44,305 nucleotides of DNA from a virus, in the IMG/VR virus record IMGVR_UViG_3300038553_000012, positions 1-44,305 of that record; one strand, written 5' to 3'. Positions 1 to 44,305 of the stretch are shown piece by piece. The notes beneath the pieces are model-generated. The model searched no databases. It saw only the letters and a list, made by a program, of their open reading frames with translations, and was not told the DNA's origin. The position numbers and the translations under genes are program-made. Every line of letters starts with the position of its first letter. The stretch's first letter is position 1.

Positions 1-1236
1 TCAAGCCGCCCTCTTGCCAGGGCCCTTCCGGACCACCGCCTCGCTTGCCGACTTCTGGTGGTCGGGATGGTGGTGGCCGTAGACGCGCTCGAGCATCTCG
101 ACCGACATCCCCAGGAACCCCGCCGCCGACCATAGAACCGCGCCGTTCTGCATCATCCACGTCGCAGCGGTATGCCTCAGTACGTGGGGCGTGACGTCAG
201 GCCCGAGGCCGGCGGCTTTCACGGCGGCAGCGAACCCCTTGTTGATCTGCCCGATCGGCTCGCCCTGGTACTCGACAACGAACTGCTTCGAGATCGTCTT
301 GCCGTCCGGGCGCACTTCCGCCCAGCGTTTCATGTGCGCGACCAGGCGGTCGGGCATCCTGATCGACGGCTGCCGCTTGTTGGTCTCCGCAACACCCACG
401 CGCCGGCGGTAGAACACGCCGTTCTCCAGGTCGACGTAGCCGGAACCCTCACGCTTGCTCAGCGCGGCGCTGCAGATCGCCGATGCACGCGTCCCGGAAT
501 ATAACCCGACAAGGATGAACCGGGCGATGTGGCGCCACCGGTACTTCTTGGTAGGTACGCCGGGACCCTTGTCGCCCTTGCGGCTGCGCGTCTGTACTTC
601 CTTGGTGCGCCAGCACACCCACAGCAGGCGGGCCGCTTCCTCGCGGGTCAGCCACCTGTCCTTGCTCGGGGACTTAGGCGGCAGCGGCACTTCGATCACG
701 TCGCGGCAGTAGCCCTCGTGGCGATGGTGGTTGATCGCTGCCCTGAGGTCCTCGAGCTCGCGGCGGACGCCAGCCTCGGTGACCAGGCGCGGCGGGTTGC
801 CCGTCTTATCCGGCCTGGCTGACTTCCAAGGCTGGCCGACGCGGAATTTGACGTATGCGCGGCACGACTTGCCATTGACGTCGGCCAGGGTCTTCCCCGC
901 CCACCAGGACCCCAGCGTTTGCAGGGTGGCGTCGGTCTTCCAGGGACGGGCATGGTTCGGCACGACTTCGGTGGCATAGAGCGCAAGGACGTCGGTCACC
1001 AGGACGCTAGACGCCGGAAGGTCCTTCTCCCGGTCGCGGTCGCCGTCGTGCTTGTCCAGAAGGTAGGCGGCTAGCGCGGCTTCCGCGCCCGCGTGATCCG
1101 TTGGAGCGCAGCCAGTGAAGAAGCTGCGGCTTCCGTCACGGATGATCCAAGTTGATTTCTTCCGGACGGCGCCCGTGGCCTTGTCGATTTCGCTGGGCTT
1201 GAGCCAGAGCCTTGCGCCCTTGGACTTCCTTGGCAT
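1..1236 (-). CDS. int: Tyrosine recombinase (phage integrase)
   Basis: Site-specific recombinase of 411 residues that would integrate and, with a directionality factor, excise the phage. The catalytic C-terminal half is clear: a first arginine in SGTRAS near residue 250, the box HVLRH at 351-355, and the nucleophile tyrosine in ERVYGHHHPD near residue 386. The N-terminal part holds an arm/SAM-like DNA-binding region. The frame stays open upstream for 82 more codons, but the ATG at 1236 is preceded by a GGAG ribosome site at good spacing and the upstream residues are Arg/Pro-rich noise, so I use the short form. The gene reads leftward, away from the putative attP and the divergent DUF262 gene. 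The family is certain; the start is likely. Confidence 0.95.
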   Translation of the reverse strand: MPRKSKGARLWLKPSEIDKATGAVRKKSTWIIRDGSRSFFTGCAPTDHAGAEAALAAYLLDKHDGDRDREKDLPASSVLVTDVLALYATEVVPNHARPWKTDATLQTLGSWWAGKTLADVNGKSCRAYVKFRVGQPWKSARPDKTGNPPRLVTEAGVRRELEDLRAAINHHRHEGYCRDVIEVPLPPKSPSKDRWLTREEAARLLWVCWRTKEVQTRSRKGDKGPGVPTKKYRWRHIARFILVGLYSGTRASAICSAALSKREGSGYVDLENGVFYRRRVGVAETNKRQPSIRMPDRLVAHMKRWAEVRPDGKTISKQFVVEYQGEPIGQINKGFAAAVKAAGLGPDVTPHVLRHTAATWMMQNGAVLWSAAGFLGMSVEMLERVYGHHHPDHQKSASEAVVRKGPGKRAA

Positions 1237-1511
1237 GCTGTTCTCCAGGCGCGGAGCGCGGTGATGGTGACGAGGATGCGGCTGCCGTGGCGCTCGTGCA
1301 CAAGGTCGCCGGAACGCACCACGGACCGCAGCCGGTACATCGATACGGATCCGTTGAGCTCCGGCAATCCATGTAGTTGACGAAGGGTTAACGGCGCGTC
1401 GAGGTGCGGACCGGCAGCGGTTTGAGGTACTGGGGTGGGTGCAATGCCTTGCCCGTAGACGACGGGGAAGCCGGTGTACCAAGTTACGATGGGCGCGAAT
1501 CCAGAGCTCAT
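1071..1511 (-). CDS. Possible excisionase-like small HTH protein overlapping int
   Basis: This 146-codon frame lies directly upstream of int and overlaps its first 165 bases. Residues about 40-90 resemble the winged-HTH pattern of Xis/AlpA-type proteins: a leading LTLRQL, a helix with MYRLRSVVRSGDLV, then a basic strand ending in ITALRAW. The part overlapping int (from about residue 92) is Arg/Ser/Ala-rich and looks like a shadow. Either the true product ends in overlap or the C-terminus is not functional. No clear Shine-Dalgarno sequence precedes the ATG at 1511. A directionality factor just upstream of int would fit the context, but the call is tentative. Confidence 0.35.
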   Translation of the reverse strand: MSSGFAPIVTWYTGFPVVYGQGIAPTPVPQTAAGPHLDAPLTLRQLHGLPELNGSVSMYRLRSVVRSGDLVHERHGSRILVTITALRAWRTACQGSPRAQGSGSSPAKSTRPRAPSGRNQLGSSVTEAAASSLAALQRITRARKPR

Positions 1512-1545
1512 GGCTGGAATGCTACGGCCTAACCCAACAGGTCAC

Positions 1546-1566
1546 CTATGGATTTTAAGTCCATGG
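1546..1566 (-). other. attP: Putative attP core: tRNA-Leu(UAA) anticodon-arm mimic
   Basis: On the minus strand this reads as a complete anticodon arm: 5-bp stem ATGGA/TCCAT around a 7-base loop CTTAAAA, giving C32, U33, anticodon UAA and A37, the expected layout of a bacterial tRNA-Leu reading UUA. No rest of a tRNA gene (D-arm, T-loop TTCGA, CCA) surrounds it, so it is not a tRNA. Tyrosine integrases often use anticodon-arm sequence as the crossover core, and it sits about 310 bases upstream of int. The attachment role is inferred. Confidence 0.6.
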
Positions 1567-1600
1567 GGACAGAAACCTTTTCCCCCACTGGGAGACGAAA

Positions 1601-1647
1601 CTTCCCCACAAACTTCACCATTCCAGTTGTGAAGTTTGTGGGGGAAG
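1601..1647. promoter_or_regulatory. Long inverted repeat upstream of the DUF262 gene
   Basis: The left arm CTTCCCCACAAACTTCAC (1601-1618) is the reverse complement of the right arm at 1629-1647 apart from one extra G, with a 10-base spacer. A third, shorter copy, TCCCCCAC, lies at 1581-1588. The structure lies between putative attP and the TTG start at 1706. It could be an operator or autoregulatory hairpin for the defence pair, integrase arm sites, or a terminator stopping transcription that enters from the host chromosome; no U-tract follows. The rest of the stretch from 1237 to 1705 holds only the possible excisionase and the attP candidate. Confidence 0.6.
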
Positions 1648-1705
1648 CTGTTGACGGTTTGCCTGGACCCTTAGAGTATCCGCCCACATATTTGGGGGAT
1701 CGGAC

Positions 1706-2782
1706 TTGGCTGACAACGACGAAGCAGAAGACTTCAACACGGAAGCCGAAAACGACGAGGTGCCCTTCGTAGAGTTCGACATCTCGGTGGCGCCATCCGA
1801 TCCGACCTTAGAGCTCCTGGCTACGCAGGTTACTCGAGGGGACATCATCGTCCCATTCTACCAGCGCAAGTACGTGTGGAAGATCGAGCAGGCGTCGCGG
1901 CTGATCGAGTCGTTCCTGATGGGTTTGCCCGTCCCGCAGGTCTTCCTTTACGTGAACAACGACGACGTTCTCGAGGTGATCGACGGCCAGCAGCGCATCA
2001 TGTCTGTGAAGTACTTCTTTGAAGGACTGTTTGGCGAGGAGGACAACCAGAACCGGCGCCAGGTCTTCAAGCTGAAAGGTTTGTCGGAGCGGTCGGAGTA
2101 CAACGGCAAGACCTTTAGCGAACTCACCCCGCGAGATCAGCGTAAGCTTCGCAACTCCACCCTCAGGGCAATCAACATCAAGCAGTTGAAGCCGAGCGTG
2201 CGGAACGACAGCGTGTTCCATATCTTCGAGCGGCTCAACACCGGCGGCACCCAGCTAAAGCCGCAGGAAATCCGAAACGCCGTGTACCGGGGCAAGATCG
2301 TGGAGAGTTTGAAGACCCTCAACCTGTCGCCGGGTTGGCACCAGATCCTGGGTATAAAGAAGGCCGACAAGAACCAGAAGGACGTCGAGCTGGTGCTCCG
2401 CTTGTTCGCCTTGTTCGAAGTATGGGCAGATTACGAAAAACCTATGCTGCGGTATCTGAACACGCAGATGGACGAGAACCGAAGCTTTGACTCGGGTCGA
2501 GCCCAGCGGTTCACCGCCCGCTTTCCTGCAGTGGTCGCGATGGTGAACGCCGCGCTGGAAAGTCCATTCCGTCCCAAGGGCGTGATCAATGCCGCCGTGC
2601 TTGAAGCCGTGATGGTCACGCTTTTAGAACATCCGGAGATCACGGCGGAGCAGCTAAGGGAACGCTACGACAACCTGGTGGACGACGTCTTCCTGGCAGA
2701 CTTCGTGAGCCGGGCGACGACCGACACCCAGGTTCTGCGTGCACGGCTGGAAGCGGCGAGAAACATTCTCACCAATGCCTAG
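1706..2782 (+). CDS. DUF262 (GmrSD/ParB-like) domain protein, probable defence effector
   Basis: A 358-residue protein carrying a full DUF262 domain. The hallmark DGQQR is at 93-97, preceded by FYQRKYVW at 51-58, and followed by FERLNTGG and a QEIRNAVYRG segment near residues 170-195. DUF262 is the ParB/sulfiredoxin-fold NTPase-nuclease module of the GmrSD, BrxU and SspE phage-defence enzymes. The C-terminal HNH (DUF1524) domain of GmrSD is absent, so any nucleic-acid cutting may depend on the next gene. The start is TTG with a GGGGG Shine-Dalgarno about 8 bases upstream, which suggests low expression. The 3' end overlaps the HEPN gene by 8 bases, implying translational coupling. The domain is certain; the defence role is inferred. 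Confidence 0.85.
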   Translation: MADNDEAEDFNTEAENDEVPFVEFDISVAPSDPTLELLATQVTRGDIIVPFYQRKYVWKIEQASRLIESFLMGLPVPQVFLYVNNDDVLEVIDGQQRIMSVKYFFEGLFGEEDNQNRRQVFKLKGLSERSEYNGKTFSELTPRDQRKLRNSTLRAINIKQLKPSVRNDSVFHIFERLNTGGTQLKPQEIRNAVYRGKIVESLKTLNLSPGWHQILGIKKADKNQKDVELVLRLFALFEVWADYEKPMLRYLNTQMDENRSFDSGRAQRFTARFPAVVAMVNAALESPFRPKGVINAAVLEAVMVTLLEHPEITAEQLRERYDNLVDDVFLADFVSRATTDTQVLRARLEAARNILTNA

Positions 2783-3290
2783 GACAGACCTGGACTTCCA
2801 GTTCAACCGGATCGAGCAACTGGTGTCAGAGATGGAAGCGTTCGTCCCTCCGGACCTAAAGGGCGTAGCCGGGTTCAGGGCTGACTTGGCCGGCCTCTTG
2901 GTTGTGACCATCGCTGCGACATACGAGTCCTGCGTAAAGGAAACCTTGGTGGCCTACGCAGGTAGGCACCACCTGGCCTTCGGCACATTCGCGACCAACC
3001 ATTACAAAAGGCTCAACAGCAGGATCAGTATTAACGACCTGCACGGGTATACCGGTACCTTCGATGACAATGTATCCGCCCGTTTCAAGTTTCTCCTCGA
3101 AGAGAGGAAGCGGCGCATCGACACCCGGATCGGCAAGAATATCGAGCGCGCCTACAAGCAGATGCTGAGTTGGCGCCACGACTTCGCGCACGCAGGCGTC
3201 CGCAACACGACGATCGAGGAAGCGGTGCTTACACACAGGCTTGCTAAGCGGGTGCTCTACGCATTCGACGATGCCTTCGCTGGAAGGTAG
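2775..3290 (+). CDS. HEPN-domain protein (RiboL-PSP/MAE_28990-like), putative RNase
   Basis: A predicted all-alpha protein of 171 residues. R134-HDFA-H139 forms the Rx4-6H catalytic motif of HEPN ribonucleases, inside a C-terminal helix followed by a second long helix. An early hydrophobic helix with ATYESCVKETL resembles RiboL-PSP/MAE_28990-type HEPN proteins. HEPN enzymes act as toxins or abortive-infection effectors, cleaving RNA on activation. The ATG at 2775 sits inside the stop of the DUF262 gene; a GTG at 2739 is an alternative. The two genes form a closed bicistron facing a convergent metallophosphoesterase operon 3 bases away. The family call is good; the target is unknown. Confidence 0.75.
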   Translation: MPRTDLDFQFNRIEQLVSEMEAFVPPDLKGVAGFRADLAGLLVVTIAATYESCVKETLVAYAGRHHLAFGTFATNHYKRLNSRISINDLHGYTGTFDDNVSARFKFLLEERKRRIDTRIGKNIERAYKQMLSWRHDFAHAGVRNTTIEEAVLTHRLAKRVLYAFDDAFAGR

Positions 3291-3293
3291 GCA

Positions 3294-3875
3294 CTAGACT
3301 GCCAACGCGGGCTCGTCATCCGGCCCGGGCTCAACAACCCGGCCTTGGTCGTAGGCAACACGCGGCAGCGCTGCCATCCTGCCAAGGATCTCCGGCAGGT
3401 CCACCGGTGCGAAGCCGACGTTATCGACACCAACGTCCAAGGTCGCCCTGCTGCCCGGGAGTGTGCCATGGCTGTGCCCGTACAACATGACGGCACCCCG
3501 GTGCAGTCCGGGCCAAACCCGCATGGCATAATGGCTGAGGTTGATCTGCACGCCGTCCACCACGAGGTGCCGGAATGGGATGACCTCCGCCCAGCCGAGC
3601 GCGAGCGTCGGCTTCTTGTCATGGTTGCCGACAACAAGGTGCTTGATCCCGTTCAGCGCGTCGAAGATCTCCTTGGCCCGTTGCGGGTGGCAGCGGAACG
3701 CGAAATCCCCCAGGTGCCAGACAACGTCGTTCGTATGGACTACCGCGTTCCACGCCGCGACCATTGCGTCGTCCATCTCGTCGACATCCGCGAACGGCCT
3801 GCCGCACATGTCGATGATAGCGCGGTGGCCGAAGTGGGTGTCGCTTGTAAACCAGGTCTTGCGGGTACGCTTCAT
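3294..3875 (-). CDS. Small calcineurin-like metallophosphoesterase
   Basis: A 193-residue dinuclear metal phosphoesterase. The ordered motifs are visible: SDTHFGH (11-17), GDF (about 56), GNHD (83-86), a histidine in LSHYAM and GHSHG near residue 133. The short YfcE/YokI-type layout fits a phosphodiesterase or nucleotide phosphatase; the substrate cannot be read from sequence. The start overlaps the stop of the second metallophosphoesterase in an ATGA junction, so the two are cotranslated. It is the last gene of the long leftward operon and converges on the HEPN gene. Confidence 0.9.
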   Translation of the reverse strand: MKRTRKTWFTSDTHFGHRAIIDMCGRPFADVDEMDDAMVAAWNAVVHTNDVVWHLGDFAFRCHPQRAKEIFDALNGIKHLVVGNHDKKPTLALGWAEVIPFRHLVVDGVQINLSHYAMRVWPGLHRGAVMLYGHSHGTLPGSRATLDVGVDNVGFAPVDLPEILGRMAALPRVAYDQGRVVEPGPDDEPALAV

Positions 3876-4753
3876 GGCTGCGCTCCGGACGGACGCGGCA
3901 CCGGCTGGCCCAGGTCGACGACGAAAGACGGATCGAAGCCGTTATCCCTTTCCGCCGGCACGAAGGCATAGCCGCGCGGGTTCGCGATGATCCTGGTGCC
4001 GCCGACTACATAGTCGCGGTGCTGGTGGATATGCCCGTGCACCCACAGGTCCGGAGCATGCTCGCCCTCGAGCAGCGTCCCTAGGTGCGACGCGTAGCAC
4101 CAGTCGAGGCGTCCACCATGCCTCAGATCCAGGCTTCCCGGATGCGGCGCATGGTGTGTGATGACGACGGTTTGCCCGTCGAACGGCTGCGCTAGCTCGG
4201 CCTCGAGGAAGGCGCGGGTTGCTCGGTGCGCGGCTATCGTGTCCTCCGGGCGGAGGCGCTTCCTCCGGGTCGGGTCCTTCGTCGACCATCGCTTGATCGC
4301 GCGGTAGTCGGTCATGCCACGGGCCCCTGCGGCCTCGGCAATCTTGGCCCGTAGATCACCCCGCCCGACAGTCATCATATCCGTCCAGAGCGTGCCGCCC
4401 AGGAACCGGGTGCCGGCGACTGTCACGCTGTCGTCCATCAACAGATCGATGCCCAGCTTGTAGGCAAGCTCGCGGCCCGCATCCATCTGCTCGCCCATCG
4501 TGTACTGCTGTCCCTCGCCGACGAAGAAGTCATGGTTGCCAGGCGTGTAGAGGACGGGCACACCGGAGAACCGGTCCGCGATCCACTGCAGCGACTTCGT
4601 TAGCGGGACATCGATGTCACCGCACAACACGACGACATCGAAGCCCTCCGCCGGTACGTGGTCGGCAGGGTCGAACCGGGTGTGCGGATCGTCCTGGACG
4701 CCGGGCTCGCGGCGGAATTCCTGGTGCAGGTCACTCATCGTCCACAGGCGCAT
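3872..4753 (-). CDS. Second, larger metallophosphoesterase
   Basis: A 293-residue protein with calcineurin-like motifs: SDLHQEF at the N-terminus, CGDID, GNHDFF, THHAPHP and the terminal GHIHQH. The spacing differs from the neighbouring 193-residue enzyme, so they are distinct family members rather than a recent duplication. ATG 4753 is preferred because GGAG lies 6 bases upstream; ATG 4759 or an upstream in-frame start at 4807 are alternatives. Roles for phage enzymes of this kind include nucleotide or nucleic-acid processing; nothing here fixes the substrate. Confidence 0.88.
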   Translation of the reverse strand: MRLWTMSDLHQEFRREPGVQDDPHTRFDPADHVPAEGFDVVVLCGDIDVPLTKSLQWIADRFSGVPVLYTPGNHDFFVGEGQQYTMGEQMDAGRELAYKLGIDLLMDDSVTVAGTRFLGGTLWTDMMTVGRGDLRAKIAEAAGARGMTDYRAIKRWSTKDPTRRKRLRPEDTIAAHRATRAFLEAELAQPFDGQTVVITHHAPHPGSLDLRHGGRLDWCYASHLGTLLEGEHAPDLWVHGHIHQHRDYVVGGTRIIANPRGYAFVPAERDNGFDPSFVVDLGQPVPRPSGAQP

Positions 4754-4810
4754 CGTCATCTCCACTGTTAAGGTACCCACCCTGCGGGATCCGCCAGCAA
4801 GGGACACGCG

Positions 4811-5065
4811 CTAGTTGACGCCACTGATCTCGCCAACGCACGGCTGCCAGTGCGTCGGGCCATACTGGTCATCCCTCCAAGTCATCGTGCCGTCGAACAA
4901 CACCCACATGCCGACCACTCCGGGCGCGAACAGGTCGTTGGTGGCGCCTCCATCCCACCGCATTGGAAACGTGCCGGCGTCATCGGCGCCAACGATGATC
5001 AGGGCACCGGTCCGGGGAGCGGTAGCGATCGGGAGGAAGTGCGGGTGGTCAGCTAACCGCATCAT
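4811..5065 (-). CDS. Conserved phage hypothetical protein with ITAPRTG motif
   Basis: An 84-residue protein with an early PIATAPRTGALIIV segment, a central tryptophan-rich part and a terminal HWQP. This matches a widespread small phage family of the form PIxTAPxDGxxIL...W...WxP. No function is known. The start overlaps the end of the coiled-coil gene in an ATGA junction, placing it in the same leftward operon. Confidence 0.75.
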   Translation of the reverse strand: MMRLADHPHFLPIATAPRTGALIIVGADDAGTFPMRWDGGATNDLFAPGVVGMWVLFDGTMTWRDDQYGPTHWQPCVGEISGVN

Positions 5066-5727
5066 GCCCTCCTTGCAGCAGGGCGGCCCAGCAGCTTGGC
5101 GATCCAGCCGCGCCGGGCTTGTGCCAGCTCGCGTTCCAGATGCCCGATCCGGTCCTCCGCGGCATCCAGTTCCGACCCGAGTTCCGTGATGCGATACGTC
5201 ATGCGGAGCGTCTCGCCCTGGGAGTCACGGAGCCGGCTTTCCATGCTGCGGCGCTCCTGCAGTTGGGCGTCGCGACGGTCGTCTCGCGTCTGTTCCAGGT
5301 CCTTTACCTTGGCATTGGCAGCGGCCAGGTCAGCCAGAGCCTGCCGCGCGACGACCTCCGCCTGTGCCTTCTCGATATCGAGAGCGTCCAGTTCCGCACG
5401 CAGCGTCTTGACGTCACGCTCGCGTGCAGCCTTCGCCCCCCGGAGATCGCCCATCAAGCCGACGTTCTGTTCCGTCAGTGCGGCGACGTCCTTCTCATGC
5501 TGGGCTTTCTCGTCCGCGAGCATAGACTGCCAGGCTGAGAGGCTGGCTTCCAGCCCGAGGACCTCGCCGGTCTTGTACGACAGCTTGTCCTGCAGGTCCT
5601 TCAGCTGTCTCTCATGCGGAGTGGGTTTCGGCACAGGCTGGAAGGTGGTGACGGCCTGCAGTTGGACGGGCTCGGTTCCTGTGGGCTGCTGCTTGTGATC
5701 GGCGGCAGGCTTCTTACGTGCGGTCAT
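5062..5727 (-). CDS. Coiled-coil protein of unknown function
   Basis: A 221-residue protein. After a Lys/Pro/Gln-rich N-terminus of about 35 residues, residues 36-205 form an almost unbroken heptad-rich coiled coil with alternating Glu/Lys/Arg and Leu/Ala. The C-terminus is basic (LLGRPAARRA). There is no transmembrane segment or signal peptide. It could be a scaffold, a recombination accessory or a membrane-associated factor. It is separated from the upstream gene by an 81-base gap with a strong GC hairpin, unlike the overlapping neighbours. Confidence 0.75.
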   Translation of the reverse strand: MTARKKPAADHKQQPTGTEPVQLQAVTTFQPVPKPTPHERQLKDLQDKLSYKTGEVLGLEASLSAWQSMLADEKAQHEKDVAALTEQNVGLMGDLRGAKAARERDVKTLRAELDALDIEKAQAEVVARQALADLAAANAKVKDLEQTRDDRRDAQLQERRSMESRLRDSQGETLRMTYRITELGSELDAAEDRIGHLERELAQARRGWIAKLLGRPAARRA

Positions 5728-5763
5728 GATGTAATCCTGTGGTGTGATGGTGCCTGCGCTGTT

Positions 5764-5792
5764 GCCCCCGGGGCGGCACCGGTGCCGGGGGC
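5764..5792 (-). other. GC-rich intergenic hairpin in the leftward operon
   Basis: GCCCCCGG at 5764-5771 pairs with CCGGGGGC at 5785-5792, and a perfect 12-bp palindrome GGCACCGGTGCC (5775-5786) overlaps it, giving two mutually exclusive folds. There is no U-tract downstream on the minus strand. It could attenuate or set an RNA-processing point between the upstream small genes and the coiled-coil gene. Confidence 0.5.
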
Positions 5793-5808
5793 AGCGGGTG
5801 GCGCCGGT

Positions 5809-6072
5809 CTAGAGGCAGCCCTTGTCGCGGGCGTATTCCGTCCATGCCTCGAGCACGCCCTTGGCGACTGTCTCGTCGCTCTCATTGGCGAAGTCGGCGC
5901 GGACAAAACCCTCCACGCCGCCGATCACATCCAGGCAATCCTCGCGCTGCTCGGGCGTCATCGGAGGCATCGGGGCGGCACCTGCCCACGCCCGCAAAGC
6001 CTGCTCCATATCGGTGCAGACGCATCCCTCGGTGCCGTAGCAGCATGGTGCGTTCTCGACGGGCCAGTTCAT
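5809..6072 (-). CDS. Small acidic hypothetical protein
   Basis: An 87-residue protein beginning MNWPVENAPCC. A cysteine cluster near the N-terminus (CC...C.C within about 10 residues) may bind metal. The rest is acidic and alanine-rich and predicted helical. The start at 6072 has an ideal AAGGAG sequence; the open frame runs further upstream but overlaps the next gene out of frame. It overlaps the HTH gene in an ATGA junction. No recognised family. Confidence 0.7.
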   Translation of the reverse strand: MNWPVENAPCCYGTEGCVCTDMEQALRAWAGAAPMPPMTPEQREDCLDVIGGVEGFVRADFANESDETVAKGVLEAWTEYARDKGCL

Positions 6073-6353
6073 GGTTGCTCTCCTTGGTTGGCTCGGACGA
6101 AGATGGTCATCCGGTGCAGCCCGAGCGCCGCGGCGATGGTCTCCGAAATCTCGCGACGTCCATGCAGCACGTCGCTGACGTACGTAGCGGACACGCCGTG
6201 CTGCCTTGCCCAGCCGGCCTGGGCGCCGGGATGTGCCTTCAGGGCCGAGCGGAATTCGTGGTGCGCCCGCGCCGCATCCAGGGCATCCAAGCACGTGTCG
6301 AGCGCCGCCGTCGCGTCGGCGAAAGCGTCTTCCATTTCGTCTGTTGCCGTCAT
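6069..6353 (-). CDS. Small HTH regulator (Cro/XRE-like)
   Basis: A 94-residue protein. An acidic helical N-terminus is followed by an HTH at about 45-85: WARQHGVSATYVSDVLHGRR and a third helix ending in the aliphatic AAALGLHRMTIF. Such short Cro-like proteins regulate phage early operons. It sits mid-operon and overlaps genes on both sides. It resembles in layout the HTH proteins at 33853-34158 and 41508-41813. The operator is unknown. Confidence 0.75.
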   Translation of the reverse strand: MTATDEMEDAFADATAALDTCLDALDAARAHHEFRSALKAHPGAQAGWARQHGVSATYVSDVLHGRREISETIAAALGLHRMTIFVRANQGEQP

Positions 6354-6760
6354 GTCAGGTCTCCGAATGTTGCGGTGTCGAGCGTCTCGCTGTCCTGCAG
6401 CGCTAGCCGCGCACCCTGCAGCGTGACCCTGTAGACGACCCGGCCGGGTTGCCGCTCGCGTGTCGCCAGCCCAGCCTTGACGAGGACCTCCCAGTCCTGG
6501 CGCGGTGCCGGCGTCATGGCGCGGTTGCAGGATGGGCGATCGCGCCCGGGCAGATCGAGGCCCAGTGCGCGGCGCATGATCGTCACGTGATGCGCGATCG
6601 GCACCGTCTCTGGCATTGGCTGGTGCCAGTCCTGCCTCGCCACGACGTCATCGATCGTCGTGCCGGCAGGCGGCTCCCACCTGCCCCATGCGATCGCTTC
6701 TTCCAGCCAAGCCCGCATCAGCTCGTCTTTGAAGAACACGCGTTCGGTCTCGGTCTTCAT
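6350..6760 (-). CDS. Hypothetical protein with C-terminal winged-HTH-like region
   Basis: A 136-residue protein. Residues 1-60 are rich in Trp and acidic residues (RAWLEEAIAWGRWEPP). Residues 90-130 contain WEVLVKAGLATRERQPGRVVYRVT, which reads like the recognition helix and wing of a winged HTH. ATG 6760 was chosen over an upstream in-frame start because the upstream codons overlap the next gene. No specific family recognised. Confidence 0.65.
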   Translation of the reverse strand: MKTETERVFFKDELMRAWLEEAIAWGRWEPPAGTTIDDVVARQDWHQPMPETVPIAHHVTIMRRALGLDLPGRDRPSCNRAMTPAPRQDWEVLVKAGLATRERQPGRVVYRVTLQGARLALQDSETLDTATFGDLT

Positions 6761-7074
6761 TCGAACACCGCCGTGCTCTCGTGCCTGCAAACGCTGCAGA
6801 CCACGTTGCCGGCGGACCGGCTGAAGAACGGGCGCCGGCAGCACACGCAGTCGCGCATCGCGGACGTGTCGACCTGCCCGCGGGCGGCCTTGAGCCGGCG
6901 GCCCTCCCGTGCGAGATCGGTCAGCTTGCTGGCGGACCAGCTCGACCAGCGTTCGTGCACGACGTGCTCGCCATACTCGGACATGATCCTCGCAACGGTC
7001 TCGGGATCCGGTTTGCGATATGGCAGCATGCTGTCGGAGGCATGCGTCGGTGCATTCTGGCGTTGACGTGCCAT
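6757..7074 (-). CDS. Zinc-ribbon small protein sharing a motif with the 36.3-kb gene
   Basis: A 105-residue protein. The C-terminus carries two cysteine pairs, CVCC and CSVC about 16 residues apart, a likely zinc ribbon. The middle (about 22-60) has the pattern PETVARIMSEYG...ERWSSW...L..LAREGRRL, which matches the product of 36265-36480. That suggests a shared domain with a conserved ERWS core. The start overlaps the preceding stop by one base (TGATG). Function unknown; a nucleic-acid binder is plausible. Confidence 0.75.
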   Translation of the reverse strand: MARQRQNAPTHASDSMLPYRKPDPETVARIMSEYGEHVVHERWSSWSASKLTDLAREGRRLKAARGQVDTSAMRDCVCCRRPFFSRSAGNVVCSVCRHESTAVFE

Positions 7075-7433
7075 CACTTGACCTCCCCGAACTCGGCGAC
7101 CACTGGCTGGCGCCAGTCGGGCGGGACGGCAGCCGTCGTGAACCCGCCGCCCGTCACCCGCCCGGACGCATCGGACCAGATGAGAGCGATGCCATTTCCG
7201 CCGATCCTCTTGCGCTTGCACACGGCGCCGACGGCAGGTGCATCGCCCTGCGAGTGGATAACGAGCGCCTTGCTGTAGTCGCCGCGTCCGATCGTGATGT
7301 CGTGCGTCGTGCAGCGGGCGAACAGGCCGGCGTCACGCGTGATAACCGCGAGGATGGAGTAGGTTTCCCCGACCTGGTTGTTGATGTGACGGGAACGGGG
7401 AACGGCAGGACGGTACTGGGGATGCGGGTTCAT
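7074..7433 (-). CDS. Hypothetical phage protein
   Basis: A 119-residue, mostly beta-strand-like soluble protein with HINNQVGETYSILAVITRDAG near the N-terminus and a glycine-rich stretch near the C-terminus (GRVTGGGF). Cysteines are isolated, so metal binding is not indicated. It sits between the triple-HTH gene (2-base gap) and the zinc-ribbon gene. Not recognised. Confidence 0.65.
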   Translation of the reverse strand: MNPHPQYRPAVPRSRHINNQVGETYSILAVITRDAGLFARCTTHDITIGRGDYSKALVIHSQGDAPAVGAVCKRKRIGGNGIALIWSDASGRVTGGGFTTAAVPPDWRQPVVAEFGEVK

Positions 7434-7435
7434 GA

Positions 7436-8137
7436 CTAGGCTCCTTCGAGCGATGTGAGACGGGACTGCAAAGAGATGAGGCCTTCGATCTCGGCGGTGA
7501 CGCCGAGGATCGCGTGTTGATTGCCGGTGATCTCGAGGACGCGGCGATGCTCCTCGAGGCGCGCGACCGCGGCGCCGATCGCGCGGTCCGGGAACGGGAT
7601 GCCGCCGAGCGGGCGGGCGGCCGAGCCGTTGGCGATGTCGACACGCAGGCGGTACGAATGGTTCCGCATCGCGTAGAGCGAGACCCCGAACCTGTCGGCC
7701 AGGACCTCCAGGCTTTCCGTCCGGAGCAGCTCTCGCAACTGGACATCAGGCGGGACCTTTCGTCCTGATCGCGTGAGCCGGATGCCGCAACGGCGGAGCT
7801 GCCGGTAGCAGGTGTCCAGTGATACGCCGTAGCGGTCGGCAAGTTCCTGGGGCGTCACGCCCGGCTCGTCACGCGCGATCCGCTCCAGGCCCGCTGCGCT
7901 GGGCATACGGCGGTTGCCGTGGATGGCAGACACTGCAGCGGCAGGGGCCTGCGGGAGGACGCGGGTGCGGTACTTGCGTGGCTCGTATCCGGCGCGTCTG
8001 AAGTGCGGATACAGCGAGCCGGTGCTCACGCCGTAGAGGTCGGCGACCTGCTTGACGGTCATGCCCTCTTCCGTGACATGCGCGAGCAACACGTCGTTCG
8101 ACGGCAACTTCCTCCCGCCTTTCGGTCTACCTGCCAC
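7436..8137 (-). CDS. Protein with three tandem helix-turn-helix modules
   Basis: A 233-residue protein built of three related HTH units of about 45 residues. Their cores are VKQVADLYGVSTGSLYPHFR, PQELADRYGVSLDTCYRQLR and LEVLADRFGVSLYAMRNHSY, each followed by basic linkers, and then a helical C-terminus. The [AL]ADxxGVS signature is of the homeodomain-like/resolvase-HTH type. Three modules in series suggest reading of a long or repeated site. GTG 8137 (AGGTGG upstream, 11-base overlap with the upstream gene) is the likely start; GTG 8146 is an alternative. Confidence 0.8.
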   Translation of the reverse strand: MAGRPKGGRKLPSNDVLLAHVTEEGMTVKQVADLYGVSTGSLYPHFRRAGYEPRKYRTRVLPQAPAAAVSAIHGNRRMPSAAGLERIARDEPGVTPQELADRYGVSLDTCYRQLRRCGIRLTRSGRKVPPDVQLRELLRTESLEVLADRFGVSLYAMRNHSYRLRVDIANGSAARPLGGIPFPDRAIGAAVARLEEHRRVLEITGNQHAILGVTAEIEGLISLQSRLTSLEGA

Positions 8138-8744
8138 TTCGGCCACCTGTCTGGGCAGGATCGATGTGCTTGAGTTGGCGGAGGTGCTTCGCCAACAGGG
8201 TCCTGCCGAGCTTGATGGCGAGCGCCGGATCGACATCGAGCATGGCCGTGGCCCAATGCCCGCCCGGGCTCGTCGACCTCGACCACCCGACCTTGTTTGG
8301 ATCGCGTGCACGATCGGCATCCAGGGCGGTCAGCAGACGGATGCCGACCACCACGACGGCGTCCGGCCAGTCGACGCCGGCAGGTTTTGCCTTGCGTACC
8401 GTGCCTGCCATCTCTGCGGCTTCGCGGTTCGTGCGGTCGATGATCGCGCACAGCTCGTCGATCTCGCGCCAGTCCAAAACCTGGCGGCGGGCGAGCTCGA
8501 GCAGGCGGGGCTTGGAGCGCGTGAATGACCGCCAACGCTCCAACGTCTGGAGCGCGTCCCGCTGGACGGACGCGATGTCGCCCGCCGTCGGCGTTCCCCG
8601 GGAGAGATATTCGGCGAGAGCTTCCGCCAGGGATTCCTGCCTGCGGCGCTCGCGCTCCGCCTCGATAGCTTTGCGCTCCAGGGAGAAATGCTTGGGATCG
8701 TATGACGGACGGCGGGGTAAGGCGTCTTCAGTTTTTGCGGTCAT
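8127..8744 (-). CDS. Hypothetical protein, first gene of the leftward operon
   Basis: A 205-residue protein. Residues 20-60 are a charged helical stretch (ERKAIEAERERRRQ). The middle contains LDWREIDELCAIIDRTNREAAE and a hydrophobic VVVVGIRLLTAL strand-helix; the C-terminus is basic. There is no catalytic motif I can name. ATG 8744 is preferred, with GGAAAG about 9 bases upstream, over the in-frame ATG at 8771. As leader gene of an 11-gene overlapping operon it may be regulatory. Confidence 0.65.
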   Translation of the reverse strand: MTAKTEDALPRRPSYDPKHFSLERKAIEAERERRRQESLAEALAEYLSRGTPTAGDIASVQRDALQTLERWRSFTRSKPRLLELARRQVLDWREIDELCAIIDRTNREAAEMAGTVRKAKPAGVDWPDAVVVVGIRLLTALDADRARDPNKVGWSRSTSPGGHWATAMLDVDPALAIKLGRTLLAKHLRQLKHIDPAQTGGRSGR

Positions 8745-9088
8745 CCTGGTCTTTCCTATTGCCGCCCGCATGATGCGCGGCGGCTTCGGAAGTCACGATG
8801 ATCTCGATCCAGAACGGACACAAGCCTTTGTAATTGCTTCGAAATTCAAATTATCAGACCCGAAAACAGGGGGATGCGATCCCTACCCTTGTACGCGGAT
8901 ATGAGAACACGGCGACGCGCTACAGAGGCGCTGGCCCCTCTCGATGAGTATGAGTCCATTCCACGCTCCGAGCCCGCCAGCGGCCTTCCCGTGCGGCCGC
9001 CTGTTCACGCACCTGTGATCGCCTGGTGCGATGCTGGTTCCTTGCTGCGGGGTCAGGCACCTTGTGAGAGGCAACAGAGGAGACTGGA
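8745..9088. promoter_or_regulatory. Divergent intergenic region
   Basis: This 344-base gap must hold the leftward promoter of the 8744-3294 operon and the rightward promoter of the 9089 gene. An AT-rich stretch at about 8828-8860 surrounds a TTCGAA palindrome and is the best candidate for promoter and operator, but no clean sigma-70 pair is visible. CGCACC (9008-9013) and GGTGCG (9025-9030) form a 6-bp inverted repeat before the rightward gene. No convincing coding sequence is present. Confidence 0.5.
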
Positions 9089-9607
9089 ATGGGAAAGCTT
9101 TTGGCGGCACTGGCACGGATACTTTCGAGCTTGCGGACGGTCTGGGAATGGTGCGCGGAGACGGGAAAGCTAGTTGCCCGGCAGGTGCTCTCTTTCGGCG
9201 GCCTGGGCGGCAGCGTGCCGGTGCCGGTGATCGAAGAGCCCGTGCAGCCGCTGCAGGATTTCCGCCTGCCGGATGTCGAGCGCACGAAAAGGATCAAGCG
9301 CCTGGCGGCTGCGATGGACAGCCCGGACGTCGACGCCGCGATGTTCCTGGGCGTCAGCGATCCCGTGGTTCAATGGTTATCGGCGATGGACAAGCCAATG
9401 CGTACGCTGGTGGCGGGCGCGTCGGCGATCGCGCTGGAAGATCACATGCGGGGTCGCCGCGCGATCCGCGGGCTGCTTGCGTATGACAGGGCCAGCGTCA
9501 CCGAATGGAAAGAAGCCGGCGGTGCAGCGGGCGGCGGCGGGCGGGGACGCAAGCCGCCGCTACGAACCGCGGTGGCGACAGGCAGCTTCGGCAGGATGGC
9601 GCAATAA
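9089..9607 (+). CDS. Hypothetical protein
   Basis: A 172-residue protein preceded by a good GGAG ribosome site. The N-terminus is amphipathic (LLAALARILSSLRTVWEW), followed by a valine/proline linker, a helical middle (about 60-135), and a glycine/arginine-rich tail (GGGGRGRKPP). It is an isolated rightward gene with a hairpin terminator immediately after it. No recognised family. Confidence 0.65.
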   Translation: MGKLLAALARILSSLRTVWEWCAETGKLVARQVLSFGGLGGSVPVPVIEEPVQPLQDFRLPDVERTKRIKRLAAAMDSPDVDAAMFLGVSDPVVQWLSAMDKPMRTLVAGASAIALEDHMRGRRAIRGLLAYDRASVTEWKEAGGAAGGGGRGRKPPLRTAVATGSFGRMAQ

Positions 9608-9611
9608 GAAG

Positions 9612-9633
9612 AAGGGCTCCGATCGGGGCCCTT
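9612..9633. terminator. Hairpin terminator, possibly bidirectional
   Basis: Bases 9612-9620 pair with 9625-9633 to form a 9-bp stem (AAGGGCTCC with GGGGCCCTT, one G-U) around a GATC loop, just after the 9607 stop. The U-run is short (TTT). It separates the rightward gene from the convergent 9641-9841 gene. Confidence 0.65.
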
Positions 9634-9640
9634 TCCATGT

Positions 9641-9841
9641 CTAGTGACGGGCGAGCAGGAATTCCGCGCGCCGGCGCCTGGCCCGCTCGACTTCGAGCTC
9701 GGCTTCCAGTGCGGCCACACGGTTTGCCAGAGCGACAAGGCGATGGTTCTTGGCATTGATGATCGACTGCGCGTCATCTGCTTGACGCACAACGTCGCGG
9801 TTGTATTGCCGCGCGAGGAGGAATTCGTAGTCCGTGATCAC
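9641..9841 (-). CDS. Small coiled-coil protein
   Basis: A 66-residue protein. From about residue 25 on it is a heptad-rich helix (ANRVAALEAELEVERARRRRAEFLL). GTG 9841 has a near-perfect GGGAGAA ribosome site 8 bases upstream, while the in-frame ATG at 9862 has none. It follows the replication initiator gene on the same strand, 82 bases downstream. Function unknown. Confidence 0.6.
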   Translation of the reverse strand: MITDYEFLLARQYNRDVVRQADDAQSIINAKNHRLVALANRVAALEAELEVERARRRRAEFLLARH

Positions 9842-9923
9842 TGCTGTTCTCCCTGTTGGCATACGTGTCGCATAGACGTCTTAGGATCAGGCGATCGCCG
9901 GCGATGGCATTTTACGGATCCTG

Positions 9924-10817
9924 TCAGAAGGGGACGTCTTCTGTGTCGTCCACTTGCAGCACGCGCCGGTTCGAGCGACCGAAAGGCAGCCGGATCGGTA
10001 CGATCTTTCTCTCTACCGGCGCTGGCTTCCTCATGTCGCCGAACGAACGGATGCGGCGCGGCGCGGCGTACACGATGGGCTCCGCGGTGCCGACCATGAT
10101 GATAAACGCCCGGGCGCGCTTCGACTGCATGCCAGGCCTCGCGATCGGCATGTACTCGATCGCGAGGTCGGTGAACCGGTCGATCTCGAGGATCGCTGGT
10201 GCGAGCACGGTGCGCTCCAGCGCCGCCGCGGCGTAGTCCACACCCATCAGATCCTGCACGTCGCTCAACGACAGCTTGTACTCGACGGCTTTCGTCCGGC
10301 GCCGGTGTATCCAATGACGCTCGACGTCGCCGGCCTGCCACGCCAGCGCCCGGAGCAGGAGCGGCAGCGTGAACCGGCAGCGCGCCTGCGCCAGGAGGTT
10401 CATCGGGATCTCGACAACAGGCTCCCCTTCCCTGAGGCGGAATCCTTCGACGAGTGCCTCGTCGACCTGCCATCGATGCGCGCCCCGGACCGTCACGCGT
10501 CGCATCCCGGGCGTGACGACCGGTGCCGGCACTCCGTCGGCCAGGTCAGGCAGGCGTTCGTCCGTCCGGATCGCGGCGTTGCCCAACCGCGCGTGGTACT
10601 GGTCGTCACGGTCGGAGCGCCTTGTCTTAAGGCCGCCGAGGGCCTGACGCATCTCCAGGTCAGGAACGTCGATCATGCCGTTCTCGTCCGTACCGTTCAG
10701 CGCGGCGTACCAGCCCACCAGGAGAAGGATAGACTGGTCGCGCGCGGTCAGGTCGCCCTCGAAGTTCAAGCCGGCGGCAGTGACGACGGGTATCTGTATG
10801 CGGTCCGGAAATGACAT
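9924..10817 (-). CDS. rep: Plasmid-type replication initiator (Rep_3/RepB-like)
   Basis: A 297-residue protein with the two-winged-helix plan of Rep_3 initiators. The second domain is the clearest: YKLSLSDVQDLMGVD, then a helix with LERTVLAPAILEIDRFTDLAIEY, which matches the family's conserved LEPAIxEIN+xTDL segment, and a terminal strand pair after a basic QSKRARAF. The N-terminal half has the expected helical NFEGDLTARDQSILLLVGW. Rep_3 proteins bind iterons and open plasmid origins. The ATG at 10817 has AGGAGG at optimal spacing. A DnaA-box-bearing AT-rich region lies directly upstream. I am fairly sure of the fold; iteron binding is inferred. Confidence 0.75.
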   Translation of the reverse strand: MSFPDRIQIPVVTAAGLNFEGDLTARDQSILLLVGWYAALNGTDENGMIDVPDLEMRQALGGLKTRRSDRDDQYHARLGNAAIRTDERLPDLADGVPAPVVTPGMRRVTVRGAHRWQVDEALVEGFRLREGEPVVEIPMNLLAQARCRFTLPLLLRALAWQAGDVERHWIHRRRTKAVEYKLSLSDVQDLMGVDYAAAALERTVLAPAILEIDRFTDLAIEYMPIARPGMQSKRARAFIIMVGTAEPIVYAAPRRIRSFGDMRKPAPVERKIVPIRLPFGRSNRRVLQVDDTEDVPF

Positions 10818-10854
10818 CTGCGCCTCCTGTTTCCGCAACCTACGGCCGGGTTTC

Positions 10855-10985
10855 GCAAGATGCAAGCTGTTGCGCATTTTGTCGGATCACGATTATCTTT
10901 GCGATACAACGGCTTGTGGATATTTTTCGTTTTTTCGCCGCAGACCTATACTTTAGTTATCTTATAGGGAATCAGCTATCCCGCC
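10855..10985. other. Candidate replication origin / divergent promoter region
   Basis: The most AT-rich stretch of the window. TGTGGATAT at 10915-10923 matches the DnaA-box complement TGTGGATAA at 8 of 9 bases and is followed by a T-rich run (10922-10936) suitable for unwinding. Around it are several TTGCG/CGCAA hexamer-like repeats in both orientations (about 10853-10908), possible initiator sites. TATACT at 10948-10953 is a plausible rightward -10 element. The location just upstream of rep supports an origin, which is inferred. Confidence 0.45.
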
Positions 10986-11059
10986 GGGCCTGTCGGATGA
11001 CGCACGAGAGGGTATTGCCCTCTTACAGCTGCCCTTCGGGTTTAACTTGTATTCGGACC

Positions 11060-11102
11060 GGGAGGCCTACGCCGAGGCCCTTCGGCCTCGGCTTGTCCTC
11101 CC
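11060..11102. other. Extended two-tier hairpin in the 10818-11187 gap
   Basis: GCCGAGGCC (11071-11079) pairs perfectly with GGCCTCGGC (11084-11092) around a CTTC tetraloop. An outer GGGAGG/CCTCCC pair (about 11060-11065 with 11097-11102) extends it across an internal loop. A smaller 6-bp repeat, CTTGCA/TGCAAG, follows within about 11111-11133. No U-tract. In a rep-proximal leader this could be a terminator, a countertranscript RNA or a structured 5' leader of the 11188 gene. Confidence 0.55.
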
Positions 11103-11187
11103 TTGGACAGCTTGCATTGCCATCTAGTGCAAGTCGACGGTGAAGATTCGCGATCGCCGCTTGTCGCTTGCGTGACGGGCACCGAGT

Positions 11188-11721
11188 ATGTGCCCCATGG
11201 CCATTCCCGATCCCGATCTCGAGAGCCCCACCGCCCGCGCCGCCCGCAAGCGCCGCGAGGCCGCCGAGCGTTCGCGTGCATACAGAGAGCGGAAGCGGGC
11301 GGAACGGGCGCCTGACGTGAGGACGACCGACGCGGCGATCGTGGAAGCGCTCAGCTTCGTCCTGGCCAGGCACTCGCCACTCGCCGCCGCCATCAACGCC
11401 GGTACGCCGTTGTCGCAGGCGAGCATTCCCGTCCTCGAGATCCTCCAGGTCGCGCTCGAGGTCTTGATTCACGCCGGCTACAATCGCGAGAAATCGCGTA
11501 CCATGATCGCCGACAGGACAGCATCGCGCCCGGAACATCGCGAGGCCACAAACGTGCCATCGATCCGACCTCACGTCGACCCTGCAGCCATCCAGCCGCC
11601 TCGCAGATGGCCGGGCGATCCGCCGCCGCCGGTCGTGCGCCGCGAGCCGCAGGACTGGGATGTCGTGCGAGGGCTGTTGCTGTCCGCCTTCGAGTACGAC
11701 GATGACGAGTGGCCGTCGTGA
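11188..11721 (+). CDS. Basic N-terminal hypothetical protein
   Basis: A 177-residue protein. Residues 15-45 are strongly basic and helical (ARKRREAAERSRAYRERKRAER), a likely nucleic-acid contact. The middle is an aliphatic helix bundle (IVEALSFVLARHSPLAAAI), and the C-terminus is proline-rich and acidic. Neither ATG 11188 nor ATG 11197 has a convincing ribosome site. It stands alone between the rep region and the late operon. It could be a late regulator, but nothing in the sequence proves this. Confidence 0.6.
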   Translation: MCPMAIPDPDLESPTARAARKRREAAERSRAYRERKRAERAPDVRTTDAAIVEALSFVLARHSPLAAAINAGTPLSQASIPVLEILQVALEVLIHAGYNREKSRTMIADRTASRPEHREATNVPSIRPHVDPAAIQPPRRWPGDPPPPVVRREPQDWDVVRGLLLSAFEYDDDEWPS

Positions 11722-11894
11722 TGCCTAATCTGCCCGAGCAGTCCCGTTGCCTCTTCATACGCCATCACGTTGCGCAACGCCGATCCGGTGATTTCCCCGC
11801 GGCGTCACGCGAATAGATGTTGTGGGTCGCCGACGGCGGCCGTACACTCCATCTTGTGTCGGGCTTTGGGGCTCGACGTTGATCTTCAACTGAC

Positions 11895-11930
11895 GGGCGG
11901 CCCATGTGGTCGCCCTTTTTTGTCACAAGG
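11895..11930 (+). promoter_or_regulatory. Dispersed late element, copy 1 (with terminator hairpin)
   Basis: Bases 11895-11902 and 11908-11915 form an 8-bp hairpin (GGGCGGCC/GGTCGCCC, one G-U) directly followed by six Ts, a textbook intrinsic terminator. The core CGCCCTTTTTTGTCACAA continues past the T-run and recurs four more times downstream. Here it lies 24 bases before the first late gene at 11952. The rest of 11722-11951 holds a 12-bp palindrome CGTTGCGCAACG (11768-11779) and no gene. Confidence 0.75.
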
Positions 11931-11951
11931 TCGCCCCGGCATGCTGGAAGC

Positions 11952-12758
11952 ATGGCCTCGAGCAACCCCTTCCGTATCAACGTCCGGTTCTCCACCGCGC
12001 AGCTGCAGATGTGGCAGAACCGATTCGACCTAGTGAAGGCGGACAGCTTTCCGCGTGCGCTCCAGTTCGTGCTCAACGAGATCGCCAAGCACGCGGTCAT
12101 GACGTTCCGCCGTGACATCGGCACGGTGCTCGACAGGCCGAAGGAATGGACCAGCAACGGCCTGCGTTACCGCCGCGTCAACCTCAAGGAAGTCCGTGCC
12201 GGCTCAAAGCCATACTCCGAGGTCTACGTGCTGCCCAAGCAGTCCGCCGTCCTCAAGTACCTGATGGGCTCGTCACCCAACGTCCGCCGTCCAGGCGACG
12301 TGGGCCCGAGCCAGACGTACGTCTCGCTGCCGATGTGGCGCAACCTGGAGGAGTATGCCGGCGTGCGTCCGGACGCGCACGGCAATCTGCCCTCGTCGAC
12401 CCTGCGCAAGCTCCGCCGGCACGCGAACGTGACGAACATCCAGACGACGCCCAACCCGCGCGGCACCCCCAACCCCATGGGGTCGCGGTCGCAATTCTTC
12501 TTCGGCGAACCGGTCCGCGCGGGACGGCAGCGCGGCCAGCTCGGTTTCTACCACCGTCCGAAACGCGTGATGCGCGGGGGTCGCCTGGTGAACGACGGCG
12601 TGCCGCACCTCGTGGTGGCCGCGGTCGACGAGGTGAGGCACAGGCCCATGCTGCAGGCGTTCTGGGAGAACAACGCGCAACGGGCGGCGGGAAGGCTGAT
12701 ACCCCTGCTGCGCGCGGAGCTCAGAAGGAAGATCGCCTGGGCCCGGGGGCGGCGGTGA
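11952..12758 (+). CDS. Putative virion protein upstream of terminase
   Basis: A 268-residue protein. The segment with LNEIAKHAVMTFRRDIGTVLDRP, then WTSNGLRYRR and a lysine-flanked YSEVYVLPKQSAVLKYLMG, matches a phage family with the pattern DRPTxWTLNxxxVxPATK...YL. I recall these beside head genes in siphophages. The middle is proline/asparagine-rich and the C-terminus strongly basic. ATG 11952 has GGAA a few bases upstream. The copy-1 late element lies just before it. Role in the virion is inferred from position and family memory. Confidence 0.65.
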   Translation: MASSNPFRINVRFSTAQLQMWQNRFDLVKADSFPRALQFVLNEIAKHAVMTFRRDIGTVLDRPKEWTSNGLRYRRVNLKEVRAGSKPYSEVYVLPKQSAVLKYLMGSSPNVRRPGDVGPSQTYVSLPMWRNLEEYAGVRPDAHGNLPSSTLRKLRRHANVTNIQTTPNPRGTPNPMGSRSQFFFGEPVRAGRQRGQLGFYHRPKRVMRGGRLVNDGVPHLVVAAVDEVRHRPMLQAFWENNAQRAAGRLIPLLRAELRRKIAWARGRR

Positions 12759-13059
12759 TGGCGTCGAGCGTCTCTCTATATGGCGCAGCCGCGTGCATGC
12801 CCCCGCGTGACGCCGCGCGAGGTCGCGTGACGCGCCAGGATGCAGGGCTAAGCCATTGTGAGCCAACGACATTCCACTCCAGCGCCGCGCGGGCCGGGGT
12901 CCCCTGGAGGGGGTCATATATATGCGGGTGTGGATTGGCGGCATCTTGTTTCTACCTGCAAAACCAAAAACCAACCGCAACAACAACAACTAATTGCCCC
13001 ATCTCCCGAAGGGAGATGAACACCGGGATTGCTGTTGCTCCGACCGGGAATCCATCGAC
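12759..13059 (+). other. Non-coding region before terminase: candidate cos/packaging site
   Basis: This 301-base gap has no convincing gene and sits immediately upstream of terS, where lambda-like phages with GpA terminase carry cos. It holds a direct repeat CGCGTGACGC (12804-12813 and 12824-12833), a TATATA-containing palindrome near 12919-12928, a purine-poor A/C tract (about 12959-12992) and a hairpin ATCTCCC/GGGAGAT at about 13001-13017. The cleavage position cannot be read. Confidence 0.45.
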
Positions 13060-13635
13060 ATGACCACCGCGCGCAAGCCCAAGAAAGCTCCGAGTCCCGG
13101 ACGCCCGCCGACAGGGAACTCGGGTACCCGGCTGATTTCCATGAACGCTATGGCCGAACTGGTCGGTGTCGACCGTTCCGTCGTGACGAAGTGGTGCAAG
13201 CTCCGCGAGGATCCCTGCCCCACCGTCCACAATCCGGACGATGGTTCCGGCAAGGGTTGGGTGTTCGACTTCCACGAGGTCTGGCGCTGGCACGAGAAGC
13301 ACGTCCGCCAGTCCGCGATCAACGCCACGCTTGCGGCGCACGGCGGGCCGGAAGGCGAATTGCTGGACTGGGACGAGCGGACCAAGCGCGCCCGCGCGAT
13401 CGACAAGGAACTCGACCTCGGGGTGAAGCAGGGCGACCTGCTGTTCGCGGAGGATGTCGCGGCGAAGCGGGACGAGGAACACGGGCGGTTCGCCCAGGAG
13501 CTGAGGTCCATCCCGGCCAAGGCCGCCAAGGACATCAACCCCCGCGACCAGGGCCGCATCCAGGGCATCCTCGAGCGGTACCACGACGCTGCGTTGGCGC
13601 GCCTGGCGAAGGGCGGCGACGACGATGTCGAATGA
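13060..13635 (+). CDS. terS: Terminase small subunit-like protein
   Basis: A 191-residue protein. An N-terminal winged/Nu1-like HTH (about 27-75: MNAMAELVGVDRSVVTKWCK, then a strand with GKGWVFDFHEVWRWH) is followed by a helical oligomerisation region with WDERTKRARAIDKELDLGVKQGDLL. This is the usual plan of Nu1/DUF1441-like small terminase subunits, which bind the packaging site and recruit TerL. The ORF overlaps terL by 11 bases. ATG 13060 lies after a GGGA sequence; upstream in-frame codons look non-coding. Confidence 0.82.
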   Translation: MTTARKPKKAPSPGRPPTGNSGTRLISMNAMAELVGVDRSVVTKWCKLREDPCPTVHNPDDGSGKGWVFDFHEVWRWHEKHVRQSAINATLAAHGGPEGELLDWDERTKRARAIDKELDLGVKQGDLLFAEDVAAKRDEEHGRFAQELRSIPAKAAKDINPRDQGRIQGILERYHDAALARLAKGGDDDVE

Positions 13636-15778
13636 ACGGCTGCCGGTTGCCCACTTCCGCAAGCTCTTGCCCGAGGCTCAGGCCCGCCTGAAGGAAGTCG
13701 TGGTCGCGACGTGCAAGGCCATCTTCACGCCCGAGCCCTTCGAGCCGGCGGACACTTGGGCCGAGGGCAACATCGAGCTGCCGCCCGAGGTATCGGAGCA
13801 AGGCGGCTACGTCAGGCTGTTCGGTTTCCAGCGGGAACTGGTGCTCGCCCCGTTCGAGCCCGGCGTCCGGGTGGTGACCGTGATGAAGTCCGCCCGCGTG
13901 GGTTTCACCCTGCTCATGGCGATCCTGCTGCTGTACGTCGCCGCCAAGCGCAAGTTCGACGCGTTCCTGGCGCAGCCGATCGCGAGCGATGCCCACGAGT
14001 TCCACGACGACTTCCTCCAGCCGATCATCAACCACTCCCGGACGTTGGCACCGCTCAAGCGGGTGCACGTCCGCGGCGGCATCCAGGACCGCTGGTACAA
14101 GTTCCGGCTGATCACCGGCGCCGCGATCCGCCTCGTCGGCGCCCAGAAGGCCGACGTGTTCCGCCGGTTCAAGGCGTTCATCGGCATCCTCGACGAGGTC
14201 GACGCGAAGGCCTACGGGTCGACGCGCGAGGACGACCAGGGCAACAAGATCGAGCTCGCCGAGCGCCGGCTCGACACCTATCCCGGTTCGGCACTGGTGA
14301 TCGGCGGGACACCGACCGACCTGAAGACGTCGCGGCTGGTCAAGTACTTCGACATGTCGGAGCAGCGCCGCTACTTCTGGCCGTGCCAGCGGTGCGGTGC
14401 CTTCCAGTACCTGATCTGGGGCGACCGGGCATCCCCGACCGGGTTCAAGTGGACGCTGGACGAGACCACCGGCGAGGTGAGGGACGTCCACTACAAGTGC
14501 CTGCACTGCGGCGGCAGGATGGAGGAGGACGAGAAGGCCGTCATGGACCAGCAGGGCGAGTGGCGCGTCACCCGCCCCGGCAAGCGTTCAGGCTACCGCG
14601 CGTACCACATATGGGAGGCGTACGGCTTCAACCCGAAGTCCACTTGGACCGTGATCGTAGAACGCTTCCTCGAGGCCGTCCGGTCCGGCGACATGCAGCC
14701 CTTCGTCAACCTGTCGCTGGGCGAACCGCACGAGGACCGCTCCGGCATCCGCCTCGAGCCCCACATGCTTGCCGCCCATTGCCGTCCGTACGAGGCGGAG
14801 GTCCCGGGCGACGTGATCGACTGGACCTGGGGCGTCGATACCCAGAAGGGCAGCAGCAAGGAGAACAGCGACGGCAGCCTCATCGCGCCGCAACGCCACG
14901 AGGCCGCGGCATGGGGATGGGGTCCGGGGAACAAGCCGATCCTCCTCGGCTACTTCGTGCTGCCGTTCGAGGGCGAGCCCTTCGTCGGCGAGTCCGCGGC
15001 GAAGCTGGATGCCCTGCTGTTCCGCAAGTTCACCCGCAAGGACGGGACGGAGGTGCCGATGGCGGCGGCGTTCCTCGACGGCGGCCACGCTCAGGACGCG
15101 GCCATCGCCTACGTCAAGGCCAGGGTGGAGCTGGGCTGGGAGGCGCTGCACGTGGTCCGCGGATCGAAGTCCAACGACCCGCACGCGCCTGTCATCATGA
15201 CCCGCAAGGGCAAGTCGAACCGAACGGGTGACGAGTTCTTCTGGCTGAACCTGCGCCCCGCCAAGGACCACCTGGACCGGTTGCTCAAGGTGCAGACCCC
15301 TGGTCCTCGGTACGTGGAGTTCCCGGAGAGCATGCGTGGCAACGAAGCGTTTTTCAGCGGACTGCTGAACGAGACCTTGAGGCCCGAACGCAAGGGCGGA
15401 GCATTGCGCTGGCTCAAGGAAGGAAGCGCGACAGGCGAGCCATGGGACACGCTGGTGTATGCCTATGCCGCGCAGATCCGCGCCCAGCAGATGTACCAGG
15501 CCATCGACCGCAAGGTAGGCGAGGCCCGATCGCCCTTTTCTGTCACAACGCCCGAGGCGGATGGTGTCGTCCAAACGTACGATGGACCGGATCGCTCAGC
15601 CATGGCCGACAAGTCAGAACAGCGCGGGCTCGTCGCCCCGACGCGGTCACAGCCGCCGCAGACTGCCGCCCGCGTCCAGCGCGGCAACGTACCCGCCGGC
15701 GTGCCGCAACAGGCGCAGGAACTCGGTAGCCTTCAGCGCCGAGGCCCCGTCCGCGCCAGGAAGAGCTCGGTGTACTGA
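13625..15778 (+). CDS. terL: Terminase large subunit, GpA family
   Basis: A 717-residue packaging ATPase/nuclease. It has a Walker A-like KSARVGFT at 88-95, Walker B ILDEVD at 188-193, a zinc-finger insertion with C254/C257 and C292/C295, and a nuclease domain opening with WGVDTQKG (D405). GpA-type enzymes usually cut at cos and leave cohesive ends. The last about 80 residues after the IRAQQMYQAIDRK helix are low-complexity (Pro/Gln/Arg) and begin at a copy of the dispersed late element, so this tail may be a late accretion. The stop overlaps the gpW-like start (TGATG). Confidence 0.95.
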   Translation: MSNERLPVAHFRKLLPEAQARLKEVVVATCKAIFTPEPFEPADTWAEGNIELPPEVSEQGGYVRLFGFQRELVLAPFEPGVRVVTVMKSARVGFTLLMAILLLYVAAKRKFDAFLAQPIASDAHEFHDDFLQPIINHSRTLAPLKRVHVRGGIQDRWYKFRLITGAAIRLVGAQKADVFRRFKAFIGILDEVDAKAYGSTREDDQGNKIELAERRLDTYPGSALVIGGTPTDLKTSRLVKYFDMSEQRRYFWPCQRCGAFQYLIWGDRASPTGFKWTLDETTGEVRDVHYKCLHCGGRMEEDEKAVMDQQGEWRVTRPGKRSGYRAYHIWEAYGFNPKSTWTVIVERFLEAVRSGDMQPFVNLSLGEPHEDRSGIRLEPHMLAAHCRPYEAEVPGDVIDWTWGVDTQKGSSKENSDGSLIAPQRHEAAAWGWGPGNKPILLGYFVLPFEGEPFVGESAAKLDALLFRKFTRKDGTEVPMAAAFLDGGHAQDAAIAYVKARVELGWEALHVVRGSKSNDPHAPVIMTRKGKSNRTGDEFFWLNLRPAKDHLDRLLKVQTPGPRYVEFPESMRGNEAFFSGLLNETLRPERKGGALRWLKEGSATGEPWDTLVYAYAAQIRAQQMYQAIDRKVGEARSPFSVTTPEADGVVQTYDGPDRSAMADKSEQRGLVAPTRSQPPQTAARVQRGNVPAGVPQQAQELGSLQRRGPVRARKSSVY
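15520..15550 (+). promoter_or_regulatory. Dispersed late element, copy 2, inside terL
   Basis: The core at 15528-15550 differs from copies 3 and 4 by one base in the T-run (TTTTCT). Upstream GGCGA pairs with TCGCC around a 7-base loop to give a short hairpin. It lies in frame within the 3' part of terL (codons about 635-642) and precedes the gpW and portal genes by about 230 bases. Unlike the other copies it is translated. Confidence 0.7.
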
Positions 15779-16017
15779 TGTACGAGCTATGGCTGACCGC
15801 CGAACTCCTTACCGCGATCCGGGACATCGAGGAACAGCTCGTGCCTGGTGTGTTCTCCGTCTCCTACTCAGGCGGCGGTTTCACCCAGAACGTCTCGCCG
15901 ACCGAGGCGAGGGCGACATGCCAGCTCATGATCGCCGCGCTGTCGAAGCGTCCCGGCTATACGCACCTCAACCCGGGCAGCCGCGGTCGCTCGATCACGA
16001 TTAGGATGAGAGACTGA
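15778..16017 (+). CDS. gpW-like head-tail joining protein
   Basis: A 79-residue protein between terL and portal, exactly where lambda has gpW. An N-terminal helix with LLTAIRDIEEQLVPG is followed by a strand pair SVSYSGGGFTQNVSP, a second helix and a terminal SITI strand, the alpha-beta plan of the gpW family, which plugs the portal before the head-tail connector binds. Both ends overlap neighbours by one base, indicating translational coupling. Confidence 0.75.
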   Translation: MYELWLTAELLTAIRDIEEQLVPGVFSVSYSGGGFTQNVSPTEARATCQLMIAALSKRPGYTHLNPGSRGRSITIRMRD

Positions 16018-17639
16018 TGGCCGTCCGCACCCGCTCCGCCAAGACCACGATCTCGACGCCCGCCGAGCAGCGGGCCGAGGCCGACGTACGTCGGGTCGTC
16101 ACCCGCATCAACCAGCAGCTGTCGACCTACTCCCGGACCATGATGGCCGGTGCCATGGCGACGCCGTTCGACGCATTGAAACCGAACGCCAACATGCCCG
16201 TGGTGGGGAACCTGGGGCCGCAGAGCACCGGGTACTTCCTGAACCCGCTGGTACGCTTCAGCCGGCATCTGGACCGGAACGATGGCTTCGTCCAGCGGGG
16301 GCTGAACATCCGCGCCGACGCGACCGTCGACACCGGACCATGGCCCGAGTTCAAGTACCAGAAGCTGACGGACCTGTTCGAGGAGTGGATGCTCGAGTGC
16401 GACCGGCGCGGCGAGATGGACATGGGCCAGATCGTCAAGAAGAACTTCCGCAACTCGCTTTCGGGCGGCGAAGGCTGGACCACCCTGCATGACGAGCCGA
16501 TGGGCAGTGACCTCGTCGTCCCGCTCACGATCAAGGGGATCGAGCTCGACCAGGTCGACGTGTTCGACAACCGGATGAACGGCGACAACGGAAACCGGAT
16601 CATATCCGGGGTGGAGCTCGACTGGGACGACCGTCCCGTGGCCGCCTGGGTGTTGCCCTACAACCCGACCGACATGCATGTCCTGAACGGGTGGAAGCGT
16701 TCCATCCGCACGCCGATCGCCGACATCTGCCATCTCTACGAGAAGACCGAGTTCTCCTCCGTCCGCGGCATCCCGGAGATCGCGCCCGCAATCATGCGCG
16801 CGATCCAGACCATGCGGTTCGACAACGCCACGCTTACCCGCATGCTGGGTTCGACCTTGAACCTCTACTGGGCCGAGACCACCGACCGCTCCGCCGCCGG
16901 CGCCAAGATGCCCGGCGAGCAGGACATGGACGAGTGGGTCAGCCAGATGCTGATCGAGCCCGGCGCCCTGAACGTCCTGCCTTACGGCGTGAAGGTAACG
17001 CAGAACACGGCGCCCGAGGCCGGCAATACCTACGAGGCTTTCATCAAGGCGGAGAACCGCTACAAGGCGGCGGTGCTCGGCATCCTCTACCAGGAGATGA
17101 CCGGCGACTGGACCGAGTTCAATGACCGCGCACACCGCGCCGCCACGCTCTCGATAACGCGCCGGATCAACCACGACCGCCAGAACATGGAATCGCGGAT
17201 GCTCCGCAAGATCGCGAAGCGGTTCGTCGATCGCGCCTACCTGTCCGGGGCCTGGATACCGCCGAGCGGCGCCACGCAGCGCGACTGGTACCACCATGAA
17301 TGGCACTGGCCGGCGGCCCGGTACCAGAACTTGTACCAGGAGATGAACGCCTGGAAGCTGGCGCAGGACGCCGACATGGTCAGCCCGAGCCAAGCCATCA
17401 GCGAGGTGTTCGGTCGCGATGCACGCAAGGTCGACCGCGAGATCGCGGCGGACAAGGCTCGCCGCGCCGCACTCGCTCCCGGCCAGGCCGCGGGCGATAT
17501 CATCGTCGCCGAGGTGGCTGCCGACGAACTCGAAGTGGCGCAGGACTTCGCCCTGCGTGACGACGACGCGGTGGGCCTGCGCAAGCCCATGAAGCTTCCG
17601 ACCCGGGCGGAGCGCAGGACTGCACGCCGGAGAAAATAG
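16017..17639 (+). CDS. Portal protein, lambda gpB-like
   Basis: A 540-residue portal. Recognisable portions are the N-terminal LVRFSRHLDRNDGFVQRGLNI, a central PYNPTDMHVLNG strand, the ISDICHLYEKTEF-like segment before a stem helix, and the conserved EMTGDWTEFNDRAHRAA segment near residues 360-378. It forms the dodecameric ring at the capsid vertex through which DNA is packaged. The C-terminus is basic. It is followed by copy 3 of the late element within a few bases of the stop. Confidence 0.92.
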   Translation: MAVRTRSAKTTISTPAEQRAEADVRRVVTRINQQLSTYSRTMMAGAMATPFDALKPNANMPVVGNLGPQSTGYFLNPLVRFSRHLDRNDGFVQRGLNIRADATVDTGPWPEFKYQKLTDLFEEWMLECDRRGEMDMGQIVKKNFRNSLSGGEGWTTLHDEPMGSDLVVPLTIKGIELDQVDVFDNRMNGDNGNRIISGVELDWDDRPVAAWVLPYNPTDMHVLNGWKRSIRTPIADICHLYEKTEFSSVRGIPEIAPAIMRAIQTMRFDNATLTRMLGSTLNLYWAETTDRSAAGAKMPGEQDMDEWVSQMLIEPGALNVLPYGVKVTQNTAPEAGNTYEAFIKAENRYKAAVLGILYQEMTGDWTEFNDRAHRAATLSITRRINHDRQNMESRMLRKIAKRFVDRAYLSGAWIPPSGATQRDWYHHEWHWPAARYQNLYQEMNAWKLAQDADMVSPSQAISEVFGRDARKVDREIAADKARRAALAPGQAAGDIIVAEVAADELEVAQDFALRDDDAVGLRKPMKLPTRAERRTARRRK

Positions 17640-17642
17640 TCC

Positions 17643-17683
17643 CGATCGGTTGTTTTCTCCGATCGCCCTTTTTTGTCACAACG
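17643..17683 (+). promoter_or_regulatory. Dispersed late element, copy 3
   Basis: Stem CGATCGG (17643-17649) with CCGATCG (17659-17665) precedes the 23-bp core at 17661-17683, which has six Ts followed by GTCACAACG. It lies just after the portal stop and 57 bases before the protease start. Similarity to copy 4 continues for about 19 bases beyond the core (14 of 19 identical), so the conserved unit is longer than a terminator. Confidence 0.78.
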
Positions 17684-17739
17684 GACCGACCGCATCCTCG
17701 GGAAACACTGGACTTCCCCGTCCTATCCCGAGGGTCTCG

Positions 17740-18984
17740 ATGGTCAAGGCGACCGGCAAACGTAGCGTCCGTTCTATCCGGCATCCCGCCGGCGGCGATA
17801 CCGTCCGCCGGTTTGCGGATGGCCCTGCCCGTTCTCTCCGCCCGGTCCAGCGCAACGTTGATCCCGGCAGCGTAGACGTCGAGGCACGGACCCTGACTGC
17901 GATCGTCGCGACCAATGCCTCTCGGGTGATGGAGGTCTGGGACGACGACCTCGATGCCTACATTACCGTCGAGGAGATCGTGCTGGTCGAGGGTATGGGT
18001 TTCGACCGCGTCGCCTCGGGCATGCAGTTCCTGGACAACCACAACACGTGGGACCTCGACGACGTCCTGGGAGTGGTGCTCGAGGCACGCGTCGAGGACG
18101 TTGACGGCGCCGGCCAGGCAGTGATCTGCGACATCAAGATGTCCTCGCGCAGCGAGCTCGATAGCCTGGTGCAGGACCTGGCGGACGGGATCGTGGGCTG
18201 CATCAGCTGCCAGTACCGCCCGATCGAGTCCACGCTGGAGCTACGCGACGGCGACTACCCACTGCTGACCCACACGAAATCGGAGCTGCTCGAGGTTTCC
18301 CTCGTGTCGGTTCCCGCTGACCCGAACGCGCTGGTGCGCTCCGAAACATCCCTGAAAGGACAAGACATGGCTGGAAAGCCCACTGGCGCTCGCACTCCTG
18401 CGAAGCGTTCCGCAACCCGCACCGTGGTTCGTTCCGATGGCGCACTGGACGAGGCGGCTGTCGCCGATCTCGTCTCCGCCGCGATCGAGGAGGCTACGCC
18501 GCTGATCGTCCAGGAGACCATCGACGCCATCGCCGAAGATGCGGGTGCAGGCGATGACGCATCCCGCGCCGAACTCACCGACGAAGAGAAGGCAGCCGAA
18601 GCCGAGGCGAAGGCCAAGGAAGAGGAAGAGGCTAAGGCTGCAGGCGGCGACACCTCCGTCCGCTCCCTGGTCCGCTCCGCGGTAGCCAAGGCACTGGGTC
18701 GCTCGGTCAAGCCGTCGTCCACGCCCAAGGCGCCGGACCTGAACGAGCTGCGCTCCGTCGCCGTCAAGTACGGCGTCGCGGACGAGTTCGCCGACGTGGA
18801 GAAGCTCGGCTCCTCGCATGCGGAACTCCGCAGCTTCGTGCTCAACGCCACTGCGGCCCGCTCTGGCACAGGCCAGACGCACGACGGTCGCCGTCAAACC
18901 AATTCGCGGTCGAACGACCAGCTCATTAGCTGGGACCAGACGGCTCGCGGCAAGCGCTCTGCCGAGCGCGCAACCCGGAGGTAA
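17740..18984 (+). CDS. Prohead protease fused to scaffold
   Basis: A 414-residue protein. Residues 1-200 are a herpes/HK97-type prohead protease: catalytic histidine in LDNHNTW (H101), probable serine in GCISCQY (S156), and the conserved LLEVSLVSVPADPNA strand at 183-197. Residues 210-414 form an acidic, coiled-coil scaffold. An internal start at codon 210 makes the scaffold alone. This is the C/Nu3 architecture of lambda. The protease matures the capsid and is expected to degrade the scaffold. The start at 17740 follows a CGAGGG sequence; an upstream in-frame ATG at 17650 lies inside the late element and is unlikely. Confidence 0.88.
   Translation: MVKATGKRSVRSIRHPAGGDTVRRFADGPARSLRPVQRNVDPGSVDVEARTLTAIVATNASRVMEVWDDDLDAYITVEEIVLVEGMGFDRVASGMQFLDNHNTWDLDDVLGVVLEARVEDVDGAGQAVICDIKMSSRSELDSLVQDLADGIVGCISCQYRPIESTLELRDGDYPLLTHTKSELLEVSLVSVPADPNALVRSETSLKGQDMAGKPTGARTPAKRSATRTVVRSDGALDEAAVADLVSAAIEEATPLIVQETIDAIAEDAGAGDDASRAELTDEEKAAEAEAKAKEEEEAKAAGGDTSVRSLVRSAVAKALGRSVKPSSTPKAPDLNELRSVAVKYGVADEFADVEKLGSSHAELRSFVLNATAARSGTGQTHDGRRQTNSRSNDQLISWDQTARGKRSAERATRR
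18367..18984 (+). CDS. Nested capsid scaffold protein (in-frame internal start)
   Basis: The internal ATG at 18367 is preceded by AAAGGA at 8-base spacing, a strong ribosome site with no need to exist inside a coding region unless it is used. The 205-residue product starts with a basic segment, then an acidic coiled coil (KAAEAEAKAKEEEEAKA) and a helical C-terminus. This parallels lambda Nu3, made from inside gene C. Confidence 0.75.
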   Translation: MAGKPTGARTPAKRSATRTVVRSDGALDEAAVADLVSAAIEEATPLIVQETIDAIAEDAGAGDDASRAELTDEEKAAEAEAKAKEEEEAKAAGGDTSVRSLVRSAVAKALGRSVKPSSTPKAPDLNELRSVAVKYGVADEFADVEKLGSSHAELRSFVLNATAARSGTGQTHDGRRQTNSRSNDQLISWDQTARGKRSAERATRR

Positions 18985-18990
18985 TCCAGC

Positions 18991-19365
18991 ATGCTGCCCG
19001 TCCACCACTCCTACGAATCCACTCTCAATGGCCGCTTCCGCATGTCCTCGGACGGGCAGCGCTCGCACGACGGGATTACTGTCGACGCCTCGCTCGCCCT
19101 TCCGTCCGGCCTGCTCATGGGCATCCGCTCCGCGGACAAGCTCGGCGTCCAGTGGAACCCCGATGCCGATGACGGATCCGAAGTCCTGGTCGGTGTCCTC
19201 GACGAAGGCGTCAAGGCCCTCGGCCCTGGCCTGACCTTCCGCACTTCGGTCACCGCCCGCGCCGCCGAGGTGAAGGCCGACCTGCTCATCATGGGCGAGG
19301 CCGTCGATCCCGAGGACGCGCACTTCGCGCTCAACGCACTGACCATCACCGTCCGCGGCGCCTGA
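18991..19365 (+). CDS. Head decoration protein, gpD-like
   Basis: A 124-residue protein of the lambda gpD/SHP type: beta-rich, with an unstructured N-terminus, a central PSGLLMGIRSADKLGVQWNP and a terminal HFALNALTITVRGA. Trimers would cap the capsid three-fold axes and stabilise the expanded head. It sits six bases after the scaffold stop with an AGGTAA ribosome site and precedes the major capsid gene, the standard D-E order. Confidence 0.88.
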   Translation: MLPVHHSYESTLNGRFRMSSDGQRSHDGITVDASLALPSGLLMGIRSADKLGVQWNPDADDGSEVLVGVLDEGVKALGPGLTFRTSVTARAAEVKADLLIMGEAVDPEDAHFALNALTITVRGA

Positions 19366-19397
19366 TCGGCTCCCGGCTAAGGAAGGAACGACTAACA

Positions 19398-20411
19398 ATG
19401 GAAACGATGCTGGACCTGTTCAACGGTTCTTCCTTCGGCCTGGTGGCGATGACCAACGCCATCAACTCGGGGCAGTACTCCGAGGGCGAGCTCAAGGACA
19501 TCCTCAAGTTCGAGGACAAGAAGTCCCACCTCCGCAACATCGCGCTCGACAAGCAGGGCGGCGATATCTACGTGCTCGCCCACCTGGGCAACACCGAGCC
19601 GGCTCCGGCAGCCCGGGAGCGCGAGCGCTCGACCCACCAGTTCCCAATCCCGCGCTTCGGCGAGCGGGCCGAGTTCTACAACGACTCGTTCATGGGTCTC
19701 CGCGCGCTGGGCACCAACCAGGAGCTCGCGGTCGAGCAGGTGCGTGACGACGAGCTGGCATTGTCAGCCCGCCGTGCCCGCAAGACCCAGGAGTTCAACC
19801 GTTTCGGTGCCGTCTGCGGCGAGCTCCGCAGCGACAAGGGCCACCTGATGGCCAACCTCCGCACGATCCTCGGCGACGCTGCGGCGCAGCCTATCGTGTG
19901 GAACATGAACACCGCCAGCTTCGACACCAACACGGCTGTCACCAAGGCCAAGGAAAGCTCCGAGGACTTCCTCGGCGACTTCAGCCCCGATGACTACGTG
20001 CTGCTCGGCGGTCGCGGCTTCCACCGCGAGCTGCGCAATCACAAGTCCACCAAGGACGCGTTCTCCGAGCTGCAGAACCTCGAGTTTCTGCGGACCGACG
20101 ACCGCAAGAAGGGTTACGTCATCTCGGACGACGTGTGGGTTCGCGCCTACGGTCGCGAGAAGAAGAACGACGGCAGCCCGTTCCTGGCCGAATACCAGGG
20201 CTACCTCCTGCCGCGCGCCCCGGGCCTGTGGCTGGACATCTTCGGTCCTTCCGCGATGCAGCAGTACATGGGCCAGGTGCTCGAGTTCTACGTCGGCAAG
20301 AAGGAAATGGACTTCGGTCTCGGCCTCGAGGCTTTGATCGAGATGTTCCACATCGCAGTCTGCTGCCGCCCGGGCGCGATCGTGCCGATCACGATCACTC
20401 CGAAGGCCTGA
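19398..20411 (+). CDS. Major capsid protein, gpE family
   Basis: A 337-residue HK97-fold capsid protein of the lambda gpE type. Typical segments are HLGNTEPAPAARERERSTHQFPIPRF, followed by DSFMGLRALGT, and a C-terminal AVCCRPGAIVPITITP strand. The strong AAGGAAGG ribosome site fits high expression, and a hairpin terminator follows the gene. No N-terminal delta domain is present, consistent with the separate scaffold. Confidence 0.95.
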   Translation: METMLDLFNGSSFGLVAMTNAINSGQYSEGELKDILKFEDKKSHLRNIALDKQGGDIYVLAHLGNTEPAPAARERERSTHQFPIPRFGERAEFYNDSFMGLRALGTNQELAVEQVRDDELALSARRARKTQEFNRFGAVCGELRSDKGHLMANLRTILGDAAAQPIVWNMNTASFDTNTAVTKAKESSEDFLGDFSPDDYVLLGGRGFHRELRNHKSTKDAFSELQNLEFLRTDDRKKGYVISDDVWVRAYGREKKNDGSPFLAEYQGYLLPRAPGLWLDIFGPSAMQQYMGQVLEFYVGKKEMDFGLGLEALIEMFHIAVCCRPGAIVPITITPKA

Positions 20412-20435
20412 TCGGGTCCCGCCCCCAATGCCCAC

Positions 20436-20463
20436 GGGGCTGGCTCACCAGCCGGCCCCTTTC
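20436..20463 (+). terminator. Intrinsic terminator after the major capsid gene
   Basis: Bases 20436-20445 and 20450-20459 form a 10-bp stem (GGGGCTGGCT with AGCCGGCCCC, one G-U) with a CACC loop, followed by TTTCGTT. It lies 25 bases after the capsid stop. Since no promoter is obvious before 20482, it probably gives partial termination that lowers expression of the downstream head genes relative to capsid. Confidence 0.8.
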
Positions 20464-20481
20464 GTTATCATGGAGATCGAC

Positions 20482-20865
20482 ATGTCCGCCGAGAACACCA
20501 AGACGATCCGCACGCTTGAGGCCGACACCGATGGCAATGCGGTGGCGGTGTTCTTCCCCGACCGGTCGACATTTTCCCGGCTTACGCTGGAGGCAGGGGT
20601 CAACACGCAGTTCCCCCCGACCACCGAAGGCGGCGCCTGGTTCGTCTTCGTCCCCGCCGGCAAGACCGCCTTGCTGATCGACGGACCCATGTCCGTCGAA
20701 GAGGAGGCCGACATCAACCTCGTGCTCGACCGCGCCTGGCCGATCGTCGGCCCCATCTACTACCCGGTTGGGTTCGACGAGGGCGACTACGGCCACCTCG
20801 TCCCGGACGGCGCAGGCTTCAGCGTCCACGTGGCCCGCAGCAAGAACAACGGCGGAGGCGCCTGA
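20482..20865 (+). CDS. Hypothetical head-module protein
   Basis: A 127-residue, probably beta-rich protein between the major capsid gene and the putative fibre gene. It includes AVFFPDRSTFSRLTL and ALLIDGPMSVEEEADINLVLDRAWPIVGPIYYP. ATG 20482 has GGAG five bases upstream. Its place and size suggest an accessory capsid or fibre-attachment protein; no family was recognised. Confidence 0.7.
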   Translation: MSAENTKTIRTLEADTDGNAVAVFFPDRSTFSRLTLEAGVNTQFPPTTEGGAWFVFVPAGKTALLIDGPMSVEEEADINLVLDRAWPIVGPIYYPVGFDEGDYGHLVPDGAGFSVHVARSKNNGGGA

Positions 20866-22013
20866 TGTTCGGACCTACGGCACCCGGCTACACCGCAGAC
20901 CCCGATGGTGGCCTCCCCGAAGGCGAAGTCGGCCAGGTCCTCGTCGTAGGCCCGGACGGCACTCCGGCGTGGGCGCCGTACTCCGTCACGGCTGCGGAGA
21001 TCCCCGCGGGCGGCGAGCCCGGCCAGGTCCTCGTCCGGCAGGGAGACGGCGCGGTCGCGTGGACGTCCCTGCCAGCGGAGATCGACGAAGTCCCGGACAA
21101 CGGCACCCCCGGGTGGTTCCTCATCAAGACGGCAGATGGCGTGGCTTGGTCCGCGATCGCCGACCTGCAGCCGCAGATCACCGCCCTCCAGAACCGCGCG
21201 ACCGCCCTCGAGACAGCGCCGGCGCAGGCCCGTTACGTCCGGACCTTGGTCTCTTCCACCGAGCTCACGGCGTCGGGCACATGGCTGAAGTCGTCCGCAC
21301 CGGCGGATGCCACCGAAGTTGACATCGAGTGCGTCGGCGGCGGCGCCAGCGGCATGAGTTGCGGCGGGACTTGGCATGGCGCCGGCGGATTGCCCGGCGG
21401 TGTCGAGCAGAGGACGGTGCAAGTCGCCGACCTTCCTGCATCGGTCGCTTTCACGATCGGCGCGGGCGGCGTCTTATATTCGTCCTCGACTGCCAACGCC
21501 AATCCCAACAACCCTGGCAGCGACACGAGCTTCGGCACCCTGCTGTCCGCGGCAGGCGGCGTTTCCAACAAGGCTTTCATCTACGCGATCTCGGCCATCC
21601 AGTACTGGAGGTCCGCGTATTTCCCCAGCATGCCTGGCCACGGCGATAACAACCTGGCGGCGACGGACGGCATCGGCTCCAGCAAGGGGCCGGGCGGCGG
21701 CGGTAGCGGCTGCTACATCGCCAATTCACGCGGCGGCCATGGTGCCCCTGCCAACGAGAACAAGCCCGACCTGAAGGTCTCCGGCGGTGTTGCCGCGGTG
21801 GGCGCTGCAGGCGGCAACGGTGCCGCGGCTCCCGGGCTGTTCCAGTACGGCAGCGGCGGGGCCGGCGGCGGAAGCGATGCCACAACCGGCAAGATCGGCG
21901 GCAACGGCGGCGCACCCGGCGGCGGCGGCGGCGGTTCTGCCCGTGGCGTCGCATCAGGTGCGGGCGCACGCGGCGCGATCAGGCTTCATTTCTACAAGTG
22001 GGTGGCGGCATGA
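20865..22013 (+). CDS. Fibre-like protein with Gly-rich tip, probable head fibre
   Basis: A 382-residue protein with fibre architecture. Residues 15-110 contain three repeats of the fibre motif GxxGxxLxxxxxGxxAW (GQVLVVGPDGTPAWAP, GQVLVRQGDGAVAWTS, GWFLIKTADGVAWSA), then a short coiled coil (LQPQITALQNRATALE). The C-terminal 240 residues are a glycine-rich domain ending in GAIRLHFY, like the tip domains of tail fibres and adhesins. It lies among head genes, directly after the capsid region and overlapping its neighbours, so attachment to the head rather than the tail is likely. Trimerisation is inferred. Confidence 0.8.
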   Translation: MFGPTAPGYTADPDGGLPEGEVGQVLVVGPDGTPAWAPYSVTAAEIPAGGEPGQVLVRQGDGAVAWTSLPAEIDEVPDNGTPGWFLIKTADGVAWSAIADLQPQITALQNRATALETAPAQARYVRTLVSSTELTASGTWLKSSAPADATEVDIECVGGGASGMSCGGTWHGAGGLPGGVEQRTVQVADLPASVAFTIGAGGVLYSSSTANANPNNPGSDTSFGTLLSAAGGVSNKAFIYAISAIQYWRSAYFPSMPGHGDNNLAATDGIGSSKGPGGGGSGCYIANSRGGHGAPANENKPDLKVSGGVAAVGAAGGNGAAAPGLFQYGSGGAGGGSDATTGKIGGNGGAPGGGGGGSARGVASGAGARGAIRLHFYKWVAA

Positions 22014-22228
22014 CGACTCCGGCAACGTATCTCATCCTTTCGCCGGCTGACGAAGACGGCGTGTCCCTGGTCATCGGCGCCTCCGTCGGCGACACCGATC
22101 TCATCGAGGACGGTCAGCTGACGATCCGGAGGACTGGGGCCGCAGCCCAGGCATGGATCGGCTGGTCGCGGCTCGCCAACGGCACATACGAGGCCCCTGC
22201 CGCTCCGCCAGCCCCGACCGGCATGTAG
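22010..22228 (+). CDS. Small hypothetical protein after the fibre gene
   Basis: A 72-residue, beta-strand-rich protein starting in an ATGA overlap with the fibre gene, with ILSPADEDGVSLVIG and a C-terminal Ala/Pro tail (PAAPPAPTGM). Coupling to the fibre gene suggests an assembly partner or accessory. No family was recognised. Confidence 0.65.
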   Translation: MTTPATYLILSPADEDGVSLVIGASVGDTDLIEDGQLTIRRTGAAAQAWIGWSRLANGTYEAPAAPPAPTGM

Positions 22229-22232
22229 CCCC

Positions 22233-22550
22233 ATGATCCGCACCGACCCCATCGGGGACCGCTACCGCAGAAGCATCAAGAGCTCGCGCACCTTCTCCGA
22301 CGCGGTCTACACCCAGGCTGGCGTCCCTTACCCATTGCGGGCGCAGAAGCAGTTCGGCGAGTTCATCCGCCAGGTCGGCGGATACGAAATGCCCGTGAGC
22401 GGCGTCCGGGCGATCGTCGACGCGCTGGACATCCCTGCCCCGCCGGCGATCGGCGACACCATCCTGTTCGTCCATGTCGCCGAGACCTACAAGGTCCGCG
22501 AGTTCCGCGTCATCGGCGACGGCTTCCTCGAGATCCAGCTCGACCTCTAG
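22233..22550 (+). CDS. Head closure/connector protein candidate
   Basis: A 105-residue protein located between the head genes and the tail terminator, where siphophages carry the head-completion (gpFII/gp16-like) protein. The C-terminal half is a beta-barrel-like segment, PPAIGDTILFVHVAETYKVREFRV..GFLEIQLDL, of the kind seen in connector proteins. The call rests on position and the beta pattern, not on a clear motif. Confidence 0.6.
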   Translation: MIRTDPIGDRYRRSIKSSRTFSDAVYTQAGVPYPLRAQKQFGEFIRQVGGYEMPVSGVRAIVDALDIPAPPAIGDTILFVHVAETYKVREFRVIGDGFLEIQLDL

Positions 22551-22576
22551 GCCGATCGCCCTTTTTTGTCACAACG
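22515..22576 (+). promoter_or_regulatory. Dispersed late element, copy 4
   Basis: The core at 22554-22576 is identical to copy 3 and follows the connector-gene stop by 3 bases. GGCGACGGC (22515-22523) pairs with GCCGATCGCC (22551-22560) apart from one bulged A, giving a long hairpin whose 5' arm lies inside the upstream gene. It stands 41 bases before the GTG of the first tail gene at 22617. Confidence 0.78.
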
Positions 22577-22616
22577 GAACGGCCTGATCCTCGCGGCGTA
22601 ACGTGAAGGATCGCCC

Positions 22617-23081
22617 GTGCACATTCGGCAGCAGGTACGCAAAGGCATCAAGGCCAGGCTGGAGACGGCGCTGGCCGGTTCCGGCGTGACCGTCTGGCAA
22701 GGCCGCACGGTCAAGTTCCGGTCGTCCGAGTTGCCGGCAGTCAACGTGTTCTCGACCGAAGACGCCGTCGTCGGCGAATCCCCGGACCACCGCCGGGAGG
22801 ACCGCCAGATCGACATCGCCGTGTCCGTGCTGATCGTCGGCACGCGCGAGGACGCGCTCGACGCAGCCGACGACATCGCAGAGCTGATCGAGCCCGCCAT
22901 GCGGCTCGCCCGTGACTGGCAAATCCCGCTGACCAAGCTGGACTACTCGAGCGCCGACGTGGCGCAGGTGGTCGGCGCGGACGGCGAGATCATCGCGCTC
23001 ACGCTCCGCTACTACGCCGGCGTGGCGATTGCCCCCGGCAACCCTTCAACCACAATCGTCAACGCACAACCGCTGAGGTAG
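22617..23081 (+). CDS. Tail terminator / minor tail protein U-like
   Basis: A 154-residue protein. The layout (N-terminal helix IRQQVRKGIKARLETAL, then strands with VTVWQGR, PAVNVFS, IDIAVSVLIVG, a helix DALDAADDIAELIEPAM, and IIALTLRYYAGV) is the alpha-beta fold of lambda gpU-type tail terminators. It sits directly before the major tail protein. The GTG start at 22617 has AAGGA 6 bases upstream. Confidence 0.78.
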   Translation: MHIRQQVRKGIKARLETALAGSGVTVWQGRTVKFRSSELPAVNVFSTEDAVVGESPDHRREDRQIDIAVSVLIVGTREDALDAADDIAELIEPAMRLARDWQIPLTKLDYSSADVAQVVGADGEIIALTLRYYAGVAIAPGNPSTTIVNAQPLR

Positions 23082-23085
23082 GCAC

Positions 23086-23883
23086 ATGGAAGCGACTTGG
23101 GAATATCTTAGCGGCGACTGGTACTCCAACGGTCGCGCGCTACTCGGCTTGATCCTGCCCGGAAACATCGTGGTCGACCTCGGCGACTCCGACAATGTCG
23201 AGTTCTCCTTCGAGCCGTCCAAGATCGAAAGGTATAGGAAGAACACCTCGACCCGCGTGCTTGGCCGTTCCGACGCCAACCAGATCGCGGTGACCTGCAA
23301 TTTCTCGCTCACCCAACTCCCGCCCATCATGCAGGCGGCCTCGTTCCTGGGTAACCATGGCGAGTACCTAACTCAGGCAGCAGCAGCCAACCCGCCGCCA
23401 GTGACCGTTGCGAACTATGAGCTCGGCCAGGTCGTGATCCTCCCGAACAACGTGTTCGGCGCAACGATTGTCTCCGTCACTCTCGGCGGCGATCCACTGG
23501 TGGAATCGGACTACCGCATCGACAGCATGATCGGGGGCCTGCAGGTGCCTCGTCCTTTCGACGGCAGCCTCTCGGACGGCGAGCTGGTCATCACCTACAC
23601 CGCCCCTGTCGTCTCGGCGGCAACCAAGCGCCAGGTGTTCGGCATCGCGCAGAACGGCGGTCTCCGTGCCGGTCTAATGGTCCGCCAAGTCAACGCCATT
23701 GGTCCGCGCAAGCTGGCCATCGCCAACAAGGGCTTGATCCTCCCGACCAGCACTAAGCTCATCGGCGGGGACGAGTATGACACGCACGAGTTCACGATGG
23801 CTCTGGAAGTGGACGAGACGAAGCCAGCCGGCTTCCAGCTCGGTCGTGTCCTGGACATCTCGAACACCGTCCTGGCGGCTTAA
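23086..23883 (+). CDS. Major tail (tube) protein
   Basis: A 265-residue tube protein located between the terminator and the chaperone genes, the standard siphophage order. It is beta-rich throughout and starts with a GAGG ribosome site at good distance. The sequence includes SKIERYRKNTSTRVLGRSD and a DYRIDSMIGGLQVPRPF segment. There is no obvious C-terminal immunoglobulin-like domain. Confidence 0.85.
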   Translation: MEATWEYLSGDWYSNGRALLGLILPGNIVVDLGDSDNVEFSFEPSKIERYRKNTSTRVLGRSDANQIAVTCNFSLTQLPPIMQAASFLGNHGEYLTQAAAANPPPVTVANYELGQVVILPNNVFGATIVSVTLGGDPLVESDYRIDSMIGGLQVPRPFDGSLSDGELVITYTAPVVSAATKRQVFGIAQNGGLRAGLMVRQVNAIGPRKLAIANKGLILPTSTKLIGGDEYDTHEFTMALEVDETKPAGFQLGRVLDISNTVLAA

Positions 23884-23886
23884 GCG

Positions 23887-24378
23887 ATGTCGGACCTTTC
23901 TCCCGAAATCCTCGCCGCTTTTGCTACCATCCCGGAAGTCTCCAGGGACGTAACCTTGCGCGGCTTCCAGGTCCCGCACTTCGGCATCAGCGTCGAGACC
24001 TTCGCCGCATTGGTGTTTACAGATCCCCAGCTCGCGCTGATCGCGTTCGGCGTCCACCTCGAGGGTGGCGTCCCGGCGACGGCGGAGGAGGTCGGCGAGG
24101 CCCGGCGCGGCATCGGCAGGGGCTTGGCTGCCAAGCTCGTTGCGGCGTCCACCCGCAACCAACAATGGGCGGACCTGGTACCCAACTTCACGGACCGGGA
24201 ACTTTCCAGGTCGGTGAACACCGCTCTTCTCCTGACAATGGGGGGAGATACCGCAGGTTTTTTCGGCGACGTAAAAACGCACCTGGAGCTGATGGCCGAG
24301 CTGCTCACCGCGCCAAAGTCCGAGCCAACCGAAACCGGAAAGCCGGCAAGGTCCTCTTCGAAGGCCATCCAGCCGTAG
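23887..24378 (+). CDS. Tail assembly chaperone G
   Basis: A 163-residue chaperone between major tail protein and tape measure. It is helical, contains LRGFQVPHFGISVETFAALVF, and ends in a charged linker with SEPTETGKPARSSSK. In lambda-like phages a fraction of ribosomes shift frame near the end of G to produce GT. Here the -1 frame stays open through a second segment up to 24587, see the next entry. Confidence 0.85.
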   Translation: MSDLSPEILAAFATIPEVSRDVTLRGFQVPHFGISVETFAALVFTDPQLALIAFGVHLEGGVPATAEEVGEARRGIGRGLAAKLVAASTRNQQWADLVPNFTDRELSRSVNTALLLTMGGDTAGFFGDVKTHLELMAELLTAPKSEPTETGKPARSSSKAIQP

Positions 24379-24587
24379 AGCTTCTCAAGTCCGCCGGCGA
24401 GCTCGCGCTCCGGATCGGACTGGGTGCCTACAAGCTGACGCCCGCGGTGATCAACTTCCTCGGCAAGTCCGAGCGCGAGCGGGCGCAGGTCGAGCTGTTC
24501 CGGTCCGCCTACGCCGTTCGGATATCGGGCGCGAAACAGGAGCAGTGGGAGAAGTTCGAGAAGGAGTCCGGCGTTGTCGATGCGTAA
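23887..24587 (+). CDS. Tail assembly chaperone GT (frameshift product)
   Basis: The -1 frame continues after the G linker with natural-looking residues (GKVLFEGHPAVELLKSAGELALRIG, ending VVDA). The T segment has no good start of its own and ends overlapping the tape measure start, just as in lambda GT. Composition suggests the switch occurs late, near 24336-24342: upstream of it the -1 frame is Arg-rich and unnatural. The fusion would be 233 residues. It recruits the tape measure during tail assembly. Confidence 0.75.
24336..24342 (+). promoter_or_regulatory. Probable -1 frameshift site CGGAAAG
   Basis: In the zero frame this reads C GGA AAG, close to lambda's G GGA AAG. The A-site AAG can slip to AAA, but the P-site match is imperfect. 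An upstream canonical heptamer T TTT TTC at 24258-24264 is the other candidate, although slipping there would add a long Arg-rich stretch. Confidence 0.5.
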
Positions 24588-26760
24588 GGAAATCGCGGAC
24601 CTCAGCGTCCGTTTCGGCGCAGACGGCACACGCGGCCTGCAGCAGGACATTGCCCGCGTCTCGACGGCGATCGGCAAGCTCAAGGCCGTCTCGTTCTCCG
24701 CTATCGGCGGCCTGGGCAAGATCGGGCTCGGGCTCGGCGCCGGCGCGCTTGCCGGTGTCGGTGCGCTCACTGCGTTGGCCGCGGCGAACGACGACTATGT
24801 CGAGCGCGTCTCCAAGGTTGCCAACGCCACCGGTATCTCCGTCGAGGCCATATCCAGGCTCGCCGCGGTCGCCCGCAGGTCAGGGCTGGACGTGGACGAC
24901 CTCCGTGGCGCGCTCGGGCAGTTCGGCGGCCAGGTCGCGGACGCCGCGGCAGGCGGTGCCGCGGCTGAAGCGTTCGAGCGCATAGGCATTTCCGCGGACG
25001 CGTTGAAGTCGAACCTCAACGATCCCCTCAAACTCTTGTTGATGGTGGCGAAGGCGCAGAAGTCCATCTCCGGCGCCGAACGCACCGGCATCCTCGGGAA
25101 GCTTTTCGGCGAGGACGACTCGTTCAAGATGGCCACCATCCTGGACGAGCTCGGATCCGGCTCCAAGGAACTGGTCGACCAGCTCGGGAACATCGACGAG
25201 GCCGGCGCGGTCGTTACGCCGGAAGATGTGAAGCTGTCCAAGGAATGGAACGCAGCCCTGTCAGAGATGGGCGACGTGTTCCGGGGCCTGTCGCTCGAGA
25301 TCGGGCGCACCGTCCTGCCGACCGTCTCCGACCTGGTGGATTCGTTCGCCGGCTTCGTCCGGGACAACAAGCAGCTGATCAACGGCAACATCGCGGGCGC
25401 CTGGCGCCGGGTCGGCGGTGCCATCCAGACCGTGATCCGCTACTTCGACGACGGCGAACGGGCCGTCCAGGGCACCTGGCTAGAGCCCATCGCCAGGTGG
25501 TTGCGCGAGATCGGCGACACCGTGGGCACCACCATGCGTGGCGTGGGCGACCTGTTCGGCATCCTGGGCGGCAGCAAGCGCCGATCCAAGGAATTCCCCT
25601 GGATGACCGACTTCGCCGAGGGCCTCACCCGTATGGCGCAGGGCGGCGTCGGTGCCGTCGATCTCCTATCCGGCGGTGTCGGCTCGGTGGTCGAGGGCCT
25701 GGTGCCGTACCTGGGCGGGCTCCCGGGCGTCATCGATTCCGTCGAAGCGTCCTGGGCCATGCTGCAGGCAGGGTTCGAGAACGGCATTGGCAGCGGGTTC
25801 CTGGCAGAGACCGGCAAGCTGTTCCGGATCCTCTACGACGGGGCCACCGGGGTGCGTGACGCCCTTATCGCGATCTCCCAAGGCAAGCCTGTGGACCCGC
25901 AGTTCGAGTGGGTGCAGAGCGCGGTTACCGCATTCGGCGACATCGCCAGCCTCACCGGCGAGTTCCTGACGACGCTGGTCTCCGTCACCCGCCAGGTGAT
26001 CGAGCAGTTCGGCAGCGTACGCGACGAACTCGAGAACATCTTCGGCACGGACATCACGCAGCTCGGGCTCTGGATTGCGTTCGCCCAATTTTCCGGCGTA
26101 GCGAACACAGTGCTCATCGCTGGCGGCATCATCCTGGGCGTGTTCGGGTCCATTGCCGGAGCTGCCGTCTTGGGCGGTATCGCGCTCGGCATATTCATCG
26201 CGAAGATGGCCGAGGCAAACGAGTGGATCAACGCGCCGTTCAAGGCGTTCGACGGCTTCATCGACGAGATGACCGGCGACGCCGGACGCATGCGCGAGTT
26301 CTGGGACGAGAACCGGCGCCGCGGCGAGGAGTGGATCGCCCAGCGCGCCAAGATGCAGGGCATGACCGTCGACGAGTTCCTGGAGAACGGACGTGCGGGT
26401 CTTGCCGCCCAGCCACAAGCGGCCCAGCCCGCCCCTGCGGCTCCCGAACCCGACCTCGACGCCTTGCTCCGCCAGGCACAGGCCTTCGCGGACGGCACCG
26501 CGCTGCAGCAGGCCGTGCAGTTCCAGACCTCGATCGCCGAGAGCCAGCGCCTCCGGACGGAAACCGCCGGGGACGCGGCCTCCGTGACGCAGGGTGCAAC
26601 GGGCACGCCCGTCACGATCCAGCTGTCGCCGACCGGCGAGGCCATCACGCTCTATGCGCCGACTCCTGACGCCGCTACGCAGCTGGTCGACATGGTCAAC
26701 AAGGCCAAGCGGTCAAGCGCCACCCTGAAGGCACCATCATTCGCGAGGCCCGGACCGTGA
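24574..26760 (+). CDS. Tape measure protein
   Basis: A 728-residue tail-length ruler. The N-terminus (LSVRFGADGTRGLQQDIARVSTAI) and the following glycine-rich hydrophobic stretch are typical of tape measures. A second hydrophobic segment at about 510-545 (NTVLIAGGIILGVFGSIAG) may be the membrane-inserting part. At about 0.15 nm per residue, the usual rule for tape measures, the tail would be about 110 nm. The TTG at 24574 has GAAGGAG seven bases upstream and is preferred to ATG 24580. Confidence 0.93.
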   Translation: MSMRKEIADLSVRFGADGTRGLQQDIARVSTAIGKLKAVSFSAIGGLGKIGLGLGAGALAGVGALTALAAANDDYVERVSKVANATGISVEAISRLAAVARRSGLDVDDLRGALGQFGGQVADAAAGGAAAEAFERIGISADALKSNLNDPLKLLLMVAKAQKSISGAERTGILGKLFGEDDSFKMATILDELGSGSKELVDQLGNIDEAGAVVTPEDVKLSKEWNAALSEMGDVFRGLSLEIGRTVLPTVSDLVDSFAGFVRDNKQLINGNIAGAWRRVGGAIQTVIRYFDDGERAVQGTWLEPIARWLREIGDTVGTTMRGVGDLFGILGGSKRRSKEFPWMTDFAEGLTRMAQGGVGAVDLLSGGVGSVVEGLVPYLGGLPGVIDSVEASWAMLQAGFENGIGSGFLAETGKLFRILYDGATGVRDALIAISQGKPVDPQFEWVQSAVTAFGDIASLTGEFLTTLVSVTRQVIEQFGSVRDELENIFGTDITQLGLWIAFAQFSGVANTVLIAGGIILGVFGSIAGAAVLGGIALGIFIAKMAEANEWINAPFKAFDGFIDEMTGDAGRMREFWDENRRRGEEWIAQRAKMQGMTVDEFLENGRAGLAAQPQAAQPAPAAPEPDLDALLRQAQAFADGTALQQAVQFQTSIAESQRLRTETAGDAASVTQGATGTPVTIQLSPTGEAITLYAPTPDAATQLVDMVNKAKRSSATLKAPSFARPGP

Positions 26761-27296
26761 CCATCGAACCGAACTTCTCCCGCCTGACAATCAATGGTGT
26801 CGTCATCCTCGACACGGCAGCCCGCGGGATACGCGAGACGCGTACGTGGGTCCACGCGGCGCAGGTCGAGCGGGACGTGAACGGATCGATGATGCTGGGC
26901 ACGGCGATGAAGTCCCCTTGGGGGAAGAAGGCGCGGTACCGCTGGGACGCCACGGGTCCGGGCATCCTGGAGTTGCCGGCATTCGACCACCTCGAGCCCC
27001 TGTCGGTCCTGACGATCACCCCGATCTACGGTTGGCTGGAAACGATCACCGCCGGGGACACCGAGCACGTCCTGGCCCGCATGCCCGTGGCCGACAGCGT
27101 GGCGATCACGGATCCGGTTACCGGGCTCTTAGTCCCTCACTCCCGTGCCGGCAAGACGGTCACCCTGTTCGGGCAGCCGCGCCACGTCCAGACGTACTAC
27201 GATCCCATCCTGCAGTTCGCGCTGATCGAGGCGACACGCGACATCGACGAGGACAAGCAGCTCTACAGCTGGTCCCTGGAAGTCGAGGAGGTCTAG
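26757..27296 (+). CDS. Distal tail protein candidate
   Basis: A 179-residue, beta-rich protein following the tape measure (GTG in a GTGA overlap), the place of distal tail proteins. Segments such as LTINGVVILDTAARGIRETRTW and SWSLEVEEV suit the N-terminal fold of a Dit-like adaptor that joins tube and hub. The call depends mainly on gene order. Confidence 0.65.
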   Translation: MTIEPNFSRLTINGVVILDTAARGIRETRTWVHAAQVERDVNGSMMLGTAMKSPWGKKARYRWDATGPGILELPAFDHLEPLSVLTITPIYGWLETITAGDTEHVLARMPVADSVAITDPVTGLLVPHSRAGKTVTLFGQPRHVQTYYDPILQFALIEATRDIDEDKQLYSWSLEVEEV

Positions 27297-29252
27297 ATGG
27301 CAAAGATCTATTTCGCTTGGGTCGAGGACCTGTACGTCGCTTTCGATCCTGCCGTGCACGCGATCGTCGCCGAGCCCGGTGTCGACGAGCAGATGCACAC
27401 GATCCGCCTGAGCCAGAAGGAGAACGCCGCGGCGATCGCCGAGATCACGTTCCCGAACCCGGGCGTCGGGCTCCTTTCCGCGTCGCGGCGGCGTTTCGTG
27501 CTGATCTCGGAATCGGAAACCGAGGACCCCGCCGACGCGATCCTGCAGGCGCGTGGCAGGATCACCGCGCTGCCGACAGAGCTGCAGTCGCTGATGATCA
27601 CCGTAGAGGCGATCTGCGGACCCGAGGACCTCGAGGACCGGCAACGTGCCAAGGCGGCAGAGCTATACGAACCGCCGTGGACGGACCGCCTGTTCGGCGA
27701 CAAGCCGGACGACATCCTCGCCGCGCTAAACGCCCGGGGTGTCACGTGGTACATCGACCCCGTCACGCACGACGTGAGCGTCACGGACATCCTGAAGGGG
27801 GTGCGCGTAGTCGATATCGGCGTGGACCATGCCCTCGCGGACTTCGTGATCAAACCCGGGGAAGCCCCGGTGCGGAAAGCTAAAATGCAAGTCGTGATGG
27901 AGTGGGAGCAGTCCGCCGCCGTCACGGTCGACATCTCCGACAGCATTCCCCACATCGACACGCTCACGGCAGTGGACGCATCCCTCGGCAATCTCGACGC
28001 CTCGAACCCCCTGGCGCCGGCGTTCACGCCCGATGCGGGGATATTCCCGGACGTGACGATCAACACGGGCGCCGGTTGGGAGATGGGTGCCAACGGATAC
28101 CGCCGCATCTCGCAGGCACCCGTGATGATCGACCGCGGCAACGAACGCACCCGCATGCACGAGGGTTACTCGTACACCGGCGCCGCATGGAATCGGACCG
28201 TATTCGAGGACGGTACCTGGCAACATTACTACCGATACAACTATGCCCGCTTGGCGGACGCTACCGAGCGGCTTGTGCGCCTGGACGGCTGCCAGTGCGA
28301 CCGCTTCAAGTTCGACCATTTCCGTGTGTCGTGCAATTATCGCCAGCAGCGCCGCGAGACGATCGAACTCACGATGGAGCTCCCGGTCCAGGACGTGCTC
28401 GGGGCCGTGGCGGAACTGGACATGGGAACCCTCGTCCTGGACGACCCGACCGACGACCTGGACACCCCCGTCTGGTACCCGGGGATGGAGGTCACCGCCG
28501 GCGAGCACGTGCAATTCGATGGCCAGCGCTGGCTGGTCACCGAGACGCACAGCCGCGAGTACTTCTATTTCCGCTCCGTCATCAACGGCGTCCTCGTCAG
28601 CGTCACCACCCCCGGGTTCGCGCCCGCCGCCGAGATCGCGGCACTCGACCGCGCATCCCCCAAGTTCGTCGGCTTGCCCCGGGGCGATGCCGCCGTCGAG
28701 CACGCCCTTATGCTGATGGAAGCGGCGCTCCGCTGGCGGCTCCGCGGCCTTGGGGTGACGGTCCGTCCGGGCGACTGGGCGACAGTGCGCGACCTGACGC
28801 TCGAGGACGAGCTCCGCTGCCACCATCCCCGGTTCGGGGACATCCAGGGGAAAGTGATCGGCTGGACAAGGATATGGGCGGGCTCCGGACGCTACGCCAC
28901 GGTGGACCTGGGCGTGCCTCTGGGGACCGGCGCAACGGGCGTGCGCGACGTCGGGGACGTAGACTACACCGTCACAGCCCAAGCCGTCGCGGAGCCCGTG
29001 GTGGCCTCCGCGCTCGGGAACCGGATGTATGCCGTCACGGGCGTGGACATCGCCAACGACGCCGAAGCCCAGGCTGTCCTCGCCGGCCAGGCGGTCAACG
29101 ACGGCCTGGATCCGGCAGGCGTCATCGCCAACAACCCGACGACGGTTGCGGTCACCCTGCGGGACCTGACGACCGTCCGGGTGATCGACCGCAAGATCGC
29201 CGTCGAGGCAACCGTCCTGGACAGCCCCAAGGGATTCGACACCGGAGTATAG
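27297..29252 (+). CDS. Tail hub / tail-tip protein
   Basis: A 651-residue protein, largest of the tail-tip genes, starting one base after the preceding stop. The N-terminal half is beta-rich, with WYIDPVTHDVSVTDILKGV, as in gp27/gp44-type hub domains. Cysteines at about 330-345 (GCQCDRFKFDHFRVSC) are unusual. Long C-terminal beta segments may contact the host surface. No lambda gpJ-like or distinct side tail fibre follows, so this may also bear receptor-binding functions. Confidence 0.72.
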   Translation: MAKIYFAWVEDLYVAFDPAVHAIVAEPGVDEQMHTIRLSQKENAAAIAEITFPNPGVGLLSASRRRFVLISESETEDPADAILQARGRITALPTELQSLMITVEAICGPEDLEDRQRAKAAELYEPPWTDRLFGDKPDDILAALNARGVTWYIDPVTHDVSVTDILKGVRVVDIGVDHALADFVIKPGEAPVRKAKMQVVMEWEQSAAVTVDISDSIPHIDTLTAVDASLGNLDASNPLAPAFTPDAGIFPDVTINTGAGWEMGANGYRRISQAPVMIDRGNERTRMHEGYSYTGAAWNRTVFEDGTWQHYYRYNYARLADATERLVRLDGCQCDRFKFDHFRVSCNYRQQRRETIELTMELPVQDVLGAVAELDMGTLVLDDPTDDLDTPVWYPGMEVTAGEHVQFDGQRWLVTETHSREYFYFRSVINGVLVSVTTPGFAPAAEIAALDRASPKFVGLPRGDAAVEHALMLMEAALRWRLRGLGVTVRPGDWATVRDLTLEDELRCHHPRFGDIQGKVIGWTRIWAGSGRYATVDLGVPLGTGATGVRDVGDVDYTVTAQAVAEPVVASALGNRMYAVTGVDIANDAEAQAVLAGQAVNDGLDPAGVIANNPTTVAVTLRDLTTVRVIDRKIAVEATVLDSPKGFDTGV

Positions 29253-29254
29253 CC

Positions 29255-29701
29255 ATGTCCCTAGACCTGCTTGCATTGTTCAACGGCAAGTCCGGCGCCG
29301 CCAAAGCCGGAAGCGGCAGGACGACACCAGCCGTCGCCGCACCCGCCGTCGCGCCGTCCACCGGCAGCAGGGCAGTCGGTTTCACCGCCGGTAGCTACGT
29401 CGTCGACACACCGGCACCGTCGCCCGCCTTCATCATCAACACCAGCCGCGACGTGACGTTCGCGCCGAGCACCACCCGGCGCCTTTATGGATCGCCGGGC
29501 ACCGGCTACTACATGGAGGAACGGGTGACGCCGCCCTACGCCCCTGGCCCGGCGCCTGCACCCGGTCCGGTACCGGCGCGTCCAGCGGCGATCCCCGCCA
29601 CGTTCTACGTGCGACCCAGCAGCTACACGGATGCAAAGACCACGGCGGACGTCGCCCTGAACCAGCGCCTCTACACCGCCTTGGTCCGGTCCACCAAGTA
29701 G
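29255..29701 (+). CDS. Proline-rich tail protein
   Basis: A 148-residue protein ending the tail operon. The first half is Ala/Ser/Thr-rich; the second half has a proline-rich stretch (PPYAPGPAPAPGPVPARPAA) before a short folded C-terminus with ATFYVRPSSYTDAKTTADVALNQRLY. It starts two bases after the hub stop. It could be a tail-tip accessory; unrecognised. Confidence 0.65.
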   Translation: MSLDLLALFNGKSGAAKAGSGRTTPAVAAPAVAPSTGSRAVGFTAGSYVVDTPAPSPAFIINTSRDVTFAPSTTRRLYGSPGTGYYMEERVTPPYAPGPAPAPGPVPARPAAIPATFYVRPSSYTDAKTTADVALNQRLYTALVRSTK

Positions 29702-29709
29702 CCGTTTCG

Positions 29710-29731
29710 GAAGCTAAAGGGCGATAGCTTC
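29710..29731. terminator. Bidirectional hairpin between tail and primase genes
   Basis: GAAGCTA (29710-29716) pairs perfectly with TAGCTTC (29725-29731) around an 8-base loop, between two convergent genes and containing the stop codon of the primase-helicase. No strong U-tract on either side, so termination may be partial. Confidence 0.55.
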
Positions 29732-32700
29732 GCTTTCCATGTAGTCTTCCAGGATCGTCCTGGCAGGCGGCGCTTCGGCCTTGGGCTCGGCGATCCCGTG
29801 GATCAGAGCCTGCGACGAGAGCCAGAGCTTGACCTGCGCCAGCTCGCCCGGGCCCGCCGGGTGCTTGCCCTTGGACGGGATGTACAAGCTCTCTGCCGAT
29901 AGCCGCTCGACCGCCTGCTCGAGGCCGAGGCGCTCGCGCTTCCGGCGATCGTCGATCGATCCGGCTTCGGTCATGAGATCGTCCACTGGACGGGGCGCCG
30001 CCGGTTCGACGCGCTCGGCCTGGCGAACGAGGACGGGAGCGCCGGCATGGGGGATGTCCGCCCATTTAAGCGCCGCCACGACCACGGCGACCGGGTTGCT
30101 GATATAGCCGGGCACAGCGCACGGGACCCGCTTGCCTTCGGCGTTCGTCCAGTCGACACGCGAGAAGCGTTCGCCCAACTGCATCGGCAACCCGTGCAGC
30201 ATTTCGCGGAACTGCTTCGGCGTCCCGATGTCGTCTCGCTGGTCGGCAGCGGTCACCGCGTCGATGATGCCCGAGGTCATGCGGCACGCCTCTAGCAGCG
30301 GCTGGTACGACGGGCGCAGGTCCGAGCCGGAGCAGATCTCGTCGACGATCAGGCCCTCGGGAATGCTCTGGCAGAACAAGTACACGGTCGGGGCGTCGGA
30401 CCGGTAGACCGGACGGACACGACACAGGGCCTGCATGATCCCTTCCTCGCGGAACTGCTGCTGCACGATCCGGAGCCACCCCGCCGGGTTGCGAGCGGTC
30501 AGTAGCCCGAGGTCAGCACCGTCGCGGCGGCGTATCGGCACAACGTCGAGCGTGGGCTTGAGCCTCTCGCCCTTGTCGTCGAGGCCGGTGCCGAGCGGGT
30601 CGAGCAGGACGAGCGGGTCGGTGTCGCCCGCCAAGGCGCAGGCGAGGCCGTCATACATCCACGTTGGCAATTCCATGCGACCGATGATCACCGCAGCGAC
30701 GTGCCTTTCCGCGAAGTTCAGGCCGCGTTCCGCTCCATAGTGAATCCAGTCCAGGTTGCCAGGGCAAACCCAGTCGGCGTTGATCGCCCGCCGGACAGCG
30801 CGGCTGGCGCAAGCCACGATCCGCCCGTTCGCGTGGACGGCGGACAAGAAGACCAGGCGGTCCCGGATACTCTCGAGGTTGGCGGCGCACGCAGCTCGAA
30901 CCGCAGGCTCGGCGCTTGCGTTGCAGATCATCGATGACTGCGAGTACCGCTTGTCGACCACCGCAACCACGCGACAGTTCATGTCGGCTTCGATCACGTG
31001 CATCTTCACTTCGCGATCGGGGAATATCGCTTGCACGATTCCCTTGTCAGCTGAGGCATCAAGCAGCAGCACGGGTGCGGCGCTCCAATTCGGCTCGGTG
31101 ATCCACGAGATCCGCACGTTCTGGTGGTCGACCCCATTCGCGGCGAAGCACCTCAGCTGTATGTCCTTGTTCTTGGGCGGCAGCGGCTTGCCGTCGGCCA
31201 GACCCTCGATACGGTCGCGGATGATCGACCAGAATCTCCACTCCTCGCGGACGTGCTTGCCGGCGGGAGCCTCGCAGATCGCCGCAAGGTCGTAATCGGA
31301 CATGCCGGGGAAGATGGCGCCGGTCGCCGCGCTCGCTCCGCCGTTTACCCGGACGGCTGCCGCGGCGAGATCCAGGCCGGTGATGGTTCGCTTGGGCCGG
31401 ACATCGGTGAAAGCGGCCAGAGCGGCGATCGGGCACTGGCCGCTCTCGAGCGCGCGGGTCGCGATCCATGCGGCTTCGTCTCGCATGCCCAGCAGGTCGT
31501 CCGGCGTCATACCCAGCTCGGCCTCGGCCTTCGTCAGCTTGGGTTCTCTCCTCGGACGGCGCAGGGCGTCGAGGCTGAATTCCGTCGTGTGCACGAACAT
31601 GGAGAAAATGCGTTCGTCGGCGATGACGCCCCGGATCCGTTGGAGTTCCTCGGGGATCGATAGGCTCATGAACGCATGCGGCAGGAACACGATGTGCTGC
31701 TCGGCGATCTGCTTGCGCTGCTCGATAGCCGGGCATCCGCGATAGTGCGGGCAGTACTCGTCCCGGTATTCAAGAGGCGTCCCTTTGGGGGTACCGGGTA
31801 GCGGTTTCTTCGGCACGCGCGCATGGCACAGGCCCGACGATCCCAGGCCGGCGGCGGAGAGCATCGCCACCTTTTCCGCCAACTTGCAGCCCGCCGCGAT
31901 CTTGCCCTGGTAGACCATGGTGCGGAGCTTGCTGCCCGTCGCCGTAGCGCGGATGCGCTTGATCTCGACCAGCGCGTCTTCGACGGACATCAACCCCTTG
32001 GCGGCTGCCGCTTCGGCCAGGTCCTCGTCTTCCAGCGCCGGATCCAGTCCGATCACGACGGCGCGCGCCCGCAGTTCGCTGATGTTGTTGTAGGTGGGCA
32101 GCAGGAACACCAGCGGCCCCGGACGCTCGTCCGGCGGCAGCTCGTCGAACATGTAGGTGCGAGGGTCGGCGGCAATGTACTTCAGGGTCTGCGTCGTTTT
32201 TCCCGACCCGGCCGGGGATGCCAGAACATGGACTTGGGCTCGCAGGCCCTGCTCGGTTTGGTAGACGCGGTCGAAATACATATCGAGTGCCTGGGCGATC
32301 TCGAGGTCGACACGGATGGAGACCTCGCTCCGGTCGGGCTGGAGCGCACGAGATGCGGCGATCACGGCGTCGGGCATGGTGGCGGACGCGAAATCCAGGG
32401 CGCGACGCTTGTCGCGGGCCGGCAGGTGCCACAGGGCTGGGTCCTGGGCCGGGGCGGCTTGCTCGACGAACGAGCGGGTAGCGACGGCCTTGCCGTTGGC
32501 CATCTTGCCAGTGCCCAGGAACTTGTATCCGCCGGCGGCCAGCAATGCAGTGTTGCGGCGCAGGCGGTCGCTGACCTCGTTCCGCAAGGGAGTGCCGTCG
32601 CTCCAGCGATCGGTCAGGATCATGTGCTCGCGGCAGAAGGCCATGATGACCTCGACGCCTGCGGCCATTCCTGCCGGGTTCGGCTCCCAGGTACCGTCCA

Positions 32701-33625
32701 CGAGTAGTGTAGCCACCCGGCCCGGGTTCTGGCGGACGGTCTCGAACACGAGCTTAGTCAGCCACGGCTCGCGACCGTCTGCCAACCTGTCACCGTCTAT
32801 GGAGGGAACCGACCATCCGTCGATGGAATCCATCGCGCCGTCGAACGCCGCTGACAGGATGGATGCAGCCTTGGCCTTGAACGGCAGCGCCTCCTTCACT
32901 GCATCGATGAAGCGCTGCATCTGCTCGGGCGAGACGACAGGGCAATGCTCCGGGCCGTAGATGACGGGAGGCTTCCCGCCGAACCACGTGAAGTACTTGC
33001 CGGTCTTGTGGTGCTGGCCATAGGCGGTGATCGACTTGCCCCGGGACAGGACCTCGATCTGGTCCCCGCCGTCCTCGATCACGTACGCCTTGTTGGGTGG
33101 GAGGTCCCGGGGAGTCGCCGTCCGGTAGAAGAGCGCGATCTTGGGATCCGTGCCGACGCGCTGGAACGAGGTCTCGCCCAGGATCCCCTTCGCCAGGTCC
33201 TGCACGGTGCGCGACTGGTCCGGGTTCGAGAGGTCGGCATCGATGCAGAACGTATTTCCGCTCGATGCTCCCAGCAGGATAGCCGCGTTGGAGCCAGACG
33301 CGGCCAGGCTCCAGCGCCGGGTCTCCTTCGGGCTCGGTGCCTTGTCGAAGTACTTGCTGATCTTGATCGCGCGCTTGTCGACCATCGACGGCATGCGGCG
33401 TTCGTCGCGTTCCTGGGGGTACACCGCCCAGCCGCGGGCGCGCATGTCCACGGCGACGGCGCCGAACAGGGATTCCCCGATCATGTACATCTGCTCGACC
33501 GAACCAGGTGTCGGGCCGGTGTCGGGCTTGCCGGACAGGACGGAGATATCAGCTAGCGAAAACATCGGCTCGCGCTTGGCGGGAGCGGCGGGCGGAATGA
33601 CGGCGCGGGTGGGTCTACGCAGCAT
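29714..33625 (-). CDS. Primase-polymerase / helicase replication protein
   Basis: A 1,303-residue replication protein. The N-terminal part has archaeo-eukaryotic prim-pol signatures: FCIDAD near residue 130 (metal-binding aspartates) and ITAYGQHHKTGKYFTW near 200. Next is a linker with PriCT-like helices. The helicase part starts with Walker A ASPAGSGKTT at about 470 and has a DE-box, VIADER, near 667. A cysteine cluster with CPHYRGC lies in between (about 610-640). The product is likely a self-contained primase and helicase for phage DNA. ATG 33625 is chosen; an upstream in-frame ATG at 33703 adds Arg-rich residues, and ATG 33565 is an alternative. Confidence 0.85.
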   Translation of the reverse strand: MLRRPTRAVIPPAAPAKREPMFSLADISVLSGKPDTGPTPGSVEQMYMIGESLFGAVAVDMRARGWAVYPQERDERRMPSMVDKRAIKISKYFDKAPSPKETRRWSLAASGSNAAILLGASSGNTFCIDADLSNPDQSRTVQDLAKGILGETSFQRVGTDPKIALFYRTATPRDLPPNKAYVIEDGGDQIEVLSRGKSITAYGQHHKTGKYFTWFGGKPPVIYGPEHCPVVSPEQMQRFIDAVKEALPFKAKAASILSAAFDGAMDSIDGWSVPSIDGDRLADGREPWLTKLVFETVRQNPGRVATLLVDGTWEPNPAGMAAGVEVIMAFCREHMILTDRWSDGTPLRNEVSDRLRRNTALLAAGGYKFLGTGKMANGKAVATRSFVEQAAPAQDPALWHLPARDKRRALDFASATMPDAVIAASRALQPDRSEVSIRVDLEIAQALDMYFDRVYQTEQGLRAQVHVLASPAGSGKTTQTLKYIAADPRTYMFDELPPDERPGPLVFLLPTYNNISELRARAVVIGLDPALEDEDLAEAAAAKGLMSVEDALVEIKRIRATATGSKLRTMVYQGKIAAGCKLAEKVAMLSAAGLGSSGLCHARVPKKPLPGTPKGTPLEYRDEYCPHYRGCPAIEQRKQIAEQHIVFLPHAFMSLSIPEELQRIRGVIADERIFSMFVHTTEFSLDALRRPRREPKLTKAEAELGMTPDDLLGMRDEAAWIATRALESGQCPIAALAAFTDVRPKRTITGLDLAAAAVRVNGGASAATGAIFPGMSDYDLAAICEAPAGKHVREEWRFWSIIRDRIEGLADGKPLPPKNKDIQLRCFAANGVDHQNVRISWITEPNWSAAPVLLLDASADKGIVQAIFPDREVKMHVIEADMNCRVVAVVDKRYSQSSMICNASAEPAVRAACAANLESIRDRLVFLSAVHANGRIVACASRAVRRAINADWVCPGNLDWIHYGAERGLNFAERHVAAVIIGRMELPTWMYDGLACALAGDTDPLVLLDPLGTGLDDKGERLKPTLDVVPIRRRDGADLGLLTARNPAGWLRIVQQQFREEGIMQALCRVRPVYRSDAPTVYLFCQSIPEGLIVDEICSGSDLRPSYQPLLEACRMTSGIIDAVTAADQRDDIGTPKQFREMLHGLPMQLGERFSRVDWTNAEGKRVPCAVPGYISNPVAVVVAALKWADIPHAGAPVLVRQAERVEPAAPRPVDDLMTEAGSIDDRRKRERLGLEQAVERLSAESLYIPSKGKHPAGPGELAQVKLWLSSQALIHGIAEPKAEAPPARTILEDYMESEAIAL

Positions 33626-33837
33626 TTGGGCTCTCGATCTTCGACCGGCCTCTGATCGGGCCGTGTGGATTCGGAGTGTTCGGCGGATCGCGGAAAGGCG
33701 CAACGGAAACTATCCTTCGAAAGTCCAAGCATCTGGCGCTGCTGGGAAACGGCATCGACGTTCAGCCACCCGACCGCGGGTGCGGCGGATTGTCACGTTT
33801 TCGTGGTGGAACAAACGGCGCTTTTCGTTTGCGCGGT

Positions 33838-33846
33838 TTATCCACA
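33838..33846. other. Perfect DnaA box upstream of the primase-helicase
   Basis: TTATCCACA matches the bacterial DnaA consensus at all nine bases. It lies in the divergent gap 33626-33852 with a CACG/CGTG hairpin about 40 bases to its left. TTGGACAATGTTCAA (33853-33867), 12 of 15 symmetric, adjoins it as a possible operator for the divergent HTH gene. Confidence 0.55.
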
Positions 33847-33852
33847 TAATTC

Positions 33853-34158
33853 TTGGACAATGTTCAATGGATTGCGACAGTGATCAAAGACAGCAACCGT
33901 GCCAGCTATGGATTGGAGGACGGGGACCACGCCTACCAGCAGGTTCAGGACTCCCTCACCAACGCCGTTCTCGCGGTCCTCGATAGCCCACGCTACGCGG
34001 GACGCGCGCCACATACGATCCACCCCCATATCCGCCAGAAGCACGTGTTCGCCTTGAGGAACGGCGATCTATCCTTCGGCCCCAAGCGTCTGCACCGCAT
34101 CGCCAAGGCCTTGGGTATCCGGGCCGAGCTGAAAATCACGATGCCCGACGCCGCCTAG
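33853..34158 (+). CDS. Small HTH regulator (Cro-like)
   Basis: A protein of up to 101 residues. The C-terminal part, PHIRQKHVFALRNGDLSFGPKRLHRIAKALGI, reads as an HTH with the usual aliphatic end. The start is unclear: TTG 33853 and GTG 33880 are both possible and neither has a good ribosome site. It is divergent from the primase-helicase and followed within one base by copy 5 of the late element. It could repress replication or late genes. Confidence 0.65.
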   Translation: MDNVQWIATVIKDSNRASYGLEDGDHAYQQVQDSLTNAVLAVLDSPRYAGRAPHTIHPHIRQKHVFALRNGDLSFGPKRLHRIAKALGIRAELKITMPDAA

Positions 34159-34179
34159 TCGCCCTTTTTTGTCACAACG
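34158..34179 (+). promoter_or_regulatory. Dispersed late element, copy 5
   Basis: The 22-bp core starts at the last base of the HTH stop codon. It has six Ts followed by GTCACAACG, identical to copies 3 and 4, and is 39 bases before the lysin gene. Partial similarity to copy 4 continues downstream (ACG.CC...CTCG). The upstream hairpin is weak here, so the T-run with GTCACAACG is the more conserved feature. Confidence 0.78.
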
Positions 34180-34218
34180 TTACGACCCCAGGCTCGCCTC
34201 CAACATCAGGAGGCAACC

Positions 34219-34881
34219 ATGCCGTTCCGTCTCGGACCCTCATCCCGCCAGAAGCTCGAAGGCGTCCACCCCCACCTGGTCGCCATCGTCGAACGCGCGA
34301 TCGAGATCAGCACCGTCGATTTCCGCGTCATCGAGGGCCTGCGTACCGTCGAGCGCCAGCGAGAGCTGGTGAAGTCCGGCGCCTCTACCACGATGAACTC
34401 CCGTCACATCCGTGCCGACAACGGCCTGGGCCACGCTGTCGACATCGTGCCGCTGGTCAACGGCAAGGTCTCCTGGGACTGGCCGCTGTTCTACCCGATC
34501 GCCGCCGCGATGAAGCAGGCCGCGAAGGAACTCGGGCTCAAGCTCGAGTGGGGCGGTGACTGGAAGAGCTTCAAGGACGGCCCCCACTGGCAGTTGCCGT
34601 GGAAGCCCTACGCATCGGGCGCCAAGGCGGTCGCGTTCGAAAAGCCCATCTCCAGCCGCACCACCAGCCAAGCCAACAACCAGGAAGCCACCGCCATCGG
34701 TGCCGCCGGATCCGTCAGCGGCGGGGTCGTCGCCGGCGACAGCCTGGCCGCGGTCACCGACGTCATCTCCGGACAGCAGCACGAGCTGTCGTCCGGGGAC
34801 TGGGTCCGCATCGCCGTCGCCCTGGTGATCCTTGGCCTTACCGTCTGGGGCGTCATGTCCAAACTCAGGAGCAAGCAGTGA
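34219..34881 (+). CDS. Endolysin, M15 peptidase with C-terminal membrane anchor
   Basis: A 220-residue lysin. The M15 (L-alanyl-D-glutamate/VanY-like) motif is visible: SRH at 61-63, GHAVDIVP with the metal-binding aspartate D75, WGGDW at 111-115 and PHW with H123. The spacing between SRH and D has about five extra residues compared with common P5-like enzymes. Residues 130-190 are a flexible linker, and 195-212 a transmembrane helix with a basic tail. The strong AGGAGG start and the following lysis genes fit late expression. Confidence 0.88.
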   Translation: MPFRLGPSSRQKLEGVHPHLVAIVERAIEISTVDFRVIEGLRTVERQRELVKSGASTTMNSRHIRADNGLGHAVDIVPLVNGKVSWDWPLFYPIAAAMKQAAKELGLKLEWGGDWKSFKDGPHWQLPWKPYASGAKAVAFEKPISSRTTSQANNQEATAIGAAGSVSGGVVAGDSLAAVTDVISGQQHELSSGDWVRIAVALVILGLTVWGVMSKLRSKQ

Positions 34882-35093
34882 ACCTCGCCATCTTCATCCT
34901 GCTGATGCAGGTTCCGTTGCTGATCTTCGTGAAGGACCCGGTGCAACGTGCCACCTCCGTGGCCATCGCGGCCTACTGGATCGCATTCCTAGTGCAGGCG
35001 CCGGTCGTGCTGCAGGGCCTGCTGGTGGTGGCGATCATCGTGCTCCTGTTCATGCAGCTCTTCATCAAGGCTATCGACAGGTGGGACCCATGA
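34878..35093 (+). CDS. Putative holin
   Basis: A 71-residue, highly hydrophobic protein with two to three transmembrane segments: about 2-17, 26-44 and 45-63. It starts with GTG in a GTGA overlap with the lysin stop and ends with a short charged tail (KAIDRWDP). Position after the lysin and before Rz supports a holin, timing membrane permeabilisation. Confidence 0.75.
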   Translation: MNLAIFILLMQVPLLIFVKDPVQRATSVAIAAYWIAFLVQAPVVLQGLLVVAIIVLLFMQLFIKAIDRWDP

Positions 35094-35323
35094 GCGAGTT
35101 CTACCTGGTCGAGAAGACTACCGAACCCCGCAACCACTTCCGCCTGGTGGACGGGCCGCACGCCACCCGCGCCGGCGTCGAGCAGGCATCGTTTATCCTG
35201 AAGGCGATCGGCGTGCAGAAGCGCAAGACGGTCTACCTGTGCGCGGAGGTCACGCCCGTCGAGGCCAAGCCGCACGACGTCGACTTCGAGGCCCTGGCCC
35301 AGTGCGCGAGGATGGTCACGTGA
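35090..35323 (+). CDS. Hypothetical lysis-module protein
   Basis: A 77-residue soluble protein starting in an ATGA overlap with the holin stop and ending in overlap with the Rz-like gene. It contains EFYLVEKTTEPRNHFRLV and VYLCAEVTP. No signal peptide or membrane helix. Unrecognised; it might regulate lysis or simply hitchhike. Confidence 0.62.
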   Translation: MSEFYLVEKTTEPRNHFRLVDGPHATRAGVEQASFILKAIGVQKRKTVYLCAEVTPVEAKPHDVDFEALAQCARMVT

Positions 35324-35670
35324 TCTCCCGCATCCAGGCCGCCGCGGCAGGTATAGTCATCCTCCTCGCCGTCGCCGGCATCGGCGCGGTGTGGGGGCTC
35401 TCGTCCGCACTGCAGTCCTCATGGGACGAAAACAGCGAGCTCGCCTCCGAACTGGAGGGCGCCCGCACCCTCCTTTCCGCGGAACGCGACCGCCACTCCC
35501 GCACCCTGGACGCATTGGCTGCCGAACGCGCATTGGCGGATATCCGCCGGGCAAGCGTGCAGACCGCCCGCGATGCCATCCTTGCCGCCCCTCCATCGGA
35601 GGACGGGCCCGTAGCCCGGGTCGTCCTGCGCGCCATGGAAGCGGCGGACCAGATTGGAGGTGTCCCGTGA
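35320..35670 (+). CDS. Rz: Rz-like inner-membrane spanin
   Basis: A 116-residue protein: an N-terminal membrane anchor (AAAAGIVILLAVAGIGAVWG, about 7-26) followed by a long periplasmic coiled coil (ENSELASELEGARTLLSAERD). This is the i-spanin plan. The GTG start overlaps the preceding stop, and the end overlaps the Rz1 lipoprotein gene. Together they would fuse inner and outer membranes at the end of lysis. Confidence 0.82.
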   Translation: MISRIQAAAAGIVILLAVAGIGAVWGLSSALQSSWDENSELASELEGARTLLSAERDRHSRTLDALAAERALADIRRASVQTARDAILAAPPSEDGPVARVVLRAMEAADQIGGVP

Positions 35671-35897
35671 GGATCGTCCTGACAATCCTTGCATGCCTCG
35701 CACTTGCTGGGTGCGCGACCACCACCCCTGCCCCGGTCGCGCCGGCGCAGTTGCTGACCTGCCAACCACAACCCCCTTCGCCCGCCGTCGCGACGCAACG
35801 TGACGTCGGGCTTTACCTGATCGACCTGGCGGCTGCCGGCGACGATTGCCGCGCGAAGCTCGATGCGGTGCGCGGCCTGCTGGAGCCAATCAAGTGA
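35667..35897 (+). CDS. Rz1: Rz1-like outer-membrane spanin lipoprotein
   Basis: A 76-residue protein with a signal peptide and a lipobox LALAGC, cysteine at 16, followed by a Thr/Pro/Ala stretch (TTTPAPVAPAQ) and proline-rich segment. This is the o-spanin pattern. The overlap with Rz is only four bases rather than embedded. A Gram-negative host is implied. Confidence 0.85.
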   Translation: MRIVLTILACLALAGCATTTPAPVAPAQLLTCQPQPPSPAVATQRDVGLYLIDLAAAGDDCRAKLDAVRGLLEPIK

Positions 35898-36268
35898 CCA
35901 GCCCCCGGGACCCGTCTTACGATCGCCTCGACCAACGCGTCACCGCGATAGAGACGTCGATCGACAAGATCGGCCAGAGCATCACGACTCTGGGCGAGAA
36001 GTTCGACACCCGGTCACGTCCACAATGGATCCTGATGGTCGCGGCCTTGGGCCTGGTGGTCACGATACTCGGACTGGTGCTGGCCGGCTGGAAGGCTCCG
36101 CTCGACTCGACGATCCAGCGGCAGGAGTACGACCTGCGCCAGCTGCAACAATCCATTGTTCCCCGGGTGGAGCACGAGAACCAGTGGACTGCCCTGCAGC
36201 GCGAGGGCGACGAGTACCGCCGCCGCCTGGACAGGCTCGAGAGCGGCGTGTTCGTCGCCCGGCCATGA
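35894..36268 (+). CDS. Membrane-anchored coiled-coil protein
   Basis: A 124-residue protein. Residues 8-40 are an amphipathic coiled coil (YDRLDQRVTAIETSIDKIGQSI), then a transmembrane helix at about 46-66 (LMVAALGLVVTILGLVLAGW) and a second coiled coil to the end. The topology with coils on both sides suggests a membrane-bridging or regulatory lysis or superinfection protein. It starts in a GTGA overlap with Rz1. Unrecognised. Confidence 0.65.
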   Translation: MTSPRDPSYDRLDQRVTAIETSIDKIGQSITTLGEKFDTRSRPQWILMVAALGLVVTILGLVLAGWKAPLDSTIQRQEYDLRQLQQSIVPRVEHENQWTALQREGDEYRRRLDRLESGVFVARP

Positions 36269-36480
36269 GCCGAACCGCTCCGGACTGGGAACAACGCGTT
36301 CGCCGGCGCCCGGCCCCGGATGAGGTCGCCGATCTGATCAGGACCCACGGGTGGGAGGCTGCGGAAGAGCGGTGGTCGTGGCTCGGGCACCGGAGCCTGC
36401 TGCTCATATTGAACAAGGCACGTCGAATGGATCCCGACCAAGTACCCGAGGACTACGATGTCCCCGACCTCGAGCCCTAG
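36265..36480 (+). CDS. Small protein with ERWS motif, paralogue of the 6.8-kb gene
   Basis: A 71-residue protein whose middle, PDEVADLIRTHGWEAAEERW then LLLILNKARRM, matches the pattern of the 105-residue zinc-ribbon protein at 6757-7074 (EVARI...YG...ERWS..W...L..LA...R). It lacks the cysteines. It ends the lysis operon and converges with the restriction endonuclease gene, overlapping it by four bases. Function unknown. Confidence 0.68.
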   Translation: MSRTAPDWEQRVRRRPAPDEVADLIRTHGWEAAEERWSWLGHRSLLLILNKARRMDPDQVPEDYDVPDLEP

Positions 36481-37505
36481 TCGAGCAGCGGAGCCGGCGC
36501 GACTGGTTTCCTGACCTTCGTGCGCCGCGACTGCAGCTTCAGCTCGAACTCGGACAAGGTCGTCGGGCTGCCTGCAGTCAGGCCCTTGACGCTGTCCTCG
36601 AGGGTGGTCATCACGGTGCTGTCGATAACCAGCGTCGCCTCGCCGGGCTTGATCGTCTCGTCGAACCTCACGACGACCCAAATGATATCGCAGTTCGAAA
36701 TGTCGTCGACCTGCTCCATCTTGTCCATGGCGTCGAGGAAGGGCCGGTCGATCAGTACCACCATCTTCTTGCCCCACCGACGCAGCGTCGGCACCTTGAT
36801 CAGCAGCTGCGGCATCAGCCGTTTGGGACCGCTCGACCGGAAGTCGGGACGTCGCGCTCCCCCGGGGAAGGGCACGCCGTTGGCGTTGACACCCATGGAT
36901 TTGATCTCGGCGTTGTCGTCGGCCATCTTGGCGCCGCTGAAATAGACTGCCTGCATCTCGACGGCACACCAGTTCTTCGGGTCTTCCGGATGGGCGAACA
37001 CCAGGTCGATCCGCCCCACGTCCTCCTTGGCGTTGTCCTCGCCGTCCTCCTCGATCACCTCTTCCTCGTGGTCCTCCTCGTCCGTGGCCGCGACGGCAAC
37101 GGCGGCAACCGGATCCTTCGGCCTGCGGAGGAACGGGATCTCCTTGGCGATCACCGGATCGTCGGTGCCCAGCACGAGCCCGGCGATATGGCGGACGATG
37201 ACGCCCTCCTCGATGAAGCGGTTGGGGCATGTCGACGTGATGGGACCGAAGGAGATGTCCTCGCCGTCACGCTGGAAGTTCCGGATAGAGCAGACGCCGC
37301 CGCGCTTGTTGCAGTTCGTCTTGCCCGACTTGGGCCCCAGGGCCGGCACCTGCAGGAAGAACGGGCACGGCATCTCCGTATTCTTCTTGCCTAGCAACTC
37401 GAGCCGACGCGACTGCGGCATGGACTGGAACGACTCCCCGTACCACTCCGCGCGTCCGTAGAATTGCTTGTGCTTGACCGGTGCAGGCTTCTTCGATTTC
37501 CCCAT
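36477..37505 (-). CDS. NotI-family restriction endonuclease
   Basis: A 342-residue endonuclease matching NotI. The four metal-binding cysteines C47 (PCPF), C65, C72 (GGVCSIRN) and C93 (CPNRF) reproduce the NotI iron-binding fold. The PD-(D/E)XK active site is D167 (GRIDLVF) with E183 and Q185 in VEMQAVYFSG, as in NotI's LEIQ. An acidic insertion (141-164, DEEDHEEEVIEED) separates them. It lies four bases after the methyltransferase gene, consistent with a complete type II system. The recognition site is probably GC-rich but not readable from sequence. Confidence 0.85.
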   Translation of the reverse strand: MGKSKKPAPVKHKQFYGRAEWYGESFQSMPQSRRLELLGKKNTEMPCPFFLQVPALGPKSGKTNCNKRGGVCSIRNFQRDGEDISFGPITSTCPNRFIEEGVIVRHIAGLVLGTDDPVIAKEIPFLRRPKDPVAAVAVAATDEEDHEEEVIEEDGEDNAKEDVGRIDLVFAHPEDPKNWCAVEMQAVYFSGAKMADDNAEIKSMGVNANGVPFPGGARRPDFRSSGPKRLMPQLLIKVPTLRRWGKKMVVLIDRPFLDAMDKMEQVDDISNCDIIWVVVRFDETIKPGEATLVIDSTVMTTLEDSVKGLTAGSPTTLSEFELKLQSRRTKVRKPVAPAPLLD

Positions 37506-37509
37506 GCAC

Positions 37510-38673
37510 CTATGCGAACGCCATTTGCCCCTGATTCTGCAAGGGGTGCCCCGCCTCGTCCACTGTCATGGACGCGGAATGGATCACGGCCTCGGCGATC
37601 GCGCGGCCCAGGAGCGGCGGCACGGCGTTGCCCACCTGCACGTATTGCTCGGTGCGGCTGCCCAGGAACTCGAACGTGTCGGGGAAGGCCTGCAGGCGCG
37701 CGGCCTCGCGGACGGTCAGGGCACGGTCCTGCTCGGGATGGATATAAGCGCCCCAGTGGACGTCGCATTTCGTCAGGATAGTGCACGACAGGTCGGTCTT
37801 GCGCGGGCGTCCGTAACGCTTCGTGTGGTCGCTGCGCTTCGCCCTCTTCATGCCCTCCGGAAGAAGGTCGAACGGGATGTCGCGCCAGCTGCCGCCGGCG
37901 GGGATGTGCTTCATGCGGTCGAGGTTCACGGAGGACAGGCGTGAGGCCGTGTGGTTCGGCACGCGGTTCGCGCCGGCGCGCAACTCGCGCTGGTAGTCGT
38001 TCATGGGGCCGGTGGCGTATTGGTCCACGCCCTTCATGTCGCCGTTCTCCAGCGGAGCCAGGTCGCCGATGGCATCCCAGATCGTCACGTATGGCAGCAG
38101 GCCCGGACCGTGCGTCGGCTTCGGGTGCACGATCGGCGCGCCAGTGCGGTTGGCGATGAACACGATCCGCCGGCGCTCTTGTGGCACGCCGTACTCCTCG
38201 GCCTTCAGGATCTTCCACTTCACCTTGTAGCCGAGGGCGTGCATGCCCTCCTCGATCTCGCGGATGATGCCGCCGTCGGCGATCGACGTCAGGCCGGCGA
38301 CGTTCTCCATCACGAGCCACTTGGGCATTAGGCCCTTCACGATCCGTAGGTACTCGCGGAACAGCCCGGCGCGCGGGTCGTCGACGCCGCGCCCGTGGTT
38401 GTAGACGGAATAGCCCTGGCACGGCGGACCGCCCACCAGGACCTCAAGCTCGCCCTTCTTGAGGCCGGTGGCGCGCAGGAAGTCGGCCACGCTGAGGTTC
38501 TGGATGGGACCGCCCAGGAACTTGGCTTCCGGGTGCGTGGCGGCGAACGTCTTGCCGGCTGCGGGGTCGTAGTCCGAACCGGCGAGCACGTGGAAGCCCG
38601 CCTGGCGGAATCCCTCGCTTAGGCCGCCGGCTCCGCAGAATAGGTCTACGACCGTCCTGTCCTTACGCATCAC
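37510..38673 (-). CDS. C5-cytosine DNA methyltransferase
   Basis: A 387-residue Dcm-type methyltransferase with ordered motifs: I DLFCGAGGLSEGF near residue 10, IV with the catalytic Cys in GGPPCQGYS near 85, VI ENVAG near 122, VIII QERRR near 166, IX with REAARLQAFPD near 318, and X QVGNAVPP near 345. The target-recognition region lies between VIII and IX. It protects DNA from the neighbouring NotI-like enzyme and may also mask phage DNA. ATG at 38673; an inverted repeat operator lies 39-56 bases upstream. Confidence 0.95.
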   Translation of the reverse strand: MMRKDRTVVDLFCGAGGLSEGFRQAGFHVLAGSDYDPAAGKTFAATHPEAKFLGGPIQNLSVADFLRATGLKKGELEVLVGGPPCQGYSVYNHGRGVDDPRAGLFREYLRIVKGLMPKWLVMENVAGLTSIADGGIIREIEEGMHALGYKVKWKILKAEEYGVPQERRRIVFIANRTGAPIVHPKPTHGPGLLPYVTIWDAIGDLAPLENGDMKGVDQYATGPMNDYQRELRAGANRVPNHTASRLSSVNLDRMKHIPAGGSWRDIPFDLLPEGMKRAKRSDHTKRYGRPRKTDLSCTILTKCDVHWGAYIHPEQDRALTVREAARLQAFPDTFEFLGSRTEQYVQVGNAVPPLLGRAIAEAVIHSASMTVDEAGHPLQNQGQMAFA

Positions 38674-38711
38674 TTCATCCCGCCTGTGGCCGCACCCCAG
38701 TACAAACCGGG

Positions 38712-38729
38712 AACGGTTAACAAACCGTT
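38712..38729. promoter_or_regulatory. Palindromic operator candidate upstream of the methyltransferase
   Basis: AACGGTT (38712-38718), a 4-base spacer, then AACCGTT (38723-38729): a perfect 7-bp inverted repeat in the 148-base gap between vsr and the methyltransferase. Related half-sites (ACCGGTT) occur at about 38739-38745 and 38774-38780. It is well placed to control methyltransferase-first expression, perhaps by autoregulation. Confidence 0.5.
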
Positions 38730-38821
38730 ATCTAGCGGACCGGTTGCGCCCAGGCCAATCACGACTTCGACGCACCGGTTTTGATTCTTGGGGACGATCG
38801 TAACACGCCGATGGTCCCGCG

Positions 38822-39271
38822 CTACCCAGGAATTTCGGTCGAAACCCTGCCATGCGCAAGCCAGCCGGCGGCGGTTTCCACTGTCCATTCCAGACCAGGT
38901 GCGCCCTTTCCGCGAAGGCAACACTCCCAGACCGTGAGGCTGCGCCATCCCATTGCGTCCAGCGCCGCGACGGCCGCCGTGTCCCGCGCGCGGGTGCGCC
39001 CTATCTTCGGGCCCCAGTATTCCACCCGCGACAAGGGCACCCGGGCGGCGCCGCAATCGTGCCCGTGCCAGAAGCACCCGTTGACGAACACGACTGCCTT
39101 GTACCTGGGGAACACCATGTCCGGTTTCCCGGGAAGGCCGCCAGCATGCAGCCGGTAGCGGAAACCGAGCGCGTGCAGTCCCCGCCTTACCGCCAACTCG
39201 GGCTTGGTGTCCTTGCCCTTGATCGCCGCCATGTTCCGGCTGCGGACCTCGGGCGTCAGCTTGTCGGTCAT
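38822..39271 (-). CDS. vsr: Very-short-patch repair endonuclease Vsr
   Basis: A 149-residue mismatch endonuclease. Hallmarks: the N-terminal RSRNMAAIKGKDTKPE, LPGKPDMVFP with the catalytic Asp, and NGCFWHGHDCG with the catalytic histidines. Vsr corrects T:G mismatches arising from deamination of 5-methylcytosine and is usually linked to C5 methyltransferases, as here. This suggests the methylation is stable enough in lysogens to need repair. Confidence 0.95.
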   Translation of the reverse strand: MTDKLTPEVRSRNMAAIKGKDTKPELAVRRGLHALGFRYRLHAGGLPGKPDMVFPRYKAVVFVNGCFWHGHDCGAARVPLSRVEYWGPKIGRTRARDTAAVAALDAMGWRSLTVWECCLRGKGAPGLEWTVETAAGWLAHGRVSTEIPG

Positions 39272-39295
39272 GCGCCATTCCGTAGCTGTCGTCAG

Positions 39296-39571
39296 TCACC
39301 GGCCATCCTCCACGCTTATGCCGCTGTTGTCACCGCGCCCGTAGACCGACGTGTCCTCCCAATGCTGGGTCCGGAACACGCGCCTGGCGTACGCATGCCC
39401 TCCGTCGACGCTGATATTGCCGCACCGGCACATACGGAAATCATGCGGATGCACGCTGACGATCTCCTCGCCGCAGAGCAGACACATGGCACTGTTGCGG
39501 ATGACGCGCGGGACAACCGTTCCCATGCCTCGGAGCACGCGTCCCGCGTCCTCGTCATATCCATCAGTCAT
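39296..39571 (-). CDS. Small zinc-binding phage protein
   Basis: A 91-residue protein of a conserved phage family: CLLC near residue 30, HPHDFRMCRCG near 43-52 and VDGGHAYARRVF next. Two cysteine pairs plus histidines can bind one zinc. Function unknown. ATG 39571 has GGAGG five bases upstream. It precedes vsr by 24 bases in the same transcript. Confidence 0.75.
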   Translation of the reverse strand: MTDGYDEDAGRVLRGMGTVVPRVIRNSAMCLLCGEEIVSVHPHDFRMCRCGNISVDGGHAYARRVFRTQHWEDTSVYGRGDNSGISVEDGR

Positions 39572-39818
39572 CACCACCTCCCAGCACGTCCTCCGCTGCC
39601 GCGATGCCGACCTCGGCCAGTGCGTCCCGGACGGATGAAAGCCACGGCTCGCTCGCGCCGGCGGTCAGCAGGGCGCGGATCGTGATCGGTCCGGGCGCCG
39701 ACAGCGCCGCTTCCGCCAACGTTCGGGTCCGTTCGTCAGCCAGGCGCGCGACCTGGCCGACGACGACACGGTACATCCCCGCCGCGAGACGGCGGTCTTG
39801 CTCCAAGATCACCATCAT
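39564..39818 (-). CDS. Small partner of the AAA+ ATPase
   Basis: An 84-residue helical protein starting in an ATGA overlap with the AAA+ gene stop. It contains a middle LADERTRTLAEAALSAP and LTAGASEPWLSSVRDALAEVG, without catalytic residues. The overlap suggests it is made in concert with the ATPase and may be its adaptor or effector. Unrecognised. Confidence 0.65.
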   Translation of the reverse strand: MMVILEQDRRLAAGMYRVVVGQVARLADERTRTLAEAALSAPGPITIRALLTAGASEPWLSSVRDALAEVGIAAAEDVLGGGDD

Positions 39819-41401
39819 GCCCTCCCCAGGATGGCATCGCGCCCGTCGAGCATGATCTCGATCGACATCCGGAGCCGGCGCAGCGAGCCGCCCGGCCATG
39901 CTCCCTTGATGACATCGATCTCGTCTTCCGCAAGCGGCGGGTACCACCGGGGATCGACACCGCGTTCGCGGGCTATGTCCTCCACGATCTGCCCGACCAG
40001 CGTGCCCAGGTGGGACCACGTTGGATCCGGCATGCGCAGGATACGCATGCGGTCGCGGAGCGGAGCGGGGATTGCCGAGAGCGAGTTGGCTGTGGCGAAG
40101 TGGCTGATCATCGACAGATCGACCTCGACCTCGAGGCACAGGTCGCGCATGCGCCTGGCTTGGTGCGGCTCGAGGTACGGAAGCAAGGCTTCCATGGCGT
40201 TCCCGTTCTCGGTCCGCGTCCCGATCTTCTCGATCTCGTCCCAGATCATCGCGCCGTTTGCCTCCCGCGACCGCTTGATCAGCTGCAGTGGCACGCTCTC
40301 GCGGGCCGTGCTCCACTGGGCGGAAGTCCCCATCATGCTGGCGTCGGACTGCCCCGCCATATTGTACGCCTCCGACTCCAGGCCCACCGCATCGGCGATC
40401 GCGCGGAGCAATGCGGTCTTGCCCGAGCCCGGCTCGCCGACGAGCAGCGTAGGCCGGAACCGGACCGGACCGCCGAGCGCAAGGTCACCCATGATCACGT
40501 GGATCAAGTCGCGGGCATGCGGCCACCGCGACGACAGGTCGGCGGCGATGCCCGCGACGTCGCCGACCTGGACGAGAGGCAGCTCCACGCCGGCGATGCC
40601 GATCCATGACTTCCGGTTGTCGCGCACGTTGGAATTGCCGCCCTTCGGATCGAGCGGCGGCACGACGAGCAACGAGGTCTTCGGCAGGACAGGCATGCCG
40701 AGGTACTCGTCGGGGATCCCGTCCTCGACCTCCTCCCTTTCGATCTCGGCGCGGTCGTCCATGACCGCCGCGATATCTCCGAAGAGTTCCTCAAGCTGGA
40801 CCTCGGTGGCATCGCCTAGCTGCAAGCGCTCCATTGCGCCGTTCAGCCGATCGGACAACTGCGACATGCGCCGCATGGTCGCGATGCCCTGCTCGAAAAC
40901 CCGGTCCACGTCACGAACGTCGACGTAGCCGGGCTTGCCTCCTCGCGTGGAGTATCGCGTCAGCCCCAATGCCATCGCGATCGGCAGAGCCGACTTGCTG
41001 ATGTCGTCCAGCCGAACGTCTTCGAAGCCGCGGCGGATCGTGCGGTCACGTCCGATCGGATCGCCCAGCCAGCAGGCGTACAGGTCTAGCCGGCGCGCGG
41101 CGTGGTTGCTGCTGTGCTCGAGGGAATCGGACGCAGACCGAAGGGTCGTGTGGGTGGGATTGTCGCGGGCAAGCTGCAGCGCCTTGCGGCACTTGGGGAT
41201 ATGGTCCGGCTCCAGGAGTTGAGTTTCGATCCATGTCTGGATATCGAGCAGCATGTCGCCCTTGTGGAAGGGCAAGCCACGCTGCAGCTCTTCGAAGCTC
41301 GTGAAGGCACCCTTCCCCGCGAGGATCTCGTCGCGGCGGGTGGCGTGGCTCTGTAGGGAAAGGGTGTCGAGGCGCAGTTGCGCGAGGTCGGTATCGTTCA
41401 T
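39815..41401 (-). CDS. Lon-like AAA+ ATPase without a protease domain
   Basis: A 528-residue ATPase. The AAA+ module occupies about 310-500, with Walker A VGEPGSGKT near residue 321 and Walker B AMIWDEIEKIG near 386, the latter very similar to Lon's LLDEIDK box, followed by a sensor-1-like ATANSLS and arginine-finger RDRM. The N-terminal 300 residues are helical and unlike Lon's. No Ser-Lys protease domain follows. Such proteins may act as remodellers in replication, defence or assembly; context (with the defence-like block) makes a defence role possible but unproven. Confidence 0.8.
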   Translation of the reverse strand: MNDTDLAQLRLDTLSLQSHATRRDEILAGKGAFTSFEELQRGLPFHKGDMLLDIQTWIETQLLEPDHIPKCRKALQLARDNPTHTTLRSASDSLEHSSNHAARRLDLYACWLGDPIGRDRTIRRGFEDVRLDDISKSALPIAMALGLTRYSTRGGKPGYVDVRDVDRVFEQGIATMRRMSQLSDRLNGAMERLQLGDATEVQLEELFGDIAAVMDDRAEIEREEVEDGIPDEYLGMPVLPKTSLLVVPPLDPKGGNSNVRDNRKSWIGIAGVELPLVQVGDVAGIAADLSSRWPHARDLIHVIMGDLALGGPVRFRPTLLVGEPGSGKTALLRAIADAVGLESEAYNMAGQSDASMMGTSAQWSTARESVPLQLIKRSREANGAMIWDEIEKIGTRTENGNAMEALLPYLEPHQARRMRDLCLEVEVDLSMISHFATANSLSAIPAPLRDRMRILRMPDPTWSHLGTLVGQIVEDIARERGVDPRWYPPLAEDEIDVIKGAWPGGSLRRLRMSIEIMLDGRDAILGRA

Positions 41402-41507
41402 GTCGGGTCATCCGGCGCGCCGACGACAAGCCGTCAGCACAGACGATCAGCCAAACGGATCCCGGAAGGATTGTCCAGCGCGTCCGTTAACGAAGGTGAA
41501 GGATTGG

Positions 41508-41813
41508 TTAACCGATCCTGCGACCGGCGAGATGCTGGTAGTAGGTCGCGAGGTGGGCGGCTGCCGCCTCGTCCTCCAGGCCGGCGTTCTTCCACCGCGT
41601 CGCCACGAATTCCAGTTCGGCCTGCAGCTTGAGCTCGCCGGCGATCCGCGCCTGGTCGGTGATCCAGGCGGCGACATCATCGGGCACGGGCACCTGCCCC
41701 GCGAGCCAACGTTGGCACACGCGCTGGTCGGCTCCACGGGCCCGGGCTAGACGGGAGCTCGTGGCGTCGGGGAAGACCTGCAGGGCCAGCGATTTGAAGG
41801 TGGGCGAATCCAT
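41508..41813 (-). CDS. HTH regulator, candidate repressor
   Basis: A 101-residue protein with an N-terminal XRE-like HTH (about 4-45: FKSLALQVFPDATSSRLARARGAD, then QRWLAGQVPVPDDVAAWI) and a helical C-terminus. It faces a divergent operon across a symmetric operator. No CI-type self-cleavage domain is present. It heads the leftward AAA+-RM block. A role as lysogeny or block repressor is suggested by position. Confidence 0.72.
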   Translation of the reverse strand: MDSPTFKSLALQVFPDATSSRLARARGADQRVCQRWLAGQVPVPDDVAAWITDQARIAGELKLQAELEFVATRWKNAGLEDEAAAAHLATYYQHLAGRRIG

Positions 41814-41858
41814 GGGACGACACTGCCAGCGCAGGCGGCATGGGACAAGGGCAGCGCT

Positions 41859-41919
41859 TGGATACAAATAGTTGCAACCCATCTTGTGCCCCGCAACCAT
41901 TGCAAGCATATTGTATCCA
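41859..41919. promoter_or_regulatory. Symmetric divergent operator region
   Basis: TGGATACAA (41859-41867) and its exact complement TTGTATCCA (41911-41919) flank two TTGCAA boxes (41872-41877 and 41900-41905), all symmetric about position 41889. Possible promoters overlap it: rightward TTGTGC (41884) with CATATT (41907), leftward TTGCGG with AACTAT. It separates the repressor candidate from the 41959 operon, so binding would switch both. Confidence 0.68.
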
Positions 41920-41958
41920 TCGCTGGCGGGTGGCCGCCGGCCCAACGGAGGTTCCGAA

Positions 41959-42642
41959 ATGGATGACAAGATAGAGACTGCTATCGACACGCTGCACATC
42001 GGGCGCTGCACGATCGACGCGAAGCTGCGCTTCGTGGGCGAGGTGATCGGGGGCGGCACCGGAGGCCCAGGGAAAGTGTGGCTGCAGACTGAGTACGGAC
42101 GCTTCGCGCCCCTGGGCTTCGACGAGGACCACAGGTCCGGCTCGCGCCGTTCGGGCTCATGCCTCTGGTACCTCGAACCCGACCGGCTCTACCGCATCGA
42201 CAACGTCGCGGTCAGCAGCAGCCGCACCGCGACGTTCTATGTCTCCACCGCGGGCGATCGTCCTGTCGCGATGAGCCGCGAGGAACACGAGGCCGAGTGC
42301 CGGCGCCGCTGGCCCATGGATGCCCGCCTCGCCGACGAGGCCGAGGAGCGCCGGCGCGAGCAAGAGGCCCTGCGGATGGAGCGGGAGGCGGCACAAGCGG
42401 AAGCCCGCCGCATCGAGCAGGAAGCCCTCAAGGAACTGAACGCTGAGCGGGCGGCCCAGATCGCCGCCATGGGCCAGCCGGACACGGGACTGCCCAAGCT
42501 GACGGGAACGCCCAAGCAGATCGCCTACGCCCTGTCGATCAGGGATGCCTTCGCCGCCAAGCACCCCGGCGATCCCGCGCTCAAGCGCGGCACGACGGCG
42601 AAGTACTGGATCGAGAACCACCGCTCCGCGCTGTACCGCTAA
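41959..42642 (+). CDS. Hypothetical protein with LTGTPKQIAYA domain
   Basis: A 227-residue protein. The N-terminal half is beta-rich (RFVGEVIGGGTGGPGKVWLQTEYG). A charged helix (about 115-165) precedes a C-terminal segment LPKLTGTPKQIAYALSIRDAF...YWIENH that matches a domain known from plasmid and phage proteins (LxGTxKQxxWAxxIR...WWI). First gene of the rightward operon, with GGAGG upstream. Function unknown. Confidence 0.72.
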   Translation: MDDKIETAIDTLHIGRCTIDAKLRFVGEVIGGGTGGPGKVWLQTEYGRFAPLGFDEDHRSGSRRSGSCLWYLEPDRLYRIDNVAVSSSRTATFYVSTAGDRPVAMSREEHEAECRRRWPMDARLADEAEERRREQEALRMEREAAQAEARRIEQEALKELNAERAAQIAAMGQPDTGLPKLTGTPKQIAYALSIRDAFAAKHPGDPALKRGTTAKYWIENHRSALYR

Positions 42643-42655
42643 CCGGGAGACCGAC

Positions 42656-42904
42656 ATGTCGCATCAGGACAACTCCACCGCAGTGACCTTCACCGGACAG
42701 GCCCCCGAGGAACTCGGCGCCCAGCTCGACGCACTGCCCGCAGGCCATCCTGCCAAGGGATATTTCGTCGGCCACCAGATGGGCGGCTGGCAGCTCTTCG
42801 GGCCGGGGGTGACCCCGTTCGGGCGGGAGCGGATCGGAGAGTTCAGCTGGGACGGCTTGATCCGTTACCTGAATGGCCTGTCGAACTTCGAGAAGGGACG
42901 CTGA
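42656..42904 (+). CDS. Hypothetical protein
   Basis: An 82-residue protein with AVTFTGQAPEELGAQLDALPAG and GGWQLFGPGVTPFGRERIGEFSWDG. A beta-alpha mix without known motif. It starts 13 bases after the previous stop with a GGGAGA ribosome site, and its stop overlaps the next start. Confidence 0.62.
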   Translation: MSHQDNSTAVTFTGQAPEELGAQLDALPAGHPAKGYFVGHQMGGWQLFGPGVTPFGRERIGEFSWDGLIRYLNGLSNFEKGR

Positions 42905-43272
42905 TGTCTCCCGAGAAGATCAAGAAGATCGCCCAACTCCTGGCCGGACAGGAATCCGGCTGGCAGTCCAGGTTCGCCGCGCTGCTCGGGATCTCCCGGG
43001 GATACGCGCACAACCTCCTCACCGGCGAGCGGCCCGTCACCGGACCGCTCTACCTCAAGATCGTCATCTCGATTCGCAAGCGCGCGGAAGAATACCGGGA
43101 ACGCGCTGCCGAGCTCGAGGCGATGGCAGCCGAACTGGGGGAAGCCACCATGTCGGATGTCGCCTCCATGCCGAAGCTGTCGAAGGCCGAATACGACAGC
43201 CAAACCGACGAGGCGATGGCGATCATAGACGAGATGGCCGGCCTGTCCGGCAGCAAGGGAGATGACGAATGA
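42904..43272 (+). CDS. HTH-containing hypothetical protein
   Basis: A 122-residue protein. Residues 3-45 read as an XRE-like HTH: IAQLLAGQESGWQSRFAALLGI then RGYAHNLLTGERPVTGPLYLK. After it comes a coiled coil (RAEEYRERAAELEAMAAELG) and an acidic tail. It may be a repressor or antirepressor in the operon. Coupled to its neighbours by TGATG and ATGA overlaps. Confidence 0.7.
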   Translation: MSPEKIKKIAQLLAGQESGWQSRFAALLGISRGYAHNLLTGERPVTGPLYLKIVISIRKRAEEYRERAAELEAMAAELGEATMSDVASMPKLSKAEYDSQTDEAMAIIDEMAGLSGSKGDDE

Positions 43273-43532
43273 AGGTCGAACTGGACGACAGGACGATGGC
43301 CGCCACCCTCCGGCCCTTGCTCAAGGCGGGCTGGACGACGACGCTGCACGCCGATGCAGACCGCATCTGGATCACCGTGCGTTCTAACGCAAAGGCCGGC
43401 GGCGCGTTCATGACTATCCGCAATGCGGAAGAGGCTGCGGTCTACGATGGCCGCCCGGGTGACGCGGTGCTGTTCGAGGGACCGGACGCGATCAAGGACG
43501 GCGTGGCGCTGGCGCTCGGGAGGGCAAGCTGA
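43269..43532 (+). CDS. Hypothetical protein
   Basis: An 87-residue protein starting in an ATGA overlap and containing LRPLLKAGWTTTLHADADRIWITVRSNAKA. Alpha-beta composition, no recognised motif. It overlaps the following start by one base. Confidence 0.6.
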   Translation: MKVELDDRTMAATLRPLLKAGWTTTLHADADRIWITVRSNAKAGGAFMTIRNAEEAAVYDGRPGDAVLFEGPDAIKDGVALALGRAS

Positions 43533-44305
43533 TGCCCGGATACTTCCACTACGACAGGGCGCCGGAGGAAATCATCCTGGCGTGCCAGGCCCCGGACCAT
43601 GAACGCTACTGGTTCCAGCGGAACGACAATCTCTACCGCAACCGCGACCTGCTTGGGCTCTTCGGGGAGCACGAGGTCCTCCGCATCGGCCAGGTGACAC
43701 CGAGGATGCAGCAGCTCAAGGCCCATGACAGATACTCCGAGGGGTTCGAGGCCAAGCGGGCGGGCGAGCTGATCCGGTGGGGCGTGGACCATGGCATCCT
43801 CGTCCGGGAGATCGTGGACCGACAGCCAGCATGGCGCCTGCTCGACCGCGAGATGCAGTACCTTCTTGTCGGGCCGGCGGCCAAGCAGCGCGAGATCCGC
43901 ATCCGCGGGCTCAAGGATCCAGTGGAACTCGTCGAGGCAAACAAGTTGGCGAACCGCGAATACAAGCGGCAGGACCGGGCAAGGGCCAAGCAGATCGAGC
44001 GGTATCGCGAGGCGATGGCGCGCAACCTGGACCGCATCATGCAGTCGTCTCCGGACGAGCCGCTGCCTGCAGCACTCGACCGCTTCAGGATCGAAGGACA
44101 CGAACTGCTCCGCAACTACCGCGAGGTGCTGATCGATGCGGTCGCGGGGGAGGACGGATGGACGATCGTGGGCATCATCGCCACGACTGCCATGGACGCG
44201 ACCGCCGCTGCATTCGAGGCCAGCATGGCCGCGCGGAAGGCGGCTGCCGAGGCGCCGGTGGTCCCCGACGACGACGCGGACGCCATGGGCAGCATGGATT
44301 TCTGA
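43532..44305 (+). CDS. Hypothetical protein, last gene of the window
   Basis: A 257-residue protein. The N-terminal part includes WFQRNDNLYRNRDLLGLFGEHEVLRIGQ; residues 120-165 are a highly charged helix (YKRQDRARAKQIERYREAMARN); the end is acidic. The stop codon is the last base of the window, which directly abuts the integrase stop if the genome is circular. Unrecognised; part of the operon controlled by the 41.9-kb operator. Confidence 0.62.
   Translation: MPGYFHYDRAPEEIILACQAPDHERYWFQRNDNLYRNRDLLGLFGEHEVLRIGQVTPRMQQLKAHDRYSEGFEAKRAGELIRWGVDHGILVREIVDRQPAWRLLDREMQYLLVGPAAKQREIRIRGLKDPVELVEANKLANREYKRQDRARAKQIERYREAMARNLDRIMQSSPDEPLPAALDRFRIEGHELLRNYREVLIDAVAGEDGWTIVGIIATTAMDATAAAFEASMAARKAAAEAPVVPDDDADAMGSMDF

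Follow-up and report, generated by a model that had tools for sequence, protein, structure and literature searches.

How does a restriction-modification (R-M) system keep methylation ahead of cutting when it enters a new cell or when the DNA under its protection replicates fast? Known answers to this standing question include C proteins, methyltransferase autoregulation and antisense control. The question is raised here by a set of genes on a virus record, linear and 44,305 bases long, for which an earlier note had proposed a NotI-family restriction endonuclease, a C5 methyltransferase and a Vsr protein encoded in one leftward block on a phage. We call this whole stretch of DNA the window; it ends at gene boundaries, like an excised-prophage call. 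We describe below its R-M genes, the putative LexA-type boxes that precede the methyltransferase gene, and the relatives of both.

An R-M cassette in a temperate phage genome

The three R-M ORFs, all open and intact, lie on the minus strand within positions 36477-39271 (Table 1), and their products matched the Pfam families NotI, DNA_methylase and Vsr past the curated cut-offs, which confirmed the single leftward block. Read in the direction of transcription, the Vsr gene comes first, followed by those of the methyltransferase and the endonuclease. A gap of 4 nt separates the methyltransferase gene from the endonuclease gene, so these two are probably expressed from one transcript. Codon-position GC bias was strong in all three frames, indicating real genes.

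Table 1 Features of the window discussed in the text.
Feature	Position	Strand	Remarks
Tyrosine integrase (PF00589)	1..1242	-	Left edge; marks the element as temperate
GCGGCCGC (NotI site)	8993..9000		Sole copy in the window; contains one of the 7 CGGCCG
Terminase large subunit	13625..15778	+	Context gene
Endolysin	34219..34881	+	Context gene
Rz-like spanin	35317-35670		After the endolysin gene
NotI-family (PF12183) type II restriction endonuclease	36477..37505	-	342 aa; Pfam, conserved residues, model
C5-cytosine DNA methyltransferase, putative cognate	37510..38670	-	386 aa from ATG; alternative GTG at 38673
LexA-type box GTTCCCGGTTTGTAC	38700..38714	-	Differs from GTTC-N7-GTTC at one letter; precedes the methyltransferase gene
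Second LexA-type box GTTTGTTAACCGTTC	38711..38725	-	One mismatch, overlapping; 11 bp upstream of the first box
Vsr very-short-patch mismatch endonuclease	38822..39271	-	149 aa; Pfam, TIGR00632, E. coli Vsr match
AAA ATPase	39815..41401	-	Counterpart (41% identity) next to the R-M genes of a Devosia prophage

To judge from its gene content, the element is a temperate tailed phage or prophage: besides the integrase, terminase, endolysin and Rz-like genes, the window contains portal, head and tape measure genes, in agreement with the placement of the cassette on a phage. The AAA ATPase gene flanks the cassette both in the window and in the Devosia prophage, which argues that the cassette lies inside the phage genome. 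Searches by terminase, portal or primase found no close relatives of the phage itself in viral contigs. Relatives of the cassette were present in Devosia, Ensifer and Falsochrobactrum, so that the host is probably an alphaproteobacterium. Not all these relatives are phage-borne, since the Falsochrobactrum copy adjoins chromosomal genes.

We regard it as very likely that the window cassette is an intact prophage type II R-M system of the NotI family. The complete system claimed earlier, i.e., a NotI-family nuclease with its methyltransferase and Vsr inside a temperate phage, was found and is apparently intact.

The NotI-family endonuclease

The endonuclease matched Pfam NotI with an E-value of 2.8e-48 and 164.8 bits (curated cut-off 22). 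NotI itself has an Fe Cys4 motif and a Q instead of the catalytic K (PMC4081073). The window protein keeps a putative Cys4 site (C47/C65/C72/C93), at which metal binding is predicted only, and a putative active site D167...E183-x-Q185 with Q replacing K. The residues Cys47, Cys65, Cys72, Cys93, Asp167, Glu183 and Gln185 were identical across nine aligned homologs from viral contigs and plasmids; in an alignment of 59 homologs, C72, C93, D167, E183 and Q185 were invariant and C47 and C65 were at least 90% conserved. This conservation bore out the description of the Cys4 and E-x-Q motifs as intact.

From the alignment of 59 sequences we built an AlphaFold model with a predicted confidence (pLDDT) of 91. 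When this model was compared with the PDB by Foldseek, the sole significant matches were the four NotI chains (3c25/3bvq), with E-values from 1.3e-9 to 1.2e-6, probability 1.00 and TM scores of about 0.52-0.53, and the next match had an E-value of 0.2. A sequence profile of the window endonuclease subfamily did not match the NotI PDB chain, and the profile of a divergent NotI subfamily reached that chain weakly; the kinship with NotI was settled by structure. A BFVD structure search with the model returned no significant viral protein match, and none of the PHROG and PADLOC profiles matched the endonuclease. The nuclease is predicted to be enzymatically active.

The methyltransferase, Vsr and their relatives

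The methyltransferase (Pfam DNA_methylase, E 3.2e-68) retained the C5 motifs FCGAGG, PPCQ, ENV, QERRR and GNAVPP, and M.HaeIII was among the closest solved methyltransferases. The Vsr protein matched Pfam Vsr (E 9.2e-33), TIGR00632 (147.6 bits; cut-off 97.85) and E. coli Vsr 1cw0 (E 1.4e-31). The gene had been taken earlier as a sign of long-term methylation: its presence is compatible with long-lived m5C, but several relatives have no Vsr. A vsr homolog is also present in XorII, one model considered for the specificity.

Seven viral contigs carried a methyltransferase 65-83% identical to that of the window, and similar sets were found on plasmids and, without annotation as such, in Pseudomonas phage vB_Pae_U8 (see below). 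The methyltransferase gene adjoins that of a NotI-domain protein in all seven contigs; four of these neighbours are canonical, two divergent and one partial, the last being below the Pfam cut-off and at a contig end (L005). In nearly all of 80 genomic loci found via the nuclease, its partner was a C5 methyltransferase of the window's clade or a D12 adenine methyltransferase. By its gene neighbourhood, the clade of this methyltransferase is specifically dedicated to partnership with NotI-family nucleases. The family is rare: within one order it was present in 4 of 397 genomes, within another in 10 of 399, and across the class in 6 of 385.

Putative LexA-type boxes upstream of the methyltransferase gene

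The sequence upstream of the methyltransferase gene, GTTTGTTAACCGTTCCCGGTTTGTAC (38725-38700, minus strand), consists of two overlapping GTTC-N7-GTTC boxes with one mismatch each. In Caulobacter, the published consensus for LexA is GTTC-N7-GTTC (PMC12700426). At the position of the second box, the Devosia prophage carries an exact copy, GTTCCTTAACCGTTC. When the window was aligned with four relatives, the GTTC and TTTGTA letters were invariant in upstream regions that have otherwise diverged. A single one-mismatch box is not rare in the upstream region of the window (p = 0.14).

The first set comprised 19 members of the clade, all with a methyltransferase identity of 60% or more, in which the box was sought within 150 bp upstream of the gene. 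Four of the 19 had an exact box and 11 had one with no more than a single mismatch, compared with 0.9% and 9%, respectively, of random windows of the same loci; eight members had no box. When spacers of 3-12 were compared, spacer 7 alone stood out. In 1000 composition-matched simulations, the counts of this set were never reached. Since the motif was chosen after the upstream sequences had been read, a later set of loci unseen before is the sole independent test; some members of the first set are homologous. Exact boxes preceded the gene in five of the ten loci of this later set vs none of 191 control upstream regions (70 of D12 methyltransferase and 121 of nuclease genes; Fisher 1e-7), these controls being mostly from other phyla and some of them duplicating one locus. 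Against a stricter in-locus background of 2.9%, which includes the boxes themselves, the p value was 5e-6.

The box precedes the methyltransferase gene also in loci with a convergent nuclease gene or with the nuclease gene in first place (L007, L097, L098, L024 and L096). None of seven members with an upstream ribbon-helix-helix (RHH) gene was boxed, vs 12 of the 18 without one (p 0.005); the RHH calls correspond to Pfam RHH_1 in one tested example and to sequence resemblance in the others. The extended motif GTTCNNNNTTTGTWC was also located, in three carrier genomes, next to uvrA, dinB-type polymerase, ssb and SRAP genes; of its copies in these genomes, only those at the R-M genes end in the GTAC half-site. 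This GTAC variant may provide weaker repression with useful basal expression, or may be the site of a different regulator. No match to the sigma-70 promoter consensus was found near the operon start. The gammaproteobacterial SOS box CTGT-N8-ACAG was also tried in beta- and gammaproteobacterial relatives and was dropped, as it gave no consistent signal.

These upstream sequences make LexA control of the methyltransferase a fairly likely trait of the alphaproteobacterial clade; in the window itself we would give it an even chance. The window could instead contain an ordinary phage type II system, constitutive or self-regulated, whose GTTC repeats are targets of the methyltransferase or of a phage repressor, or have no ligand at all. 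The imperfect boxes of the window, the frequency of a lone one-mismatch box given above, the use of the GTAC variant at R-M genes alone and the RHH regulator that many relatives have instead are all as such a system would have it. The recurrence of exact boxes in the independent set (5/10 vs 0/191), the restriction to spacer 7 and the marking of SOS genes in carrier genomes by the same extended motif are not, and we consider ordinary regulation a possible but rather unlikely reading.

The recurrence of an SOS box before the R-M methyltransferase gene across relatives is a new observation, from which we infer SOS control. In their available portions, neither a review of how R-M systems are regulated (PMC3874152) nor one published in 2025 (PMC12707154) mentions LexA-controlled R-M systems, and a targeted search of open papers for such systems returned only the one on Caulobacter ScmA/VsrA (see below), a result that does not by itself prove novelty. 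We would also give an even chance to the broader proposal that these loci represent a mobile alphaproteobacterial type II R-M family whose methyltransferase is under host LexA, with damage-sensing feedback in place of a dedicated R-M regulator.

Recognition site and site avoidance

According to the earlier note, at least one GCGGCCGC lies in the window, so that the phage DNA must be methylated if the specificity is NotI-like. The site is present, as a single copy vs about 6.9 expected from dinucleotide shuffles of the window. This deficit is explained by depletion of its core, CGGCCG, which no other hexamer in the window equals in depletion (7 observed vs 36.6 expected, z -7.3), because seven CGGCCG sites predict 0.96 copies of GCGGCCGC.

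Such depletion could mean that the enzyme is a NotI isoschizomer reading GCGGCCGC or its core, the phage avoiding the site since its own nuclease can cut the phage DNA early in infection. The NotI fold and active site of the window nuclease would fit this, as would M.HaeIII among the closest solved methyltransferases and the pairing of a Xanthomonas NotI/EagI-like nuclease with a C5 methyltransferase, described in the available part of PMC4853030. Nevertheless, we find an isoschizomer doubtful. Two carriers (G002 and G003) do not avoid CGGCCG, although their methyltransferases are 77-78% identical to that of the window and strongly conserved with it in the region between motifs VIII and IX; other palindromes are avoided instead, and these differ per carrier (e.g., CGATCG, 5 vs 57 in G003). 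Moreover, NotI is just 14% identical by structure alignment, and the partners of related NotI-family nucleases are D12 adenine methyltransferases, which are unable to protect a site without A. As the D12 partner of the sister nucleases needs an A, absent from a site of only G and C, either the specificity would differ between clades or the common site would not be GCGGCCGC.

Palindrome avoidance was consequently dropped as a read-out of specificity: CGGCCG depletion was seen in the window only, each carrier avoids different palindromes, and the related carriers show that avoidance does not reveal what the enzyme recognizes. The CGGCCG avoidance may reflect the nucleases of past hosts. The NotI-like specificity, which had been put forward conditionally, was left unsupported, as one GCGGCCGC is at the chance level of 0.96 set by seven CGGCCG sites and the other carriers show no CGGCCG avoidance.

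Proposed function of the cassette in the lysogen

The best overall explanation, which we hold as reasonably probable, is that of a temperate-phage NotI-type R-M system with Vsr, in which the methyltransferase-nuclease transcript lies behind a weak doubled LexA-type operator. The methyltransferase would mark host and prophage DNA of the lysogen and the nuclease would cut unmarked incoming DNA, by which the lysogen would be defended and prophage loss penalised; Vsr would repair the T:G mismatches arising from deaminated m5C. Phage exclusion and addiction by post-segregational killing, both suggested earlier for this phage, are reasonable expectations from type II R-M biology.

Basal leak from the weak doubled operator would provide everyday immunity. 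DNA damage, including that from self-cutting at under-methylated sites or upon prophage induction, would lift LexA and raise the methyltransferase, which would keep newly replicated phage and host DNA protected; the nuclease, downstream on the same probable transcript in the window, would rise too. Self-cutting at under-methylated sites triggers SOS, as stated in the available portion of PMC3874152, so that with LexA control the damage would feed back on protection and complete a loop. If this is true, the LexA box before the methyltransferase gene ties protection directly to the damage that results from failed protection and, in a prophage, couples it to induction, keeping the replicating phage DNA marked.

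That the cassette is a decayed or silent remnant, whose genes look intact in sequence and yet are unexpressed or inactive, would agree with the missing promoter-consensus match near the operon start and is very improbable given three open frames, strong codon-position GC bias and the retention of every key residue.

Comparison with known systems

Type II R-M systems on prophages and plasmids are established, according to the available part of PMC3874152; a phage-borne type II system is ordinary cargo, and the one in the window is a further case of an already known type. NotI from Nocardia (PDB 3bvq/3c25) shares with the window enzyme the Cys4 site, the PD-(D/E)xK-type core with E-x-Q and the fold (TM 0.52-0.53), but identity by structure alignment is about 14% and the window-subfamily sequence profile does not match the NotI PDB chain. 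In the R-M system of Xanthomonas oryzae PXO99 (PMC4853030), a NotI/EagI-like nuclease gene is located directly downstream of the C5 methyltransferase gene, as in the window, whereas phage context, Vsr and SOS control are unmentioned in the available portion of that paper.

Closer in gene content are the plasmids pBN5 (Paraburkholderia) and pSY2 (Sphingobium), in which a C5 methyltransferase gene (product 48-73% identical) adjoins that of a NotI-family nuclease. pBN5 shares all three genes, including Vsr, in an orientation that differs from that of the window, and pSY2, unlike the window, has an RHH regulator upstream; both sets are plasmid-borne, whereas that of the window is phage-borne. In the deposited genome of Pseudomonas phage vB_Pae_U8 (PP003920), the gene of a C5 methyltransferase (47%) is followed by that of a NotI-domain protein with the annotation hypothetical; unlike that of the window, this protein belongs to a divergent NotI subfamily, with no Vsr annotated beside it and no GTTC-N7-GTTC box. 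Caulobacter ScmA/VsrA (PMC12907096) is likewise an alphaproteobacterial C5 methyltransferase with a Vsr-like partner and a LexA box in the vsr gene. ScmA, however, is a solitary methyltransferase without a nuclease, and its box is in vsrA, whereas in the clade of the window the box, where present, is located before the methyltransferase gene.

Partners and regulators of the NotI-family nucleases

The NotI-family nucleases are divided by their methyltransferase partner into two groups, one with a C5 cytosine methyltransferase and the other with a D12 adenine methyltransferase (loci L009-L010, L016-L092 and L100), and the nuclease motifs are identical in both; the methylation chemistry is switched around a single nuclease family. 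In members without the LexA-type SOS box, a small ribbon-helix-helix-like gene, probably an alternative regulator, lies directly upstream of the methyltransferase gene (L102, L145, L153, L048, L051, L119 and L126). The deposited Pseudomonas aeruginosa phage vB_Pae_U8 encodes a C5 methyltransferase followed by a NotI-domain protein.

Palindrome avoidance

CGGCCG was the most depleted of all hexamers in the window (7 seen, 36.6 expected; z -7.3) and did not occur between 11837 and 32209. This depletion was absent from other carriers of the same restriction-modification system. In the Ensifer prophage record G003 (L110-L112), many palindromes were strongly avoided simultaneously (seen vs expected: CGATCG, 5 vs 57; CCGCGG, 0 vs 18; CTCGAG, 0 vs 20; GAGCTC, 1 vs 17).

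Other genes and a candidate second defence module

Beyond its N-terminal domain, the Prim-Pol protein of the window presented few recognisable features; its distant relatives (about 30%) are found in the Devosia prophage. A protein similar in appearance to the window's phosphoesterases lies directly upstream of the methyltransferase at locus L002, in the Devosia prophage.

Features of the window and of phage vB_Pae_U8
Feature	Position	Strand	Remarks
Candidate defence module, two genes	1706-3290	+	Adjoins integrase; GmrSD_N/DUF262 protein and overlapping HEPN_RiboL-PSP protein
Calcineurin-like phosphoesterase genes	3294-4807	-	Two, side by side
1329-aa protein	29714-33703	-	Prim-Pol domain at N-terminus
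NotI-domain protein, vB_Pae_U8	L101:1767-2669		Unannotated; after C5 methyltransferase

The GmrSD_N/DUF262 and HEPN_RiboL-PSP pair is a candidate two-gene defence module, so the defence cassettes of the prophage may number two, this pair and the restriction-modification set. Among PADLOC profiles, the GmrSD_N/DUF262 protein matched NsnA (1e-66) and PD-T4-2_A (4e-44).
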